DNA of 64,000 nt from Actinomycetota bacterium. Lineage in GTDB: Bacteria > Actinomycetota > Nitriliruptoria > Nitriliruptorales > JAHWKO01. The position numbers and the translations under genes are program-made. Below the pieces are notes generated by a model. That model was given only the letters and a program-made list of their open reading frames with translations. It was not told the DNA's origin and did no database searches. Shown here one piece after another: positions 1-64,000 of the stretch (the first letter of the stretch is position 1; the number at the start of each line of letters is the position of its first letter). The DNA lies in NCBI GenBank assembly GCA_019347675.1, contig JAHWKW010000004.1, positions 1 through 64,000 of the forward strand. Reading direction: 5' to 3'.

Positions 1-520
1 TCCGCACCACCGGCACCCCATCACCATCGAACTCATAGGAGGAGAGCAGCTCACGCACCTCCAACTCCACCAACTCCAACAACTCCTCGTCATCGACCAT
101 GTCCGCCTTGTTCAACGCCACGATCAACCGCGGCACCCCCACCTGACGAGCCAACAACACATGCTCACGCGTCTGCGGCATCGGCCCATCCGCCGCGCTC
201 ACCACCAAAATCGCCCCATCCATCTGCGCCGCACCCGTAATCATGTTCTTCACATAATCCGCATGCCCCGGACAATCCACATGCGCGTAGTGACGGTTGT
301 CCGTCTCGTACTCCACATGCGACACCGAGATCGTGATCCCCCGCTCACGCTCCTCGGGCGCCTTATCGATCTGATCGAACGGCGTGAACTGCACGTTCGG
401 ATTCTGCTTGTGCAACACGTTGGTGATCGCCGCCGTCAACGTCGTCTTCCCATGATCGATATGCCCGATCGTGCCGATGTTCAGATGCGGCTTCGTCCGC
501 GCGAACTTCTCCTTGGCCAT
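1..520 (-). CDS. tuf: Elongation factor Tu, 5' part (runs off the window)
   Basis: EF-Tu is the GTPase that delivers aminoacyl-tRNA to the ribosome. The visible 173 residues begin [14 protein letters not shown] and carry the G-domain motifs: P-loop GHIDHGKT, the effector-loop Thr region, DCPGHADY and NKADMVDD. The P-loop has Ile where Val is usual. The ATG at 520 is preceded by AAGGAGAT, a strong ribosome binding site. The C-terminal part lies beyond base 1. The gene follows tRNA-Tyr, tRNA-Thr and tRNA-Met on the same strand, the tRNA-tuf arrangement known from other bacteria, often followed by rpmG-secE-nusG. Confidence 0.97.
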
Positions 521-650
521 GCCGGGATCTCCTTGGGATGGATGAGTCGTGACGCCGTGGACGGGCGGCGTTCGGCAAGGATAGTGAAACGGGTCGCCGA
601 CCGGTGGCCGAACGTGCAACGCGCCCGGCGTCGAAGGCGTGGACGCTGAC

Positions 651-725
651 TGGTAGCGGCGGGTGGACTCGAACCACCGACACAGCGATTATGAGCCGCT
701 TGCTCTACCCCTGAGCTACGCCGCC
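651..725 (-). tRNA. tRNA-Met (anticodon CAT)
   Basis: A complete cloverleaf of 75 nt with CCA encoded at its 3' end. The acceptor GGCGGCG pairs with CGCCGCT (one G-U pair), and the anticodon loop CTCATAA gives anticodon CAT. The T arm carries GGTTCGAGTCC. The anticodon stem AGCGG/TCGCT lacks the three G-C pairs of initiator tRNA, so this looks like elongator Met; a CAT anticodon could also be a tRNA-Ile2 precursor, which I consider less likely. Confidence 0.9.
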
Positions 726-758
726 AAGCGTGGATGGTGAGGGCCCCATCGGACCCTG

Positions 759-831
759 AGCCCCCGCGCGGAATCGAACCGCGGACCCCTTCCTTACCAT
801 GGAAGTGCTCTGCCGACTGAGCTACAGGGGC
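759..831 (-). tRNA. tRNA-Thr (anticodon GGT)
   Basis: A 73-nt cloverleaf. The acceptor GCCCCTG pairs with CGGGGGC, and the anticodon stem CTTCC/GGAAG frames loop ATGGTAA with anticodon GGT, which reads ACC/ACT. The discriminator is T, followed by CAG, so CCA is not encoded. It sits between tRNA-Tyr and tRNA-Met, probably in one transcript leading to tuf. Confidence 0.93.
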
Positions 832-901
832 GTTAGGCGAGAACTCTCCCATCCCCGCGCACTTTGGTCAACCACGACCGAGGGGGAGATGTTCCCGGGG
901 G

Positions 902-983
902 TGGAGGGAGGAGGATTCGAACCTCCGTAGGCGAAGCCGTCGGTTTTACAGACCGATCCCTTTGGCCGCTCGGGCATCCCTCC
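902..983 (-). tRNA. tRNA-Tyr (anticodon GTA)
   Basis: An 82-nt class II tRNA with a long variable arm. The acceptor GGAGGGA pairs with TCCCTCC, and the anticodon stem TCGGT/ACCGA frames loop CTGTAAA with anticodon GTA. CCA is not encoded. It is the first member of the tRNA-Tyr/Thr/Met-tuf array. Confidence 0.93.
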
Positions 984-992
984 GGGGCGGCG

Positions 993-1020
993 ATGGTACC
1001 GGCAGCGACGACCCGGGCAA
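993..1020 (-). promoter_or_regulatory. Possible sigma-70-type promoter for the tRNA-tuf array
   Basis: On the minus strand, TTGCCC (1015-1020) and TACCAT (993-998) are separated by 16 bp, and the -10 lies about 10 nt upstream of the tRNA-Tyr 5' end. Each box matches 4 of 6 consensus positions. This is pattern matching only. Confidence 0.35.
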
Positions 1021-1035
1021 CGCCCCGCGCGCCAG

Positions 1036-1107
1036 TGCGGCTCCCCACGCCCGTTGCGGCTCCCACGCCCTGCGGCTCCCCACGCCCGTTGCGGCTCCCA
1101 CGCCCGT
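1036..1107. repeat. Short tandem repeat, four 16-19-bp units
   Basis: Four head-to-tail units beginning TGCGGCTCCC lie at 1036-1054, 1055-1070, 1071-1089 and 1090-1107. They differ in whether the C run has three or four Cs and in the trailing CGT. The repeat lies between the divergent tRNA array and yajQ. I see no coding role; it may be slippage-prone spacer. Confidence 0.8.
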
Positions 1108-1210
1108 CGGCCCAACGCGCCCGCGCCGACGCCCATTCCCGCCTGTGCTCGCTGCAGTTGCGGCGAGAGGCGCGACTACCATCGGCCGGCGAGGATGCGA
1201 GGATGATCCG

Positions 1211-1702
1211 TTGGGGGAGCACAGCTTCGACATCGAGGCGGGCGTGGACCGCCAGGAGGTCGACAACGCGGTGAACCAGGCCGCGCGGGAGGTCGCGACC
1301 CGGTTCGACTTCAAGGACACCGACACCGCCGTGGCCTGGGACGGCAAGGATGCGATCCGCATCCAGTCCAGCACCGAGGACCGCGCGAAGGCGGCGCTCG
1401 AGGTCCTCAAGGACAAGCTCGTGAAGCGGAAGGTGTCGCTGAAGGCGATCGATCCCAGCGACCCGCGGCCGGCCGGTGGCGGCACGACCCGCATAGACGT
1501 CGCCCTGCGCACCACCATGCCGCCCGACCTCGCCAAGCAGATCGTGAAGCAGATCCGGGCCACCAAGCTGAAAGTCACCCCGACGAACATGGGCGACCGG
1601 ATCCGGGTCGCTAGCAAGCAGCGCGACGCGCTGCAGGAGATCATCGCGATGGTCACGGCGCAGGACTACGACGCGCCCCTGGTCTTCACCAACTACAAGT
1701 AG
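1211..1702 (+). CDS. yajQ: YajQ-family nucleotide-binding protein
   Basis: A YajQ/UPF0234 protein, a small two-domain ferredoxin-like fold; some members bind c-di-GMP or nucleotides. The sequence opens SFDIEAGVDRQEVDNAV and keeps the family features RFDFK, the central LVKRKVSLKAID stretch and the C-terminal GDRIRV...SKQRDALQ. I chose the TTG at 1211 because it gives 163 aa, the usual family length, and GAGGAT lies just upstream; longer in-frame versions run into the tandem repeat. It is a single gene, divergent from the tRNAs and convergent with the channel gene. Confidence 0.9.
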   Translation: MGEHSFDIEAGVDRQEVDNAVNQAAREVATRFDFKDTDTAVAWDGKDAIRIQSSTEDRAKAALEVLKDKLVKRKVSLKAIDPSDPRPAGGGTTRIDVALRTTMPPDLAKQIVKQIRATKLKVTPTNMGDRIRVASKQRDALQEIIAMVTAQDYDAPLVFTNYK

Positions 1703-1743
1703 CACCACCGCACGGGCCGGTCGGACGGCTGGCAGCGGCCGAG

Positions 1744-2814
1744 CTACTCCGCCAACTGTTCCTGACCGACGTCGCGGGTGGCGCGGCCCAGCAGTCCGTC
1801 GCCGGATGCCTGGAGCACGTCGCTGTCCCAGTCCCAGCGCGCGTGGCGCACGAAACCCCGCATCCTGTTGCGGTGCTCGGACAGCAGATCGAGGCCCGCG
1901 AGGTAGTCGTCCTCGTCAACGACGGGGATCCCCACGGCGGCCACCGCCTGGAGGTCCACGTGGCGCGGAGCGGCGTCCGTGTCGGTCTTGGCGTAGGCGG
2001 GCTCGACGATGTTGAGGAACTGATCCATGGCGTTGTGGAACGCGCTCAGCGCGGCCGGGTGAGGTCGTACCTCGGGAGCGGCGCCGTGTTCGATCACGGT
2101 GACCGCCTCGTCGAACGCCGCGACGCTCGCAGCGAACGCCGAGAGACGTTCGCGGCCGTGGAAGTAGTGGATCACCGGGTAGGTGAGGTGGCGCTGACCG
2201 GTGATCAGGATGGACGGGATCAGGTCGTGCAACCGGCGTTCGAGGATCGGGAACGAACGCCCGTCCCATCCGGCCCTCAGGATGTCGAGGGGGTTCAAGC
2301 CGAGCGTGCAGATCACCGAGGCGAGGCGGCGCCGGTCGGTCACCGCGGTGACCACGGGGATGAAGTAGGTGATGGACATGGTGACCAGCACCAGGCCGTT
2401 GATCAACGCCACCGCGCTCAGCACCTCCCACACCGCCCCCTGCGGGACGTAGTTGCCGAGCCCCAGGGTGAACAGCGTGTAGGCGGTGTAGAACACACGC
2501 CCCGACAGGTCGGCTGCGGTCCCCCCGGCCTCCGAGACCACCGCGTTGGGATCGGCGGCGAACAGCAGCGTCCATCCCAGCCACAGCCCACCGATCCACA
2601 CCATCGCGGTCGTCACCAGCAGCAGGGGGCCGGCCACCACCAGCGGGATCGACACGTTCGAACGCGACGCCCGCCACGCCAGGCGCCACAGCACCGCGTT
2701 GATCCGTGACGTGACCGGTCCCGCCCGTGTGCTCGGTGACAGTGTCGTCGCGAACGCGTCGAAGACCGTCACGACGACGACCGCGACACCGACCACGACC
2801 ATCCACCACTGCAC
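1744..2814 (-). CDS. Two-TM-type ion channel protein with a non-standard K+ filter
   Basis: A 356-aa membrane protein. Hydrophobic segments lie near residues 4-22, 56-86 and 127-155, and a pore-loop-like stretch at about 107-125 contains TLGLGN (116-121) in the place of the K+ filter TVGYGD. The remaining about 200 residues look cytosolic. The GTG start at 2814 follows GGAGGAC. The family resembles ion-channel-2 K+ channels, but the filter lacks Tyr and the final Asp, so selectivity cannot be assumed. It lies 84 bases downstream of htpX on the same strand. Confidence 0.7.
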   Translation of the reverse strand: MQWWMVVVGVAVVVVTVFDAFATTLSPSTRAGPVTSRINAVLWRLAWRASRSNVSIPLVVAGPLLLVTTAMVWIGGLWLGWTLLFAADPNAVVSEAGGTAADLSGRVFYTAYTLFTLGLGNYVPQGAVWEVLSAVALINGLVLVTMSITYFIPVVTAVTDRRRLASVICTLGLNPLDILRAGWDGRSFPILERRLHDLIPSILITGQRHLTYPVIHYFHGRERLSAFAASVAAFDEAVTVIEHGAAPEVRPHPAALSAFHNAMDQFLNIVEPAYAKTDTDAAPRHVDLQAVAAVGIPVVDEDDYLAGLDLLSEHRNRMRGFVRHARWDWDSDVLQASGDGLLGRATRDVGQEQLAE

Positions 2815-2898
2815 GCGACGTCCTCCGTCAGGCCGGTCAGCGAAGCCGGGCCGGTGCTTTGGTCGCGCCCCGTCGCCGGGGCCCGACCGGTCTGCGGG

Positions 2899-3795
2899 TC
2901 AGCCCCGGTAGGGGTCGGGTCCGAGCTGGCCGCTGCGGCGCGCCATGTCCTCGAGTGCCTCGACCCGCTTGGAGATCGGCGGGTGCGTGGTGAACAGCTG
3001 GGCCAGCGATCCCATCGCCCGCCCACCGAACGGCGCGGCGATGTACATGTGCGAGAAGGCGGCGCTCGTCTCCGCCGGGGTGGCGCCCCGCCGCGCCATC
3101 GCCGGGTTGTTGTGGGCCTGCTCCAGCTTGCGCAGGGCGCTGGCCAGCGCCAGGGGGTTGCCGGTCAGCTCCGCGCCGGTGTGGTCGGCGGCCGACTCCC
3201 GCGCCCGGCTCACCGCCGCCTGGATCAGCATGGCGGCGATCGGGGCGAGGATCAGCATCAGCAGGCCGGCCGCAGCGCCGCCCTCGCGGTCGCGGCCGCC
3301 ACCGAACCAGAACGCCATCCGGGCCAGCATGGTGATGGCCGCAGCGATGGTCGCCGCCACCGACCCGATCAGCACGTCACGGTTGTAGACGTGCTGCAGC
3401 TCGTGCCCGAGGACACCCTCGAGCTCCTCGTGGGTGAGCGCCTCGTGCAGGCCCCGGTTGATGCAGACCGCGGCGTGCTTGGGGCTCCGCCCGGTGGCGA
3501 AGGCGTTCAGCTGCGGCGACGGGCTGATGTACAGGCGCGGCATCGGCTTCTCGGCCCGTTCGGACAGGCCACGCACGATGCGGTAGACGTCGGGGTACTC
3601 GGCCTCGTCCATCGGTTGGGCGCGGGCCATCTTGATCGCGATCTTGTCGCTGAAGAACCACGCGCCGAGGTTCATGACCGCGGCGAACCCCAACGCGACG
3701 ACCAGACCGCCACCTCCGGGGGCCAGGCGGTCGCCGATGAACAGCAGCAGGCCGGAGAGAGCCGCCAGCAGCAACGCGGTCTTGAATGTCTTCAT
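2899..3795 (-). CDS. htpX: Membrane zinc metalloprotease HtpX (M48)
   Basis: HtpX degrades misfolded membrane proteins. The 298-aa product has two N-terminal membrane segments (about 6-22 and 30-48), the zinc motif HELQH at 131-135, and the downstream third-ligand motif ending RESAAD (Glu200). Further hydrophobic segments lie at about 143-163 and 176-195. The ATG at 3795 follows GAGGAGT. It is downstream of nuoN of the 11-subunit operon with a 115-base gap, so it may be co-transcribed with it or have its own promoter. Confidence 0.93.
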   Translation of the reverse strand: MKTFKTALLLAALSGLLLFIGDRLAPGGGGLVVALGFAAVMNLGAWFFSDKIAIKMARAQPMDEAEYPDVYRIVRGLSERAEKPMPRLYISPSPQLNAFATGRSPKHAAVCINRGLHEALTHEELEGVLGHELQHVYNRDVLIGSVAATIAAAITMLARMAFWFGGGRDREGGAAAGLLMLILAPIAAMLIQAAVSRARESAADHTGAELTGNPLALASALRKLEQAHNNPAMARRGATPAETSAAFSHMYIAAPFGGRAMGSLAQLFTTHPPISKRVEALEDMARRSGQLGPDPYRG

Positions 3796-3910
3796 CTCGA
3801 CTCCTCGCGAAGCACTCACCGCAGACAACGTCGCCGGTGGCCACCCGCGTTCCCACCGGTCGTCCGAGGCTACCCGCGGCGCGGGGTGCTGCCGCGCGTG
3901 GGCGTCGACC

Positions 3911-5389
3911 TCAGGGCACCGCGCTGGCGACCGGCTGGGGGACGACGATGTCGCCCCCGACGGTGAGGTTCTGGTGCCATGGCACGATCCCCAGCGCCAC
4001 CGTGCCCAACGCCAGGACCGCGACGGAGGCGTTGATGGCCAACCCCGGGCGGAGCAGGGGCGCGCCGGCGCGCGGGGCGTCCATCCACATGGTGCGCACG
4101 ACCGCAAGGTAGTAGAAGAACGCCAGGACCGTGTTGAGCACGAGGAACGTCGCGAGCACGTACGCGGCGGCTCCGGCGGTCGCCTGGAACACGACGAACT
4201 TCGCCCAGAACCCCACCAGCGGGACCGCCCCGCCGAGGCTGAGCATGAACACGGTCATGGCAACCGCCAGGGCCGGGGCTCGCTGCCCCAGCCCGGCGTA
4301 GTCGGCGATCGACCGTTGGCCGGTGCGGCGATGCACACCGATCACGACACCGAACGCCCCCACGTTCATCACCGCATAGGCGATCAGGTAGAACAGCACC
4401 GCGCGGACCGCGAGCGCGTTGGTGGCGACCAGGCCCGGCGATGCGATCCCGAACGGCAGCAGCACGTACCCGGCGTGCGCGACCGACGAGTACGCCAGCA
4501 GCCGGACCATGTCACGCTGCTGCAGCGCGATCAGGTTCCCGACCGTCATGGTGACCACGGCGATGAACCCCATCACCGGTGACCACGCGTCCGCCAGCGG
4601 CTCGAACGCGATGAAGCAGATCGCGACCAGCCCGGCGAAGCCGGCCGCCTTCGACGCGACCGCGAGCATCGCCGTGACCGGCAGGGGCGCCCCGGAGTAG
4701 GTGTCGGGCGCCCAGAAGTGGAACGGGACCGCCGAGACCTTGAAGCCGAACCCGACGATCACCAGCAGCAGGCTGCCGAGCAGGATCGGTTCCACGTCGC
4801 CGGCCGCGGCCAGCGCTGCGGCAACGCCGGCCAGGGAGGTGGTTCCGGCAGCGCCGTACACGAACGACAGGCCGAACAGCATCACGGCGACGGCCAGCAC
4901 ACCGACCAGGAAGAACTTCAGCGCAGCCTCCGACGAGTACAGGTCCCGCTTGCGCAGCCCCGCCATCACGAAGCCGGGGATCGACACCGTCTCGAGGGCA
5001 ACGAACAGCAGGAGCAGGTCGCGGGCCGACGGCATCACCAGCATCCCCACGAAGCTGGTCAGGAGCAGGAAGTAGTACTCCCCCTGGAAGTACCTGCCTT
5101 CGGCGAAGTGCTGGTAGCTGACGGCCAGGATCGCCAGGAGCGCCCCGAGGAACAGCAGCTTGAACGACAGCGCGTAGTCGTTGGCGACGAACATCCCGCC
5201 GAACGTCTCGTCGTTGCCCGGCCCCCACAGCCGCACGGTGAGCACGATCGCGACCACCGTCCCCACCGCCGAGACCGGGTTCAGCAAGCGTTTGCGGTCA
5301 CCGGCGAGGAACAGGTCGGCGACGAGGACGACCAGCGCGGTGATCGCCAGGGCGAGCTCCGGTCCGATGGCCGCGTAGTCGATCGTCAT
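3911..5389 (-). CDS. nuoN: Complex I subunit N (11-subunit operon)
   Basis: A 492-aa antiporter-like proton-pumping membrane subunit of NADH dehydrogenase-type complex I, with about 14 membrane helices. It has the conserved Glu-containing LLFVALETVSIPGFV and the Lys of SSEAALKFFLVG. It is the last gene of the nuoA-N operon that lacks nuoEFG. It starts 3 bases after the nuoM stop, implying translational coupling. A second, distinct nuoN lies at 17334-18974. Confidence 0.95.
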   Translation of the reverse strand: MTIDYAAIGPELALAITALVVLVADLFLAGDRKRLLNPVSAVGTVVAIVLTVRLWGPGNDETFGGMFVANDYALSFKLLFLGALLAILAVSYQHFAEGRYFQGEYYFLLLTSFVGMLVMPSARDLLLLFVALETVSIPGFVMAGLRKRDLYSSEAALKFFLVGVLAVAVMLFGLSFVYGAAGTTSLAGVAAALAAAGDVEPILLGSLLLVIVGFGFKVSAVPFHFWAPDTYSGAPLPVTAMLAVASKAAGFAGLVAICFIAFEPLADAWSPVMGFIAVVTMTVGNLIALQQRDMVRLLAYSSVAHAGYVLLPFGIASPGLVATNALAVRAVLFYLIAYAVMNVGAFGVVIGVHRRTGQRSIADYAGLGQRAPALAVAMTVFMLSLGGAVPLVGFWAKFVVFQATAGAAAYVLATFLVLNTVLAFFYYLAVVRTMWMDAPRAGAPLLRPGLAINASVAVLALGTVALGIVPWHQNLTVGGDIVVPQPVASAVP

Positions 5390-5392
5390 CGC

Positions 5393-6931
5393 TCAGCCAC
5401 CGATCAGCTGCGCGATCTGGCTCACGGCCAGGTCCTGGACACCGAACACCACCCGGGGCCACAGCCCCATCACCACGATCAGGGCGACGAGCGGGACCCA
5501 GGCGACGTACTCGACTGCGACCACGTCGGCCAGGGCGACCTCCGACCAGCGTTCCGATGGGCGCCCCAGCGCGACCCGCTGGATCATCCACAGGAAGTAC
5601 GCAGCGGTGAGCACCGTCCCGACCGCCGCGCCGATCACCAGGGCCAGGTACAGGCCCTGCAGGCCGATCAGCGCCTCAGCCGGTTGGATCGCTGCCCACA
5701 TCGCAGTGAACTCGCCCCAGAACCCAGCGAGGCCCGGCAGTCCCAACGATGCGATCGCGGTGAACACGAGCAGCGCTCCGTACCGCGGCATCTTGACCAG
5801 CATGCCGCCGCCCATCTCGCCGATCTCGCGGGTGTGGTAGCGCTCGTGCAGCGACCCGGCGAGGAAGAACAGCAGCCCGGTGATCACCCCGTGAGCGATG
5901 TTGCCGTAGAGGGCCGCCTGTATCCCCCGGTCGGTCAGTGACGCAATGCCGAGCATCACGAACCCCATGTGACCGACCGACGAGAACGCGATCAGCCGTT
6001 TCACGTCGGTCTGCGCCAGACAGCACAGTGCGCCGTAGATGATCGCGATGACCGCCAGCACCCCGATCGCAGGGGCGAAGAACCGGGCGCCGTCGGGGAG
6101 GATCGGCAGCGCGATCCGGATGAAGCCGTAGGTGCCCATCTTCAGCAGGATCCCGGCCAGCAGGACCGACCCGACTGTCGGCGCCTCGGTGTGGGCGTCG
6201 GGGAGCCACGTGTGGAAGGGCCACATCGGCACCTTGATCGCGAAGCCCAGGAAGACGCCGAGGAACGCCACGATCTGGAACGTGCGGCTCGCGTCGAACC
6301 CGACCTGTGACAGAGCCACGATGTCCCATGGACGGTCGAGCCCGATGCCGCTGGCCTGGAAGTACAGGGCGATGAACGCCACCAGCATGAACACCGAGCC
6401 CAGCAGCGTGTACAGGAAGAACTTCACGGAGGCGTACTCGCGCCGCGGGCCACCCCAGATCCCGATCATGAAGAACATCGGGACCAGCACCAGCTCCCAG
6501 AAGACGAAGAACAGCACCAGGTCGAACGCCACGAACGTCCCGGCCATCCCGGTCTGCAGCAGCAGCATCAGGGACAGGAAGCCCTTCGGTCTGCCCGGTT
6601 CGGGCATGTGGTCCAACGTGTAGATCGCCGACAGGAACGTCAGCAGGTAGGTCAGGACGAACAGCGGCAGCGAGATCCCATCGATGGCCAGGTGGTAGCG
6701 GGCCCGGATGGCGTCGATCCAGCCCACATCCACGACGTACTGCAGTTCCCCGGCCCGGCCGTAGTCGAAGCCCAGGGCGATCGCGATGACCACGGCGAAC
6801 GCGGCCCCCGTCGTGACGGTGGCCGCCCAGCGCATCTCGCGATCGGCGTCGCCCGGCATCAGCACGATGGTGACTGCACCCGCGAGCGGGAGGAACACCG
6901 CCACCGTCAGCGCCAGTTGGTTCCAGGTCAT
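5393..6931 (-). CDS. nuoM: Complex I subunit M (11-subunit operon)
   Basis: A 512-aa antiporter-like membrane subunit. The NuoM signature is clear: HLAIDGISLPLFVLT, the Glu in FFVFWELVLVPMFF, the Lys in SVKFFLYT and HTWLPDAHTEAP. I chose the ATG at 6931 (MTWNQLALT), about 58 bases after nuoL; the longer frame upstream has an unrelated Arg/Ser-rich N-terminus. The upstream AACGAGGGAGCG gives a ribosome binding site. Confidence 0.95.
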   Translation of the reverse strand: MTWNQLALTVAVFLPLAGAVTIVLMPGDADREMRWAATVTTGAAFAVVIAIALGFDYGRAGELQYVVDVGWIDAIRARYHLAIDGISLPLFVLTYLLTFLSAIYTLDHMPEPGRPKGFLSLMLLLQTGMAGTFVAFDLVLFFVFWELVLVPMFFMIGIWGGPRREYASVKFFLYTLLGSVFMLVAFIALYFQASGIGLDRPWDIVALSQVGFDASRTFQIVAFLGVFLGFAIKVPMWPFHTWLPDAHTEAPTVGSVLLAGILLKMGTYGFIRIALPILPDGARFFAPAIGVLAVIAIIYGALCCLAQTDVKRLIAFSSVGHMGFVMLGIASLTDRGIQAALYGNIAHGVITGLLFFLAGSLHERYHTREIGEMGGGMLVKMPRYGALLVFTAIASLGLPGLAGFWGEFTAMWAAIQPAEALIGLQGLYLALVIGAAVGTVLTAAYFLWMIQRVALGRPSERWSEVALADVVAVEYVAWVPLVALIVVMGLWPRVVFGVQDLAVSQIAQLIGG

Positions 6932-6989
6932 GGTCGCTCCCTCGTTCCTGCCGGGGTCGCCGCGTCGCGACGACGGTGAGGTTGGTCGG

Positions 6990-9113
6990 TCACGCCGCTG
7001 CGACCACCAGCACCAGCACCACCACGCCGGCGAACATCGCGCCGGCGTACCGCTGCACGTTCCCGGACTGGATGCGCTTGATCCGTTCGCTCCACCACGC
7101 CGCGCTGAACGCGCTGCCGTTGACCGCACCGTCGATGACCTTCTGGTCGATCGTGGCGTACGTCACGTCGGCGGTTCGCCGCACCAGCCCGCCGGTTCCT
7201 CTCACCGTCGCGTCGATCACCCGCTGGTCGGCCCAGTACGTGAACCGGGCCAACCGGTCACGGATGGGGACGACGATCCAGCGGTAGCCGAAGTCGTCCA
7301 ACCAGTACTTGTTGACCAGCGCCGTCGTGACCGGGCCGAGCCGGAACATCGGGTCGCGTGCAGGCAATCCGGTCCCGTAGAACCGCCACGCCACCGCCAC
7401 CGCGACGACCAGCAGCGCGAAGGCCGCCAAACCCACGGCCGCCGTCGTGGTGGTGAACTGTGGAGGCCCGTGCAGGATCCGGCCGACGTCGTGGGCGGCG
7501 CCCTGGCCGCCCTCGACCTCGACCTGTTCCGCTTCGACCGGGGCACCGTGCTCCCCACCGATCACCCCGTGCTCGGTCGGGGCTTCCTCCGCGATGAACG
7601 GGAAGGTGGCCTCCTCCAGCGCCGCGCTGGCGGTCCAGTGCTCGAAGCCCTTGTCGCCGAGCAGCGGCGAGCCGATCCACCCGGCCATGAGCGACAGCAC
7701 CGCCAGGGCGACCAGGGGCACGGTGATCCACCGCCCCGACTCGTGGGGGGTGTGCCGTCCGCGGTACTCGCCCCAGAACGCCAGGAAGCATGCCCGCGCC
7801 ATGTAGAAAGCGGTGATCCCCGCGGCGAGCAGTGCGACGGTGAACACGATCGGGCCGACCACGAACCCGGCCTCGCCCCAGGCCAGCGCCGACACCAGGA
7901 CCTCGTCCTTGGAGAAGAACCCGGCGGTCAGGGGAAGCCCCGCCAACGCCAGCGATCCGACGATGAACGTCCAGAACGTGGTCGGCATCGCCTTGCGCAG
8001 GCCACCCATGTCGCTGAGGTTGTTGCTGTGGACGGCGTGGATGATCGAGCCCGCGCCCAGGAACAGCAACGCCTTGAAGAACCCGTGGGTGAACAGGTGG
8101 AAGATCCCCGCGGTGTAGCCGCCGACGCCCAGCGCGGCCACCATGTAGCCCAGCTGGCTGACCGTCGAGTACGCTAGGATCCGCTTGATGTCGTCCTGCA
8201 CCAGGGCGACCAGGCCGGCCACGAACAGCGTGATCGTCCCGATCACCGCCATCGTGGTCATCACCCCGATCGACTGCGCGAACACGGGGTACAGCCGCGC
8301 GATCAGGAACACACCGGCGGTGACCATCGTCGCGGCGTGGATCAGCGCCGACACCGGAGTCGGACCGGCCATGGCGTCGGGCAACCACACGTACAGCGGG
8401 AACTGGCCAGACTTGCCGACCGCTGCCAGGAACAGCCCCAGGCACGCCAGGACGAGGGTGGCCTGTGCGATCTGACCAGCTGCTGCCGCTTCCACCGTCT
8501 CGACGATGTTGAAGGTCCCCGCGCCCGTGAACAGCACGACCACGCCCACGATCAGTCCCACGTCGGCGAACTTGGTGATCAGGAACGCCTTGTTGGCCGC
8601 ATCCTGGTTGGGCTTGTCCTCCCAGTAGAAGCCGATCAGCAGGTAGGAGCAGACCCCGACCAGTTCCCAGCCGATGATCGCCATCACGGTGTTGTTGGCG
8701 ATCACCAGGATCAGCATCGACGCGGTGAACAGCGACAGCATCGCGTAGAAGTAGGTGAACCGGGGTTCGTGGCCCATGTACTCGCGCGAGTACACGTGGA
8801 CCAGGAACGACACGATCGCCACGAGCAGGAACATCATCGCGGTCAGCCCGTCGACGAGCATCCCGAGCTCGAGCGTCACACCCCCGCCAAGCGGCGCCCA
8901 GGCGATGGCGCGCTCCACCGGGAGCTCACCGGGGACGGCGCCGGTGAACGTGGCCCACGCGATCGCCACGGAGTGCGCCAAGACCACGCCCAGCGCGAAG
9001 ACCCCGATCTCGGCGCCCTTCAAGGGCAGTTGCTTGCCGAGGGCGGCGATCAGCGCCGCGGAAGCCAGCGGGATGACCGGGATCAACCAGGCGTGGTCGA
9101 ACAGCGTCTCCAT
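6990..9113 (-). CDS. nuoL: Complex I subunit L (11-subunit operon)
   Basis: A 707-aa antiporter-like subunit, with the usual NuoL core and the C-terminal extension that forms the lateral helix. Landmarks are GWELVGVCSYLLIGFYWE, FPLYVWLPDAMAGPTPVSALIHAATMVTAG, and the KDEVL loop. A Glu/Gly-rich, Gln/Val-containing soluble insert lies between the core and the last helices (about residues 510-550). It starts with ATG 7 bases after the nuoK stop. Confidence 0.95.
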   Translation of the reverse strand: METLFDHAWLIPVIPLASAALIAALGKQLPLKGAEIGVFALGVVLAHSVAIAWATFTGAVPGELPVERAIAWAPLGGGVTLELGMLVDGLTAMMFLLVAIVSFLVHVYSREYMGHEPRFTYFYAMLSLFTASMLILVIANNTVMAIIGWELVGVCSYLLIGFYWEDKPNQDAANKAFLITKFADVGLIVGVVVLFTGAGTFNIVETVEAAAAGQIAQATLVLACLGLFLAAVGKSGQFPLYVWLPDAMAGPTPVSALIHAATMVTAGVFLIARLYPVFAQSIGVMTTMAVIGTITLFVAGLVALVQDDIKRILAYSTVSQLGYMVAALGVGGYTAGIFHLFTHGFFKALLFLGAGSIIHAVHSNNLSDMGGLRKAMPTTFWTFIVGSLALAGLPLTAGFFSKDEVLVSALAWGEAGFVVGPIVFTVALLAAGITAFYMARACFLAFWGEYRGRHTPHESGRWITVPLVALAVLSLMAGWIGSPLLGDKGFEHWTASAALEEATFPFIAEEAPTEHGVIGGEHGAPVEAEQVEVEGGQGAAHDVGRILHGPPQFTTTTAAVGLAAFALLVVAVAVAWRFYGTGLPARDPMFRLGPVTTALVNKYWLDDFGYRWIVVPIRDRLARFTYWADQRVIDATVRGTGGLVRRTADVTYATIDQKVIDGAVNGSAFSAAWWSERIKRIQSGNVQRYAGAMFAGVVVLVLVVAAA

Positions 9114-9120
9114 CGAGCCC

Positions 9121-9429
9121 CTACCAGCGCATGAGGTCGGCGTCGTCGACGTTCACCGACGCGCGGTTGCGGAACATGTTCAGGACGATGGCCAGCCCGA
9201 CGCCGACCTCGGCCGCGGCGATCGCGATCACGAACAGCGCGAAGACGTGGCCGGTCAGGGCGGCGTCACCGGGCGCCCGCAGCTGGAAGGCGACCAGGTT
9301 GACGTTCACCGCGTTCAGCATCAGCTCGACCGACATCAGGACGAGGACCGCGTTCCGTCGCGCGATCACGCCGTAGACGCCGACGCAGAAGATGAACGCC
9401 CCGAACAGCAGGGGGCCAGCCAGCGTCAC
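9121..9429 (-). CDS. nuoK: Complex I subunit K (11-subunit operon)
   Basis: A 102-aa, three-helix proton-channel subunit. It contains the NuoK signature [17 protein letters not shown], with the conserved membrane Glu, and a second conserved Glu in [16 protein letters not shown]. It starts with GTG, overlapping the nuoJ stop as GTGA. Confidence 0.95.
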
Positions 9430-10058
9430 CGACCGGCTCCGGCTGTCTCACGCTCGTCGCCTGGCGCCCGAAGCTGCCGTGCTCGCCGGGCCTCCGCCAC
9501 ACCCTCAGGTCCGCCCATGATGGTGGGGCGCGCCTCTCCCAGCTCCGCGAGATCCTCCTGCCCGGTCTCGCCGGCTTCCCGGCGCGACAGCACGATGGCA
9601 CCCACGAGCGCCGCGGTCAGCAGCAGGGACAGCAGCTCGAACGGCAGGACCCACTGCGAGAAGATCGAACCGCCGATCGCGGCCACGTCCGGGCCCGCCA
9701 GAGCCACCCGCACGTCGCCGTAGGCCTGCACGATCAGGGCGGCCAGGACCCCGAACAGCGCCATCGACACCGCCAGCCCCAGGCCGCGAGACTGGCTGTC
9801 GAGGGTCTCGCGGCCGATCGGGGCACGGGTCAGCATCAGCCCGAACATCAGCAGCACCGCGACCGCCCCGACGTAGATCAGCACCTGCACCAGCGCGACG
9901 AAGTCGGCGTGGAACACCAGGAACATCCCCGCCATCACCCCGAAGGTCGCCGCGAGGAACAGCACCGCGTGCACCATGTTGCGGGCGGTGACAACCATGA
10001 GCGCCGACAGCCCGCCCGCCACCGCCAGCAGGACGAACACCACGTCGTGGGCCGTCAT
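9426..10058 (-). CDS. nuoJ: Complex I subunit J (11-subunit operon)
   Basis: A 210-aa, five-helix membrane subunit beginning [16 protein letters not shown]. It has the NuoJ motif [20 protein letters not shown] and the [15 protein letters not shown] helix that forms the pi-bulge region. A charged tail of about 45 residues follows the last helix. I took the ATG at 10058; the frame is open further upstream but overlaps nuoI. Confidence 0.94.
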
Positions 10059-10089
10059 CGCCGCTGCCTCGGGGTGGGTCCCCGTCGAC

Positions 10090-10872
10090 TCATGCCCCGC
10101 CCCCGGCCGCTGCCCGCTCGGCGCGGATCCGGGCTTTCTCCTTGCGGACGTACGCCGCCTTGGCGCGGGCGCGCGCGACCCGCTCGCTCTTCCCCTCGGC
10201 CAGCAGCGCCTGGTACACGTCCTGGTCAACCTCGGCCTCGACCTCGATCTCCTCGTCCTCACGGACAGCGCCTCGCGCCGGTCCGGCCGGGCCACCGCGC
10301 GCGGCTTGCTCCGTGGCCTGGCGCTGAGCCGCGAGCGCGGCCTGGCGCTCCTTGTTCGCCCTCTCCAGGGCGGCGCCGAGCTCCGGGGGCTGCTCGGCTC
10401 CTTCCTCCAGTGGAGGCGGTGGCGGCACGGTGTCCATCCACTCACGCAGCCGTTCCTTCTCGTGGATCAGCTCGCCGATCGTGTACGTCGAGTACTCGAA
10501 CTCGGGGCTCCAGAACAGGGCGTCGAAGGGGCAGACCTCGATGCAGATCCCGCAGTACATGCACAGGGCGAAGTCGATCGCGAAGCGGTCGAGCTGGTTG
10601 CGGGTGCGTTCCCGGCCGCCCTCCGTCGCTGGCGGGACGCGTTCCTTGTGCGACTCGATGTAGATGCACCAGTCGGGGCACTCGCGCGCACACAGCATGC
10701 AGACCGTGCAGTTCTCCTCCATCAGCGCGATCACACCGCGCGTGCGCGGGGCGAGGTCGGGCTTGACGTGCGGGTACTGGCGGGTCACCGCAGGCGTCAG
10801 CATGGTCTTGAGCGTCACCCCGAGACCCTTCAACAGGCCCGGGACCTTCGGCTTGGGGGCGGAGAGCTTCAT
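10090..10872 (-). CDS. nuoI: Complex I subunit I, 2[4Fe-4S], with C-terminal extension (11-subunit operon)
   Basis: The peripheral-arm ferredoxin-like subunit that carries clusters N6a and N6b towards the quinone site. The cluster cysteines are C55, C58, C61, C65 and C104, C107, C110, C114. The core ends near residue 150. A charged, low-complexity tail of about 110 residues follows, and its last about 46 residues (from [17 protein letters not shown]) closely match the N-terminus of the bc-complex subunit IV at 52226-53056. The usual bacterial NuoI is 160-200 aa; this one is 260. Confidence 0.94.
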
Positions 10873-10901
10873 CGTCGTCCATCGAGACGGAGGGTCACGG
10901 T

Positions 10902-12002
10902 CTACAACACCACCTTGGCGGCGGCCACAACGGCGATGTTGAGCAGGCTCAGCGGGATCAGCGCCAGCCACGACAGTCGCTGCAGCTGGTCCTCGCGCAG
11001 ACGCGGGTAGGTCGCCCTGACCCAGATCATGGTGAACGTCAGCGCTGCGATCTTCCCGGCGGTCACCCCGAACGCCAGCAATGTCCCCCACCACCTGCAG
11101 TCGAACAGGCCATCGCAGCCGGGAACAGCCAGCCCGGGCAGGATCTGCCAGCCACCCAGGTACAGCACCGTGAGGATCGCCGAGAACGCGACCATGCCGG
11201 CGTACTCGGCCAGGAGGAACAATCCGAAGCGGATCCCGGTGTACTCGGTGAGGAAACCGAAAACCAGCTCCGAGTCGGCGATCGGCATGTCGAACGGGGG
11301 ACGCGACAGCTCGGCCAGCGCAGCGACGTAGAACAGAGCGAAGCCGATGAACTGGGGGAAGACGTACCAGACGTTGATCGACGTCCCGGGGATCAGGGAC
11401 GTCGCCTGTGCCTCGACGATCCCCGCCAACGACAGCGTGCCGGCCTGGACCGCGACGGCCGCCGCAGCCAACACCATCGGCAGCTCGTAGGCGATCAGCT
11501 GCGCGGCGGCCCGCACGCCGCCGATCAGCGAGAACTTGTTCGCCGAGGCCCAGCCCGCCATCAGCACGCCCAGGACCCCGACCGAGCTGGCGGCCAGCAC
11601 GTAGAACAGCCCAAGGTCGAGGTCCTGCGCCCACAGCCCGGGGGCGAACGGGATGACCAGGAACACCACCAGGACCGCGACCAGCGACACGGCGGGGGCC
11701 ATCCCGAACACCCACCGGTCGGCGGCGCGGGGGACGATCCCCTCCTTCTGCATGAACTTCACGCCGTCGGCGACCAGCTGCAGCGTGCCGTGCGGGCCGA
11801 CGTCCATCGGCCCGAAGCGGGCCTGCTGGTGCGCCATGACCTTGTGTTCCATGTACCCGATCGCCAGAGGCGCGACCAGGAACAGTGCCACGATCGCCAC
11901 GACCTTCAGCGCGACGTCGAGCCAGAGGTTGCCCGAGACGTCCAGGATGGACGGGAGCGCCGCCGCGGACGCCTGCCCGACCAGAGACACGACCTGGATC
12001 AT
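10902..12002 (-). CDS. nuoH: Complex I subunit H (11-subunit operon)
   Basis: A 366-aa membrane subunit that forms the quinone chamber. It has the NuoH motifs [35 protein letters not shown], and [21 protein letters not shown]. The ATG at 12002 overlaps the stop of the third mini-ORF as ATGA and is preceded by AGGA at 7-nt spacing. An upstream in-frame GTG at 12062 would run the protein through the tandem repeat, and I reject it. Confidence 0.95.
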
Positions 12003-12079
12003 CGATCGATCCTGGTCACGATCGTTGTGATCGACCACCCACAGCGGCCTCCGAGCACCCACCCCCGGCGGTCGATCAT
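11999..12079 (-). CDS. Tandem mini-ORF 3 (26 aa), coupled to nuoH
   Basis: ATG at 12079, stop TGA at 11999-12001, which overlaps the nuoH ATG as ATGA. The peptide begins [15 protein letters not shown] and ends IVTRIDR; it is identical to mini-ORF 2. AGGA sits 7 nt before the next ATG. I recognise no family. Whether the peptide matters or only the act of translation (relaying ribosomes from nuoD to nuoH) cannot be told from sequence. Confidence 0.5.
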
Positions 12080-12156
12080 CGATCGATCCTGGTCACGATC
12101 GTTGTGATCGACCACCCACAGCGGCCTCCGAGCACCCACCCCCGGCGGTCGATCAT
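12076..12156 (-). CDS. Tandem mini-ORF 2 (26 aa)
   Basis: ATG at 12156, stop TGA at 12076-12078, with ATGA overlaps to mini-ORF 1 before it and mini-ORF 3 after it. The peptide is identical to mini-ORF 3 because the two DNA units are identical. The 77-bp period plus a 4-nt overlap gives 81 bases, exactly 27 codons, so each unit is a self-contained coupled cistron. Confidence 0.5.
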   Translation of the reverse strand: MIDRRGWVLGGRCGWSITTIVTRIDR

Positions 12157-12233
12157 CGATCGATCCTGGTCACGATCGTTGTGATCGACCACCCACAGCC
12201 GACGGACAGCACATCACCCCGGCGGTCGATCAT
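12153..12233 (-). CDS. Tandem mini-ORF 1 (26 aa), coupled to nuoD
   Basis: ATG at 12233 overlaps the nuoD stop as ATGA; its own stop at 12153-12155 overlaps the next ATG. It begins [15 protein letters not shown] and ends IVTRIDR. It differs from the other two copies in a central block, yet length, frame and both overlaps are kept. The end of NuoD itself reads GDIDR-stop, like the mini-ORF end TRIDR-stop. Confidence 0.5.
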
Positions 12234-13417
12234 CGATCGATGTCTCCGACGACGAAGAAGATCGACCCGAGGATCGCGATCAGGTCGGGGACCAGGATCC
12301 CCTCGAGCAGCGTCGGAAGCACCGACATGTTGCTGAACGACGGCGTGCGCATCTTCAGACGCCACGGCGTCTTCTTCCCGTCCGAGACGAGGTAGTACCC
12401 GCACTGGCCGAGCGGGTTCTCGGTGCGGACGTACACCGCCCCCTCGGGCGCCTTGACGATCTTGGGCAGGCGGACGTTGACCGGACCCGATGGCACCCGG
12501 TCGTGGATCTGCTCGATGATGTCGAGCGCGACCCGCACCCGGTTGATCAGGCACCAGAACCGGTCGTAGCTGTCGCCGGTGGCGCCCGTGGGGATCTCCA
12601 CAGGGACCTCGTCGTACTTCAGGTACGGCTCCGAGACCCGCACGTCCTCGGCCACGCCGGTCGCCTGCAGGATCGGACCCGAGACGCCGTAGGCGCACGC
12701 GACATCGGGCGCGAGGGTCCCGATGCCTTTGGTGCGGGCCTGGAAGATCTCGTTGCCGAGCAGCAGGTCCTCGTAGTCGCGCAGACGGCCGCGCAGCACG
12801 CCCACCAGCCGCTCCGACTCGGCAAGGAACCCCTTGGGCAGGTCGTTCTTCAACCCGCCGACCTGCGTGAACGTGAAGTGCAGCCGGCCGCCCGTCGCCG
12901 ACTCCAGCAGGTACTGGATCTCCTCACGCTCCCGGAAGGCGTAGAACATCGGGGTGATCGCCCCCAGCTCCAACCCGAACGAGCCGATGAACATCAGGTG
13001 GTTGAGGATCCGGTTCCACTCGAAGATCAGCATCCGGATCCACTGGGCGCGCTCGGGGACCTCCATCTCGAGCATCTTCTCCACCGCGAGAGCGACCCCG
13101 ACCTCGTTGCAGAAACCCGAGAGCCAGTCGTGGCGGTTGACCAGGGCCATGATCTGGCGGTAGTCGCGGTGCTCGGCCAGCTTCTCGAACCCGCGGTGCA
13201 TGTACCCGATCACGGGGGTGGCCTGCACGACCCGTTCACCGTCGAGCTCGACGATCAGGCGCAGCACGCCGTGGGTCGACGGGTGCTGGGGCCCGATCGA
13301 CAGCGTCATGTCCTGTGTGGCGAAGTCCCCGTCGCCGCGGATCTCGAGCAGCATCGTCTCCCCCGGCGCGGTGGCCGGGACGGCCTGCTGGCTGGCGTCG
13401 AGGTCCGACGCGCTCAC
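12230..13417 (-). CDS. nuoD: Complex I subunit D, 49-kDa type (11-subunit operon)
   Basis: A 395-aa peripheral subunit at the quinone site, homologous to the large subunit of [NiFe] hydrogenases without the metal ligands. It has [15 protein letters not shown], the [12 protein letters not shown] region and the C-terminal [21 protein letters not shown] end, including the terminal Asp and Arg. The start is GTG at 13417, after GGAGG. The stop overlaps mini-ORF 1 as ATGA. Confidence 0.96.
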
Positions 13418-13435
13418 GGGTACACCTCCGTCGCG

Positions 13436-13454
13436 GTCTTAGAAGACCTAAGAC
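13436..13454. other. Intercistronic inverted repeat between nuoC and nuoD
   Basis: GTCTTAG (13436-13442) and CTAAGAC (13448-13454) are perfect 7-bp arms around a 5-nt loop, in the 70-base gap upstream of nuoD. It is AT-richer than its surroundings. It could be an mRNA hairpin affecting processing or nuoD translation, or a protein site. Confidence 0.5.
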
Positions 13455-13487
13455 AGCTCCTCTCGCGCCGCTCCTGTAGAGCGTCGC

Positions 13488-15182
13488 TCACTGGTCCTCC
13501 TCGTCGGTCTCGGTGGCGGGCGACTGCTCCGGTGTCTCCGCGCGGGACACGGCCTCGGGCAGCGAGGACCCGGCGTCCAGGTCGTCGCCTCCGGTCGTGG
13601 CCGGGTCGCGGAACGCCCGCTCGCGCGGACCGATCGTGTCGGGGGTGTCGCCCGACAGGGCGTCGGCCCCCGATGCCGGCAGTGACCGGGTCGCCTCGTC
13701 CTGTGGTGGGGTGGCCACGTCTCCTGCGGTCGCTCCCGGCTGGTCGACCTCGGCGACGCCTTCGGGTCCCGACGGACCGTGGGAGGTCTGGCCGTGCAGG
13801 TCGCCGGCCACATCGGCCACGGTCGGCTGGTCGTCGACCTCGTCGGGTGCGGGAACCGGCGGTGTGGTGGTGGACGCCGGTCGCGCCCCGCCCTCCAACC
13901 CATTGGCGTCGGCCGCACGGTCGGCAGCCTCCCGGATGCCGCCGTCGACAGGGGCCTCGCCGGGCCGCTGCACGGTCGGCGGCTCGCCGGCCTCCGCGCC
14001 CGGTCGCGGCTGTTCGCCGCGCGCCGAGGTGCTGCCGGGGCCGCCGCCGCCGGCGTGCCCGCGGCCGCCTTCGCGCGTGGGCGTGGTGCCCTGCGCCTGA
14101 GGCAGTTCTGGGTCGGGCGGTGTGCCCGGTGGGCCGCCCTGTCCCGGCTCGCGGTGGTCCAGGTCGGCCTTGGACTCCTGTTCGGCCCGCCTGGCCCGCT
14201 CGGTGCGGCTCTCCTCTCCAGGGCCGTACTGCGATGGGGTGCGAGTCGCCTCGACCGCCCCCGGACCAGCACCCTCCGCGCGGTCCTCCGGGGACGCGAC
14301 CCTCGGGTCCTGCGCGGTGGCGACCTTGGCGACGTCCTCCGGCCGGAGCGGCGGCTCGACCGTCACATCTCGGTCTGCGGTGGCCGCAGCGTCACGTGCG
14401 GCGGCCTTCTCGCGGCGTCGCTCGGCGGCTTTGCGCCGGGCCCGCTCGGCGCGGGCAGCGGCCTCCTCATCGGGGTGGGCCTCGGTCGCCCCTCCCCCGG
14501 CTGCAGTGGTGTGAGGCGCTTGAGGTGCGATGTCGTCGCCCCCAGCCAGCTCGACGCGCGACTCGTCGAGTAGACCGGCGGCGCGGCGGGCCTGCTCGGA
14601 CATCGCCTCGTCGAGGGCGCTGGGGCCCGGTGCGGCACCCGGCTCGGCCCTCCGCTCGCGCCCGATCGGGCGGCCCTGGGCGTTGAGCTCGAGCGGCTCC
14701 TTGATCCCCGGCCACGGCTTGGCTGCGCGGGTCGCGAGGAAGAAGTCCTTCCGCAGCGGCCAGCCCTCGAAGTTCTCCGTGGTCAGGATCCGCGGCAGCA
14801 GGCCGGGGTGACCGTCGAACTCGATGCCGAACATGTCCCACGCTTCCCGTTCGTGCCAGTTGGCGCCGGCGTACACGTGCGTCAGGGTGGGGGCGACCGG
14901 CCGGTCGCGGCCACCGGCGCAGCGGTGGCGGAGCATCACCCGGTGCCGCGTGGTCGTCGAGTACAAGACCGCGACCACCGAGAACCCGTCCTCGCGTTCG
15001 TCCACCCCCGCCAGACAGTCGAAAAAGTCGCAGGCCAGCCGGGCGTCGTCACGGCAGAACAACGCGGCCTCGACGTACCCCTCGGCGTCGAGGTCGACGG
15101 TGACCTGACCCCAGCCGAGCTCCGCGGAGCCGTGGTCCACGAACTCGCGGTCGAACATCTCCTTCAGCTCCTCGGGCGTCAC
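13488..15182 (-). CDS. nuoC: Complex I subunit C with a very long disordered C-terminal extension
   Basis: The 30-kDa subunit that braces NuoD and NuoB. The conserved domain covers about residues 1-165 and includes HEREAWDMFGI (110-120) and the PLRKDF end. From about residue 180 to 564 the chain is low complexity: Ala/Arg/Glu-rich, then Pro/Gly/Asp/Thr-rich. The family norm is about 150-230 aa. The GTG at 15182 follows GGAGGC and gives the usual N-terminus; the longer upstream frame overlaps nuoB. The frame stays open with coding-like codon use to the stop before nuoD. Confidence 0.9.
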   Translation of the reverse strand: MTPEELKEMFDREFVDHGSAELGWGQVTVDLDAEGYVEAALFCRDDARLACDFFDCLAGVDEREDGFSVVAVLYSTTTRHRVMLRHRCAGGRDRPVAPTLTHVYAGANWHEREAWDMFGIEFDGHPGLLPRILTTENFEGWPLRKDFFLATRAAKPWPGIKEPLELNAQGRPIGRERRAEPGAAPGPSALDEAMSEQARRAAGLLDESRVELAGGDDIAPQAPHTTAAGGGATEAHPDEEAAARAERARRKAAERRREKAAARDAAATADRDVTVEPPLRPEDVAKVATAQDPRVASPEDRAEGAGPGAVEATRTPSQYGPGEESRTERARRAEQESKADLDHREPGQGGPPGTPPDPELPQAQGTTPTREGGRGHAGGGGPGSTSARGEQPRPGAEAGEPPTVQRPGEAPVDGGIREAADRAADANGLEGGARPASTTTPPVPAPDEVDDQPTVADVAGDLHGQTSHGPSGPEGVAEVDQPGATAGDVATPPQDEATRSLPASGADALSGDTPDTIGPRERAFRDPATTGGDDLDAGSSLPEAVSRAETPEQSPATETDEEDQ

Positions 15183-15222
15183 CGAAGCCTCCGAGCGCTC
15201 GGGGCGGGTGCGGCCATCGTCC

Positions 15223-15768
15223 TCAGGCCCGCGCACCGGCCACCGCCGGCACGTCGGGGACCTGCTCACCGACCACGACCGGTTCGCGCCGCGCCGCCAA
15301 CCGCTCGCGGAGGTTCTCCTTGCCGATGCGCTCCTGCAGTACCAGGATTCCTTCCAGGAGCGCCTCCGGGCGGGGAGGACACCCGGGGACGTAGACGTCG
15401 ACCGGGACGATCTGGTCCACGCCCTTGGTCACCGAGTAGCTGTCCCAGTACGGGCCGCCACAGTTGGAGCAGGAGCCGAACGAGATCACGTACTTCGGCT
15501 CGGGCATCTCGTCGTAGACGCGTTTCAGCGCTGGCGCCATCTTGTCGGTCAGAGTCCCGGCCACCACCAGCAGGTCGGCCTGACGCGGGCCGTGCGCGAC
15601 CGGGATCACGCCCAGACGCATGAAGTCGTGCCGGGCCGTGGACGCCGCGATGAACTCGATCGCGCAGCACGCCAGGCCGAAGTTCATCACCCACAGCGAG
15701 TACTTCCTGCCCCAGTTGAGCAGGAACCGGACCGGGTTCGGCAGATCGACCTCGTCAACTAGTCCCAC
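15223..15768 (-). CDS. nuoB: Complex I subunit B (11-subunit operon)
   Basis: The 181-aa subunit that holds the terminal [4Fe-4S] cluster N2. The cluster cysteines are the C34-C35 pair in [10 protein letters not shown]100 in FGSCSNCGG and C130 in VPGCPPRPE. The [10 protein letters not shown] version resembles NuoB proteins of complexes that lack the NADH module more than the ATSGGMF version of the other operon. The GTG start at 15768 lies inside the last codons of nuoA, a 10-base overlap. Confidence 0.95.
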
Positions 15769-16154
15769 TTGAGGACCCCCTTCCGCCACGCGTAGAGAAG
15801 ACCGAGTGCCAGGACACCGATGAAGACGAACATCTCGAGCAGCGCGAACGTCGCGCTGACCGGCCCCCCCGCCTCCAGCCCGCCGAGGATGACCGCCCAC
15901 GGGAAGATGAAGACGCTCTCCACGTCGAACACCACGAACAGGAACGCGAAGACGTAGTAGCGGATGTTCATCTGGGTCCACCCGGAGCCGGCCGGGTCGA
16001 CCCCGCACTCGTAGGTCGAGAGCTTGCCGGGGCTGGGCAGGTCCGGTCGTATCAGTCGGTTGAGGGTCATGATCCCCGCGTACAGCCCAACACCGGCCAG
16101 GGCGAGGACCGCGAACGTCACGTACTGGCTGTAGAAGCTCACCGGTCTCTCCAT
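15759..16154 (-). CDS. nuoA: Complex I subunit A (11-subunit operon)
   Basis: A three-helix membrane subunit of 131 aa with the NuoA motifs [24 protein letters not shown] and the C-terminal KWD. I chose ATG 16154 ([11 protein letters not shown]); an in-frame ATG at 16208 would put the start about 14 bases from the putative -10. No strong ribosome binding site precedes either. Confidence 0.92.
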
Positions 16155-16221
16155 CGGGAACGTGCGGAGCCCCGACGGACACGCGCCTGTCACCGCGGGG
16201 GACGGCATCCGGGGGGCCGCA

Positions 16222-16251
16222 ACTGTATCAGCGGGCCCGGAGCCCTCCCAA
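16222..16251 (-). promoter_or_regulatory. Possible promoter for the 11-subunit nuo operon
   Basis: On the minus strand TTGGGA (16246-16251) and TACAGT (16222-16227) are spaced 18 bp, about 65 bases upstream of the nuoA ATG, in the only sizeable gap between the prenyl synthase and nuoA. Each box matches 4 of 6 consensus positions. Confidence 0.3.
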
Positions 16252-16282
16252 CGGGGTCATCGCGCGACGCGACGGGCGCACG

Positions 16283-17329
16283 TCAGCCCGTGCGCACCAC
16301 CGTGAAGTCCGCCAGCTGGGCCAGCGCGGTCGTCGCGGCGCTGGGCGGGAACGACACCAGCACGTCCTTGGCCGCCGCGGCGTACGCGGCGGCCAGGTCA
16401 TGGGCGCGGGCGAGGGCGGCGCTGGATCGCAGGAGACCCAGCGCCCGGGTGACGGCCTCGTCGGTGAGGACGTCGGTGTCCAGCAGCGCGGCGAGCTCGC
16501 CGTCGGGCTCGTCTTCCAGCGCGTACAGCACCGGCAGGGTGCGCACACCCTCGCGGAGGTCGGTCCCGGGCGTCTTCCCCGACTGTTCCGCGCCGCTGGC
16601 CACGTCGAGGATGTCGTCGGAGAGCTGGAAGGCCATGCCCAGGCTCCATCCGTAGGCCGTCGCGGCCTCGACCTGGGGCGTGTCGCACCCGCTGAGCAGC
16701 GTTCCCAGCCGGCATGACGTGGCGATCAGGCTGGCGGTCTTCTTCGACACCACGTCGAGGTAGTGGTCGAGCGTGGGATCCAGCGGCGGGACGTCGGGGG
16801 GGAGCGCGCCCCGCGAGCCCTGCACCTCGCTGATCTGGCCCTCGCAGAGCGTGGCGATGGTCCGCGCCATGATCTGGGTCACCTCCACCCCCAGGTCGGC
16901 GGACAGCTCGGAGGCGCGTGCGAACAGGTAGTCGCCGGTCAGGACCGCGACCGTGTTGTCCCACCGGACGTTCGCGGAGCGGGTCCCACGCCGCGCCGGG
17001 GCCTCGTCGATCACGTCGTCGTGGTACAGGGTCGCGAGGTGCACCAGCTCGACCACCACGCCAGCCTCGGCGATGCGCGGGTCGTAGACCTCACCGTCCT
17101 CCAACCAGGGATCGCCCAGGTGGGAGCACAACGCCACCAGCATCGGCCGGAAGCGCTTGCCGCCGGCCTCCATCAGGTAGCGTGCCGCCTCCTCCACGAA
17201 CCGGGCCGACGTCGCCACGTGTTCGCGAAGGCGCCGTTCGACGTCGACCAGGACCGGTCGGACATCGATCGCGCGCGCCACGTGTGCGGGCGGAGGCGGG
17301 ATCAGCTGGCCGCGGGGCGCGGCGGTCAT
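16283..17329 (-). CDS. Polyprenyl diphosphate synthase (menaquinone side chain)
   Basis: A trans-isoprenyl diphosphate synthase of 348 aa that condenses IPP onto allylic diphosphates to build a long side chain. It has GGKRFRP (56-62), the first Asp-rich motif DDVID (104-108) and the second DDILD (238-242). The residues just before the first motif are small (LATLYH), with no bulky pair, consistent with a long-chain product. It lies 4 bases after nuoN of the 14-subunit operon and upstream of the 11-subunit operon. With MenA, MenG and MenJ nearby, the likely product is the menaquinone tail (HepPP/OctPP class). Confidence 0.9.
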   Translation of the reverse strand: MTAAPRGQLIPPPPAHVARAIDVRPVLVDVERRLREHVATSARFVEEAARYLMEAGGKRFRPMLVALCSHLGDPWLEDGEVYDPRIAEAGVVVELVHLATLYHDDVIDEAPARRGTRSANVRWDNTVAVLTGDYLFARASELSADLGVEVTQIMARTIATLCEGQISEVQGSRGALPPDVPPLDPTLDHYLDVVSKKTASLIATSCRLGTLLSGCDTPQVEAATAYGWSLGMAFQLSDDILDVASGAEQSGKTPGTDLREGVRTLPVLYALEDEPDGELAALLDTDVLTDEAVTRALGLLRSSAALARAHDLAAAYAAAAKDVLVSFPPSAATTALAQLADFTVVRTG

Positions 17330-17333
17330 GGTC

Positions 17334-18974
17334 TCACCTCGCGATCGTCGCGGCTTGGTCGGCGAGGGCCACGAACGCCTCCGGCTGGATGCCCAGCATC
17401 AGCACCGCGGTCGCCGCCCCCGCGATCCCGGCGGCGACGCCGGTGCTCAGCACCGGTTGGTGAACGCTGTCGGGGTCGGGGTCCTCGAGGAACATGGCAG
17501 CCATGAGACGAAGGTAGAAGAAGGCGGCGATCACGCTGGACACGACCCCGATCACGACCAGCCACTCCAGCCCCGACGTGACACCGGCACGGAAGACCGC
17601 GAACTTGCCGGCGAACCCGGCCGTGGCGGGGATCCCGGCCAGCGACAGCAGGCACAGGCCGAACACACCGGCCAGGATCGGCGTGGTCCGCCCCAGCCCC
17701 TTCAGGTCGACGAGCGCGACCTCGCCACGTCGCCGACGCTCAATCGCGATCACGCACCCGAACGCCCCGATGACGCTGACCGCGTAGGTCAGCAGGTAGA
17801 ACAGCGTGGCGGACAGGCCCTGCTCGGAGGCGGCGGTCACCCCGATCAGCCCGTAACCCACGTGCGCCACCGACGAGTACGCCAGCACGCGCTTGACGTC
17901 CAGCTGCACGATCGCCGCCAGCGCACCCAGCAGCATCGTGACTGCGGCCACGGCGGCCAGGACGGGGATCCACGACGCCTCCAGGCGGGCGAACGACACG
18001 AGGAAGACGCGCAGGACGATCGCGAACGCGGCCGCCTTGGTCGCTGCGGCCATGAACGCGGTGACGTTGGTGGGTGCGCCCTGGTAGACGTCGGGCGTCC
18101 ACAGGTGGAAGGGCACCGCCGACGCCTTGAACCCCAGGCCGACGGTGACCAGCGCCGCCCCGAACAGTGCCACGGGGACCGGTGTCCCGATCAGGCCGAT
18201 CCCGTCGGCGATGACGCCCAGGTCGATGCTGCCGGTAGCCGTGTACACCAGTGCGATCCCGTACGCGAAGATGGCCGAGGTGATCGCACCCAGGACGAAG
18301 TACTTCATCGAGGCTTCCTGCGAGCGCCGGTCGCGCAGCGCCAGCCCGCACATGACGTACAGCGCGATCGACAGCAGCTCGAACGCGATGAACGCCGCGA
18401 GCAGGTCGGCCGCCGCGCCCAGCACGGTCATCCCGGCGGTGGCCAGCAGCAGCAGCGCCTCGAACTCGAGGCGCTGGATGTCGCGGTCGACCAGGTAGCC
18501 GTACCCGATCGGCAGGACGAGCAGGGCGCTGACCAGGACGGTCACCCGCGTGTAGATGGCCACGCCGTCCAGCGCGATCGCGCCCGACAGGAACGTGCCG
18601 CCACCGTCCGCCGCGTAGATCGTCGCCCACTGCCAGCCGGTCAGCGCCAGGGCACCCACGATGACGGCACCGGCGATCCACGCCTGGACCAGTGCCGGAC
18701 GGCTGCCCAGACCGACCGCTGCGGCGATCGCCGCCGCCCCGACCGCGATCGCCGTGACGCCGGGGAGGGTGCCTGCGGTCGACAGCAGCCACACGCCGAC
18801 CGCAGCGGCGAGCGACCCCGTGATCACCGCGACGGCGGTGCGGGCCTCCTCGGCCACGGCGAGCATCAGCAGGGCCAGCGCCCCGCCGGCCAGGAGCAGC
18901 TCGGGCGCCACCACCGACCACTCGATCGACGGGGTGGGGAGGCGGCCGGCGGCCTGTGCGACGACGGGGACCAC
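17334..18974 (-). CDS. nuoN: Complex I subunit N (14-subunit operon)
   Basis: A 546-aa antiporter-like subunit and last gene of the 14-subunit operon. It has FIAFELLSIALYVM and SMKYFVLGAITSAIFAYG, with the key Glu and Lys. It is longer than the paralogue at 3911-5389 and clearly distinct in sequence. The GTG start at 18974 lies 3 bases past the nuoM stop. Confidence 0.95.
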   Translation of the reverse strand: MVPVVAQAAGRLPTPSIEWSVVAPELLLAGGALALLMLAVAEEARTAVAVITGSLAAAVGVWLLSTAGTLPGVTAIAVGAAAIAAAVGLGSRPALVQAWIAGAVIVGALALTGWQWATIYAADGGGTFLSGAIALDGVAIYTRVTVLVSALLVLPIGYGYLVDRDIQRLEFEALLLLATAGMTVLGAAADLLAAFIAFELLSIALYVMCGLALRDRRSQEASMKYFVLGAITSAIFAYGIALVYTATGSIDLGVIADGIGLIGTPVPVALFGAALVTVGLGFKASAVPFHLWTPDVYQGAPTNVTAFMAAATKAAAFAIVLRVFLVSFARLEASWIPVLAAVAAVTMLLGALAAIVQLDVKRVLAYSSVAHVGYGLIGVTAASEQGLSATLFYLLTYAVSVIGAFGCVIAIERRRRGEVALVDLKGLGRTTPILAGVFGLCLLSLAGIPATAGFAGKFAVFRAGVTSGLEWLVVIGVVSSVIAAFFYLRLMAAMFLEDPDPDSVHQPVLSTGVAAGIAGAATAVLMLGIQPEAFVALADQAATIAR

Positions 18975-18977
18975 GGC

Positions 18978-20510
18978 TTACTCCTGGGACGCTGGTGCGG
19001 CAGCCGGCCGGGGCGTTGCGGCATCGGCGGCTTCCACCGCGCCGTCCCCGACCTGCTCGACCAGCTCGCGGACGGCCGGCTCGATGCGCTCGTACAGGGG
19101 CTGTGGGTACACGCCGATCGCGACGATCAGCGCGACGATCGGGGCCAGGACCCACACCTCGCGCGACGACAGGTCAGGGGTGTTCTCGTTGTCGGCGCCC
19201 TGCAAGGGTCCGTGGAACACCCGCTGGTAGGCCCACAGCAGGTACAGCGCGGCCAGGATCATCCCCACGGCCGCGGCCGCCCCGGCCCAGGGGTGGGCCG
19301 TGAAGGTCCCGAGCAGGATCGGGAACTCGCCGACGAAGCCGTTGAGCCCGGGCATTGCCAGCGACGACAGGGCCACGACCAGGAACAGCCCCGCGTAGAC
19401 GGGCGTGCGGGCGGCCAGCCCACCGAACGCGGCGATCTGTCGGGTGTGGCGTCGGTGGTAGAGCATCCCGACCAGGAAGAACAGCGCCCCGGTGGACAGG
19501 CCGTGGTTGAACATCTGCACGACGCCGCCGGCCACAGCCTCCTCGGTCAGGGCGAAGATGCCCAGCACGATGAACCCCATGTGGCTCACCGAGGAGTACG
19601 CGACCAACCTCTTCAGGTCGCGCTGCATCAACGCGACCAGCGCCCCGTAGATGATGCCGACCACCGCCAGGACGAGCAGGATGGGGACCGCCGCGCGCGC
19701 CGCATCGGGGAACAGCGGGAGCGAGTAGCGCAGCAGCCCGTACCCGCCGAGCTTCAGGAGCACGCCTGCCAGCATCACGGACCCGCCGGTGGGGGCCTCG
19801 GTGTGCGCGTCAGGCAGCCATGTGTGCACCGGGAAGATCGGCAGCTTGATCAGGAACGCGATCGAGAAGGCCGCGAACAGCCACCCCTGCACACCGGGAT
19901 CCAGGGCGACGTCGCGCACGACGAGGTAGTCGAAGCTGCGGCCGCCGGTCTGGGCGTACAGCGCGATGATCCCCACCAGCATCAGCAGGCCGCCGATGAA
20001 GGCGTACAGGAAGAACTTGATGCTCGCGTAGCGGCGCCGTTCGTACCCCCACATCCCGATGATCAGGTACATCGGCACCAGCATCAGGTCCCAGAACACG
20101 TAGAACAGCAGCAGGTCCAGCGCCAGGAACACGCCCAGGACGCAGGTCTCGAGCACCAGGAACGCGGCGAAGTAGGCCTTGGCCCGGTCGGTGTGCTCCC
20201 AGGCCTCCAGGAAGATCAGTGGGGTCAGCAGTGTGGTGAGGAGCACCAGGAACAGGCTGATGCCGTCCACGCCCAGGTGGTAGCTGATGCCCCACTGGGG
20301 GATCCAGCGGATCTGCTCCTCGAGCTGGAAGGCGGCCTCGCCGATCTCGAACAGAGCGAGCATGACCAGGGCGGCCGCGAAGGCCGCCACCGAGGCCGTC
20401 ATCGCGATCGCACGGACCCGGCGCGGATCGGCGGACGGAAGCAGACCGATCGCCACCGCACCGACCAGCGGCAGCCACAAGACGGCGCTCAGCAGGCCCA
20501 CGTCAGGCAC
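18978..20510 (-). CDS. nuoM: Complex I subunit M (14-subunit operon)
   Basis: A 510-aa antiporter-like subunit. It has SYHLGVDGISLFLVLLTT, FYVFWDLMLVPMYL (Asp where Glu is usual in ELVLVP), SIKFFLYAFIGG and HTWLPDAHTEAP. The GTG start at 20510 overlaps the nuoL stop by 8 bases. Confidence 0.95.
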   Translation of the reverse strand: MPDVGLLSAVLWLPLVGAVAIGLLPSADPRRVRAIAMTASVAAFAAALVMLALFEIGEAAFQLEEQIRWIPQWGISYHLGVDGISLFLVLLTTLLTPLIFLEAWEHTDRAKAYFAAFLVLETCVLGVFLALDLLLFYVFWDLMLVPMYLIIGMWGYERRRYASIKFFLYAFIGGLLMLVGIIALYAQTGGRSFDYLVVRDVALDPGVQGWLFAAFSIAFLIKLPIFPVHTWLPDAHTEAPTGGSVMLAGVLLKLGGYGLLRYSLPLFPDAARAAVPILLVLAVVGIIYGALVALMQRDLKRLVAYSSVSHMGFIVLGIFALTEEAVAGGVVQMFNHGLSTGALFFLVGMLYHRRHTRQIAAFGGLAARTPVYAGLFLVVALSSLAMPGLNGFVGEFPILLGTFTAHPWAGAAAAVGMILAALYLLWAYQRVFHGPLQGADNENTPDLSSREVWVLAPIVALIVAIGVYPQPLYERIEPAVRELVEQVGDGAVEAADAATPRPAAAPASQE

Positions 20511-22575
20511 CTCCCACCAGGAAGGCGGCGACCACCGCGACGGCTCCGAGCACCAGCCCCGCGGCGTACGCCCGGATCAGACCGGTCTGGACGGTCCGCA
20601 CCCGGGCGGCGGCACCGGCCGTCAGACGCGCGGTGCCGTCGACCAGACCGTCGATCGCCGTCACGTCGAACCAGACCAGGAAGCGGGAGAACGCGCCGCC
20701 GCCACGGACGAAGATCCGGTCGTACAGTTCGTCGACCCACAACGCGCGGCGCATCGCCAGCGCGATCGTGCCGAGGTTGGCCCGTACCGGGTCGCGTTCG
20801 GGGAAGGGCCGCAGGTACAGCAGGTAGGCGAGCCCGATCCCCGCGAAGGCCGCGAGCAGCGACAGGCCGGTCAGGGCCATCTCGGACAGGGCGGGCTCGG
20901 TCGCCCCTCCGCCCGCCGGCAGGTGCGCCACCGACGGTTCCAGCCAACGTTCGAGTGGGCCGTCGTGGGACAGGTTGAGCACGCCCCCCAGAGCCGAGGC
21001 GGCTGCCAGAACGACCAGCGGGACCGTCATGGACGGCGGCGACTCGTGGGGATGCAGCTCCACGGCGGCGTCCTCGGTCGGGCGGGTCCCCGCCTGCTGC
21101 GCCGAGCCGGCGGCCGTGTCCGCTGCCGTCTGGTCATGCTGGGGCGCCGCTTCGTCCCCGGCCCACCGTTGCGGCCCCAGGAACGTCACGAACAGCCAGC
21201 GGCTCATGTAGAAGCCGGTGAACGCCACGGCGACCAGGCCCGTGAACCAGATCACGGTGTGCCCCTCCTCGTACGCCGCGGCGAGGATCTGCTCCTTCGA
21301 GAAAAACCCGGAGAACGGGAAGATCCCGCTGATCGCGAGCACGGCGACCACGCTGGTCCAGAAGGTGATCGGCATCACCCGCCACAAGCCTCCCATCCGC
21401 CACATGTCGGTGCGGTTGGCCACGGCGTGCATCACCGATCCGGCGGCGAGGAAGAGCAGACCCTTGAAGAAGGCGTGGGTCACCAGGTGGAAGATGCCGG
21501 CGCCGAACGCGCCGACACCGACGCCGACGAACATGTAGCCGAGCTGGCTGACCGTCGAGTAGGCCAGGACACCCTTGATGTCGTCCTGCTGGACGGCAAC
21601 GACCGCTGCGAACAGGGCGGTGGCAACACCGACCACGGCGACCGCCAGGAGCGCGGTCTCGCTCTCGATGTAGATCGGTGACGCGCGGGCGACCATGTAG
21701 ACCCCGGCCGTCACCATGGTGGCGGCGTGGATCAGTGCCGACACCGGGGTCGGACCCGCCATCGCGTCAGGCAGCCAGACGTACAACGGGATCTGCGCGG
21801 ACTTGCCGACCGCGCCGCCGAGCAGCAGCAGCCCGATCGCGGTGGCCGCACCACCCTCACCGAGGATGTCGGAGGCCGCAGGGAGCACGTCGGCGAAGGC
21901 AAGCGAGCCGAACTCGGCGAAGATCAGGAACAGACCCACAGCGAACGACGCGTCCCCGATCCGGTTGACGACCATGGCCTTCTTGGCCGCGACCGCGTTC
22001 GGCATCTCCTCGAACCAGTACCCGATCAGCAGGTAGGAGCACAGCCCAACCAGTTCCCAACCCACGAACAGCACGGCGAAGTTGCTGGCCAACACCAGCA
22101 CCAGCATCGAGAACAGGAACAGGTTCAGGTACGCGAAGTACCGCGGTTGACGTCGGTCGCCGTGCATGTAGCCGATCGAGTACAGGTGGATCACGGATCC
22201 GACGCCCGAGACCACCAGGGCCATGACCGTGCTGAGCGGGTCGAGCAGGACGTCGGTGGTCAGCTGCAGCTGCCCGACGTCGATCCAGGTGTACACGTCG
22301 ACGACGACGGCGTGAACGTCGGGGCCGGCCCCAAGCAGCTGCAGGAACACCGCGACCGTCACCACGAACGATCCAGCGGCTGCTGCGGTGGCCAACCAGC
22401 CGGACCGTTCCCCCAACCGGCGACCCGCGAACAGCAGGATCACGAAACCGGCCAGAGGCAAGGCCGGGATCAACCAGGCGAGGCTGGCGACGCCTGCGGC
22501 GGCCTCCGGGTCGAGGCGGTAGCCGACCTCGCCACCTTCGGCGGCCAGGATGATGACGGTGGCGGTCGTCGGCAC
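20503..22575 (-). CDS. nuoL: Complex I subunit L (14-subunit operon)
   Basis: A 690-aa antiporter-like subunit with GWELVGLCSYLLIGYWFE, IPLYVWLPDAMAGPTPVSALIHAATMVTAG and the KEQIL loop. A soluble Ala/Gln/His-rich insert (about residues 470-510) precedes the last core helix and the lateral-helix region. The GTG start at 22575 lies 2 bases after the nuoK stop. Confidence 0.95.
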   Translation of the reverse strand: MPTTATVIILAAEGGEVGYRLDPEAAAGVASLAWLIPALPLAGFVILLFAGRRLGERSGWLATAAAAGSFVVTVAVFLQLLGAGPDVHAVVVDVYTWIDVGQLQLTTDVLLDPLSTVMALVVSGVGSVIHLYSIGYMHGDRRQPRYFAYLNLFLFSMLVLVLASNFAVLFVGWELVGLCSYLLIGYWFEEMPNAVAAKKAMVVNRIGDASFAVGLFLIFAEFGSLAFADVLPAASDILGEGGAATAIGLLLLGGAVGKSAQIPLYVWLPDAMAGPTPVSALIHAATMVTAGVYMVARASPIYIESETALLAVAVVGVATALFAAVVAVQQDDIKGVLAYSTVSQLGYMFVGVGVGAFGAGIFHLVTHAFFKGLLFLAAGSVMHAVANRTDMWRMGGLWRVMPITFWTSVVAVLAISGIFPFSGFFSKEQILAAAYEEGHTVIWFTGLVAVAFTGFYMSRWLFVTFLGPQRWAGDEAAPQHDQTAADTAAGSAQQAGTRPTEDAAVELHPHESPPSMTVPLVVLAAASALGGVLNLSHDGPLERWLEPSVAHLPAGGGATEPALSEMALTGLSLLAAFAGIGLAYLLYLRPFPERDPVRANLGTIALAMRRALWVDELYDRIFVRGGGAFSRFLVWFDVTAIDGLVDGTARLTAGAAARVRTVQTGLIRAYAAGLVLGAVAVVAAFLVGGA

Positions 22576-22577
22576 GG

Positions 22578-22877
22578 TCAGCCTCGCAGCAGCCGGGGCA
22601 CGTCCACGTCGAGCGTGCCTCGTCGCCGCCAGATGTTGACCAGCAGGGCCAGGCCGACCACGACCTCCGCGGCGGCGACCACGATCACGAAGAAGGCGAT
22701 CACCAGGCCATCAGCGGCTCCCCACAGGCGCGAGGCGGACACGAGCGTGAGGTTGACGGCGTTGAGCATCAGCTCGACGCACATGAAGATCACGATCGCG
22801 TTGCGCCGGGTCAGGACCCCGACCAGCCCGATCCCGAACAGGACCCCCGCCAGCATCAGGTAGTACCCGATCGGCAT
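22578..22877 (-). CDS. nuoK: Complex I subunit K (14-subunit operon)
   Basis: A 99-aa, three-helix subunit with [19 protein letters not shown] and the second Glu in [17 protein letters not shown]. Its ATG overlaps the nuoJ TGA by one base (TGATG). Confidence 0.95.
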
Positions 22878-23626
22878 CAGCCGCCCCCGTCCGTGGCGGA
22901 CCCGCCTGGGTCGTGGGGCGCCGCAGCAGCGCCGGGCACGAGCGTGTCGCCGGGGACGACGTGGTCAACGAGCGGCTCGGACTCACCGACCTCGGCTCGT
23001 GAACGGTCGGCCCGACCGGCAGGTCGGCGTCCACCCAGCACCATCGCCGCCACGATGGCCAGCAGCAGCAGCAGAGCGGCGAACTCGAAGACGAACGTGT
23101 ACCGGGTGAAAAGACGCTCCGCGACGAAGCCGACGCTGCCGGTGGGGCTGGCTTGGATCGCCTCGGCCAACCCCTCGCAGCGCACCGCACCCGCGGCCGG
23201 GGCAACGCTGGCCGCCGCCCCGCAGACCGACTGATCGCCCGTGAACGGCCCCACGAACACGAACCCGGCGCCCGCGACGAGCATGGCCCCCAGCAGCCAC
23301 GCGCCGCCTCGGATCGCCGGATGGCGCTCGATCAGCAGGTCGTCGCGGGACACGCCCAGCAGCATGATCACGAAGAGGAACAGCACCATGATGGCGCCGG
23401 CGTAGACGATGATCTGGATGATCGCCAGGAACGGCGACTCGAGCACGAGGAACAGCCCGGCGATCGCGACGAAGTTCAGCACGAGCATCAGCGCCCCGTG
23501 CACGACGTTGCGCATGGTGATCATCGCGACCGCCGCACCGACCGCCACGGCCGCCAGGACCCAGAACAGCACCACCTCCCCCGTGGCGCTGCCGGCCGCC
23601 TGCTGGGCGAGGAGGAGCACCCTCAC
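22877..23626 (-). CDS. nuoJ: Complex I subunit J (14-subunit operon)
   Basis: A 249-aa, five-helix subunit. It has [21 protein letters not shown] and [17 protein letters not shown], followed by a Pro/Gly/Asp-rich tail of about 55 residues. A Cys/Ala-rich loop (about 135-160) separates the fourth and fifth helices. The GTG start overlaps the nuoI stop as GTGA. Confidence 0.94.
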
Positions 23627-24531
23627 TGGTCCCTCTGTGCCCCGCCGGCGTCCTTGTCGGAGCGCTCCTGCGGCGGGCTCTGCGGTGGCTGTGGCGCCTC
23701 CCCGCCGTGGGGCTCCTTGCGCTGGTCGTCCTCGTCGAGCACCGGCGCCCCGACGTCGCCGCTGGCTTCGCGCAGGTGCGCGGTGTCGCGGCCCAAGCCC
23801 ACCGCGTGCTGGTCGGACTCGCGGGTGGCGATCTCATCGCGGGCGTGGACGGGAGCGGTCGAGATCCGCTCCTCCAGGCCGCTCATCCGCCGGCCGGCAC
23901 GGACCATCTGTCGGGGACCAGCCGGCTCGTAGTCGCCACCGACCAAGTCCGGAGGTGTGGCCGCCAGACCGCCGTAGTAGTTGATCTTGCGCCGGCGCAC
24001 GTCCGCATCCCGGTGCGGTGGCCTCGTCGCGCCTTCGGGGAGCGGTGCCAGGAGGCGCTCCTTGGTGTAGATCAGGCCGTAGCGAGTGTCGGCGGACAGC
24101 TCGTAGTCGTGGAGCATGGTCAGCGCTCGGGTCGGGCACGCCTCGATGCAAAAGCCACAGAAGATGCAGCGGTTGTAGTTGATCTGGTAGTCGGACGCGT
24201 ACCGCTCCCCCGGCGAGTACCGCGCCGCGGCGGTGTTGTCGGCGCCCTGCACGAAGATGGCATCCGCCGGGCACGCCCAGGCGCACAACTCACAACCGAT
24301 GCACTTCTCCAGACCGTCCTCGTAGTAGTTGAGCTGGTGGCGGCCGTGGAAGCGCGGCTGGGGCTCACGCTTGTCGTCGGGGTACTCGGTCGTCACCGGC
24401 CTGCGCAACGTCGTCCGCAACGGGACCTTGAACCCACGACCCAGCGCCGTGCGCGTCAGGAACAGGAAGAACAGGCCGACCGCGGCGACGAACGCCACGA
24501 TCGTCCAGATCACGGCAGGGATGGTCATCAC
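23623..24531 (-). CDS. nuoI: Complex I subunit I, 2[4Fe-4S], with disordered tail (14-subunit operon)
   Basis: A 302-aa ferredoxin-like subunit. A hydrophobic N-terminal segment (about 6-26) precedes the cluster cysteines C77, C80, C83, C87 and C122, C125, C128, C132. From about residue 190 the chain is polar and Pro/Asp/Glu/Gln-rich with no hydrophobic core, an extension of about 110 residues unlike that of the other NuoI. The GTG start overlaps the nuoH stop as GTGA. Confidence 0.94.
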
Positions 24532-25778
24532 GGGACCCTCTCACGGGAGTGGATCTCCTCGGGTTCGTCGAACGCGCGCCGGTCGTCCATCGGGCGACGA
24601 ACGGTGCGGCGCGCGCCGCGGGAGAACAGCGGTGCCAGGACGTACAGGAGCACGGCAGCGGCGACCCCGGCCACCGCCACGGTCGTTCGCTGGCGGGCTT
24701 CCAGCTCGGTGTTGACCATCACCATGAACGCCGTGGCCAGGACCCACACCAGCCCCAGCGGGAGCATGAAGCGCCAACCCACGTCCATCAGCCGGTCGTA
24801 GCGGAACCGCGGCAGGGTCGCCCGCAGCCAGACGAACACGAAGACGAAGACCGCGAGCTTGACCAGGAACCACAGCACCGGCCACAGCCCGGCAGCGGTC
24901 TCGGTCAGGACCGGACCGGACGGTCCGCCGAAGAACAGGGTCACGATCAACGCCGACCCGACGATCACGTTCATGAACTCCCCGAGGAAGAACATCGCGA
25001 ACTTGATCCCGGTGTACTCGGTGTGGAACCCGCCGACGAGCTCACCCTCCGCCTCGGGGAGGTCGAAGGGATGGCGGGAGGTCTCGGCGATCAGCGCGGT
25101 GAGGAACAGGATGAACGCCGGGAAGAGCGGGATCACGTACCAGTTGGGGATCCCCGCCACGAGGCCGGGACCTGTCTGCTGGCCGACGATCTCGGAGACC
25201 CGCAGCGTCCCGCTGTAGACGAAGACGGCGGCGACGGCCAGCCCCAGGGGGAGCTCGTAGCTGATCATCTGCGCCGCCGAGCGCACACCGCCCAGCAGCG
25301 GGTACGCCGATCCGCTGGACCATCCGGCGAGCACGATGCCGTACACGTGGATCGAGCCCATCGCCAGGAACCACAGGACCCCGATGTCCGGATCGAACAC
25401 CTGCAGCTGGAACGTCTCGCCGAACAGGGTGACCGGCCGCCCGAAGGGGACGATCGCCGCGGCGAGCAGCCCGGTGACCGGCGCGATCAGAGGTGCCAGG
25501 TAGAAGACGGGGGCATCGACCATGTCGGGGCGGACGTCCTCCTTGAAGAACAGCTTCACGCCGTCCGCCAGCGACTGCAGCAGCCCAGCTGGACCCGCCC
25601 GGTTGGGCCCGATACGGGCCTGCATGCGGGCCAGGGTGCGCCGCTCGGCCCAGATCAACAGGGCGGTGGCGGGGAGCAGGAACCCGACCAGGACCAGGAC
25701 GCGGACCAGGTGCACCCACAGGGGCAGTCCTGCCTCGTCCACGGTGAACGACGGGACGCTCTGGGCGAGCAGGGTCAT
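24528..25778 (-). CDS. nuoH: Complex I subunit H (14-subunit operon)
   Basis: A 416-aa membrane subunit with [55 protein letters not shown] and [17 protein letters not shown]. The ATG at 25778 overlaps the nuoG stop as ATGA. It has an extra C-terminal helix and a basic tail beyond the usual length. Confidence 0.95.
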
Positions 25779-28216
25779 CGCAGCCCTCCCGCCGCTTGGG
25801 CCGGCGCAGGCTGGGCCACCTCGACCGTGACCCACGTCGGCCCGCCGGTGTCGCTGGCCAGGGTCGTGGCCGGCGCATCGGTGGAGTTGGTCGGCACGTA
25901 CACGACCCCCCCGACCACGTCGTCCTCGACCGCGGCCGTGAGCGTCAGCTGGCCGTGCTGGGAGCTCACCGTGACCGGCTGACCCGGAGTGATCCCCAGC
26001 CGCTCAGCGTCCGCGGTGTTCACCGCCGCGAACGGCGGCTTGCCGGTCTTGAGCATGTTGTCCGCCCCAGCGCTCATCGCGCCCCGGTCGAGCAGGAGCG
26101 GGTACGTGAGCAGCTGCAGCCGGCCGTCGGCGTCGTCGGCGTCAGCACCGGCCAGCTGTTGCGAGCCGGCTGCGCCGACGGACCACGGCCGGCCAGACAC
26201 GGCTGGCAGGCGCGCCATCTCCCGGCGGACGTCGTCGAGGTGGCGGTGACCGAGGTCGTGACCGAGGAGGAACGCCAGCTGGCCCAGGATCTCCCAGTCC
26301 TCGTGCGCCAGGTTGGGCTGGCTCACGGCCAGGTTCAACCGCTGACGGCGGCCCTCCCAGTTGGTGAACGTGCCGTCGCGTTCGTAGGCCGCTGCGGCAG
26401 CCAGCACGATGTCGGCGTACCGGGCCGTGTCGTGGTGCATCAGGTCCTGCACGATGACCGTCCGGACCCGCTCGAGGGCGGACCTGGCCAGCCGGGGACG
26501 GTCGAAGTCGCGGGCCGGGTCGACCCCGACCAGGTAGAGCACGTCGATCTCGCCGCGGGCAGCCGATTCGAGGATCGCGGTGGCGTCGCGTCCACGCGCG
26601 GTCGGGATGTCGCCCCAGATCGCTTCCACCTCGGCGCGTTCGTCGTCGTGCTCGAGTCGGCGCCCCCCGGGCAGGATGCCCGCAACCAGTCCCGCGTCGA
26701 GCGCGCCGCGGGCGTTGTTGCGACGCGGCACCCAAGCCAGCTTGGCGCCGATCGACTCCGCCAGGCGCCCCGCCGCTGCCAGCGCACCACGCGCAGCGCC
26801 TCCGCGCTCACCGACCAGGATGACCGCCGCGTCGCCGGCCGCTTCGAGCGCCTCCCTGACGTCGGCCGCGGCCCGGTCCAGGTCACCGGCTCCATCGGCC
26901 AAGGCGCTCAGGACAGCGGCCTGCCCTCCGGGCGCGGTGTGCAGCCGTCGCCACAGGATCTTGGAGATCGAGCCGGACCGGGGGCCGATCGACACGAGCT
27001 TCGCCTGGTTGTCGCGCCACGCCTTGCGCAGGCGGAGGAACAGGATCGGGACCTCCTCCTCGGGGTCGAGGTCGACCAGCACCGTGACCGGTGCCGCTTC
27101 CACGTCGCCGTACGTGACGCCTCGCCGGGTCGGGACGACGGCCAGCACCTCGTCCTCGTCCGGACCGGCGGCGCGGGCCCGGAAGTCCACGTCGTCCGTG
27201 CGGAGCACGCTCCGGGCGAACCTGCTCAGCACGTAGGCGTCCTCGTCCGGCAGGTGCCCGCCCGTGAGAACCGCCACGCTGTCGGCGCCGCGCAGCCTGT
27301 CCGCCGCGGTCTGGAGCGCCTCCATCCACTCAACCGGGACGAGGTCGCCCCCTCTGCGCAGCATCGGCTGGTCGATCCGCTGCTCGTGCTGGAGGTACTT
27401 GAACGCGAAGCGGCCCTTGTCGCAGTTCCACGCCTCGTTGACCGCCGGATTGTCGCGGGCGACAACCCGCATGATGCCGCCTCGGCGAGTGTGCACGTTC
27501 ATGTTGCACCCGGCCGAGCACAGGTTGCAGACGCTGGGTCGGGACTCGAGATCGAACGGCCGAGCACGGAACCGGTAGGAGGCCGAGGTCAGAGCGCCAA
27601 CCGGGCAGATCTGGATGATGTTGCCCGAGAAGTAGTCGAAGTACGGCTCGTCCTCGTAGATGGCGACCTGCTCCAGCGCGCTGCGCTCGAACAGCTCCAG
27701 GAAGGGCCGGCCAGAGATCTGCCGCGCGAAGCGGGTGCACCGGGCACACAGCACACACCGTTCGCGGTCGAGGAGGACGTTGGGGGACACCGCCACCGGC
27801 TTGGCGTAGCGACGCTTCTCGTCGATGAACCGCGACTCCCCCGGTCCGTGTTCGAGCGCCTGGTCCTGCAGGGGGCACTCTCCGCCCTTGTCACACATCG
27901 GGCAGTCGAGCGGGTGGTTGATCAGCAGGAACTCCAGCTGCGCCTTCTGTGCGTCACGAGCCCACTCGGACGTCAGATGCGACTTGACGACCATGCCGTC
28001 CTGGCACGGCGTCGTGCACGAGGTCATCGGCTTGCGCTGGCCTTCGACCTCGACGATGCACTGACGGCATGCCCCGGCCGGGTCGAGCAGGGGATGGTCG
28101 CAGAAGCGCGGGATCACGATGCCCATCTGCTCCGCGGCGCGGATGATCAGCGTGTCGGGGGGCACGGTGATCTCGCGGCCGTCGATCGTCAGCGTGACGG
28201 TCTGGTCGTCGGTCAT
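25775..28216 (-). CDS. nuoG: Complex I subunit G, iron-sulfur (14-subunit operon)
   Basis: An 813-aa peripheral subunit that carries electrons from NuoF. In order: a [2Fe-2S] ferredoxin domain (C39, C50, C53, C67), the His-Cys cluster (H101, C105, C108, C114), the CxxCxxC cluster starting at C154, and a CxxCxxxC motif near 226-233, as in NuoG proteins with cluster N7. A molybdopterin-oxidoreductase-like region without obvious catalytic residues follows. I chose the ATG at 28216, which overlaps the nuoF stop as ATGA. Confidence 0.96.
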   Translation of the reverse strand: MTDDQTVTLTIDGREITVPPDTLIIRAAEQMGIVIPRFCDHPLLDPAGACRQCIVEVEGQRKPMTSCTTPCQDGMVVKSHLTSEWARDAQKAQLEFLLINHPLDCPMCDKGGECPLQDQALEHGPGESRFIDEKRRYAKPVAVSPNVLLDRERCVLCARCTRFARQISGRPFLELFERSALEQVAIYEDEPYFDYFSGNIIQICPVGALTSASYRFRARPFDLESRPSVCNLCSAGCNMNVHTRRGGIMRVVARDNPAVNEAWNCDKGRFAFKYLQHEQRIDQPMLRRGGDLVPVEWMEALQTAADRLRGADSVAVLTGGHLPDEDAYVLSRFARSVLRTDDVDFRARAAGPDEDEVLAVVPTRRGVTYGDVEAAPVTVLVDLDPEEEVPILFLRLRKAWRDNQAKLVSIGPRSGSISKILWRRLHTAPGGQAAVLSALADGAGDLDRAAADVREALEAAGDAAVILVGERGGAARGALAAAGRLAESIGAKLAWVPRRNNARGALDAGLVAGILPGGRRLEHDDERAEVEAIWGDIPTARGRDATAILESAARGEIDVLYLVGVDPARDFDRPRLARSALERVRTVIVQDLMHHDTARYADIVLAAAAAYERDGTFTNWEGRRQRLNLAVSQPNLAHEDWEILGQLAFLLGHDLGHRHLDDVRREMARLPAVSGRPWSVGAAGSQQLAGADADDADGRLQLLTYPLLLDRGAMSAGADNMLKTGKPPFAAVNTADAERLGITPGQPVTVSSQHGQLTLTAAVEDDVVGGVVYVPTNSTDAPATTLASDTGGPTWVTVEVAQPAPAQAAGGLR

Positions 28217-29613
28217 GCGCGGCTGCCCTTCCCGCCAGTGGTCGCCTGCGCGGCCAGCGGCAACCCGGTCCGGGGCGGCTCGATCGTGCCCTCCTCCGAC
28301 TCGCGGTGGGGATGCAGCGGCTCGACCTCCTCGGCCCGGGGGGTGGCGTCGAACGGACAGCCGCGCTGCTCGACGTGTGCCTCCCACTCGTCGCGGAAGT
28401 ACTTGATCGCGCTCTGTGGGGGTTGGGCCGCGCCGTCGCCGAGCGCGCAGAAGCTCCGCCCCCACATCTGGGTGCAGACATGATCGACGATGTCGATGTC
28501 GGCCATGCGTCCCCGGCCGGTCTCCAACCGGGTGAGGACCTGGGTGAGCCAGAACGTCCCCTCACGGCAGGGAGTGCACTTGCCGCACGACTCGTGCTCG
28601 TAGAACTGGTTCCAGTTGAGCACGGCGTCCACGGTGCAGGTGCGGTCGTCGAAGACCATCAACGCGGCCGTGCCGAGCATCGTCCCGGCCTCCTGCAGCG
28701 ACTCGAAGTCCAGCCCGACGTCGAGCGCGTCGCCGGGGAGCATCGGGACCGACGACCCGCCAGGGACGAAGAACTTCACGGGCCGGTCGTCGATCATCCC
28801 CCCGCACAGGTCCTCGACGATGGCGCGGATCGGGGTTCCCATCGGGACCTCAAAGTTCATCGGTCGCTTGACGTGGCCGGAGACACACACCAGCTTGGTG
28901 CCCGAGCTGTCCTCGGTCCCCCACTGGCGCCACCACTCGGCACCGTTGGAGACGATCCCCGGGACGCTGCAGATCGTCTCCACGTTGTTCACCGTGGTGG
29001 GGCTGGCGTACAGCCCCGACTGTGCGGGGAATGGCGGACGCAGTCGCGGCTGGGCGCGGCGGCCCTCCAACGAGTTCAGCAGCGCGCTCTCCTCACCGGC
29101 GATGTAGGCACCGGCGCCGCGGTGCAGCGACATGTGCAGACGGCGGCCGGTCCCGAACACGTCGTCGCCGAGGTAGCCGCGTTCGTAGGCCTCGACGATG
29201 GCGTCGCTGAGCCGGCGGGCCGGCCACTCGTACTCGCCGCGGATGTAGATGAACGAGTGCTCGCTGCGCATCGCGAGGCACCCGATCATCAGCCCCTCGA
29301 GCAACAGGTGGGGGTCGCGTTCGAGGAGCCAGCGGTCCTTGTAGGTCCCCGGCTCGGACTCGTCGGCGTTGCAGATGTAGTAGGACGGCTGGGTCGGCTC
29401 CTGGGGCATGAACGACCACTTGACGCCGGTCGGGAACCCCGCCCCACCGCGCCCGCGCAGCCCCGACTCCTTGACCACGTTGATGATGTCGCTCGGGTGC
29501 ATCTCCAGGGCCTTGCGCACCGCCTGGTAGCCGCCGGTGCGCTCGTACCCGTCGAGCGTGTAGGCGTCGTCCTGGTCGAAGCGCTGCGTGAGGACCTTGA
29601 CCTCCTCGACCAT
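28213..29613 (-). CDS. nuoF: Complex I subunit F, NADH/FMN-binding (14-subunit operon)
   Basis: The NADH-oxidising subunit, 466 aa. GRGGAGFPTG (54-63) and NADESEPGT (82-90) are the FMN and NADH sites, and CGKCTPCREG near residue 350 plus a later Cys bind [4Fe-4S] N3. A polar tail of about 45 residues follows. ATG at 29613 overlaps the nuoE stop as ATGA. It is absent from the other nuo operon. Confidence 0.97.
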   Translation of the reverse strand: MVEEVKVLTQRFDQDDAYTLDGYERTGGYQAVRKALEMHPSDIINVVKESGLRGRGGAGFPTGVKWSFMPQEPTQPSYYICNADESEPGTYKDRWLLERDPHLLLEGLMIGCLAMRSEHSFIYIRGEYEWPARRLSDAIVEAYERGYLGDDVFGTGRRLHMSLHRGAGAYIAGEESALLNSLEGRRAQPRLRPPFPAQSGLYASPTTVNNVETICSVPGIVSNGAEWWRQWGTEDSSGTKLVCVSGHVKRPMNFEVPMGTPIRAIVEDLCGGMIDDRPVKFFVPGGSSVPMLPGDALDVGLDFESLQEAGTMLGTAALMVFDDRTCTVDAVLNWNQFYEHESCGKCTPCREGTFWLTQVLTRLETGRGRMADIDIVDHVCTQMWGRSFCALGDGAAQPPQSAIKYFRDEWEAHVEQRGCPFDATPRAEEVEPLHPHRESEEGTIEPPRTGLPLAAQATTGGKGSRA

Positions 29614-30764
29614 CAGCGTTCACCTTCCCGGTCTTGGCGATCTGCCTGGTCTTCCTGGTCGTGTGGCGGATCGCCGGCATGGGCTGACTCGAAGCCGGGG
29701 TCGGTACCGATGCGGCGAACGTGTGCGGTCCCACCACTCTGGCTGAGGGAGGCCTTCTGCGGCGGCGGGCCCTCCTCTTCGGCCTCCTCATCGGCCTCCT
29801 CGTCGGCGTCCTCTTCGGCCTCCTCGTCGGCGTCCTCTTCGGCCTCGCCGTCGGGGTCCTGCTCGGACTCGCCTTCCTCCTCCACCCCGGGTTCCTCGTC
29901 GGACGAGGGCTCAGCGTCCGCCTCGGCCCCGGGTTCGTCCTCGGCCGAGGGCTCCGCGTCCTCCTCGCCTCCAGCCCCGGCCTCGGGCTCCCTCGCCGGC
30001 CTGTCGAGGCGTTCACCGGCAGGGGGCTGCTGCGACGGCGCGCGGCGGTCGTGCTCGTCGGGTGGCGCCACCCCGGTGGTGTCGCCGACCTCCGGACCCG
30101 GGCGGTGGACGCCCGGCCCGCCCAGCGGGTGGGCCTCGTCGAGGACGCGCTCCGCTGGCGGCTCCCCGTAGGAGACCATGTCGGACTGGGCGGCCCGCAC
30201 CGCCGCGGCGTGGAGGCGTTCGTGCTCGTCGGCCCCGGCCAGACGCCAGCACACCTCGCGGAACGTCGGCGGCGGTTCGCCGTTGACGGGGAGCGGTGGC
30301 TGGCCCCGACGGACCTGCTCGAGGAGCTCCATCGCCTTGTCCGCCGACAGGCCCTCGTAGTTCTGGTAGTTGACCTGCACGACGGGCGCGCTCTCGCAGT
30401 TGCCGAGGCACTCGAGGTGCTTGACCGTGACGCCGGTCTCGGGGTCGTGTTCGCCGCCGAGCCTGTCCACCCAGCGGTCGAAGATCTCCTGCCCGCCGCG
30501 CACCTTGCACGAGAAGTTCGTACAGACCGTGACCAGCCAGTCGCCAGGGTCTTCGCGCTCGTACATCTGGTAGAAGGTCTGGACGGCCTGGACCTCGGCC
30601 TTGGTGAGGTCGAGCTTCTCGGCGCAGAACGCGATGCCCTCCTCGGTGATGTAGCCCTGATCGTGCTGCACCAGGTACAGCAGCGGCATCAGCGCCGACT
30701 GCGGCTGCGGGTAGCGGGAGATCAGCCGGTCCGCCGTCGCGTGGATCTTGTCCGACAGGGCCAC
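29613..30764 (-). CDS. nuoE: Complex I subunit E with long acidic C-terminal extension
   Basis: The thioredoxin-fold [2Fe-2S] subunit. The ligands are C81, C86, C119 and C123, in CTNFSCKVRGG and CLGNCESAP. The conserved domain ends near residue 150; the remaining about 220 residues are disordered and very acidic, with runs of EEADEEAEEDADEEA-type repeats, against a usual length of 160-200 aa. The acidic part is encoded by a DNA tandem repeat. Start is ATG at 30764. Confidence 0.95.
   Translation of the reverse strand: MALSDKIHATADRLISRYPQPQSALMPLLYLVQHDQGYITEEGIAFCAEKLDLTKAEVQAVQTFYQMYEREDPGDWLVTVCTNFSCKVRGGQEIFDRWVDRLGGEHDPETGVTVKHLECLGNCESAPVVQVNYQNYEGLSADKAMELLEQVRRGQPPLPVNGEPPPTFREVCWRLAGADEHERLHAAAVRAAQSDMVSYGEPPAERVLDEAHPLGGPGVHRPGPEVGDTTGVAPPDEHDRRAPSQQPPAGERLDRPAREPEAGAGGEEDAEPSAEDEPGAEADAEPSSDEEPGVEEEGESEQDPDGEAEEDADEEAEEDADEEADEEAEEEGPPPQKASLSQSGGTAHVRRIGTDPGFESAHAGDPPHDQEDQADRQDREGER
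29771..29846. repeat. 24-bp tandem repeat inside nuoE (acidic tail)
   Basis: Two perfect 24-bp units (29793-29816 and 29817-29840, starting GGCCTCCTCGTCGG) are flanked by partial copies. They are in frame (8 codons each) and encode Glu/Asp/Ala repeats, so copy-number change would not break nuoE. Confidence 0.85.
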
Positions 30765-30804
30765 GGTCAGCCTCCGCGCATCGGCGGCTCGTCGAGACGG
30801 GGTC

Positions 30805-32118
30805 TCACCGGTCCACCCCTCCCATCACGGGGTCGAGGGTGGCGATGATGGCGATCAGATCGGCGACCATGTGTCCTCTGGACATGTGATCGATGGACTG
30901 CAGGTTCACGAACGACGGATCGCGCACGTGCACGCGGTACGGCTTGGTGGTCCCGTTGGACACCACGTGGTAGCCGAGTTCGCCGCGGGGCGACTCCACC
31001 GGCACGTACACCTGCCCCGGGGGGACCGCGAAGCCCTCGGTCACGAGCTTGAAGTGGTGGATCAGCGCTTCCATCGACTCGCCCATGATGTGGCGGATGT
31101 AGGTCGGATCGTTCCCGATCCCGTCCGGGCCCAGACCCAACTGCGCCGGCCAAGCGATCTTCTTGTCCTCGACCATCACGGGACCATCCGGGAGCGCGTC
31201 GACCGCCTGGTCAATGATCCGCATCGATTCGCGCATCTCCTGCATGCGGACCAGGAACCGGGCGTAGGTGTCAGCCCCCGTCTCGGTGGCCACGTCGAAG
31301 TCGTACTGCTCGTACCCGCAGTACGGCTGTGCCTTGCGCAGGTCCCAGTCCGCACCCGCCGCGCGGAGCAGCGGGCCGGTGACCCCGTAGCGGATGGCGT
31401 CGTCGGCTTCCAACACGCCCACGTCCTGGGTGCGATGGATGAAGATCGGGTTCTGCTCGAGCAGGTCCTCGTACTCGGCGAGACGCTCCGGCAGGTAGGA
31501 GATGACGTCACGGCACTGCTGTGCGAAGTCGGCCGTGACGTCCGCGGCCAGCCCACCGGGACGGACGTACCCGTGGTTCATCCGCAGCCCGGTCTGCGCC
31601 TCGAAGACGTCGAGGATGTTCTCCCGCTCGCGGAAGCCGTAGATCATCATCGAGATCGCGCCGAGCTCGAAGCCGCCGGTCGCCAACCACACCAGGTGGC
31701 TGGCGATGCGGTTCAGCTCCATCATGATGACCCGCACCGCCTGCGCACGGGGCGGGGCGTCGATGCCCAGCAGCTTCTCGACCGCGAGGCAGTACGCAAC
31801 CTCGTTGAAGAACGGCGACAGGTAGTCCATCCGGGTGACGAACGTGGTGCCCTGCGTCCACGTCCGGTACTCGGTGTTCTTCTCGATACCGGTGTGCAGG
31901 TAGCCGATGACCGGCTCCACGCTCATGACCGTCTCGCCCTCGAGCTCCACGACGAGGCGGAGCACGCCGTGGGTCGAGGGGTGCTGGGGGCCCACGTTGA
32001 CCGTGAGCCGGCCTTCGGTGACGGCGTCCTCGAGCACCTCCCAGTCGGCGCCGCTGACCCAGATCTCGTCGTCCGACCCGCCGTACCCGGCCGCGCCGGT
32101 GCGCTCGTCCACGCTCAT
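30805..32118 (-). CDS. nuoD: Complex I subunit D (14-subunit operon)
   Basis: A 437-aa, 49-kDa-type subunit with [33 protein letters not shown] and the C-terminal [12 protein letters not shown]. It begins with ATG at 32118; the longer upstream frame overlaps nuoC. It is about 40 residues longer than the paralogue at 12230-13417. Confidence 0.96.
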
Positions 32119-32137
32119 GGCTGGATCCCTTCGAACG

Positions 32138-32758
32138 TCACGGACCCACCTTCCCGCCACCGGCCCCCGGCACGTCGCGTGACCACACCCGCTCGTCGGG
32201 CGGCGGGATGAACGCCCCGTGGTAGTCGGTGTCGACCCCGCCGAGCGGGTAGTCCTTCCGCTGCGGATAGCCGTCCCACTCCTCGGGCATCAGGATCCGG
32301 ACCAGGTTGGGGTGGCCGTCGAAGTGCACCCCGAAGAAGTCGTACACCTCGCGCTCGTGGAAGTCCGCCGTGGGGTACACCGACGTCACGCTGGGCACGG
32401 TGGGCAGCGCCTGCGGATCGTCGTTGACCGCGACGACCAGCCGCAACCGGTGGTTGTTCGACATCGACAGCAGGTGGTAGGTCACCTCGATCGTGCCGCG
32501 GTCGCGGGTGAGGCGGTTCGGCGGCCAGCCGGTGGTCGACAGCTGCGGCTCGACGACGTGCTCCCCTCCGGGCCAGTGCACCCCCGAGACGTCCGACAGC
32601 AGCTCGCAGGCCAGCTCCTCGTCCTCCTTGCAGAAGCGGACGACGTCGCGGATCCTCTCCGCCGGCACGAACACGGTCAGCTCGCCCCGTGCCGTGGTCG
32701 TGTCGACCTCATCGAACCGTTCCCGGATGCGGTCTGCGATCGTCTGCAGTTCAGCCAC
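32138..32758 (-). CDS. nuoC: Complex I subunit C (14-subunit operon)
   Basis: A 206-aa, 30-kDa-type subunit with [20 protein letters not shown] and [11 protein letters not shown]. The GTG at 32758 ([10 protein letters not shown]) gives a normal length; the frame is open upstream but overlaps the nuoB end. Unlike the other NuoC it has only a short tail. Confidence 0.94.
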
Positions 32759-32778
32759 GCCTACGTCCGTCCCCGCCC

Positions 32779-33264
32779 TCAGTGCTGGACCGTCGTTTGG
32801 AAGCGTTCCCGTTTGATCTGCTCGTGCAGCTTCATGATCCCGTCCATCAGCATCTCGGGCCGCGGCGGGCATCCCGGGACGTACATGTCGACGGGGACGA
32901 CGTGGTCCACGCCTTGCAGCAGGGCGTAGTTGTTGAACATGCCGCCGGAGGTCGCACACACGCCCATCGACAGGACCCACTTCGGATCAGCCATCTGGTC
33001 GTAGACGCGGCGCAGCACCGGGCCCATCTTCACGCTGACGCGTCCGGCGACGATCATCAGGTCCGCCTGGCGGGGCGAGGCCCGGAACACCTCCATGCCG
33101 AAGCGGGCGATGTCGTAGTGGGCTGCGCCGGTCGCCATCATCTCGATCGCGCAGCACGCCAGCCCGAACGTGGCCGGCCACGTCGATGCGCTGCGGCTCC
33201 AGTTGACGAACTTCTCGACGTTCGTCAACAGGATCCCGGCCGGGAGCTTCTCTTCTAGTCCCAC
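32779..33264 (-). CDS. nuoB: Complex I subunit B (14-subunit operon)
   Basis: A 161-aa subunit with cluster N2 ligands C37-C38 (GLACCAIEM), C103 ([11 protein letters not shown]) and C132 (VPGCPPRPE). The GTG at 33264 lies inside the last codons of nuoA, the same 10-base overlap as in the other operon, pointing to common descent of the two loci at this junction. Confidence 0.96.
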
Positions 33265-33614
33265 TCCAGACCTCCCGCGCGGTACTCGTAGACCAGTCCG
33301 ATGGCCAGCACAGCGAGGAAGACCGCCATCGCGCCGACACCGAACCAGCCGAGCTGCCTGAACACCACCGCCCAGGGGAAGACGAAGACGACCTCGACGT
33401 CGAAGATCAGGAAGGACAACGCCACGAGGTAGAACTTCACCGCGAACTGCGCTCCGCTGACCTCGGCGAGCGGTTCGTTGCCGCACTCGTACGCCGCGAG
33501 CTTGCTCGGGTTGGGCCTCTGCGGCCCGACCATGTGGCCCACGAGCAGCGAGCCGCCGCTGAACGCCGCCGCGACCCCGAGCAGGATCGCGATGGGTACC
33601 CACTCACCGAGCAC
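33255..33614 (-). CDS. nuoA: Complex I subunit A (14-subunit operon)
   Basis: A 119-aa, three-helix subunit with [26 protein letters not shown] and C-terminal EWD. The GTG at 33614 is preceded by GAGGAGG. First gene of the 14-subunit operon; a 138-base gap separates it from the MenJ-like gene. Confidence 0.95.
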
Positions 33615-33649
33615 GACGCCTCCTCGCTATCTCGTCGGGGTTGCTGCGC

Positions 33650-33679
33650 CGGCGGAGCGGGGCCCGCGTGGCTCCGCCG
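33650..33679. terminator. GC-rich hairpin between the menJ-like gene and nuoA
   Basis: CGGCGGAGC (33650-33658) and GCTCCGCCG (33671-33679) form a perfect 9-bp stem with a 12-nt loop, about 75 bases past the menJ-like stop and 36 bases upstream of nuoA. No U-tract follows on the minus strand, so it may be a weak terminator, or a 5' leader element of the nuo operon. Confidence 0.4.
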
Positions 33680-33752
33680 AGCCAAGTCGAACCTACGTGC
33701 GCCTGCTTGCGCCCCGCAAACCGCTGGCGGGACGTCCGGCGGGGTCCCGCGG

Positions 33753-35033
33753 TCACGCTGCCGGGGCAGCCTTCTGGAGCGTGTTGATCACCACATCGGC
33801 AGCATCCGACGGACGTTGATCGGTCAGATGCGCCATGAACCGCAGCAGAAACCGCATCACCACTGCGTGTGACATGCCGTGGACGGTGCAGAACCGCATC
33901 ACCTCCGGGTTACCCATCAGCCGGATGAACCAACGCCCCAACGTGAAGTACCCGCCCCACTGGCGTTTGAGCTCGGCGGCGTAGCCGTCGAGGACCGCCG
34001 TGGAGCGCTCGCACAGGGCCACGTCGACGACCTCTGCAGCGAAACGGGCTGACTCCATGGCGTAGGAGATTCCCTCCCCGTTGGTGGGGTTGACCATCCC
34101 GCCGGCGTCACCGACCAGGAGCACGCCCCGGTGGTGGTGCGGCTGGCGGGAGAAGCCCATGGGCAGCGCAGCGGAGGCGACACTGCCCTCGCGGGTCGCC
34201 GGACCGAACCCCCATTCGTGCGGCATCGCTGCTGCCCAGCGATCCATCAGCCGCCGGTAGTTGATGCGCTGGAAGTGCGGGGTGGTCCCGATCACGCCGA
34301 CCCCCACGTTGGCGGTGCCGTCGTCAAGTGGGAAGATCCAGCCGTAGCCAGGCAGGAGGTCGCCGTCCTCCTCCAGCTCCAGGTAGGACGACAGCCAGGC
34401 GCTGTCCGCGACCGGGCTGCGGTAGTAGGTCCGTACCGCCACGCCCATCGGACGGTCGTCGCGACGCCGCAACCCCAGCGCCGTGGCCAACCGGCTCGAG
34501 GCCCCGTCGCTGGCGATCACGACCGGAGCGCGGACCTCACCGTCCCGCCCGTCCGCGTGGCGCCATGCGACCCCGCTGACCCGACCATCCGGCCGGAGCA
34601 ACGGCCGCGTCACCTCGGTCCGTTCCCACATCTGCGCGCCCCGTGCCTGAGCCAGGCGCGCCAGCGTCTCGTCGAAACGCAGACGCGTGCAGGTCAGGCT
34701 CCAGTCGGGCCAGTCGTGCAGCTGCGGCCAGGGCAGCTCGAGCACCTCCCCGGCGCCGTGGACCCGCAGACCGACGTTGCGCCGCCAGCCGTCCGCTCGC
34801 CCCTCGGCTTCGTCGACCAGGCCGAGCCGACGGATCTCGCGGACCGCGCGGGGTGTGAGGCCATCCCCGCAGGGCTTGTCGCGCGGGAACGCTTCCTTGT
34901 CGATCAGCACGACGTCGTGACCCGCGTCGGCGAGGTATGCAGCGGCGGTCGACCCACCGGGGCCAGCCCCCACCACCACCACATCCGCGTGGACGACCCG
35001 CCCCGCGGCGAGCGGCGCGGTGGTGGTCGCCAT
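33753..35033 (-). CDS. Geranylgeranyl-reductase-family FAD enzyme, probable menaquinone reductase MenJ
   Basis: A 426-aa flavoprotein. It has the FAD dinucleotide motif VGAGPGGSTAA (22-32), PCGDGLTPRAV typical of the GGR family, and GDAGGMVNPTNGEGI near residue 320. Family members saturate isoprenoid double bonds; in mycobacteria MenJ reduces one double bond of the menaquinone tail and lies near ubiE and a prenyl synthase, as here. ATG 35033 follows AGGAGA. Reduction of another polyprenoid is the main alternative. Confidence 0.8.
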   Translation of the reverse strand: MATTTAPLAAGRVVHADVVVVGAGPGGSTAAAYLADAGHDVVLIDKEAFPRDKPCGDGLTPRAVREIRRLGLVDEAEGRADGWRRNVGLRVHGAGEVLELPWPQLHDWPDWSLTCTRLRFDETLARLAQARGAQMWERTEVTRPLLRPDGRVSGVAWRHADGRDGEVRAPVVIASDGASSRLATALGLRRRDDRPMGVAVRTYYRSPVADSAWLSSYLELEEDGDLLPGYGWIFPLDDGTANVGVGVIGTTPHFQRINYRRLMDRWAAAMPHEWGFGPATREGSVASAALPMGFSRQPHHHRGVLLVGDAGGMVNPTNGEGISYAMESARFAAEVVDVALCERSTAVLDGYAAELKRQWGGYFTLGRWFIRLMGNPEVMRFCTVHGMSHAVVMRFLLRFMAHLTDQRPSDAADVVINTLQKAAPAA

Positions 35034-35104
35034 GTGCGGGTCTCCTGTCGTCCTGCGCCGAGTCTGCCACGGACCCTGCCGGCGCCCGCTGGTCCAGGCG
35101 ACGA

Positions 35105-35130
35105 GACTTCGTGAAGAGTTTCACGAAGTC
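35105..35130. promoter_or_regulatory. Near-perfect palindrome upstream of the menJ-like gene (Rex-like operator)
   Basis: GACTTCGTGAA (35105-35115), spacer GAGT, then TTCACGAAGTC (35120-35130): 11-bp perfect arms. The core GTGAA-N4-TTCAC matches the inner part of the known Rex operator TGTGAA-N4-TTCACA, and rex is encoded in this window. TACACT just upstream on the minus strand could be a -10 box, placing the palindrome at the transcription start. A TetR-type repressor is an equally simple reading. Confidence 0.6.
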
Positions 35131-35195
35131 GTCGGAAGTGTAGCGTGGGCTCGCGACCGCGCGGCACCGGCGACGACGGGTGTCGCGCTGGCTCG

Positions 35196-36317
35196 CTACC
35201 CGGTGTGGCTGGGCTCGGGGACCGGCAGCTGTGGGCCGCCGTCCGGCACGGGCTCCGGGACCGGCAGGCCGTCGTCGGGGGCGGCGTCGTGGAAAACCTC
35301 GGACAGCAGCCGCGCGGCTTCCAGGAACTCCTCGCTCGTGACCGTCACCGCGTCGTCGGGCCCTTGGATCGGTTCGGTGCTGCCGTGATCGGACAGGTCG
35401 AGCTGCACGCGGAACGACCCGTTGGCGTCCGCGGCGCCCGCCCGGGCCAGCGCCGCCAGGTCGAAGGTCGCCCCGGTTAGGACCTCGGCACCCGACATGC
35501 CCAGCAGGCGGCGGTACCAGGGCGCATCCAGGATCCGCGTCTGCATCGTCGCCGGGACCGCCTCGGGCAGTTCCTTCAGGTCGGACTGCAGGTCCTCCAC
35601 GCGTCGGGTCGGGTCCAGCTGGGATAGCGCCGCGAGCAGCTCCCGCAGCTGCACGGCGATGTCGTACCGGCGCGCCCGATCGGTGTCGGTGACGTCGTGG
35701 ACCGCGACGTAGCGCTGCACGAAGCCGGCAGGGTCCTCACCGAGAGCAGCGCCGACCGACGCATCGGTCGGCGTGGTCGGCCCCGGAGTGGGTCCGCCGA
35801 GGACCTCGTTGAGCCGGTCTGGGTCGATGTCGCCCTCGACGCCGATCCAGTCGCCCCGGAACACGGCAGCCACCGCGTCGGCGACCGGTTCCGGCGCGCC
35901 CCTGTCACGGATCAGGCCGACGATGCGCTCGCCGGGATCCCCGCCGCCGGTCGCCAGGGCCGCCAACGAACTGAACCCCAACCGCAGGAACGTGGTGTCG
36001 CCCGCGACGGAGCGCAGGTCGAACAGGTCCAACCCCAGGACGCTCAGGCGGACCTCGTAGCTGTCGCCTGCCCGGCGGCCCGCCACCCGCAGCCCTTCCA
36101 GCACCTGGCCCGCGATCTGCGCTTGATCCCCGAACAGGTCGCGCAGGGCCGCGTCATCGGCATCGACGGTCGCAGCGAACGTCACCGGTCCACCGAAGGT
36201 CCGCTGGGTCGCGGCGGCCAGCCGCGAGCGGGCGTCGCCGTCACCGCAGGCGGCCAGGGACGCCACCACGGCGATCGCCACGACGGCGCGCAGGATCGGG
36301 TGCTCAGAGCTGCTCAG
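35196..36317 (-). CDS. Putative lipoprotein of unknown function, likely CTG start
   Basis: About 373 aa. A hydrophobic signal with lipobox SLAAC is followed by a mixed alpha/beta polar protein ending in a Pro-rich tail. I see no known family; the general pattern (repeated D/L/R segments, two similar halves) is reminiscent of LppX/LprG-like lipoproteins without a firm match. No ATG, GTG or TTG gives a full signal peptide: the nearest GTG leaves about 12 residues before the Cys with no positive charge. CTG at 36317 overlaps the ubiE stop as CTGA and is 7 nt after GGGGAGGA, so I prefer it. Confidence 0.65.
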   Translation of the reverse strand: MSSSEHPILRAVVAIAVVASLAACGDGDARSRLAAATQRTFGGPVTFAATVDADDAALRDLFGDQAQIAGQVLEGLRVAGRRAGDSYEVRLSVLGLDLFDLRSVAGDTTFLRLGFSSLAALATGGGDPGERIVGLIRDRGAPEPVADAVAAVFRGDWIGVEGDIDPDRLNEVLGGPTPGPTTPTDASVGAALGEDPAGFVQRYVAVHDVTDTDRARRYDIAVQLRELLAALSQLDPTRRVEDLQSDLKELPEAVPATMQTRILDAPWYRRLLGMSGAEVLTGATFDLAALARAGAADANGSFRVQLDLSDHGSTEPIQGPDDAVTVTSEEFLEAARLLSEVFHDAAPDDGLPVPEPVPDGGPQLPVPEPSHTG

Positions 36318-37066
36318 GGCCGGTCCTCCCCGGTCGGACGGCGGCCGCGGTGCACCGCCACGATGCCCCCGCTCAGGTTGCGGTAGCGCACCTCGTCCCA
36401 GCCGTTGTGCGCCAGCCACCGAGCGAGGCTGTCCTGATCCGGCCACAGCAGGATGCTGTCGGCGAGGTAGCGGTAGGCCGAGGGATCCGACGACACGACC
36501 TGCGCCACGCGCGGCAGGACACCGGTGAGGTAGGCCTCGTAGAGACGTCGGAACGGGGGCCAGGTGGGGGTGCTGAACTCCAGCACCACGAGCCGCCCAC
36601 CCGGGCGGGTCACGCGGGCGAACTCCAGGAGGGCGGATGCTGCGTCGTGCACGTTGCGCAGGCCGAAGGCGATCGTCACCGCGTCGAACGTCCGGTCGGG
36701 GAACGGCAGCCGCATCGCGTCGGCGTTGAGCATCCGCATGCGCGGAGCGCGGCGCCGGGTCCCGGCCAGCAGCATGCGGTGCGAGATGTCGAGCGCGACC
36801 ACCTCGGTCGCGCCCAGGCGGACCAGCTCGCGGCTGAGGACCCCCGTGCCTGCCGCCACGTCCAGGATCGCCGACCCGTTGGGGTGGGCAGCCTGAGCGG
36901 CCACGCGACGCCAGTGAGCGTCCTGCCCGAACGACAGGACGCTGTTGGCCAGGTCGTAGCAGGGAGCGACGCGTTCGAACATCGCCTGCACCAGCGCGGC
37001 TTCCTTCCCCTGGATGCCCGGAGTGGGGAGCGCACCATCGGCAGCGTGCGGGGGGGCCGTCTCCAT
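36314..37066 (-). CDS. menG: Demethylmenaquinone methyltransferase
   Basis: A 250-aa SAM-dependent C-methyltransferase of the UbiE/MenG family, the final ring-methylation step of menaquinone synthesis. It has FERVAPCYDLANSVLSFG, the SAM motif ILDVAAGTG (67-75), and FGLRNVHD with LEFSTP of the family. No MenB is visible in the window, and ubiquinone genes are absent, so MenG rather than UbiE function is likely. First gene of a unit with the lipoprotein; divergent from 37284. Confidence 0.92.
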   Translation of the reverse strand: METAPPHAADGALPTPGIQGKEAALVQAMFERVAPCYDLANSVLSFGQDAHWRRVAAQAAHPNGSAILDVAAGTGVLSRELVRLGATEVVALDISHRMLLAGTRRRAPRMRMLNADAMRLPFPDRTFDAVTIAFGLRNVHDAASALLEFARVTRPGGRLVVLEFSTPTWPPFRRLYEAYLTGVLPRVAQVVSSDPSAYRYLADSILLWPDQDSLARWLAHNGWDEVRYRNLSGGIVAVHRGRRPTGEDRP

Positions 37067-37283
37067 GCGCGCGCACCGTACCGCGGACGCGACGTCCGCA
37101 CTTGGGGCCTGACTCGGGGCCTGGTGCCACGGCGTGGCAGCATCGTGGTGGCGATCGGCACCGGCGCTGCTGCGATGGCGGCGAAGGGTCGCGATCGGGC
37201 GACGTTCGCGCTGGTGTTCGCGCTGGTGTTCAAGGAGGCGGTCAACTCGGTCGAGAAACAGCGGAACGAGTCAAGGAGCGTCC

Positions 37284-38057
37284 GTGGCACGCGTCTACTG
37301 CCCCGAGTGCGACGTCGAGGTCGCCGTCGGCGACGACGGCCGGGACTTCCTCGGTCATGCTGTGACCCAGCCGGCTGGCCCGGCCGACACGCCACCTGAG
37401 GCGCCCCAGCCGTGGGTCTTCAGCGTCGGATCGGTCGAGTCGACTCAGCCGGTCGCGGCCGACGAGGCGACGCAGCAACCGGACCGCCCGCAGCGTCCAG
37501 ACGCGGAGCCCGACGGCGACGGCCTGGACCTGCAGTCCGTCGGCGAGGAAGACCTGGACCTGCAGTCCGCCGGCGAGGAAGACCTGGACCTGCAGTCCGC
37601 CGGCGAGGAAGACCTGGACATGGGTTCGCTGGAGGCGGCCGTCGCCGAGCTGGGCTTCAGCATGCACGAGGCGGACGAGGCCGTCGACGCCGTGCTGGGG
37701 TTCGAGGACGTGGTGGAACGCCGTGCCGTCGATCCTGGTCCGAGCGTCGCGCGGGCCAACGACCCGCAGACGCCGCCCGCGGCGCTGGACATCTCCGAGT
37801 TCGGGTTGGACCTCACCGAAGCGCCCGAGGCGACCACCCCGCCCCGCGAGGTCGAGGCGCCCGACCAGGACCGCTGGGCGGTTGGCGACGTGTCGTCAGC
37901 GAGCACGCACGCGACAGCTGCGGAGGTCGATGCGCGCGACGAGACCGACGCCTCCACGGCGGCGAACGCCGAGGACGATGAGGCGACCGACCTGGACCCG
38001 AGCCACTTCGTGGCCCGCCCGTCCGGTCAGCGCAGGGGGCTCTTCGGGCGGCGCTGA
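37284..38057 (+). CDS. Acidic repeat protein of unknown function
   Basis: A 257-aa acidic protein. The N-terminus MARVYCPECDVEVAV has one CxxC pair that could be half of a zinc ribbon. Residues about 80-112 are three near-identical 10-residue repeats (LDLQS[VA]GEED type), and the C-terminus ends in basic GQRRGLFGRR. No membrane segment. GTG 37284 follows AAGGAG. It is followed 30 bases later by the MerR-like gene and menF. I recognise no family. Confidence 0.7.
   Translation: MARVYCPECDVEVAVGDDGRDFLGHAVTQPAGPADTPPEAPQPWVFSVGSVESTQPVAADEATQQPDRPQRPDAEPDGDGLDLQSVGEEDLDLQSAGEEDLDLQSAGEEDLDMGSLEAAVAELGFSMHEADEAVDAVLGFEDVVERRAVDPGPSVARANDPQTPPAALDISEFGLDLTEAPEATTPPREVEAPDQDRWAVGDVSSASTHATAAEVDARDETDASTAANAEDDEATDLDPSHFVARPSGQRRGLFGRR
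37521..37620. repeat. 30-bp in-frame tandem repeat, three units
   Basis: Units at 37521-37550, 37551-37580 and 37581-37610, each reading about GACCTGGACCTGCAGTCCG, plus a 10-bp partial copy. Units 2 and 3 are identical. The 30-bp period preserves the frame. Confidence 0.95.
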
Positions 38058-38087
38058 CCGCCCGTACCCGCACGTAGAGTCGCTCGC

Positions 38088-38594
38088 GTGACGTCCGACG
38101 ACCGGCTGGATCCGATCGACCGCGCACTGGCGGAGCTGGTGTCGCGTCCGGCCGACGCGACGGAGCTGTTGACCCTGGAGCAACTCGCCGAGCGCACGGG
38201 CGTGTCGATCGTGCTGCTGGAGGCGATCGAGCGTGAAGGCTTCCTCGCGCCGGTCGGCCAGGGCGCAGATCGTCGGTACACCTCTGCCGACGTCGCCACG
38301 GTCGAGGCAGGCCTCGCGCTCCTGGACGCCGGGCTGCCACTTGGCGAGCTGCTGGACCTCGCACGCCGCTTCGACGAGGCAGCCCGGGGCGTCGCTGACC
38401 GCGCGGTGGACCTGTTCGTCCGGTTCGTCCGCGATCCGGTGCACGGCACTGCCGCATCGCGGGAGGAGGCCACCGCACGTCTGGTCGCTGCGTTCGAGGA
38501 GATGCTGCCGGCCGCAGGGACGGTCGTGGCCCATCACTTCCGGCGGCTGCTCCTCGACCGGGCGCGCGCCCGGGTCGAGGACACGAGCCCGTGA
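38088..38594 (+). CDS. MerR-like DNA-binding regulator
   Basis: A 168-aa protein. Residues about 28-65 (LTLEQLAERTGVSIVLLEAIEREGF...RRYTSADVATV) form a winged-helix MerR-type DNA-binding domain with the RRYT wing signature; the rest is helical, Ala/Arg/Glu-rich. GTG start at 38088. The stop overlaps menF as GTGA, so it is co-translated with menF and could regulate menaquinone genes. The effector is not evident. Confidence 0.7.
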   Translation: MTSDDRLDPIDRALAELVSRPADATELLTLEQLAERTGVSIVLLEAIEREGFLAPVGQGADRRYTSADVATVEAGLALLDAGLPLGELLDLARRFDEAARGVADRAVDLFVRFVRDPVHGTAASREEATARLVAAFEEMLPAAGTVVAHHFRRLLLDRARARVEDTSP

Positions 38595-39808
38595 CGCGCC
38601 TGCCTGTGCGCACCGTCGCGGTCAACGAGGACCGCCCGCTGTTGGAACTCCTCCCCGACCCCGACGGGGTCGTGTGGGTGCGCGGCTTCGATGGCCTGGT
38701 GGGATGGGGTGAAGCGGCCCGCTTCGATCCCGGGACCGGTGAGGACCGCTTCGCCCGTGCCGCCGAGTGGTTCGGGCAGGTGGTCGCCTCAGCCCGTGTC
38801 GACGATCAGGTCGGCGCGCCCGGCTGCGGGCTGGTGGCGTTCGCGAGCTTCACGTTCGACCCGAGCACGTCTGGGTCGGTGCTGGTCGTCCCCGCCGTCG
38901 TGGTGGGCCGGCGCCACGGCGGCTCGTGGCTCACGCTGACGGGATCGGCCCAGGTGCCGTCGCTGGTGTCCGTTGCCGTGCCGGGGCCTGGTGACCGGGT
39001 CCGGTACGCCGGCGCCTCCAAGCCGGACCTGCGCTGGCTCGAGGCGATCGCCGAGGCGATCACGCGGATCGAGGACGGCCGGCTCGACAAGGTCGTCCTC
39101 GCCCGTGACGAACTGGTGTGGACCCGTTCCCCGGTCGACGCGCGGCTGTTGACCCGGCGCCTGCACGACCGTTTCGGCGACTGCTGGACGTTCCTGGTCG
39201 ACGCACTGGTCGGGGCGACCCCCGAGCTGCTGGTGCGTCGGGCCGGCGATCAGATCACCTCGATCGTCCTGGCGGGGTCGGCACGGCGCGGCGACGACGT
39301 CACCGACGACGTGCGCATCGGAGAGGAACTGCTGGCCTCCAAGAAGGACCGTCACGAGCACCAACTGGCCGTGGACTCCGTCCGGGATGTCCTCGCCGGG
39401 CGCTGTGAGCACCTCCAGGTCGACAACGAGCCGTGGCTGCGGCGCCTGGCCAACGTCCAGCACCTGGCCACCACGGTCAGCGGTCGCACCCGCGAGGCCG
39501 GAACCGCCCTGGAGCTGGCCGGCGCGCTGCACCCGACGGCTGCCGTGGGCGGGGCCCCGACCGATGTCGCGATCGACGTGATCCGTGAGCTCGAGGGCAT
39601 GGACCGCGGACGCTACGCCGGGCCGGTGGGCTGGGTCGATGCCCGCGGTGACGGGGAGTTCGGGATCGCGTTGCGCTGCGCGCAGATCGCCGGCGCCCGG
39701 GCGCGGCTGTTCGCCGGGGCCGGTGTCGTCGCCGGGTCGCTGCCCGAGGAGGAGCTCGAGGAGACGCGACTGAAGCTCCGCGCGATGCAGTCAGCGTTCG
39801 AGGGCTGA
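38591..39808 (+). CDS. menF: Isochorismate synthase
   Basis: Converts chorismate to isochorismate, the entry to menaquinone synthesis. 405 aa; the chorismate-binding domain covers the C-terminal two thirds with LDKVVLARD, GSARRG, KDRHEHQLAVDSVRDVL, LHPTAAVGGAP, YAGPVGWVDARGDGEFGIALR and AGAGVVAGS. GTG start overlaps the regulator. Convergent with menD, 47 bases apart. MenF rather than siderophore EntC is chosen from the men context. Confidence 0.93.
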   Translation: MTRLPVRTVAVNEDRPLLELLPDPDGVVWVRGFDGLVGWGEAARFDPGTGEDRFARAAEWFGQVVASARVDDQVGAPGCGLVAFASFTFDPSTSGSVLVVPAVVVGRRHGGSWLTLTGSAQVPSLVSVAVPGPGDRVRYAGASKPDLRWLEAIAEAITRIEDGRLDKVVLARDELVWTRSPVDARLLTRRLHDRFGDCWTFLVDALVGATPELLVRRAGDQITSIVLAGSARRGDDVTDDVRIGEELLASKKDRHEHQLAVDSVRDVLAGRCEHLQVDNEPWLRRLANVQHLATTVSGRTREAGTALELAGALHPTAAVGGAPTDVAIDVIRELEGMDRGRYAGPVGWVDARGDGEFGIALRCAQIAGARARLFAGAGVVAGSLPEEELEETRLKLRAMQSAFEG

Positions 39809-39855
39809 GCGCGGCGAGGTGCGGTCGTCGCGATGCACGAGCCGGCGAGGAGACC

Positions 39856-41610
39856 TCACGGCAGGCGGTCGAGGGCCGCAGCGATCTCCGCGTGGATCCG
39901 CCGGTGCAGCGCCACAGTTTCCTCACGGTCGGTGCGGACCTCGATCAGGTGGATGCCACCCGCGGCGGCGGCCGCTGCCAGCGCCGGCGTCAGCTCGTCT
40001 GCTCGGGTGATCCGGGTGTGGGCGAGTCGGTGCAGGCGTGCCAGATCGGCCAGGTCCAGGCCGTGGGGAGTGGCGAACACCCGCTCGAAGCTGGCGGGGA
40101 AGCGCGCCTGTGGCAGGAAGTGGAAGATGCCTCCGCCGTCGTTGTTGACCACGACCAGCGGCAGGTCGACCTCGCCGGCGTGTGCACGCAGCAGCAGACC
40201 GTTGGCATCGTGCAGCAGCGACAGATCCCCGGCGAGAGCCACGGTGGGGGCCGGGGCCGTCGCGAGCGCCACGCCCAGGGCGGTGGACACGAACCCGTCG
40301 ATCCCACTGGCGCCCCGGTTGGCCAGGACACGGACCCCGTCGCGCGGCGCCATGGCGAGGTCCAGATCGCGCACCGGACGGCTCGACGCGACCACGAGCG
40401 TGCCGCCGGACGGGACGGCCGCGGCGACGTCGCGGGCGGTGCGGGGTTCGCTCGGGCTGGCCGACCCGTCGAGGAGCGCGTCGAGGGTCGTGCGGGCCAC
40501 GCGCTCGGAACGCAGCCATGCCTCGAGCCAGCCCGACGTGCGGGCGCCCGCAAGCGCGGCCGTCAGCGCCTCGCAGGCGAGTGCGGGGTCGGCCACCAGC
40601 AGTTGGCCGACCACCCGACGAGGGTCCAGCCACACCCCGTCCGGGTCGAACACGACCTGTGGCACATCCGGGCCGAGGTGGCCCTCGACAGTGCGGGACA
40701 GGACGGTGCGTCCGATCCGCACCACCAGGTCGGGGCGGTGCGCCGCAGCGAACGGCGGATGGTCGAGCAGGGCGTGTGCGGTGCTGATCGCGTACCGGCC
40801 GGTGCGGGCGCTCGACAGCGGCTCGGCGATCAGCGGCCATCCTGCGGCGTGGGCAAGGTCGACGATCGGTCCCGGCGGCGCGGCGGTGTCGCCGACGACG
40901 AGCAGCCCACGTTCGGTGTCCGCGATGCGCCCCGCCAGCGCCTCCACGGCGGCCTGGGGCGCGGGGCGGGCTGCGCGCGCCACCACCGTCCACGGTCGAG
41001 CGTGGCCACGTCCGTCCAGCCGCTGGGTGAACGCCGCTGACGGGGCGTGCCCGACATCGGCGAGCGCCACCAACGGCTCCCGGAAGGTGAGGTTGGCGTG
41101 GACCGGGCCGGCCGGTCCGCGCACGCCCAGTGCTTCAGCCCACAGCCGTGACGCGGTCGACCGCCAGTAGTCGTCGACGCCGGGGCGATCCTCGGCGATG
41201 CCGACCTCGACGAACCAGCGCACGTGGTCGCCGAAGAGCTTGAGCTGGTCGATGGTCTGGTTGGCGGCCGTGTGACGCAGCTCCGGTGGCCGGTCGGCGG
41301 TGAGCGCCAGCAACGGGACGCGGGCCTGGTGGGCCTCGACCACGGCCGGGTGCAGGTTGGTGGTTGCCGTCCCCGACGTCGTGAGCACGACGGCAGGACG
41401 GCCGGTGGCCTTGCCCAGGCCGAGCGCGACGAACCCCGCGGAGCGTTCGTCGATCTGGACGTGCACGCGCACCCGCGGGTCGTCGTGCAGCGCCATCGCC
41501 AGCGCTGCCGATCGCGAGCCCGGGGCGAGCACCGCGTCGGTCAGGCCGTGACGGGCGAATTCGTCGACGACGGTCAGCGCAAGCGCGTGTGAGGGATTGG
41601 CGGCCGTCAC
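39856..41610 (-). CDS. menD: SEPHCHC synthase MenD
   Basis: A ThDP enzyme that condenses isochorismate with 2-oxoglutarate. 584 aa; PYR-domain motifs APGSRSAALAMAL and VLTTSGTATTNLHPAVVEA, and the ThDP/Mg region AGDLSLLHDANGLLLRA...VNNDGGGIF. GTG at 41610 overlaps the menC stop as GTGA; the longer frame upstream is shadow. Last gene of menA-menC-menD. Confidence 0.95.
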   Translation of the reverse strand: MTAANPSHALALTVVDEFARHGLTDAVLAPGSRSAALAMALHDDPRVRVHVQIDERSAGFVALGLGKATGRPAVVLTTSGTATTNLHPAVVEAHQARVPLLALTADRPPELRHTAANQTIDQLKLFGDHVRWFVEVGIAEDRPGVDDYWRSTASRLWAEALGVRGPAGPVHANLTFREPLVALADVGHAPSAAFTQRLDGRGHARPWTVVARAARPAPQAAVEALAGRIADTERGLLVVGDTAAPPGPIVDLAHAAGWPLIAEPLSSARTGRYAISTAHALLDHPPFAAAHRPDLVVRIGRTVLSRTVEGHLGPDVPQVVFDPDGVWLDPRRVVGQLLVADPALACEALTAALAGARTSGWLEAWLRSERVARTTLDALLDGSASPSEPRTARDVAAAVPSGGTLVVASSRPVRDLDLAMAPRDGVRVLANRGASGIDGFVSTALGVALATAPAPTVALAGDLSLLHDANGLLLRAHAGEVDLPLVVVNNDGGGIFHFLPQARFPASFERVFATPHGLDLADLARLHRLAHTRITRADELTPALAAAAAAGGIHLIEVRTDREETVALHRRIHAEIAAALDRLP

Positions 41611-42623
41611 CGGTGGTCCTCGGCGGCGACAGCGGTGGCGGTGCGACCGTCTGTGCCCCCCATGATCGCCGCACAGGTGTCCAGCCGGCGGAGCAGGCCA
41701 CGGGCCTGCTCGGGCGACGGGGCCCACCTGCGCAGCAGATCCTCGTCCGGGGTCGGGCGGCGGACCATGATCGTGCCGGCCTCCGGCAGGAGCGGATCAG
41801 GCACGACGTCACCGTCCAGGAGGCCGGCAGTGGCCAGTCCGCAGGCGTACGGCAACCGCGGCAGAGCCGCGGCGAGAGCGATCCCGGCAGCCAGCCCGAT
41901 CGAGGTCTCCAACGCCGACGAGACGACCACGGACAGTCCGGCGGCGTCAGCGGCCTCGGCGACCTTGAGTGCCGGCCACACCCCGCCCAGCGGCTGGACC
42001 TTGACCACGACCACGTCCGCGGCGTCCAGCCCGGCGACGTGCAGCGGGTCGTCGGCCGTTCGGACCACCTCGTCGGCTGCGATCGGGACGTCGATGCGGC
42101 GCCGCAGCACGGCCATCTCCGCGCACGTCGCCACCGGCTGCTCGACGTACTCCAGGCCGACACGGTCGAGGGTGCGGATCGCACGGACGGCTTCATCGAC
42201 GTCCCACGCGCCGTTGGCGTCGACGCGGAGCCGCCCGCCCGGCCCGAGCGCCGCGCGGACGGCCTCGACCCTGGCCACATCCTCGCGCAGAGGTTGGCCG
42301 GGCTCGGCCACCTTCACCTTCGCGGTGCGGCACCCGGAACGCCGGACGAGGTCGTGAGCCCGTTGGGGGTCCACGGCCGGGACGGTGACGTTGACCGGGA
42401 TGCGCTCGCGGACGGGGTCGGGCCAGGCACGCGTGGCCGCCTCGTGCGCCGCGGCGAGCCACCGGCTGGCGTACGCCGGTCCGTACTCGGGGAACGGCGA
42501 GAACTCCCCCCACCCGGCGGGGCCGGCGACGAGCACCCCGCAGCGCTCGTCGACGCGCCGGAACCGGGTGCGCATCGGCACGCGGAACGCTTCCGCCCGC
42601 AGGTGGTCGTCGCCCAACGTCAC
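41607..42623 (-). CDS. menC: o-Succinylbenzoate synthase
   Basis: An enolase-superfamily dehydratase converting SHCHC to o-succinylbenzoate. 338 aa. The barrel carries the KxK of AKVKVAEP, Asp in DANGAWD, Glu in YVEQP, the ADE motif and the later Lys in VVKVQPLGG. GTG at 42623 overlaps the menA stop as GTGA and begins TLGDDHLRAEAFRVPM; the open frame continues upstream but overlaps menA. Confidence 0.92.
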   Translation of the reverse strand: MTLGDDHLRAEAFRVPMRTRFRRVDERCGVLVAGPAGWGEFSPFPEYGPAYASRWLAAAHEAATRAWPDPVRERIPVNVTVPAVDPQRAHDLVRRSGCRTAKVKVAEPGQPLREDVARVEAVRAALGPGGRLRVDANGAWDVDEAVRAIRTLDRVGLEYVEQPVATCAEMAVLRRRIDVPIAADEVVRTADDPLHVAGLDAADVVVVKVQPLGGVWPALKVAEAADAAGLSVVVSSALETSIGLAAGIALAAALPRLPYACGLATAGLLDGDVVPDPLLPEAGTIMVRRPTPDEDLLRRWAPSPEQARGLLRRLDTCAAIMGGTDGRTATAVAAEDHR

Positions 42624-43480
42624 GTCAACCACAGGCCCACCGCCAGCAACAGTCCGTAGGCCACGTGCAGCCGGACGGTCCCGACCAGGGCGTCGATCAG
42701 CACCAGCGGTTCGGTGGCGGTGCGTACCGTCCGCGTGACCGCCACGGCCAGTGGCGCCGACCCCAACGCGAGCAGCGGCCACGGGCTGTGTGCGGACACA
42801 GCCACGGCCACCGTCAGCGCCAGCGCCCCGCCGACCACGACCGTGTACAGCGTCCGGGTGCGGCGGTCACCGAGGCGGACGGCGAGGGTGGCCTTTCCGG
42901 CCACCAGGTCGGTGTGGATGTCGCGGAGGTTGTTCGCGACCAGGATCGCGGTGGCCAGGAGCCCGACCGGCACGGCCGCGGTGACGGCCACGGCCGCCAG
43001 CCGCTCGTCCTGGACGTACTGCGAGCCGGCGGTGGCCACAAGACCGAAGAACACGAACACCGCCAGCTCACCCAGGCCGGCGGAGGCGTACGGGCGGGGA
43101 CCGCCGCTGTACCCGAGCGCGGCTGCGAGCGCCGCCGCTCCCACCGCGACGAGCTCCCAACCGGCAGCAGCCGCGAGCAGCAGACCCGCCACAGCGGCGA
43201 CCCCGAACGCGGCGAGGGTGGCCCGCCACATCTGTGCGCCGGTGACCAGGCCGGAGGCCACCGCCCGTCGCGGTCCGACCCGCTCTGCGGTGTCCACGCC
43301 GCCCACGGCGTCGAAGTAGTCGTTGGCGTAGTTGACACCGACCTGGACCGAGACGCCGACGGCGAGCGCCGCGAGGAACCGCCAGGCGATGAACCGCTCG
43401 GCCGCTGCGGTCCCCACGACGACGGCCACGACCGCCGCGGGGAGCGTCCGCGGTCGTGCCGCCTCGACCCAGACCCGCAC
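42620..43480 (-). CDS. menA: 1,4-dihydroxy-2-naphthoate polyprenyltransferase
   Basis: A membrane prenyltransferase joining the polyprenyl chain to DHNA. 286 aa, about 9 helices, with the Asp-rich motif NYANDYFDAVGGVD (about 50-63) and the second motif NNLRDIHTDLVAGKATLAVRLG. GTG start at 43480. First gene of the men unit, divergent from menE. Confidence 0.94.
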   Translation of the reverse strand: MRVWVEAARPRTLPAAVVAVVVGTAAAERFIAWRFLAALAVGVSVQVGVNYANDYFDAVGGVDTAERVGPRRAVASGLVTGAQMWRATLAAFGVAAVAGLLLAAAAGWELVAVGAAALAAALGYSGGPRPYASAGLGELAVFVFFGLVATAGSQYVQDERLAAVAVTAAVPVGLLATAILVANNLRDIHTDLVAGKATLAVRLGDRRTRTLYTVVVGGALALTVAVAVSAHSPWPLLALGSAPLAVAVTRTVRTATEPLVLIDALVGTVRLHVAYGLLLAVGLWLT

Positions 43481-43581
43481 CGGGATCGCTCAGCCGCGCT
43501 CGGGGCACGTGCGGGCGCGATCCGGGCTCGTCACGGACGGCTCCTGACCAGCGGCGACGTCGCCGACTACGGTAGCCAACC

Positions 43582-44712
43582 GTGGGCAGCCCAACGGACG
43601 CCGCCAGGCTGGTCGCGCTCCGCCTGCCGGCCACGCCCGAGGCGCTCGAGGTGATGCAGCGCTCGTGGGCGGGCGGGGACGCGCTGCTGCCGCTGCCCGC
43701 CGCTGCACCCGACGAGGTGGTGGCTGGGATCCTGGCGGCGCTCCGCCCCGCTGTCCTGCGTGGTGACGACGGCGACGTCTCGCTCCCCGATCCGGTCCCC
43801 GTGGCAGCGGACACCGCGCTGGTGGTGACGACGTCTGGGACGACCGGCCCGCCCAAGGGCGTGGAGCTGACCCACCAGGCGCTGACCGCGGCCGTGGGGG
43901 CCAGCCTCGACCGTCTGGAGTCGGCACCCGGCGACCGGTGGCTGTGCTGCCTCCCGCTGCATCACGTGGCCGGCATCCTGGTGCTGTTGCGCGCCTGGCA
44001 GGCGGGGACCGAGCCGATCGTCCACGCGGGCTTCGACCCCGCGGAGGTGGGCTCGGCAGACGCTGCCACCCACATCGCGCTGGTCCCCACCATGCTGCAC
44101 CGCCTGCTCGATGCCCGGGTCGACGTCGGCCGTTTCCGCCGGGTGCTGGTCGGCGGGGCGAAGCCTGGGCGGCGGCTGCGGGAACGCGCCGGGGGGGCCG
44201 GCGCGCCGGTGACCGTCAGCTACGGCATGACCGAGACCTGCGGCGGGTGCGTCTACGACGGCGTGCCACTGGACGGTGTGGAGGTCCGCGTCGACGCCGA
44301 CGGGTGCATCGCCATCCGCGGCCCGGTCGTGATGCGCCGCTACCGCGGCCGACCCGACCTCACCGCCGCGGTGCTCGACGCTGACGGCTGGCTGCGCACC
44401 GCCGACCTCGGCCGCTGGACCGACGACGGCCGCCTGGAGGTCCTCGGCCGCGGTGACGACGTGATCGTGACCGGTGGCGAGAAGGTCGCCGCCGGGCAGC
44501 TCGCCGCACTGCTGTGCGCCCATCCGCGCGTCGCGGACGCAGCTGTGGTCGGCCGCGCCGACCTCGAGTGGGGTGAGCGGGTGGTGGCCTACTGCGTGGC
44601 GGCCGACCCGCTCGACCCACCGACGCTGGAGGAGCTGCGCGACTTCGTTGCCGCCCAGGCCCCGCGCCACGCCCCCCCGCGCGAGCTGCGGCTGGTCGAC
44701 GACCTGCCGTAG
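43582..44712 (+). CDS. menE: MenE-like o-succinylbenzoate-CoA ligase, lacking the C-terminal A10 lysine motif
   Basis: A 376-aa ANL-superfamily enzyme. It has the P-loop TSGTTGPPKGVELTH, SYGMTETCGG, GWLRTADLGRW and the hinge RGDDVIVTGGEKV. It stops right after RELRLVDDLP, where relatives continue with an RTxSGKxxR segment whose Lys is needed for adenylation. The next gene, on the other strand, ends 8 bases later. GTG start at 43582. MenE from the men context, divergent from menA; activity is uncertain. Confidence 0.8.
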   Translation: MGSPTDAARLVALRLPATPEALEVMQRSWAGGDALLPLPAAAPDEVVAGILAALRPAVLRGDDGDVSLPDPVPVAADTALVVTTSGTTGPPKGVELTHQALTAAVGASLDRLESAPGDRWLCCLPLHHVAGILVLLRAWQAGTEPIVHAGFDPAEVGSADAATHIALVPTMLHRLLDARVDVGRFRRVLVGGAKPGRRLRERAGGAGAPVTVSYGMTETCGGCVYDGVPLDGVEVRVDADGCIAIRGPVVMRRYRGRPDLTAAVLDADGWLRTADLGRWTDDGRLEVLGRGDDVIVTGGEKVAAGQLAALLCAHPRVADAAVVGRADLEWGERVVAYCVAADPLDPPTLEELRDFVAAQAPRHAPPRELRLVDDLP

Positions 44713-44719
44713 TCGGCGG

Positions 44720-45214
44720 CTACCACACCACCCACCCGCCGGTGTCGGGCCGGTCGGGGACGCCGCACTCGGGACACTGGGTGGCCAGGAACCGGGCCCA
44801 CGACTCGACCTGCTCGGGGCCGGGCAGGTCGTGGCCGTCCTCGTCGGTCGTGACCTCCCAGACCTCGCCGAACCGGTCGGCGACCACGACCGCGGCCACA
44901 TCCGGGTCCAGGCCCAAGCGTCGGCGCAGCGCCCCGTCCTCGTCCTCCACGACGGCAAGATCCTCGGGCGCGGCCGGGGCCCGTCGCGCCGACAGCACCC
45001 GCAGCACCGCGTTCCAGTCGCCGAGGTCGTCGATCCCGCTGGCCAGGGCCGCGACGTACTCGTCGCACGCGTCGCAGTCGGGGTGCGTGAACACGACCAC
45101 CGCCGCGTCGCGCACCGAGCCGCGCAGATCGACCGCGCTGCCGTCGTCGACCCGCGCCAGGGTGACGTCCGGGAGCCGGTCACCGACCGTCACGCTGGTC
45201 TGAGATGCGGTCAT
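44720..45214 (-). CDS. Thioredoxin-fold redoxin with CxxC
   Basis: A 164-aa soluble protein with no signal peptide. GDRLPDVTLARVDDG resembles the start of AhpC/TlpA-type folds, and TRX-like CDAC lies at C47-C50. A second pair CPEC near residues 148-151 lies in the C-terminal tail that ends GGWVVW. ATG at 45214 is 1 base after the ccsB stop, so it belongs to the cytochrome c maturation operon. Probably a cytosolic thiol protein; partner unknown. Confidence 0.65.
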   Translation of the reverse strand: MTASQTSVTVGDRLPDVTLARVDDGSAVDLRGSVRDAAVVVFTHPDCDACDEYVAALASGIDDLGDWNAVLRVLSARRAPAAPEDLAVVEDEDGALRRRLGLDPDVAAVVVADRFGEVWEVTTDEDGHDLPGPEQVESWARFLATQCPECGVPDRPDTGGWVVW

Positions 45215-45215
45215 G

Positions 45216-46493
45216 TCAACCTCCCACGGGGTCGGTGGCGGCACGTGCGGTGACGGCCTTGACCAGTCCGTACACGATCAGCGCCCCGGCGATCCCGATC
45301 CACGGCGGGTTGCTGGTCGCTGCACCCGCGTAGCTGTGCAACCCGGTGATCCACAGGTTCACCGCGTAGTAGGTGAACATCAGCAGCAGGAACGCGACCA
45401 CGCCGATCCCCGCAGCACCCCGGCCGCGCAACCCCCGGGTCGCCCGCGAGTGCAGGTACCCGGCGTAGGCGATCCACGCGAGGAACGCGCCGGTCTCCTT
45501 GGGGTCCCATCCCCAGTACCGTCCCCAGCTCTGCTCGGCCCACACCGCCCCGGCGATCACGCCGAACGTCAGGATCGGGAAGGCGAACGCGGTGGTGCGG
45601 TAGGCCAGGGAGTCCAGCGTCGCGGCTGACGGCAGGGCGGGCAGGGTCCACCACGCCGCCACCACGCCGAGCGCGATCAGCGCCGGGGCGACCGCGGTGG
45701 CGACCGGGTTGTTGAAGAGCAGCGCGTAGGCGACCGTCAGCGCGGTCGCGCCGATCACGATCGGGACGGGGTTGACCGCGTCGCGCAGCGCCCGCCCGTA
45801 CAGGTGGCGGTCCGCCAGGCCGGCGTCGTCCTCGTAGCCCTCGGGGCGGTCTTCGGGCGCCGCGGGATCGTGCTCGTCGAGCGCCCCCGGGGCGTAAGCC
45901 GCCCCGACGGTCGAGCCGCGGTGGGACGCGTCCAGGGTCGACGCGACGCGTCGCTCGGCGAGGTCGCGGATCAGGTACAGCCCGGTGAACACGAACGCGA
46001 CGATGAAGATCGTCGAGGCGATCATCATCGAGAACGTGTGGATCTTCAGCCAGTGGGTCTGCAGCGCCGGCATCAGGGGCTCGGCCGGTGCGTACAGCAC
46101 CAGCGCGCTGCCCATCATCACCAGCGCCCCCATCAGCAGGAAGCCGTTGAGCTCGGGACGGCGCAGCCGCCCGTGCACGACCACCAGCGCGATCAGCACG
46201 ACCCCGAAGCCCATCGCCGAGGAGTACTCGTACATGTTGCCCAGCGGCACGCGCCCGCCCGCGGCGATCGAGCGGGTCACGATCGAGGCGAGGTGGGTGC
46301 CGAGTCCGGCCACGGTGAACGCCACGCCCAGCCGTCCCACGGCGACACCCGCCCGCGGCCGCTCGTCACGGGCGCGGTCGACCTGCGTGAACGCCAGCCG
46401 GTAGAACGAGGCCACCATCGCCGCGGCGTAGAGCAGGAACGTCCACGGGAAGAACAGCGTCCGGGACAGCTCGGCGAGTTGGGTCTCGGTCAT
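45216..46493 (-). CDS. ccsB: Cytochrome c biogenesis protein CcsB (System II)
   Basis: The heme-handling subunit of the CcsBA/ResBC synthetase. 425 aa, about 8 helices, with the tryptophan-rich heme motif WGRYWGWDPKETGAFLAW, conserved His residues in the flanking helices (HTFSMMIAS and SYAG region), and an acidic loop at about 215-255. ATG at 46493 overlaps resB as ATGA. Order ccdA-resB-ccsB is typical of actinobacteria. Confidence 0.94.
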   Translation of the reverse strand: MTETQLAELSRTLFFPWTFLLYAAAMVASFYRLAFTQVDRARDERPRAGVAVGRLGVAFTVAGLGTHLASIVTRSIAAGGRVPLGNMYEYSSAMGFGVVLIALVVVHGRLRRPELNGFLLMGALVMMGSALVLYAPAEPLMPALQTHWLKIHTFSMMIASTIFIVAFVFTGLYLIRDLAERRVASTLDASHRGSTVGAAYAPGALDEHDPAAPEDRPEGYEDDAGLADRHLYGRALRDAVNPVPIVIGATALTVAYALLFNNPVATAVAPALIALGVVAAWWTLPALPSAATLDSLAYRTTAFAFPILTFGVIAGAVWAEQSWGRYWGWDPKETGAFLAWIAYAGYLHSRATRGLRGRGAAGIGVVAFLLLMFTYYAVNLWITGLHSYAGAATSNPPWIGIAGALIVYGLVKAVTARAATDPVGG

Positions 46494-48229
46494 GGGCTGA
46501 CGACCTCCCGGGAGGCATCGGGGTCGGGGTCGCGGCCGGATCGCCCGGCACGGTCGGGCTCCAGGCGCCGACGCAGCGCGGCGACGATGGTGGGGAACTC
46601 CTCCTCGAAGGCCTGCGGTCGTTGCAGGGCGTGGCCCGCGACGATGATGCGTGTGCTCCCGTCGATCTCGGCGGCCTCGACCCAGACTCGGCGCCGGTAA
46701 GCGTACAGCGCCGGGATGAGCCCAACGAGGAGCAACGCGGCGGCGGCCAGCAGCAGCGGGTCGGTCGGGCGGCGGCTCACCTGGAACCCGACCCACCGCC
46801 TGAGGTCGGCGAACGCCACGGTCGCCCCGGTGGGCAGCTCCGCCTGGAACCCCGGCCGCAGGCCCCCGTGGGAGAGCTCACGCATCGCGGTGGTGTCGAG
46901 ATCGTTGACGCCCTGGACCCGGTCGAAGCGCAGGTCACCGGCCCACACGGTGTACAGCAGCAGCGGGGCGCGCGCGCCGGGCCAGCCGGTGGGGACCGGG
47001 CGGCCGTCGGGGCCCTCGGGGGCGTCGGGGAACAGGTGCAGCTCCAGACCGATCTGCGGTTGGACGCCCGGGGCCTTCACCGCGCCCCGCCACACCCCGC
47101 CCCCGACCGCGGTCATGTGGATCCAACCGTCGTGGGCGACGTCATCGCCGTCGCGGACGATCACCCGGGCGGCGTACCCCCAGTCGAGCATGTGGACCTT
47201 CATCCCGTCGACGACCAGGGGATCGTTGATGACGGTGGTGCGCTGCTGGGTCCGCCCGTCGGCGTGACGGATCCTGACGTCGGAGCGGAACAGCACCGGC
47301 TGCGCAGCCCCGGTCCAATCGACGTCGAAGCGGTCCAGGTCCAGCTGGAAGCCGGCGTGGTCGTCCGCGCCCCACCACCGGCCGGCGTCCTTGACCCAGT
47401 ACGCGACCGAGGTGTCGGTGAAGCCGGGTTCACCCTCCACGATGCCCACCTGACCGGTGAACGTCGTCAGCTTGCCGACCACCACCCCGATCAGCAGGAG
47501 GTAGAAGGCGGTGTGGAACACCAGCGACCCGCCTTCGCGCGACAGGTGACCGCGTTCGGCGGCGACCTGCGGCCGCGCGGGGGTGGCGAGGTCGGCCCCT
47601 GGCGCCCCGACCGCCGCATGCTCCACGCCCGCGTGGGCACCAGCGCGGCTGTCGGCGAGGTCGGCGGGAGCGGGGGCCACCCCCACCCGCGCGTCCGACC
47701 GTGTCGGGACAACGGCGTCCGGCGGGGCGTCGTCGGCGCGGAGGCGGAACCGTCGCCGGGTCAGGACGTCGCGGACCGCGGCCAGGGCCTCGGCAGCAGG
47801 CTGGTCGGTGTCGATCGTGGCGACGTGGGGCTGGCGGGCCAGGTTGCGTGAGCGGGGTGGGCGGCCGCGACGCACCAACCGCCAGTACGCCCGATAGCGG
47901 GGGATGAGGCAACTGGTGAGGCTGGTGAACAGCAGCGCGAGCAGCACCAGGAACCACGGCGCGCCGAAGACGTCGTAGGCCCCCACGGCGTCGAGGAGGC
48001 GGGCGGGGAGCTGCCCCGGGCCGGCCGTCCCGTCCAGCCACTGCGCGACGGTGTCGGCGACGTTCGGGCGTTGCGGGACGACGGTGGCCAGGAGCGTCGC
48101 CGCCCCGAGAGCGGCCAGCAGGTGCAGCGCGGTGCGCATGCGCCGCAGCCACCGCCACAGTGAGACGACGGTCTCCACCGGGCCGGGGATCAACGGACCG
48201 CGTGCACGGGCCGGGGCCGGTTCGGTCAT
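46490..48229 (-). CDS. resB: Cytochrome c biogenesis protein ResB/Ccs1
   Basis: Partner of CcsB that delivers apocytochrome. 579 aa: membrane helices near 30-50, 90-112, 235-255 and one near residue 520, with a large extracytoplasmic domain between the last two. A polar insert of about 90 residues (about 145-230) separates helices 2 and 3. ATG 48229 overlaps the ccdA stop as ATGA. The frame is open far upstream through ccdA; I reject that extension. Confidence 0.92.
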   Translation of the reverse strand: MTEPAPARARGPLIPGPVETVVSLWRWLRRMRTALHLLAALGAATLLATVVPQRPNVADTVAQWLDGTAGPGQLPARLLDAVGAYDVFGAPWFLVLLALLFTSLTSCLIPRYRAYWRLVRRGRPPRSRNLARQPHVATIDTDQPAAEALAAVRDVLTRRRFRLRADDAPPDAVVPTRSDARVGVAPAPADLADSRAGAHAGVEHAAVGAPGADLATPARPQVAAERGHLSREGGSLVFHTAFYLLLIGVVVGKLTTFTGQVGIVEGEPGFTDTSVAYWVKDAGRWWGADDHAGFQLDLDRFDVDWTGAAQPVLFRSDVRIRHADGRTQQRTTVINDPLVVDGMKVHMLDWGYAARVIVRDGDDVAHDGWIHMTAVGGGVWRGAVKAPGVQPQIGLELHLFPDAPEGPDGRPVPTGWPGARAPLLLYTVWAGDLRFDRVQGVNDLDTTAMRELSHGGLRPGFQAELPTGATVAFADLRRWVGFQVSRRPTDPLLLAAAALLLVGLIPALYAYRRRVWVEAAEIDGSTRIIVAGHALQRPQAFEEEFPTIVAALRRRLEPDRAGRSGRDPDPDASREVVSP

Positions 48230-48972
48230 CAGATCGGCGGCTGGAAGCCGGTGACCAGGGGACGCAGCCACACGATGAAGGCGCGCCACAGCCCGGTCAC
48301 CATGGCGACACCGACCGCGACGAGCACTCCGCCGCCGACGGCCTGCAGCACGCGGGCGCGGCGACGCAGAAACGCCAGCCCGCCCGACAGCCGCCGGAAC
48401 AGCAGGCCGAACACGATGAACGGCAGGCCGAGGCCCAGCGCGTAGACGAACGCGAGCGTCCCCCCGCGCAGCGTCCCACCGCCCGCCGCCAGGGTCATGA
48501 TGGCCGCCAGCGCCGGACCCAGGCACGGGGTCCACCCGACCCCGAACACGAACCCGAGCACCGGTGCGGCCAACAGACCGTGGCCGGGGGCGCGGCCGGC
48601 CAGGCGCACCTCGCGGGTCAGCCGCCCGGTCGCCATCAGCACGCCGAACACCACGACCAGCGCCCCCATCACGACCTGCGCGACCGGGTTGGACTCCAGG
48701 AAGAAGAACGTCCCGACCGCGACGCCGATCATCGTCAGCGGCACCGCGAAGCCGAGGACGAACAACGCCCCGCCCAGCAGGACCCGCCCGCGGGCGCCGA
48801 CCCCGCCGGAGGCGAGCTCCTCGCCCGACAGGCCGGTGATGTACGACAGGTAGCCGGGCACCAGCGGGACCACGCAGGGGCTGGCGAACGACACGACCCC
48901 GGCGGCGAAGGCGATCGCCGCCGCGACGACGACGTTGGCGTCGGTGATCAGGGTGTGGACGAAGTCGGTCAT
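48229..48972 (-). CDS. ccdA: Thiol-disulfide transporter CcdA
   Basis: A six-helix protein of 247 aa that carries reducing power across the membrane to TlpA/ResA proteins. The two cysteines are C33 in SFASPCVVPLVPGYLSYITG and C150 in GWTPCLGP. ATG at 48972 lies 14 bases after the TlpA-like lipoprotein. Confidence 0.95.
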   Translation of the reverse strand: MTDFVHTLITDANVVVAAAIAFAAGVVSFASPCVVPLVPGYLSYITGLSGEELASGGVGARGRVLLGGALFVLGFAVPLTMIGVAVGTFFFLESNPVAQVVMGALVVVFGVLMATGRLTREVRLAGRAPGHGLLAAPVLGFVFGVGWTPCLGPALAAIMTLAAGGGTLRGGTLAFVYALGLGLPFIVFGLLFRRLSGGLAFLRRRARVLQAVGGGVLVAVGVAMVTGLWRAFIVWLRPLVTGFQPPI

Positions 48973-48986
48973 GGTCGGCGCAGACC

Positions 48987-49556
48987 TTACGGGGCGGCGT
49001 GTTCGCCGACGACGTGGCGGACGACGGCGGCGAGCTCTCCTGCGGTGGTCGTCCCGAACAACCGGGCGGCGACCCGACCGTCACGGTCGATCACGATGGT
49101 GGTGGGGATGGCTTGGGGGCCGACCCCCTCGAACTGGGCCGTGAACGACGTCGACGGGTCGAACAGCGACGGGTAGGGGATGGCGAACTCGCGGATGTAG
49201 GCCTGTGCGTTGCTCTCGGAGTCCTGCAGGTTCACCCCCAGGAAGGCGACGTCGTCGCCGGCCAGCTGGCGGTGCGCCTCGTTGAGGTCGGGCTGTTCCG
49301 CCCGGCACGGCCCACACCACGACGCCCAGAAGTTCAGCACCACGGTGCGCCCCCGCAGGTCGCTGAGCGAGGCGTCACCCCCGCCGACGAGCCCGACGGT
49401 CGTGTCCGGCGCGGCCCGTCGATGCGACCCGTCGATCACGTCGACGCAGCCACGCCCCGACGGCACGTCGACGCACGTCGCGGGCGGGGCGCCCCCACAC
49501 CCCGCGGCGACCACGGCGGCGACGGTCGCCGCGGTCAGCAGTGCGCGTCGTCCCAT
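48987..49556 (-). CDS. TlpA/ResA-like thiol-disulfide lipoprotein
   Basis: A 189-aa extracytoplasmic thioredoxin-fold protein. Signal peptide MGRRALLTAATVAAVVAAGC with lipobox Cys20; active site WCGPC (C81, C84); cis-Pro in AIPTTIVIDRDG. Two further cysteines (28, 37) lie near the N-terminus. Adjacent to ccdA-resB-ccsB, so it probably keeps apocytochrome cysteines reduced. ATG 49556; a longer frame upstream lacks a signal. Confidence 0.9.
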   Translation of the reverse strand: MGRRALLTAATVAAVVAAGCGGAPPATCVDVPSGRGCVDVIDGSHRRAAPDTTVGLVGGGDASLSDLRGRTVVLNFWASWCGPCRAEQPDLNEAHRQLAGDDVAFLGVNLQDSESNAQAYIREFAIPYPSLFDPSTSFTAQFEGVGPQAIPTTIVIDRDGRVAARLFGTTTAGELAAVVRHVVGEHAAP

Positions 49557-49683
49557 CAGGTTGCTCTCGCCGTGCGACCGAGGGTGACGGGCGATGGCTC
49601 GCCGACGGGGACAACGCCTGCGACGCGGGCGTGTTCCCATCCCCGCTCGCGCGAACGGTCGGTCTCGGTGGTCGGACGCCGGG

Positions 49684-50619
49684 TCAGGCGGGGACGGGCT
49701 CGCGCTCGGCGGTGCGGTCCTTCTCGCGGTCCTTCTCGCGCTGCTCCACCCGGTCGAGCCCGAACAGGCAGGCGCCGAACAGCACCGCGGCGATCGCAGT
49801 CCAAACCGCCGACGGGAACCAGATCGCCCCGGGGTCCTTGAAGGCGTAGAAGTTCGCCTCTTCGACGACGAACTCCTGGGGATCGGATGCACCCCCCGGC
49901 TGGACGTAGCTGGCGACGATCTGGAGCTTGGCACCAGCCACCCGCAGGCCGCGGTCACGGGTGACGAGGATCTCGGGCTCATCAGGATCGTCCTCGCGCG
50001 GCTTGACCCGAGCGCTCAGGAACGGCGACGCCGGCTCGAGGCCCTCGACCTGCGACGGGTCGGGGATCTTGTCGTTGATCGCCCGCCGACGTTGCTGGCC
50101 CAGCAACGGGGCGCCGGACTCGCTGGTCGGGAAGTACACCGACAGCATCCGGTCTGCGGCGGGGGACAGGTCACCGGTGAGCTGGTCGTAGCGGGGATTG
50201 TCATCGAGCTCCTCGTCGGAGGCGTCGGGCATGCCGACGAACTCGGCTGGGGTCTGGAAGGCGTCCAGGTCGTTGGTGACCTGGAAGTACTCCGCCCGCT
50301 CGGATCCCGGTTCCATCGGGAACCACTTGCCCTGGTAGTGATCGACGGACTGCCCGGGGAAGTACGTCAGGCCGGTCGCGATCGGCGTCCCCGGCGCACC
50401 GAACCACCAGAACAGCCCGATGGCCGTCGCGAACGCGAAGAACGCCGTGCCGTAGATCAGGGCACCCTTCTTCCAGCCGTAGTTGGACCACAGCAGCACG
50501 AACACGCTGCCCGAGAAGAAGATGAACCCGATGATCGGGACGATCGTCGAGGCGATGTGGGTGCCCGGGATCCCCTCCTCGGTGGCCAGCAGCAGCGGCA
50601 GGTCGAGCAGTTCAGGCAT
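49684..50619 (-). CDS. Membrane protein of unknown function in the bc-complex cluster
   Basis: A 311-aa protein. Hydrophobic helices at about 20-42, 50-72 and one near the C-terminus (265-290), with a soluble domain of about 190 residues between them, largely Asp/Pro/Gln-rich. No cofactor motif (no CxxCH, no conserved His pairs). It starts with ATG 16 bases after the diheme cytochrome gene and precedes the cytochrome c maturation genes. Context suggests an accessory subunit or assembly factor of the bc complex. Confidence 0.65.
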   Translation of the reverse strand: MPELLDLPLLLATEEGIPGTHIASTIVPIIGFIFFSGSVFVLLWSNYGWKKGALIYGTAFFAFATAIGLFWWFGAPGTPIATGLTYFPGQSVDHYQGKWFPMEPGSERAEYFQVTNDLDAFQTPAEFVGMPDASDEELDDNPRYDQLTGDLSPAADRMLSVYFPTSESGAPLLGQQRRRAINDKIPDPSQVEGLEPASPFLSARVKPREDDPDEPEILVTRDRGLRVAGAKLQIVASYVQPGGASDPQEFVVEEANFYAFKDPGAIWFPSAVWTAIAAVLFGACLFGLDRVEQREKDREKDRTAEREPVPA

Positions 50620-50634
50620 GGGTTCCTCCGGGTC

Positions 50635-51570
50635 TCAGGACGCCCGCTGTTGGATGCTCTGGAGGTAGTCCACCAGCCGCGTGATCGCATCCTCGGTGAG
50701 CACCCCTTGCCATGCCGGCATCGGGGGCAGGCCGCCCGGCACCCGCCGCCCCTCCTCGATCGTGTGTCGGACCGCCTCGCGCGCGGCACGGTCGTTCTCC
50801 GGCGTCCCGTCGGCGCCGTACCGGGCGAACTCGTGGATCAGCTCGGGAGCGGGCGCGGGACCGTCGGCGCGCTGTCCCGACCCGCCCGGGCCGTGGCAGC
50901 GGACGCAGTTGGCGTCGAAGATCTCGGCCCCGCCCGCCCCGCGGAACGCTTGCGGCTCTTCGACCTTGTCGACCTGGATGGACAGCAGGTAGGCCACGAT
51001 CGATTCGATCTGCTGGTCGTTCATGGCCCCCCCGTACGCCGCGCTCCACGCGGGCATCGGCGTGCCGGCCCGACCGCGCCGGATCGTCTCGAGCATGAAC
51101 TCCTCGACGTCCTCGACGTTGGGGTTGTCCTCGTACCGGGCGACGAAGTTGTTGAGGGCCGGTGCCGGCCACGACGCCTCCAGTCCCGACCCGGGCGGCG
51201 GCTGGGCGCTGCCGCCGCTGGCGTTTCCGCCGTGGCACTGGGCGCACGCCTCGGCGAACTCGAGCCGACCGTGCTCGAGGTCACGCTCGTAGAACACGTC
51301 CTTCCACTCGTTGATGCGGGTCGGCTCCAGCACCCAGTACACCGGGAGGAAGAACGCCATGAACAGCGTCAGCGCGACCCCCCACGACATCGCCCGCTCC
51401 AGGCCGGTGCTCTCCAGTTCGTCGTCGGAGTGGTAGGGGCGCATCGACAGCGGGATGTCGCCGGCGCGTCGGGGTCCGCGGCGCCGGCCAGGTCCGACCA
51501 CGAAGTACGCCGCCGCGAAGCCCGCCAGCGCCACGAGCAGCACGATGACGGCGATGTCCCTTGCTTCCAT
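50635..51570 (-). CDS. Membrane-anchored diheme cytochrome c
   Basis: A 311-aa protein with helices at about 6-26 and 62-82, then two class I cytochrome c domains: CAQCH (C109-H113) and CVRCH (C222-H226). Likely sixth ligands are Met in GTPMPAWS (about 172) and LPPMPAWQG. Encoded after Rieske, this is the electron-accepting cytochrome of the b6c-type complex, equivalent in role to QcrC. ATG 51570. Confidence 0.92.
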   Translation of the reverse strand: MEARDIAVIVLLVALAGFAAAYFVVGPGRRRGPRRAGDIPLSMRPYHSDDELESTGLERAMSWGVALTLFMAFFLPVYWVLEPTRINEWKDVFYERDLEHGRLEFAEACAQCHGGNASGGSAQPPPGSGLEASWPAPALNNFVARYEDNPNVEDVEEFMLETIRRGRAGTPMPAWSAAYGGAMNDQQIESIVAYLLSIQVDKVEEPQAFRGAGGAEIFDANCVRCHGPGGSGQRADGPAPAPELIHEFARYGADGTPENDRAAREAVRHTIEEGRRVPGGLPPMPAWQGVLTEDAITRLVDYLQSIQQRAS

Positions 51571-51601
51571 GGTGCCTCGCGGGTCGGTCGGACGTCGGTC
51601 T

Positions 51602-52198
51602 TCAGATGTCGATGCAGTGCGGCCCCTCGGGCTCCTGCTGCAGGACGTTGGCGGTCCGGGCAGGGCCGGTCAGGACGATCCCGGTGCTGGCGACGAAGTT
51701 GCCGTCGTCGTCGATCTCGCTGGGGAACCGATCCAGGCCCCGCGGTGCCGGGCCACCGGTCCACTCGCCCAACCGGTTGTACTTCGACCCGTGGCAGGGG
51801 CACTCGAACCACTGCGACGACTGGCACCACGGCACCCGGCAGCCCAGGTGCACGCACTTCTGGTACAGCGCCATCAGCCCCACGCCGTCGTCGGTGACGA
51901 CGTGGTCCTCGCCGTAGGCTTCCTCGGCGCCGGGAATGTTGGGGTCCCAGGTCACCACGTACAGGCGACCTGCGGGGTACTCGAACGGCGCGCTCTCCGA
52001 CTCGATGTCGCTGAGCAGCTCATCGACCGACCCGACCGGGATCTGCGCCCCGAAGCCCTCGCCGAGGTTGGGCCACAGGAACCCCAGCGACGCGGCGCCG
52101 AACGCGCCCAGCCCACCGGCGGTCCCGGCGACCAAAGCGGTCCGCAGGAAGTCGCGGCGCTTGATCGTGGGCAGGTTCCAGCCCTTGGTCTTAGCCAT
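51602..52198 (-). CDS. Rieske iron-sulfur protein
   Basis: A 198-aa Rieske subunit of a cytochrome bc complex. A twin-Arg signal (KRRDFLRTALVAG, 13-25) merges with one membrane helix; the [2Fe-2S] boxes are CVHLGC (C115, H117, C120) and CPCHGS (C133, C135, H136). It has a single N-terminal helix, unlike the three-helix QcrA of mycobacteria. ATG 52198, upstream of the diheme cytochrome. Confidence 0.95.
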   Translation of the reverse strand: MAKTKGWNLPTIKRRDFLRTALVAGTAGGLGAFGAASLGFLWPNLGEGFGAQIPVGSVDELLSDIESESAPFEYPAGRLYVVTWDPNIPGAEEAYGEDHVVTDDGVGLMALYQKCVHLGCRVPWCQSSQWFECPCHGSKYNRLGEWTGGPAPRGLDRFPSEIDDDGNFVASTGIVLTGPARTANVLQQEPEGPHCIDI

Positions 52199-52225
52199 GT
52201 CGGCGCATCACTCCTGTCGTGGCCG

Positions 52226-53056
52226 CTACATCTCGAAGTACAGGCCGTCGAGCCAAGGCCAGATGAAGTTGAACCCGGGGCCGCGGAAGAACGAACCGAA
52301 CACCACCAACCACGTCCACATCACCATGAAGAAGGTGAAGGCCATGGCCGCGAACTTGCGGTACTCGGGGTGCATCGACGGGTTGCGGTCCAGGTAGGGG
52401 GTGGCACCGAGGACGATCAAGCCGACGCCCGGGATCGTCACGCCGGCGACCATCGGGTGGAAGTAGCGCAGCAGCTCCTGCAACCCCAGGAAGTACCACG
52501 GCGCCTTCGACGGGTTGGGCGTGAGATTGGGGTTGGCCAGCGCGCGGAAGGTCGGATCGAGGAAGTAGCTCACCACGAGCAGTAGTGCGGAGACCGCCAG
52601 CAGCGAGACGAACTCGACCGCGAACAGGTGCGGCCAGGTGTACACCTTGTCCGCCTGCTTGCTCTGCACCTGCTGGATGCCCTCGGGGGGGATCATCGCC
52701 AGCAGGCGGTGGGTGTGGTCCTCGCGCGTCTGGAGGTTCGGCCCGCCCCCGTCCGGTCCGAGCGCGGCCGCGACCCGTGCGGCCCGCTGCGCGGGCGTGA
52801 GCCGCCCCGCGGGCACCTCCTCGGTGGCGGTGGCCGCCTTGGTCGCCGGGACGCCCTCTTCCCCGTCGCCGACGGCGGCTTCCGCGGGTTCCTTCCGCGC
52901 CGCGCCCTCGTCGGCCGCGCCGGCCTCTTCACGGCCCTGGGCCTTGGCCTTGCGAACGGCCGCCGCCTTGGCCTTGGCGCGGGCGATCCGCTCGCTCTTG
53001 CCCTCGGCGATCAGCCGGTCGTAGGTCTCCTGGTCGATCTCGACCTGCTCGGACAT
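52226..53056 (-). CDS. Cytochrome b subunit IV-type protein with N-terminal basic module
   Basis: The C-terminal half of a split cytochrome b. 276 aa: residues 1-44 are a basic module (EIDQETYDRLIAEGKSER...), about 45-125 are low complexity, and the core has three helices. The quinol-site motif reads KAPWYFLGLQELLRYFHP, as in Firmicutes b6c complexes, in place of PEWY. The module closely matches the NuoI tail at 10090-10230. ATG at 53056, 38 bases after the cytochrome b6 stop. Confidence 0.9.
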   Translation of the reverse strand: MSEQVEIDQETYDRLIAEGKSERIARAKAKAAAVRKAKAQGREEAGAADEGAARKEPAEAAVGDGEEGVPATKAATATEEVPAGRLTPAQRAARVAAALGPDGGGPNLQTREDHTHRLLAMIPPEGIQQVQSKQADKVYTWPHLFAVEFVSLLAVSALLLVVSYFLDPTFRALANPNLTPNPSKAPWYFLGLQELLRYFHPMVAGVTIPGVGLIVLGATPYLDRNPSMHPEYRKFAAMAFTFFMVMWTWLVVFGSFFRGPGFNFIWPWLDGLYFEM

Positions 53057-53093
53057 CAAGCCTCCTTGGGCAGTGGGGCGGGAACCCAGGCCA

Positions 53094-53897
53094 TCACAGC
53101 GGCCCCGAGATGCCGCCGTCCTTGCGGATCCGCCAGAAGTGCACGGCCAGGAACAGGACCAGGATGAACGGCAGGAACAACACGTGGAGCACGTACCACC
53201 GCAGCAGCGTGTTGGGCCCGATCTCCACGCCACCGAGGAGGACGAACTGCACCTGGCGGCCGAACACCGGCGTGTAGCCCATCATCGAGGTGCCGACCTG
53301 TACCGCCCAGATCGCGAGCTGGTCCCACGGCAGCAGGTACCCGGTGAACGACAGCAGCAGCGTCAGCTGCAGGAGCATGATCCCCACGACCCAGTTGAAC
53401 TCCCGGGGAGGCTTGTACGCCCCGTGATAGAAGACCCTGGCCATGTGCAGGAACACCGTGAACACCATCAGGTGGGCGGCCCACCGGTGGAGGTTGCGCA
53501 CCAACTGCCCGAATGTGACGTTGGCGATGATGTCCCGCATGTCCAGGTACGCCAGTTCCTGCCCGGGCCCGGCGGTCGGCCGGTAGAAGAACATCAGGAA
53601 GATGCCGGTGATCGTCAGTCCGACGAACAGGAAGAACGACAGCCCCCCGAGGCAGTACGTGTAGGTCAGCTTCAGGCCGTGACGCTTCACCTTGACCGGG
53701 TGCAGGTGGTACAGCACGTTGTTCATGGCCGCGAGCGCACGGTCACGGGACGTGTCGCGGTAGCCCCGCCGGTAGATCGACCCCGGGCGGAACATCGACT
53801 TCCACACGACGTTGTCCTGGATCCGGCCCTTGACGTCGTTCAGATCCTTGGGCCGGCGCTCCTTGAGCCGCTCCCGCAGCTCACCGATCTTCGACAC
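53094..53897 (-). CDS. Cytochrome b6-type subunit
   Basis: The N-terminal half of a split cytochrome b, about 267 aa, four helices. The two b-heme His pairs lie in LHRWAAHLMVFTVFLHMARVF and YVLHVLFLPFILVLFLAVHF. Cys82 in YTYCLGGLSFF is at the position that binds the extra heme c(n) in b6f and Bacillus b6c complexes. I chose GTG at 53897 because GAGGAG precedes it; GTG 53933 (12 residues longer) is possible but has no ribosome binding site. Confidence 0.9.
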   Translation of the reverse strand: MSKIGELRERLKERRPKDLNDVKGRIQDNVVWKSMFRPGSIYRRGYRDTSRDRALAAMNNVLYHLHPVKVKRHGLKLTYTYCLGGLSFFLFVGLTITGIFLMFFYRPTAGPGQELAYLDMRDIIANVTFGQLVRNLHRWAAHLMVFTVFLHMARVFYHGAYKPPREFNWVVGIMLLQLTLLLSFTGYLLPWDQLAIWAVQVGTSMMGYTPVFGRQVQFVLLGGVEIGPNTLLRWYVLHVLFLPFILVLFLAVHFWRIRKDGGISGPL

Positions 53898-53995
53898 GCT
53901 GGCGATCTCCTCGCGTCGGTCCCCGGTCACCACGCCGACCGATGGGTGACCCGCGTCGGCGCGTCACCTGAGCACGGCGGTGGTGGCCCATGCTG

Positions 53996-54343
53996 CTAGT
54001 AGCCCTCGACTCGCCCGAGCCACAGAGCGTCGGACGGGCACCGCTCCACGCAGATCGCGCAGCGGGTGCACTCGGCGTCGTCGATGATGAACACCGCACC
54101 GGACGTCTCCGCTAGCGACTTGATCTCCGGGTTGGTGGCATCCCGGATCACCGCGGGGTCCATCATGTAGATGCACTCCCACGGGCACACGTCCTCGCAG
54201 GCGCGGCACAGGATGCACAGCTCGGCGGTCAGCCCGATGTGGCGCTTGGGCTTGACCCGCTCCTGCAGCCACTGCGCGTCGACCGTGTCGACCGTGTAGT
54301 CGTCGAACATCAAGGGATGCTCACCCCGGTCGGTCTTACCCAC
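53996..54343 (-). CDS. 2[4Fe-4S] ferredoxin in the bc-complex cluster
   Basis: A 115-aa soluble ferredoxin. Cluster cysteines C43, C46, C49, C53 and C92, C95, C98, C102; the two halves are separated by a longer linker (about 38 residues) than in clostridial ferredoxins. GTG at 54343 follows GGAGGAGG. Lying between an unknown membrane protein and cytochrome b6, it may pass electrons to or from the quinone pool. Confidence 0.88.
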   Translation of the reverse strand: MGKTDRGEHPLMFDDYTVDTVDAQWLQERVKPKRHIGLTAELCILCRACEDVCPWECIYMMDPAVIRDATNPEIKSLAETSGAVFIIDDAECTRCAICVERCPSDALWLGRVEGY

Positions 54344-54427
54344 GCTGGCCCTCCTCCGTCGCGGCGGCACGCCTCCCGGACGGGAGGCTCCTGCTGCGGT
54401 GGTACCGCATCGTCGACGTCCCGGCCA

Positions 54428-54946
54428 CTAGCGGTAGCCGCCGGACTCGCGTCGTTCCTCGCCTGGAGCGAGCGGCTTGGGCAGGCGCCGCTGGACGGTG
54501 ACGGCGGCCCAGAACAACGCACCGATCGCGACGAGGTGCCAGCCGACCACGACCAGGTCGCGGAGCACCTGGTACAGGTCGGTGGCGACGTCGAGGTAGT
54601 TCCCGCCGCCGACGGGGATCCGCAACGACGTGGGGATGATCCGGTCCTCGAGGATCTCCTTGTTGGAGTCGACGAAGTAGATCCACGCAGACGGCACGAT
54701 GCCGAAGACCCACACCAGCACGCCCATCCCGGCGACCGCCCCCATCGAGGCCGAGACCCACTCGCGCTTCTGGTAGGTGAAGTGGGCGACCGCCAGCGGG
54801 AGGCCGATGATGAACACGCCCCAGATCGCCACGATGACGAAGCCCCACCAGCCGTTGCCGACGTTGCTGGGGTCGCCGAACTGGTAGAGCGCGCGGAAGG
54901 CCTCGGGCAGCGCCCGGAAGAACTCGACGAACCAGCTCAGGCTCAA
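54428..54946 (-). CDS. Small membrane protein of unknown function in the bc-complex cluster
   Basis: A 172-aa protein with helices at about 34-56, 66-90 and 128-148, and a basic C-terminus. It has no heme or metal motif; one His lies in helix 1 (AVAHFTYQ) and one in helix 3 (VGWHLVAIG). TTG start at 54946 after GAGGAC. First gene of the bc cluster after a 100-base gap. I recognise no family; a cytochrome b-associated subunit is an inference from position. Confidence 0.65.
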   Translation of the reverse strand: MSLSWFVEFFRALPEAFRALYQFGDPSNVGNGWWGFVIVAIWGVFIIGLPLAVAHFTYQKREWVSASMGAVAGMGVLVWVFGIVPSAWIYFVDSNKEILEDRIIPTSLRIPVGGGNYLDVATDLYQVLRDLVVVGWHLVAIGALFWAAVTVQRRLPKPLAPGEERRESGGYR

Positions 54947-55013
54947 CCCGTCCTCGTCGTCGCCCGCGGGCCAGGGAGCCTACAACGGCCCACAACGGCC
55001 AACAAACGACCCC

Positions 55014-55034
55014 TGCGCGCGCGCGTGCGCGCGA
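55014..55034. other. Alternating purine-pyrimidine GC tract
   Basis: A tract of (GC)n with one T, TGCGCGCGCGCGTGCGCGCGA, in the gap between the TlpA-like lipoprotein stop and the bc cluster. It can fold back on itself and is of Z-DNA-forming type. Two copies of ACAACGGCC lie just before it (54982-55000). Confidence 0.6.
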
Positions 55035-55045
55035 CAACAGCGCGG

Positions 55046-55630
55046 TCATCCGCCGGAATGACCCAGGTGCTGCGCGATCAGCGCCCGGAGTTGGTCGGCC
55101 GTGACCGGCCCGGCGTGACGGTGGACGATCCTGCCGTCGCGGTCGACCAGCACCGTGGTGGGCATGCCGCGGGCTGCCACGGCCCGGTAGAAGCTGCCGT
55201 CGGCGTCGACGACCTGTTCGTAGGTCACCCCGGTCTGGCGGGCCAGCGTACGCGCCTTATCCAGATCGTCCTCCTTGTCGACGCCGACGAAGCGCACCTC
55301 GTCGCCGAGCTCACGGTGGACGGCCTCCAGATCCGGCATCTCCTCGACGCAGAACGCGCACCAGGTGGCCCAGAAGTTGATCAGGGCCGGCGCTCCGCGA
55401 AGCTCGGCGGTGTGCAGCTCGCCCGGCCGGTCCAGGCGCGGCAGGGTGGCGTCGGGGAGGCGCTGGCCGGGCTCCAGCGTGCCCAGCACCGGCACCGACG
55501 CGACGTCCGACACCTGCGTCTGCGGGCCGTCCCCGCAACCGGTGATGGCCACTGCGACCGCCAGGACGGACAGGATCAACGAGCGCACACCACGCCAACG
55601 CGGTGCCGCCCCCGACGGTTCCGGCCTCAT
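55046..55630 (-). CDS. TlpA-like thiol-disulfide lipoprotein (second)
   Basis: A 194-aa thioredoxin-fold lipoprotein. Signal with lipobox ITGC (Cys32); active site WCAFC (C91, C94), an unusual Phe in the CxxC; cis-Pro in GMPTTVLVDRDG. ATG overlaps the hemL stop as ATGA. It lies upstream of the bc cluster, so like 48987-49556 it may serve cytochrome c maturation; the two are not close duplicates. Confidence 0.88.
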   Translation of the reverse strand: MRPEPSGAAPRWRGVRSLILSVLAVAVAITGCGDGPQTQVSDVASVPVLGTLEPGQRLPDATLPRLDRPGELHTAELRGAPALINFWATWCAFCVEEMPDLEAVHRELGDEVRFVGVDKEDDLDKARTLARQTGVTYEQVVDADGSFYRAVAARGMPTTVLVDRDGRIVHRHAGPVTADQLRALIAQHLGHSGG

Positions 55631-56910
55631 CGCCCCGCCAGGTCCTCGGCGGCGTCCCTGGCCGCGTCCACCACGGCCCGGAGGGGCTCCCCGTCGTGCG
55701 CCAGCGACGGGAACAGGATCTCGTACCCCGACGGGGGGAGGTACACGCCGCGACGCAGCATCGCGTGGAAGAACCGTGCGTAGGCCGCGTGGTCGGCCTC
55801 ACGGGCGGTGGCGTGGTCGACGACCTTGGTCGGACCGAACGTCACGCCCGCCAGCGCCCCGACCTGCCCAACGTTCGCCACGACGCCGGCCGCGTCGAAC
55901 GCGCGCGCGAGTCCGCCGACCAGTGCCGTGGTCACCGCGCTGAGCCGGGTGAACGCGGCGTCGTCGAGGAGGCGCAGCTGCGCCAGGCCCGCCGCGACCG
56001 CAACCGGGTTCCCCGACAGCGTCCCCGCCTGGTACACGCGGCCTGCCGGGGCCAGCTCACCCATCACGTCGGCCCGACCGCCGAAGGCCGCCAGCGGCAG
56101 ACCGCCCCCGATCGCTTTGCCCAGGACGGTCAGGTCCGGGACGACGCCCGCCCACCGCTGCGCCCCGCCCCGCCCGAGCCGGAACCCGGTGATCACCTCG
56201 TCGAAGATCAGGAGCGCACCGGCCTGGTCGGCGCGGTCGCGCAGCGCCGCCAGGAAGCCGTCCACCGGGGGGACCAGCCCCATGTTGGCGGGGATCGGTT
56301 CGCAGATGATCGCGGCGACGTCGTCACCGGCCTCCTCCAGCGCCCGGTCGAGGCCGTCCAGGTCGTTCCACGCAGCGACGACCGTGTCGCCGGCCGCACC
56401 GGGCGTGACACCGGGAGACCCGGGGACACCGAGAGTGGCGACACCCGACCCCGCCTGGACCAGGACCGCGTCGCTGTGGCCGTGGTAGTGGCCCGCGAAC
56501 TTGATCACCACGCTGCGGCCGGTCACACCGCGTGCCAGCCGGACCGCGCTCATGACCGCCTCGGTCCCCGACGAGACCAGCCGGACCTGCTCCAGGGACG
56601 GCACGGCCGCGACCAGCTCCTCGGCGATCTCGACCTCCCCGCGGGTCGGGGCTCCGAACGTCGAGCCGCGTCGCAGCGCCGCCGCAGCCGCGGCGACCAC
56701 CTCCGGGTGGGCGTGCCCCAACGGCAGCGGCCCCCACGACTGCACCAGGTCGACGTAGCGGGCGCCGTCCTCGTCCCACACGTACGGGCCCTCACCACGG
56801 GTGAGGAACGGCGGCGTCCCCCCGACGGACCCGAAGGCGCGCACGGGCGAGTTCACGCCGCCGGGGATGACCCGCAGCGCGCGGGCGAACAGCTGCTCGG
56901 AGCGCTCCAT
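55627..56910 (-). CDS. hemL: Glutamate-1-semialdehyde 2,1-aminomutase
   Basis: A PLP enzyme that makes 5-aminolevulinate in the C5 heme pathway. 427 aa, the family norm; starts MERSEQLFARALRVIPGGVNSPVRAF. PLP Lys265 in VLGKAIGGG, Asp in FDEVITGFR. ATG 56910 chosen; a GTG at 56946 adds 12 residues, and neither has a clear ribosome binding site. It heads the unit leading into the bc cluster. Confidence 0.96.
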   Translation of the reverse strand: MERSEQLFARALRVIPGGVNSPVRAFGSVGGTPPFLTRGEGPYVWDEDGARYVDLVQSWGPLPLGHAHPEVVAAAAAALRRGSTFGAPTRGEVEIAEELVAAVPSLEQVRLVSSGTEAVMSAVRLARGVTGRSVVIKFAGHYHGHSDAVLVQAGSGVATLGVPGSPGVTPGAAGDTVVAAWNDLDGLDRALEEAGDDVAAIICEPIPANMGLVPPVDGFLAALRDRADQAGALLIFDEVITGFRLGRGGAQRWAGVVPDLTVLGKAIGGGLPLAAFGGRADVMGELAPAGRVYQAGTLSGNPVAVAAGLAQLRLLDDAAFTRLSAVTTALVGGLARAFDAAGVVANVGQVGALAGVTFGPTKVVDHATAREADHAAYARFFHAMLRRGVYLPPSGYEILFPSLAHDGEPLRAVVDAARDAAEDLAGR

Positions 56911-57019
56911 CGCCGGCGAGGCTAACCGGCGCGTCGGTGTCGGCACTGCGAGGCGGGCGCTACCGCCGGCGACGCGGCGTCACCTACCCTGCCGCCATCG
57001 CGACGGGGGAGGCCTGTCG

Positions 57020-58207
57020 GTGGTGGGGACCGCACGGGCGCTGTCGGCCGCGGTCGGTGCCGCCGTGGTCGGTGCCGCCGGTGCGGCCGGTTGGCGGTTC
57101 GCGGATCGCGTCCTGCAACCGCAACGGGCCCGCCGACCGGAGGACGACGCCGATCCGGAGGCGGCCGTGCGGGTGGTCGCGATCGGCGACGACACCGTCA
57201 CGCTCACCGGGCCGGCCGCGGGACGGCCCGGCCGGTGGGGGCTGTCGCTGGCACGCGGGTACGGGCAGGTCGGCCCCGGCGCGCCCGGCGACACCGACGG
57301 CGAGGTGGTCCGCCCGTTCCGGCGGCTGACCGGCGATCCCCGCCCCGGCGATGGCGTCCTGGACGCGCACGCCTGGCCGGCCGAGCCACGGGTCCTGCAC
57401 CTGCCCTGGGAGGACGTGACCTACCACTCCCCCGCCGGGCTGTTCCCGGCATGGCGGATCGACCCGGCGCCGTCGGCGGTGGCGACCGGTACCTGGGCGG
57501 TGGTGGTCCACGGGCGCGGCGGGCGTCGCACGGAGGGACTGCGCTACGTCCCGACGCTGGCTGCGCGGGGGTTGACCAGCCTCGTGATCAGCTACCGCAA
57601 CGACGCTGATGCGCCGCGCAGCGCCGATGGTCTGTCGCACCTGGGCGACACCGAGTGGCAGGACGTCGAGGGAGCCGTGGTCCACGCCCTGGCGCACGGA
57701 GCGCGTGATCTGCTGCTGGTCGGGTTCAGCATGGGCGGCACAGCGGTGCTGTCGTTCCTGCGGCGGTCGGCGCATGCGCAGGCGGTCAGCGGCGTCGTGC
57801 TCGAGGCGCCGGTGCTGCACTGGCCAGCGGTGCTGTGGCGCAGCGCGCAGCGTGCCGGCGTGCCGCGCCCGCTGCTGCCGGTCGTGGTACCCGCGACGAT
57901 CGCGACCTTGAGGGTGCGGGCCGGGATCGACTGGAGCGACCTGGACCACGCCGGCCACGCTGGCGACCTGCGTCATCCCCTGCTGCTGGTGCACGGCGCC
58001 GCGGACGACCACGTCCCGGTGGGGGCGAGCGACGCCCTCGCGCGGCGACGCCCCGACCTGGTGCGCTACGTCCGCGTCCCCCACGCCGGCCACGTGCAGT
58101 GCTGGAACGTCGACACGGGAGGGGTGGAGGCCGAGCTCGCGGGGTTCGTCTCCGAGTTGTCCACCGGCCGACGTCGACGTGCCCGCCGCTGGCGGGTCAG
58201 AACGTGA
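57020..58207 (+). CDS. Membrane-anchored alpha/beta hydrolase
   Basis: A 395-aa protein. N-terminal hydrophobic anchor (about 3-28) followed by a hydrolase domain: nucleophile GFSMGG, acid Asp in LVHGAADDHVP, His in PHAGHVQ. An about 110-residue region before the domain is of unknown fold. GTG 57020 follows GGGGGAGG. Its 3' end overlaps the end of the DsrE-like gene by 11 bases. Substrate unknown; not MenH-like in context. Confidence 0.82.
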   Translation: MVGTARALSAAVGAAVVGAAGAAGWRFADRVLQPQRARRPEDDADPEAAVRVVAIGDDTVTLTGPAAGRPGRWGLSLARGYGQVGPGAPGDTDGEVVRPFRRLTGDPRPGDGVLDAHAWPAEPRVLHLPWEDVTYHSPAGLFPAWRIDPAPSAVATGTWAVVVHGRGGRRTEGLRYVPTLAARGLTSLVISYRNDADAPRSADGLSHLGDTEWQDVEGAVVHALAHGARDLLLVGFSMGGTAVLSFLRRSAHAQAVSGVVLEAPVLHWPAVLWRSAQRAGVPRPLLPVVVPATIATLRVRAGIDWSDLDHAGHAGDLRHPLLLVHGAADDHVPVGASDALARRRPDLVRYVRVPHAGHVQCWNVDTGGVEAELAGFVSELSTGRRRRARRWRVRT

Positions 58208-58559
58208 GGACCCGGTCGTGGTCGGCGACCAGGCGCGCCACGTCCGGTGGGGACACCCAGGTGCCGTTGATCGCGGCGAGGTCGTCGTCGGTCACCGCAC
58301 GGGCGACGCCGCACGCCTTTCAGACGTAGACGGGAACGTCGTGCTCGACGAGCTTGGCGAACAGGTCGCGCAGCGCCGGGACCGCGACACCCTGTAGCTC
58401 CTCGCGCGTCCCCGGCCGCGCGAGGTCGGTGGCGTCACCCGCGAGGACCACGGAGACCTGCTGGCCCTCCTCCAGCGATCCGTTGGCGGCCAGATGCAGC
58501 GGCACGGACGCCCCGGTGGGGTCGCCCACGCCACGGTTGACGATGTACAGCACGTTCAC
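58197..58559 (-). CDS. Candidate selenocysteine-containing DsrE-like protein (in-frame TGA)
   Basis: DsrE/F-fold protein read as 120 aa with TGA (58320-58322) as Sec80. The first 79 residues are MNVLYIVNRGVGD...EHDVPVYV; after TGA the same frame runs 40 codons, KACGVARAVTDDDLAAINGT...DRVLTF, to a TGA at 58197. In DsrE-like relatives the position after VYV is a redox Cys, so the motif would be UxxC. A hairpin with SECIS geometry lies 12 nt after the TGA. GTG at 58559 sits 3 bases past hemB. If Sec is not inserted the product is 79 aa. Confidence 0.75.
58291..58307 (-). promoter_or_regulatory. Candidate bacterial SECIS hairpin
   Basis: On the mRNA, GUCGCC and GGUGAC form a 6-bp stem (one G-U) with loop CGUGC. 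The loop starts 18 nt after the UGA, and G is at loop position 2. This fits the described bacterial SECIS pattern (loop 16-37 nt after UGA, a G in the first two loop bases). The lower stem is not well paired. Confidence 0.55.
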
Positions 58560-58562
58560 AGC

Positions 58563-59555
58563 TCATCCCTCCTGCAGTGCCTGCGCCAGCTCACCGGCCG
58601 CGTAGGTCAGGACCAGGTCCGCGCCGGCGCGGCGGATCCCCACGACCGCCTCGTGCATGGCCCGCGCCCCGTCGATCCAGCCGCGGTCGGCCGCGGCCTT
58701 GATCATCGCGTACTCACCGGACACGTGGTAGGCGGCGACCGGCAGGTCGTAGCGCCCGCGGACGTCCGCGACGACATCGAGGTAGGGCAGCGCGGGCTTG
58801 ACCATCACCACGTCGGCGCCTTCGGCGACGTCGAGCGCGACCTCACGGCGAGCCTCTCGACGGTTGGCGGGCGGCTCCTGGTACGCGGAGCGGTCGCCGA
58901 ACGCCGGGGCGCTCTCGGCGGCGTCGCGGAAGGGTCCGTAGAACGCTGACGCGAACTTCGCGGCGTACGCCACGATGCCCACACGGGCGTGCCCGGCCGC
59001 GTCGAGCCCGTCGCGGATCGCCGCGACCTGCCCGTCCATCATCCCCGACGGGGCGACGAGATCGGCGCCGGCATCGGCCTGGGTCACCGCCTGGCGGACG
59101 TACCCGGCGACCGCCGCGTCGTTGTCGACCTGCCCGTCGGCGGTGAGCGGGCCGCAGTGGCCGTGGTCGGTGTACTGGCACAGGCAGGTGTCGGCCCACA
59201 GCACGACCTCGTCGCCGAGGTCGTCGCGCAACGCCCGCAGCGCTGCGTGGACGGGCCCGTTGCGATCCCAGCCGCCGGAGCCTTGCGCATCCTTGGCGGC
59301 GGGGACACCGAACAGGATGAAGCTGGAGACACCCAACGCGTGCAGCCGTTTCGCCTCGGCCCTGACGCTGTCGCGGGAGTGCTGCACGACCCCGGGCATC
59401 GTGTCGACCTCGACGGGCTGGTCGATGCCGTCCTTGACGAACACCGGGGCGACCAGATCCGCCGGGTGCAGACGGGTTTCGGTGAAGGCCCGGCGCAGGC
59501 CCCGGGTACGACGCATCCGGCGCAGGCGGACCGCGGGGAAGCCGGGGGAGGTCAT
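58563..59555 (-). CDS. hemB: Delta-aminolevulinic acid dehydratase (porphobilinogen synthase)
   Basis: Joins two ALA molecules into porphobilinogen. 330 aa; zinc-type cysteine site C124, C126, C134 in DTCLCQYTDHGHCG, Schiff-base Lys253 in MVKPALPYLD and Lys200 in AAKFASAFYGP. ATG at 59555, about 51 bases after hemD. The DsrE-like gene follows immediately. Confidence 0.97.
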   Translation of the reverse strand: MTSPGFPAVRLRRMRRTRGLRRAFTETRLHPADLVAPVFVKDGIDQPVEVDTMPGVVQHSRDSVRAEAKRLHALGVSSFILFGVPAAKDAQGSGGWDRNGPVHAALRALRDDLGDEVVLWADTCLCQYTDHGHCGPLTADGQVDNDAAVAGYVRQAVTQADAGADLVAPSGMMDGQVAAIRDGLDAAGHARVGIVAYAAKFASAFYGPFRDAAESAPAFGDRSAYQEPPANRREARREVALDVAEGADVVMVKPALPYLDVVADVRGRYDLPVAAYHVSGEYAMIKAAADRGWIDGARAMHEAVVGIRRAGADLVLTYAAGELAQALQEG

Positions 59556-59606
59556 CGCCCCGAGTCTAACGACCCCGGAGGTGTCCTGGACCGACGAGCC
59601 GTCAGC

Positions 59607-60395
59607 TCACCGCGATCGTGACGAACGGACGGTCGTGGCCGCACGGATCAGCGCCTCGACCAGCCCGTCGATGTCGTGGCGATCGGCCTCCTCGGCGACC
59701 TCGATGCCGAGCTCGTGGCAGGTGGTCGACGTCACCGGCCCGATCGTGACGACGCGGGCGCGCCATGGCACGTCGCCTGCGAGCCGGACGAAGTTCCGCA
59801 CGGTGGATGACGACGTGAACGCCAGCAGGTCGATGTCCGCCGCGGCGAGCCGGTCGGCCACCCCAGGCGTCAGACGTTCCGGCGGGGCGGTGGTGTACGC
59901 GTCGACCGTGACGGGCTCGTAACCCCGGGCGCTCAGCACCCGCGGGAGGGTGTCCGACGCGATGTCGGCGCGGGGCAGCAGCACCCGTCCGGTTCCGGCG
60001 GCGAAGGCCTCACCGAGCGCTTCGGTGGTCGACGTGTCGGGCACGAGATCGGGTTCGATGCCCAGCTGCTCGCGGAGCGCGGCGGCGGTGCCGGGTCCGA
60101 CCGCGGCCACACGCACACCGGTCAGGACCCCGCGGCCCAGCCGTGCCTCCTCGATGACGGCGGCGACCGCGGCAACGCCGTTGGGTGAGGTGAAGCACAC
60201 GGCGACGAAGCGTTGGGCACCCACCTGACGCAGCGCATCCAGCAGCGCGGTGCGGTCGCCTGGCCGGATCACGATCGTCGGGGCCTCCACCGGCTCACCA
60301 CCCAACCCCCGGATCCGGGCCGACAGCTCACCGGCCTGCGCGGGTGCGCGCGTCACCAGGACCGACACGCCAGCCAGCGGTCCATCGCCGGTCAT
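59607..60395 (-). CDS. hemD: Uroporphyrinogen-III synthase
   Basis: Closes hydroxymethylbilane to uroporphyrinogen III. 262 aa with the loose family features VLVTRAPAQAGELSARIRGLGGEP, FTSPNGVAAV, the AVGPGTAAAL hinge and FTSSSTVRNFVRLAG. ATG overlaps the hemC stop as ATGA. The weakly conserved sequence is supported by its place between hemC and hemB. Confidence 0.92.
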   Translation of the reverse strand: MTGDGPLAGVSVLVTRAPAQAGELSARIRGLGGEPVEAPTIVIRPGDRTALLDALRQVGAQRFVAVCFTSPNGVAAVAAVIEEARLGRGVLTGVRVAAVGPGTAAALREQLGIEPDLVPDTSTTEALGEAFAAGTGRVLLPRADIASDTLPRVLSARGYEPVTVDAYTTAPPERLTPGVADRLAAADIDLLAFTSSSTVRNFVRLAGDVPWRARVVTIGPVTSTTCHELGIEVAEEADRHDIDGLVEALIRAATTVRSSRSR

Positions 60396-61339
60396 GGTCC
60401 GCCCATCGGCACACGGCGCCGGGCGGCTGCCAGCCGCGTCAGGACCGCATCACCGCCCCGGTCGCGCAACATGTCGGCCACGGCGGCGGCGAGCTCGTCG
60501 GCGGCGTCGCGCGCGGCGCGGTGGCTGGCGCGCAGCAGCGTCGTTCCCGTCGGATCGGCGAGCATGCCCAGCAGCTCCAGTCCGTCGGCGGTGAGCTCGG
60601 CATGCGCCCCGATCGGGGCGGTGCAGCCCCCGTCGAGTGCGGCCAGCAGAGCACGCTCCGCTCGGACGGCGAGCCGGGCGTCGTGGTCGTCGACGAGCGC
60701 CAGCGCGGCACGCGTGTCGGGGTCGTCGTCGCGACACTCGATCGCCAGCGCTCCCTGCGCCGGAGCGTGCAGACACTCGCCGTGCTCGAGCGCCACCGCC
60801 TGGACGTCGAGTTGGACCGGCCCGAGGCGACGCACGCCCGCGACGGCGACCACGACGGCGTCGAGGTCGCCGTCCGCGACGCGCCGCAGGCGCGTGTCGA
60901 GGTTGCCGCGGAGTGGCTGGACGATGACGTCTCGGCGGGCGCGCTGCACCTGTGCCTGCCGACGAGCGCTGGACGTCCCGACCGTGGCGCCGCGGCGGAG
61001 CGTTGACAGCCGCACCCCGCCCCGTGTGACCAGCAGGTCACGGGGGTCCTCACGTCGGGGCACCGCCGCGACCACCAGGCCGTGTGCGGTGGCGGTCGGC
61101 AGGTCCTTGTAGGAGTGCACCGCGCAATCGGCGTGTGCGTCGAGGACGGCCCGGCGGACCCCGTCGACGAACAGCCCCTTGGCGTCGAACGCCTCCACCG
61201 CCCGGTCGGGGTGCTCGTCGCCGGTGGTGGACAGGGCCACCAGCTCGGCGGGTCGGCCGGTGGCGGCGGCCAGCGCATCGGCGACCTGCTGCGCCTGGGC
61301 GCGGGCGAGGGCGCTGCGACGCGTCGCGATGCGCCACAT
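60392..61339 (-). CDS. hemC: Porphobilinogen deaminase
   Basis: Builds hydroxymethylbilane from four porphobilinogens. 315 aa; starts MWRIATRRSALARAQAQ, has HSYKDLPTA, PLRGNLDTRLRR and the dipyrromethane cofactor Cys239 in DGGCTAPIG. ATG at 61339; the longer upstream frame overlaps hemA and is rejected. Lies 7 bases after hemA. Confidence 0.96.
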   Translation of the reverse strand: MWRIATRRSALARAQAQQVADALAAATGRPAELVALSTTGDEHPDRAVEAFDAKGLFVDGVRRAVLDAHADCAVHSYKDLPTATAHGLVVAAVPRREDPRDLLVTRGGVRLSTLRRGATVGTSSARRQAQVQRARRDVIVQPLRGNLDTRLRRVADGDLDAVVVAVAGVRRLGPVQLDVQAVALEHGECLHAPAQGALAIECRDDDPDTRAALALVDDHDARLAVRAERALLAALDGGCTAPIGAHAELTADGLELLGMLADPTGTTLLRASHRAARDAADELAAAVADMLRDRGGDAVLTRLAAARRRVPMGGP

Positions 61340-61346
61340 CGGCGCG

Positions 61347-62603
61347 CTACTCGTCGAGGTCGAACAGCTCGCGCAACGCGATCGCGTAGTGCTCGGCACC
61401 GCCGCGATCAGCGAGCGCCTTCAAGCGGACGGTGGGATCGTGCAGCAACGTGTTGACGATGCCGTGGGTGAGCGCCTCCACGGCCTCACGCTGGCGCTCG
61501 TCGAGACCCGCGAGCCGGCTGGACAGCCGTCCGAGCTCGCCGTTGCGCACCTGCTCCGCCCGCTGGCGTAGCGCCCGGATGGTCGGTTCGATCCGCACAG
61601 CCTGGAGCCAGGCGCGGAAGCGGGCGGCCTCGTCGGAGACGATCGCGCTCGCTTCCAGGACGACGTCGCCGGTGACCGACCGGTCGGCCACCTCGCGGAT
61701 CGTCTCCAGGTCGATCAGCGTCACCCCGGCCAGGTCACCGCAGAGCGGGTCGACGTTGCGTGGCATGGCCAGGTCGACGACGACCAGCGGGCGGTCACGG
61801 CCCTCGACCGCCGCGCCGACGAGGTCCGCGTCGAGCAGGTGCGCGGACGCACCGGTGCAGCACACGACGACGTCGGCCGCGGCGACCGCCTGGCGCAGGC
61901 CGCCATCGCCGACGACCTCGCCGCCGACGCGACGGGCGAGTCGGTCGGCGCGCTCGGCGGTGCGGTTGCGCACGAGGATGCAGCCCGCCCGGTCGCGGAC
62001 GAGCCGTTCGGCGGTCAGCGACCCGATCGTCCCGGCACCGACCAGCAGGACCGTGCGGTCAGCGAGCGATCCTGCACAGTCGGCGGCCGCGTCGAGGCCG
62101 ACGTCGACCAGCGACGACACGCCCTGGGTGATGTCGGTCTCGCCGCGGACCCGCCGCGACACGTACAGCGCCTGGTCGAACAAACGCTGCAGCACGCGTC
62201 GGGCCGCGCCCTCGTCCTTGGCGGCCTTGGCGGCCTCACGCACCTGGACGGCGATCTGCTGCTCGCCCACCACCAGTGAGTCCAGACCGGACGCGACCGC
62301 GAACAGGTGCTCGGCGGCCCGCTCGTCGTAGTGGCCGTAGTGGACGCCGTCGAGGTCGGTCATCGCCAGGTCGCCGCGGGCCGCGAGCCAGCTGAGCAGC
62401 TCCGCCAGGCCGTCGTGGAAGCGGCTGACGTGCGCGTACACCTCGACCCGGTTGCAGGTCGACAGCACGGTCGCTTCGACGACGTGCTCGAGGGCGGTCA
62501 GCGACCGCAGCGCCTTGGGGAGCTCGTCGGCTGGCACGGCGACACGCTCGAGCAGCCCGAAGTCGGTGCTGCGGTGGTTCATCCCGAGGACGAGGAGCGA
62601 CAC
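61347..62603 (-). CDS. hemA: Glutamyl-tRNA reductase
   Basis: First committed step of C5 heme synthesis, Glu-tRNA to glutamate-1-semialdehyde. 418 aa; catalytic Cys50 in LSTCNRVEVY, GEQQIAVQVREA, the NADPH site VLLVGAGTIGSL and a C-terminal dimer helix. GTG 62603. Follows rex by about 62 bases, as in other actinobacteria, where Rex can control the operon. Confidence 0.97.
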   Translation of the reverse strand: MSLLVLGMNHRSTDFGLLERVAVPADELPKALRSLTALEHVVEATVLSTCNRVEVYAHVSRFHDGLAELLSWLAARGDLAMTDLDGVHYGHYDERAAEHLFAVASGLDSLVVGEQQIAVQVREAAKAAKDEGAARRVLQRLFDQALYVSRRVRGETDITQGVSSLVDVGLDAAADCAGSLADRTVLLVGAGTIGSLTAERLVRDRAGCILVRNRTAERADRLARRVGGEVVGDGGLRQAVAAADVVVCCTGASAHLLDADLVGAAVEGRDRPLVVVDLAMPRNVDPLCGDLAGVTLIDLETIREVADRSVTGDVVLEASAIVSDEAARFRAWLQAVRIEPTIRALRQRAEQVRNGELGRLSSRLAGLDERQREAVEALTHGIVNTLLHDPTVRLKALADRGGAEHYAIALRELFDLDE

Positions 62604-62665
62604 GGCATCCTTGACCGTCGCGGACGGGTCGCAGATCAGCCTACCGCGCCGCGGACGCGGGCTTG

Positions 62666-63352
62666 TCAGCCTGGCTGGCCGGCGCGGGGCGCGATGCAGA
62701 GGCCTGGCGGGCGCGCGGGTGTGCGGCGCTGCTGCTCGTGGTACGCGAGGATCTGCAGCTCGGTCGAGACGTCCACCTTCCGCACCCGCACCCCAGCGGG
62801 GACCTCGAGGCGGGTCGGGGCGAAGTTCAGGATCGAGGTGACGCCTGCGGCCGTGAGGCGGTCGGCGACCTCCTGGGCGTGCTCGCCGGGAACCGCGAGC
62901 ACCGCGATGGCGACGCCCTGCCGGGCAACGATGAGCTCCAGGTCGTCGAGCGGTGCGACGCGGTGACCGGCGACCTCCCCGCCGACCTGTGCCGGGTCGG
63001 CATCGAACAGTGCGACGAACTCGAAGCCTCTTTCGGCGAACCCGCCGTAGCTGGCGAGCGCACGCCCGAGGTTGCCGACGCCCACGAGCACGACGGGCCA
63101 GTCCCGGTCGAGGCCGAGGACCTCTCCGATGTGGTCGAGGAGGTCACGGACCGGGTAGCCGACCCCGCGCGTGCCGTAGGTGCCCAGGAAGGACAGGTCC
63201 TTGCGGACCTGGGCGGACGTGACCCCGGCCGCCTGCGCCAACCCGTCGCTGGACACCGTCCGGGTGCCGGTGTCGGACAGCTCCAGGAGGATCGCCAGGT
63301 AGGTCGGCAGCCGGCTGACGGTCGCTTCGGGGACACGACGGTCGCCGTTCAC
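62666..63352 (-). CDS. rex: Redox-sensing transcriptional repressor Rex
   Basis: NADH/NAD+-sensing repressor of respiratory and heme genes. About 228 aa: winged helix with RLPTYLAILLEL and AAGVTSAQVRKDLSFLGTYGTRGVGY, then a Rossmann domain with VVLVGVGNLGRALASYGGF. GTG at 63352 chosen because it puts a normal N-terminus on the winged helix; the frame stays open upstream with low-complexity Gly/Ala and no ribosome binding site. Confidence 0.94.
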   Translation of the reverse strand: MNGDRRVPEATVSRLPTYLAILLELSDTGTRTVSSDGLAQAAGVTSAQVRKDLSFLGTYGTRGVGYPVRDLLDHIGEVLGLDRDWPVVLVGVGNLGRALASYGGFAERGFEFVALFDADPAQVGGEVAGHRVAPLDDLELIVARQGVAIAVLAVPGEHAQEVADRLTAAGVTSILNFAPTRLEVPAGVRVRKVDVSTELQILAYHEQQRRTPARPPGLCIAPRAGQPG

Positions 63353-63434
63353 GGTCGCTGCCGCCACCGGCTCGCCGCGAGCGCCGCCGCCCCCGCCGGT
63401 CCGCTGCCCTGGTGAGCGCTCACCGCGTCCGGTG

Positions 63435-63737
63435 TCACGCCCGTCGCCACTCGGCCCACCGGCCGCGGCGGGCGTGGCGGATGGCCTGGCGGACCACACC
63501 CGGCTCCAGGCGCCCCTCGGCCACCTCGCGGCCGTCGACCACCACGACGGGGACCCGGATGTCGTACCGGGCCTGCAGCTCAGGATCCTGGTCGATGTCG
63601 ATCAGACGGACGATCGCGCCGCGGGCTTCCGCCGCGGCGCGATCCTCGGCCTCCTCGCACAACCGGCACCCCTCGCGGGTGTAGACCTCCACCGTGACGC
63701 GGCGGCGGCGCCTTCCCGATCCCAGCGTCAACGTCAT
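63435..63737 (-). CDS. Glutaredoxin-like thiol protein
   Basis: A 100-aa protein of the glutaredoxin/DUF836 type. EVYTREGCRLCEEAED holds the CxxC (C24, C27), with cis-Pro in RVPVVVVDG. ATG at 63737, 19 bases after the next gene upstream; GGAGAG precedes it. Located just before rex. Confidence 0.85.
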   Translation of the reverse strand: MTLTLGSGRRRRRVTVEVYTREGCRLCEEAEDRAAAEARGAIVRLIDIDQDPELQARYDIRVPVVVVDGREVAEGRLEPGVVRQAIRHARRGRWAEWRRA

Positions 63738-63756
63738 CGCGTCGAACTCTCCACGG

Positions 63757-64000
63757 TCACGGCAGCTGCGCCTCGCCGGAGCGACTTCCGGTGACCGGCC
63801 GTGGCGGGGGGGCCGCCGCCGGCAGCGGGCGGGTGGTGCGGGCGAACCCCGCGTACATCACCGACACGCCGACCGCGAACGCCACGGCGTGACTCTCGGT
63901 GTCCCCCAGGAAAGCGAACGCGCCACCCGAGGCCGATACCAGCACCCCGAGCGCGATCAGCAGGTTCCCGACGACCAGGTGCGGGGTGCCCTGGCCACGT
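63757..64000 (-). CDS. Membrane protein, 3' part only (runs off the window)
   Basis: The visible 80 codons are open to the window edge. Two hydrophobic segments (LVVGNLLIALGVLVSASGG and VAFAVGVSVMYAGFA) are followed by a Pro/Ala-rich tail ending GSRSGEAQLP. The N-terminus is beyond base 64000, so the family cannot be judged. Confidence 0.5.
   Translation of the reverse strand, partial: RGQGTPHLVVGNLLIALGVLVSASGGAFAFLGDTESHAVAFAVGVSVMYAGFARTTRPLPAAAPPPRPVTGSRSGEAQLP

Follow-up and report, generated by a model that had tools for sequence, protein, structure and literature searches.

A two-helix module recurs on respiratory proteins of deep-branching actinobacteria and suggests a common docking tag

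Why should one short basic segment end a subunit of complex I and also begin a subunit of a bc complex encoded 43 kb away? The question arises in the first 64,000 nucleotides of contig JAHWKW010000004.1 of an Actinomycetota bacterium of the class Nitriliruptoria (assembly GCA_019347675.1), a stretch that we refer to throughout as the window. An earlier note on this DNA had described the segment on both proteins and read it as a common docking tag. Both copies are present and in frame, one at the C-terminal end of NuoI of an 11-subunit complex I (10105..10230, minus strand) and the other at the N-terminus of the bc-complex subunit IV (52913..53038, minus strand; IDQETYDRLIAEGKSERIARAKAKAAAVRKAKAQGREE...), and they are identical at 27 of 42 positions without gaps, including the stretches AEGKSER, AR and AKAA. 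Whole-protein BLASTP of NuoI against subunit IV, a comparison independent of any profile, gave 7e-06 after composition adjustment. The search of the full genome that the note had proposed found these two copies and no others: across the 3.49 Mb of the host, a two-row profile matched only these sites at E ~5e-25 each, values with some circularity, since the same two copies went into the profile, with the next-best match at E 0.26 and none below 0.25. A DNA pattern scan of the host genome concurred.

Both carriers are recognizable respiratory subunits. NuoI (10090..10872, minus strand, its start taken from search coordinates) contains two 4Fe-4S motifs and matches Pfam Fer4 (3.7e-10) and Fer4_7 (5e-08) as well as NCBIfam NuoI, with TIGR01971 at 2.9e-28 and 97.9 bits, under its cut-off of 113; a low-complexity Ala/Gln/Glu/Pro-rich linker, read from the sequence at approximately 10234..10400 (minus strand), leads from its core to the module. 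Subunit IV, a PetD-like protein corresponding to the C-terminal part of cytochrome b (open reading frame 52226..53056, minus strand, ATG at 53056), is identified by its match to Cytochrom_B_C (1.6e-10) and by a gene position adjoining cytochrome b and Rieske, and it too has a low-complexity stretch between module and membrane part. Its cluster (49684..54370, from open reading frames and Pfam) comprises, all on the minus strand, a diheme cytochrome c (50635-51570), the Rieske protein (51602-52198), cytochrome b (53094-53933) and, adjoining cytochrome b, a 2x[4Fe-4S] ferredoxin-like protein (53996-54370).

The window also holds its own internal control. Gene order and Pfam matches delineate two complex I clusters, of which the module-bearing NuoI belongs to the one without E, F and G (3911..16208, minus strand), whereas the 14-subunit cluster with NuoE, NuoF and NuoG (17334..33614, minus strand) is without the module; its NuoI (23623..24531, minus strand, assigned by Pfam and HMMER) serves as the negative control. 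With HMMER filters off, no module was detected in this 14-subunit NuoI or in any NuoC or NuoE encoded in the window, including the NuoC of the 11-subunit complex (13488..15269, minus strand) with its low-complexity acidic/Pro-rich tail of ~410 residues. The two complete-looking clusters stand back to back (3911-33614, minus strand) with a polyprenyl synthetase gene (16283-17329) between them, and genes that read by eye as menaquinone-biosynthesis-like and cytochrome-c-maturation-like lie between the complex I and bc clusters.

Across the host class, the module is close to universal, being present in 62 of 66 Nitriliruptoria genomes. Host proteins were assigned by BLAST to window and locus proteins together with inspection, for the subset of module hits that was fetched and classified; these loci gave 44 NuoI, 40 PetD and 35 other hosts, the last proving on inspection to be NuoC, a further protein that we call X, or fragments and frameshifted forms of NuoI and PetD. 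By coordinates, which for some genomes were compared by eye, every 11-subunit NuoI with an assembled 3' end bears the module (41 of 41, two of them across an apparent frameshift in G010 and G032), as does every subunit IV with an assembled start (~50 of 55, the remainder being cut at contig ends). In the two frameshifted cases (loci L309 and L022) the NuoI core and the module lie in different frames, probably through assembly errors, and the 11-subunit NuoI of G008 is truncated by a contig end. Only one near-complete genome (G026, 96%) is without any module, and at the thresholds used neither subunit IV nor an 11-subunit NuoI was found there. The second NuoI that these genomes encode belongs to the 14-subunit type, is 36-42% identical and was free of the module in all five cases inspected (four relatives and the window). 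Copy number on the 11-subunit NuoI ranges from one to three, and one family mostly has two or three tandem modules separated by Ala/Pro/Glu-rich linkers.

The module itself, ~38 residues long, is conserved at defined positions while the linkers vary. Among 167 copies, D2, G13, R17 and A19 are invariant, and Q3, E16, R20, A23, K24 and A26 are each found at a frequency of at least 0.95; in consensus rows, most copies on NuoI, NuoC and X have an aromatic residue at position 27, where PetD copies often have Ala. The module carries a net charge of +2 to +5, with a Lys/Arg-rich second helix whose hydrophobic moment (0.09-0.25) is not above that of shuffled sequences. AlphaFold2 modelling of a three-module NuoI, from a shallow alignment of 17 rows and with a poor overall mean pLDDT of 59.7, drew each module as a helix of 9 residues joined through a short GKS turn to one of 24-27 residues, with pLDDT of ~80-91 in all three tandem copies and ~40-60 in the linkers; the module is thus predicted to be a helix-turn-helix unit. 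We considered a low-complexity artefact and rejected it: a reversed decoy of the distant-form profile (see below), the only profile so reversed, matched at the same composition, depth and threshold 0 of 392 genomes, compared with 60 of 396 for the forward profile, so that the similarity exceeds compositional chance. Searches of Pfam, NCBIfam and PDB sequences with single modules and with the profile returned nothing credible (best PDB sequence-profile E 1.2, to an unrelated protein), and a further candidate, a short helical domain of the ChaB or DUF7218 type, was dropped when no such family appeared among the Pfam hits of 15 members.

Protein X broadens the picture. It is a predicted soluble protein found in 55 of the 66 class genomes, single-copy in nearly all, and it carries the module in families f3-f5. 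In the sister family f2, X is without the module, as judged by match position and frame length, and NuoC bears it in many genomes; the X orthologue of the host genome (locus L125 9021-9950, G000 contig C1) likewise ends without linker or module. The second half of X may resemble the PPOX FMN/F420 split-barrel fold: Foldseek aligns it to PPOX/F420 proteins with probability 1.0 and a target TM score of up to 0.70 but an E value of only ~2e-3, and Pfam PNPOx_N matches at no better than E 0.07.

To what extent does the module stay with respiratory proteins elsewhere? A scan of 84,980 species, one genome each and with fairly strict patterns derived from the class profile that would miss diverged forms, returned 75 module loci. 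Their hosts were 27 PetD, 23 NuoI, 9 X and 7 NuoC proteins plus 10 further open reading frames, which are cut off where a contig or locus ends, carry frameshifts or are fused, and look NuoI-, PetD- or NuoC-like by linker or gene position; no unrelated protein appeared as host among these loci. Module-bearing contigs in bins labelled Acidimicrobiales (L181, L229) and Dehalococcoidia (L231) are probably misbinned or mislabelled Nitriliruptoria, the L231 NuoI reading identically to that of a Nitriliruptorales bin in L016. Spread by plasmids was rejected, as tblastn against 72,556 plasmids gave no match.

Within the phylum, the class profile strongly matches families f14 and f17, on NuoI tails with one or two copies and on PetD N-termini, and matches other families more weakly, with a loop ~3 residues longer. 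A profile of this distant form accounts for the 60 matched genomes of 396 mentioned above, among them 24 Nitriliruptoria whose less significant matches tie the two forms together; in a second class it is present in 17 of 18 genomes. The distant carriers fetched comprise 19 PetD, 12 NuoI, one X-like protein bearing the module twice and a further 19, these being PetD fragments, X-like proteins or, for the most part, single-pass membrane proteins. In family f6, six proteins run module, linker, transmembrane segment, cupredoxin, and in family f44 three run signal peptide, cupredoxin, transmembrane segment, two modules; the cupredoxin domain was confirmed by Pfam in one protein of each family, and the transmembrane segments were called by reading the sequence. 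These opposite architectures predict the same topology, cupredoxin outside and module inside, and the N-terminus of cytochrome b6f-type subunit IV also faces the cytosol. In one genome (G066) the 11-subunit complex I tail, a 14-subunit complex I, a cupredoxin gene placed between complex I and cytochrome oxidase genes, the oxidase genes themselves and PetD all lie within ~50 kb. Genes for 2x[4Fe-4S] ferredoxin-like proteins also occur near PetD in this genome (L322) and adjoining cytochrome b/PetD in G150 (L324), and a small single-pass membrane protein of family f12 with a C-terminal module (L300, L301) has a weak DUF202 match (E 0.045).

The carrier list of the earlier note, NuoI and subunit IV, therefore stands and proved incomplete, since NuoC, X, membrane cupredoxins and tandem NuoI copies join it. 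Neither of the outcomes that the note had named as counting against it was seen: identifiable carriers are respiratory-chain proteins, a small membrane protein or X, with no scatter over unrelated cytosolic proteins, and in relatives the module is missing from neither NuoI nor PetD wherever the relevant ends are assembled.

Modules resemble each other more by family than by carrier. Identity between different carriers within a family is 0.743, compared with 0.670 for the same carrier across families, with family f3 as an exception (0.698 versus 0.704). Lineage signatures are common to NuoI and PetD in f17 (AAG.SERTARAKAK-like) and to NuoI and X in f5, and in f4 the modules on NuoI and X are near-identical. 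Such signatures fit recognition by a lineage-specific partner, although they could equally come from gene conversion or recent domain copying.

Several known systems offer points of comparison. The peripheral subunit-binding domain (E3_binding) of 2-oxo acid dehydrogenase complexes is a helical mini-domain of ~35-40 residues that is set on flexible Ala/Pro-rich linkers and docks enzymes of one pathway. The module is like it in size, helices and linkers, and differs in its sequence signature and in being carried by respiratory complexes; no module member matched Pfam E3_binding at E<=1 or E<=10. Dockerins and cohesins show how one recurring tag can join unrelated proteins in one assembly, but they have no sequence match to the module, which is cytosolic, and no scaffold of the kind found in those systems was identified for it. 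NCBIfam NF005832 (PRK07735), which models a Lys/Ala-rich, KAKAA-type NuoC extension, matched none of 15 module members at E<=1; its match to one PetD peptide (E 0.082, 12 bits, cut-off 431) is most likely compositional. The actinobacterial bcc-aa3 (CIII2CIV2) supercomplex is an example of physically joined respiratory complexes (for instance PMC8795186, PMC8523172), with no repeated docking module mentioned in the abstracts. It differs from a module-based arrangement in being joined by subunit contacts, and complex I is not known to be a member. We have an undescribed two-helix module on respiratory proteins of deep-branching actinobacteria that suggests a common docking tag.

A small folded unit that hangs on flexible linkers, occurs in tandem, sits at the cytosolic side of unrelated subunits of one pathway and is not on the paralogous complex is most simply explained as a docking tag. 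We lean, with slightly better than even confidence, towards the module being an autonomous cytosolic mini-domain that binds a common partner or itself and so holds respiratory complexes near each other. Its predicted helix-turn-helix of ~38 residues would extend on Ala/Pro/Glu-rich linkers from the cytosolic ends of NuoI, and in some cases also NuoC, of the 11-subunit complex I, of bc subunit IV, single-pass membrane cupredoxins and X, would bind either a single cytosolic partner shared by all or further copies of the module, and would by that binding keep the tagged complexes close together in a respiratory assembly. We infer that the bc complex and the membrane cupredoxins cluster with the 11-subunit complex I, as this best fits the carrier list. 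A bolder version, in which one docking domain on complex I, bc complex, cupredoxins and the putative flavin/F420-fold protein clusters the whole chain through a hub or multivalent self-association, is plausible to us yet falls somewhat short of probable. Counting against a docking tag are the predicted solubility of X and its module-less orthologue in the host genome, the absence in f3 of any excess of cross-carrier identity, and a structural model built from few aligned sequences and of low quality beyond the modules. The open-access literature yielded neither interaction or co-purification data for these organisms nor any report of a NuoI C-terminal extension tied to a supercomplex.

The main rival to the docking-tag reading is docking of an electron donor, as the donor of complex I without NuoEFG is a recognized open question (PMC11238625). 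Here an acidic redox carrier of the cytosol, be it a ferredoxin or a protein with F420 or flavin, would be held by the basic module where electrons enter the bc complex and a complex I lacking its NADH module. The module-bearing complex I is indeed without NuoEFG, NuoI and NuoC belong to the peripheral arm, the module is positively charged, X may resemble FMN/F420 proteins, and the ferredoxin-like gene beside cytochrome b in the window has similar counterparts in two other genomes. However, the module of the membrane cupredoxins faces the cytosol, a side on which these proteins have no redox centre, and the near-invariant residues and up to three copies suggest a protein partner recognized by more than its charge; we regard donor docking as unlikely, if still deserving attention. 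Somewhat less likely again is a tag for assembly, chaperones or proteolysis, read during biogenesis of the respiratory complexes and not in the mature chain: modules placed terminally on flexible linkers, singly or up to three together, would suit it, but nothing points to a chaperone, and a module found on X and cupredoxins but missing from the 14-subunit complex I is a less natural fit.

The membrane surface, one of the partners that the earlier note had allowed, has lost ground, while its broader idea of a common tag is partly supported by the carrier restriction and retention in relatives. A basic helix binding anionic lipids of the inner leaflet could keep the tails at the membrane, as a Lys/Arg-rich helix 2 and the many membrane complexes among the carriers might suggest. 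Yet most carriers are already in the membrane, X is predicted to be soluble, and strict conservation of D2, G13, E16, R17, A19 and K24 would be unexpected for such an anchor; an amphipathic lipid-binding helix was rejected on the hydrophobic moment of helix 2, and we hold the anchor in general to be improbable. The lowest probability, a very small one, goes to a mobile low-complexity tail that has spread by recombination between linkers and has little function beyond, perhaps, solubility or halophily. The linkers are repetitive and GC-rich, the near-identical NuoI and X copies of f4 suggest recent copying, and many module-bearing records point by their titles to lake or saline sediments, but conserved module positions between variable linkers, the restriction to respiratory proteins, the clean reversed decoy and near-universal retention in two classes all argue against it.

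The module would be a new small domain family, missing from current libraries. It bears on the question of whether bacteria keep complex I and the bc complex physically organized together, and on the electron supply of the 11-subunit enzyme; by marking complexes and electron carriers while skipping the 14-subunit complex I in the same window, the module may give a handle on the partner and on the clustering of the chain.

Follow-up and report, generated by a model that had tools for sequence, protein, structure and literature searches.

Does the UGA inside a short dsrE-like reading frame, encoded directly after hemB, end the protein or is it read as selenocysteine (Sec)? The frame lies in the window, by which is meant the whole 64,000-nucleotide stretch of DNA analysed, namely the opening 64 kb of a contig of 177 kb in the 3.49 Mb draft genome of an actinomycete (96.7% complete, 2.6% contamination). 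An original prediction, made from the sequence alone, had proposed functional Sec insertion here. The best overall explanation, to which we give a probability of about 0.93, is that of a 120-residue DsrE-fold selenoprotein with Sec at residue 80, its insertion directed by a hairpin just downstream of the UGA.

Reading frame and gene context

The gene (58197-58559, minus strand) begins with a GTG at 58559, reaches the in-frame TGA at 58320-58322 (minus strand, codon 80), stays open for 40 more sense codons and stops at a TGA (58199-58197). Residues around the UGA read PVYV-U-KACG, giving V-U-x-x-C, and the Cys83 codon (58311-58313, minus strand) would supply the cysteine that is presumed to act as the resolving residue of UxxC. 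Start, UGA and end fall where the original prediction had placed them, as does the UxxC context of a TGA following VPVYV and preceding KACG. Its view that the stretch past the UGA is protein-like also stands, given that GC at the three codon positions is 0.82/0.41/0.91 before the UGA and 0.75/0.50/0.95 after it, versus 0.75/0.88/0.60 beyond the real stop, so that coding character runs on through the UGA and vanishes only past the real end of the gene.

The placement directly after hemB is equally plain: hemB (delta-aminolevulinic acid dehydratase, 58563-59555, minus strand, Pfam ALAD 1.2e-133) has its stop at 58565-58563, the GTG at 58559 lies 3 nt past it, and a Shine-Dalgarno-like AGGAGGG is seen in the sequence within the hemB 3' end (58567-58573, minus strand). 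Upstream of hemB are hemD, hemC and hemA (59607-62603, minus strand), and the gene order by Pfam is glutaredoxin-like, rex, hemA, hemC, hemD, hemB and then the dsrE-like gene. The last two are probably on one transcript, and the dsrE-like gene and the heme biosynthesis operon are probably co-translated, perhaps by position alone. The association with hemB is local only, and in a neighbour survey by simple ORF picking none of the relatives shares it. The glutaredoxin-like gene (63435-63737) and rex (62666-63499), both on the minus strand, are redox genes upstream of hemA. Downstream of the heme genes a TlpA-like thioredoxin lies beside a class-III aminotransferase, probably hemL (55046-56946, minus strand), and an alpha/beta hydrolase frame on the plus strand (56801-58207) meets the end of the dsrE-like gene tail to tail with an 11-nt overlap.

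Homologues and fold of the product

When a residue is put in for the UGA, residues 3-120 of the product match Pfam DsrE (PF02635; 2.8e-15), that is across the UGA, at 57-59 bits against a gathering cut-off of 22.7, and all 63 of 63 aligned members match the same family. A protein search of 150 related genomes found homologues in 11 others of the phylum, 32-52% identical to the window protein, whose sole internal stop is a TGA at the same codon (12/12 homology-found members with the window included); TAA or TAG at the Sec codon was seen in none of the 11. More distant homologues, among them L040, L041 and L044, have Cys in that column (WLCSACAxKRG). Val79, Sec/Cys80, Cys83, Ala86 and Arg87 are invariant among the 63 aligned members, Cys83 being invariant across the alignments. 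A DsrE group of the same phylum (L038, L039, L042 and L045) carries the motif SGxSSKARG, with Ser replacing both redox residues of UxxC.

The AlphaFold model of the window protein (mean pLDDT 98.1) has the DsrE/YchN/TusD fold, in which Sec80 closes strand 77-80 and the adjoining helix comprises residues 81-86; among solved structures it most resembles YchN, DsrE of DsrEFH, an archaeal DsrE-like protein and TusD.

Were the UGA a true stop, the gene would make a 79-residue truncated protein or be a decaying pseudogene. UGA ends both hemB and the dsrE-like gene itself and so is an ordinary stop in the same genome, but against termination here the homology reaches the C-terminus in all relatives and TGA is the only stop found at the codon. 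Alignment of relatives, which had been suggested as a check, thus finds TGA (or Cys) kept at this position and homology continuing past it.

The hairpin after the UGA

The putative bSECIS hairpin (58291-58307, minus strand) has the sequence GUCGCC-CGUGC-GGUGAC, with a 6-bp stem of 58307-58302 paired to 58296-58291 and a CGUGC loop (58301-58297) that starts 18 nt past the UGA and has G at its second position, followed by U. All these features had been proposed at the outset and all hold, the element moreover being conserved and covarying. The bSECIS model describes loops of 3-9 nt, stems of 4-16 bp, a spacing of 16-37 nt from the UGA and an energy of at most -7.5 kcal/mol, with G in the first two loop positions, often then G or U (PMC13188914). 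A 43-nt element here lies within every one of these bounds (5-nt loop, 6 bp, 18 nt, -14.5 kcal/mol including a lower stem), while a 19-nt piece with 5/6 pairs reaches only -5.0 kcal/mol. The folding expected earlier stands for the 43-nt segment, which folds into exactly this hairpin, and not for a 61-nt context, where the minimum-energy fold differs. Folding energy compared with shuffles was not above chance (z ~0), and was rejected as evidence.

The case for the hairpin is carried by comparison across relatives. For the 12 homology-found sequences RNAalifold returned exactly the 6-bp stem, three pairs of which have changed on both sides, and counts on the named structure agree. A larger set came from a search with the pattern GTNTGARRNNNNTGYNNNNNNGCCCGTGSGG, and because that pattern fixes part of the loop only the three pairs free of it were counted for covariation; among the matches listed these are standard in 85% of cells, versus 55% on shuffling (maximum 64%) and 32-64% when slid. 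At pair 21-33, 38 distinct rows have G-C and 27 have C-G, again among the matches listed. At the codons of the loop the homology-found set has GCC in 11/11, CGT in 10/11 and GGG or GCG in 11/11 (third base G), and since the protein sequence does not require such frozen third bases they lend support to the hairpin. A covariance model built without the window matches it at 58283-58325 (53.3 bits, E 1.8e-9; next best 10 bits), and on the whole genome this is the sole match, so that no other gene with the same hairpin was found by that search. A covarying hairpin with frozen wobble bases following the UGA sits badly with a true stop, a reading which we consider very improbable.

Selenocysteine would instead be inserted by SelB carrying Sec-tRNA-Sec, which on this model recognises the CGUG loop of the hairpin just past the UGA, and would go in at residue 80, where the strand ends and the helix starts, three residues before Cys83; this placement is strongly supported.

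Selenocysteine machinery

The search for sel genes advised at the outset found the full set in the genome. The tRNA-Sec (selC) scores 77 bits, above the Rfam cut-off, and ARAGORN confirms it as tRNA-SeC; selA (1.2e-149) adjoins selB (2.0e-74) on contig 16; and there are two selD genes, each with one TGA at the canonical Sec site SHGAG-U-ACK. These selD copies lie at C43:1054-1977 (L021) and C37:15553-16485 (L022), the latter with a gene for cysteine synthase close by; for one genome to have two selD genes of the Sec type seems unusual, and one may come from a mis-binned contig. A selB-profile match in the window (26-481), considered as a second selB, was rejected as EF-Tu.

The UGA might also be read as some other amino acid (Trp, Cys or another, by readthrough or a changed code), as would be compatible with the open frame past it and with the Cys that distant homologues have in the column. 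Set against this are the full Sec machinery, a selD with UGA at its canonical Sec place, a gene that itself ends in UGA and a hairpin that fits the bSECIS model, and the proposal is scarcely credible.

Among genomes with the TGA form, selA, selB and tRNA-Sec occur together in 10/12, and all three are absent from the drafts of the remaining two, G131 and G074. These two relatives, with the gene frameshifted in one, speak for a true stop. In G074 the Sec DsrE gene (L031, C79:27069-27414) is interrupted by a shift of frame, consistent either with decay once the Sec system had been lost or with an error of assembly. A genome with the Cys form, G013, is likewise without the Sec system. Enrichment of selA in TGA-form genomes is not significant (Fisher p 0.34) because selA is common throughout the sample, and this co-occurrence is not relied on as evidence. 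Taken from sequence analysis, with the sel genes, the TGA in relatives and the covarying hairpin all in its favour, the insertion of Sec at residue 80 that was originally predicted appears very nearly certain.

Occurrence across bacteria

For the named genomes a protein scan gave no match, and so a DNA pattern scan for GTNTGARRNNNNTGYNNNNNNGCCCGTGSGG was used, the DsrE frames at pattern sites being scored with a profile from the alignment of related-genome homologues. The pattern occurs once in the window and not at all across 100 shuffles. In 80 fetched loci of the named genomes there are at least 81 such sites, 78 of the 81 in DsrE frames homologous on both sides. The pattern matches listed come from Actinomycetota, Chloroflexota, Acidobacteriota, Rokubacteria, Planctomycetota, Poribacteria, Dormiibacterota, Desulfobacterales and other Deltaproteobacteria, and many of the carriers are from soil and groundwater. 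That the same gene with the same signal recurs across many bacterial phyla argues for a real selenoprotein.

On a tree of 80 proteins, many forks of which are unresolved because the protein is short, the window sequence falls in an all-TGA set of 13, mostly from Actinomycetota (99/96 support), and TGA versus non-TGA labels need three changes compared with 15.7 when shuffled. One actinomycetotal locus (L090) has two Sec DsrE copies (96-126 and 2364-2394), one in a much shorter frame, as a duplication.

Proposed function

As for what the protein does, we infer from its fold and from the neighbours of its relatives that it may carry sulfur or selenium. In ten related loci the gene is immediately preceded, on its own strand, by one for TusA (of the 12 matching rows, two are the same record), one of these upstream genes matching Pfam TusA at 1.2e-16, and in one related locus a rhodanese-like frame is found further upstream of TusA. 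The window gene's own neighbours are heme genes and not tusA, a TusA match being found on the same contig at a distance of 44 kb. In Metallosphaera, thiosulfate passes between DsrE3A and TusA (PMC4175335), and YedF, a SirA/TusA-DsrE fusion with a redox CGxC motif, is linked to selenium genes (PMC5322559).

In the proposed mechanism the Sec selenolate would take over the job of the active-site cysteine of DsrE/TusD/YchN, either accepting sulfane sulfur (or selenium) or reducing such species, Cys83 would resolve the Sec-bound species, and the sulfur could then be passed on to a carrier such as TusA. It is because of the fold, the Cys of YchN, the upstream TusA, the DsrE3A-TusA exchange and YedF that a carrier with Sec in place of the active Cys is favoured, and to a sulfur-transfer role for the Sec80 protein we would give about even odds.

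A selenoprotein of another sort, namely a thiol-disulfide oxidoreductase or a redox protein handling peroxide, selenite or metals rather than transferring sulfur, is a serious possibility though a somewhat less probable one. UxxC is a redox motif, the glutaredoxin-like gene and rex stand upstream in the window operon, and methyltransferase or DUF1326-like genes lie near some relatives. On the other side, characterised DsrE-fold proteins carry sulfur on the equivalent Cys (PMC4175335), and among the loci checked it is TusA that recurs as the partner directly upstream.

Comparison with known systems

DsrE-like selenoproteins with UxxC have been known since 2005. They were predicted earlier from the Sargasso Sea (2 sequences), from GOS (DsrE 1 and DsrE 2) and from Desulfovibrio vulgaris, and reviews of 2022 and 2026 list them. 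The Sargasso Sea and GOS papers agree with the earlier remark that such proteins had been predicted in marine metagenomes. The published examples (WP_014524487.1 included) likewise have Pfam02635, UxxC and a bacterial SECIS (PMC1088965, PMC2398784, PMC1794560, PMC13188914), the comparison covering family, motif and SECIS. Those papers list between one and about 20 sequences, their sources being sea water and a single deltaproteobacterium; the present set is drawn from Actinomycetota, Chloroflexota, Acidobacteriota and Rokubacteria, among others. The kind is thus already known, though little studied, and what is new is the wide occurrence on land and in the subsurface, the covariation, the TusA link and the structure.

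Amongst characterised proteins, E. coli YchN (1jx7) and DsrE/TusD of DsrEFH/TusBCD share the fold (query TM-score 0.76-0.78) at about 20% identity; by profile alignment the YchN residue that corresponds to Sec is a Cys, in the motif LCKTC, in contrast to the Sec of the present protein. Neither tusB/tusC nor dsrF/dsrH was found beside the gene, among the Pfam-identified neighbours in the window or in the survey of relatives by simple ORF picking. With YedF the pairing of TusA and DsrE is shared, but here the genes are separate, Sec is in the motif and the DsrE domain stands alone, the YedF model giving a weak match in 2/63 members. No curated NCBIfam model covers the group, which probably leads annotation pipelines to end the protein at the UGA.

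Tentatively, at a little under even odds, the group may form an extensive branch of DsrE proteins, found in soil and subsurface bacteria of at least eight phyla, with Sec as its normal active-site residue; absent from curated models and so probably annotated in truncated form, it would act together with TusA in a sulfur relay based on selenium. The family, hitherto represented by a few marine reads and a single deltaproteobacterium, now has at least some 90 sequences, a SECIS that covaries, a structure modelled with confidence and, in TusA, a candidate partner, which makes it possible to test what selenium does in sulfur trafficking.
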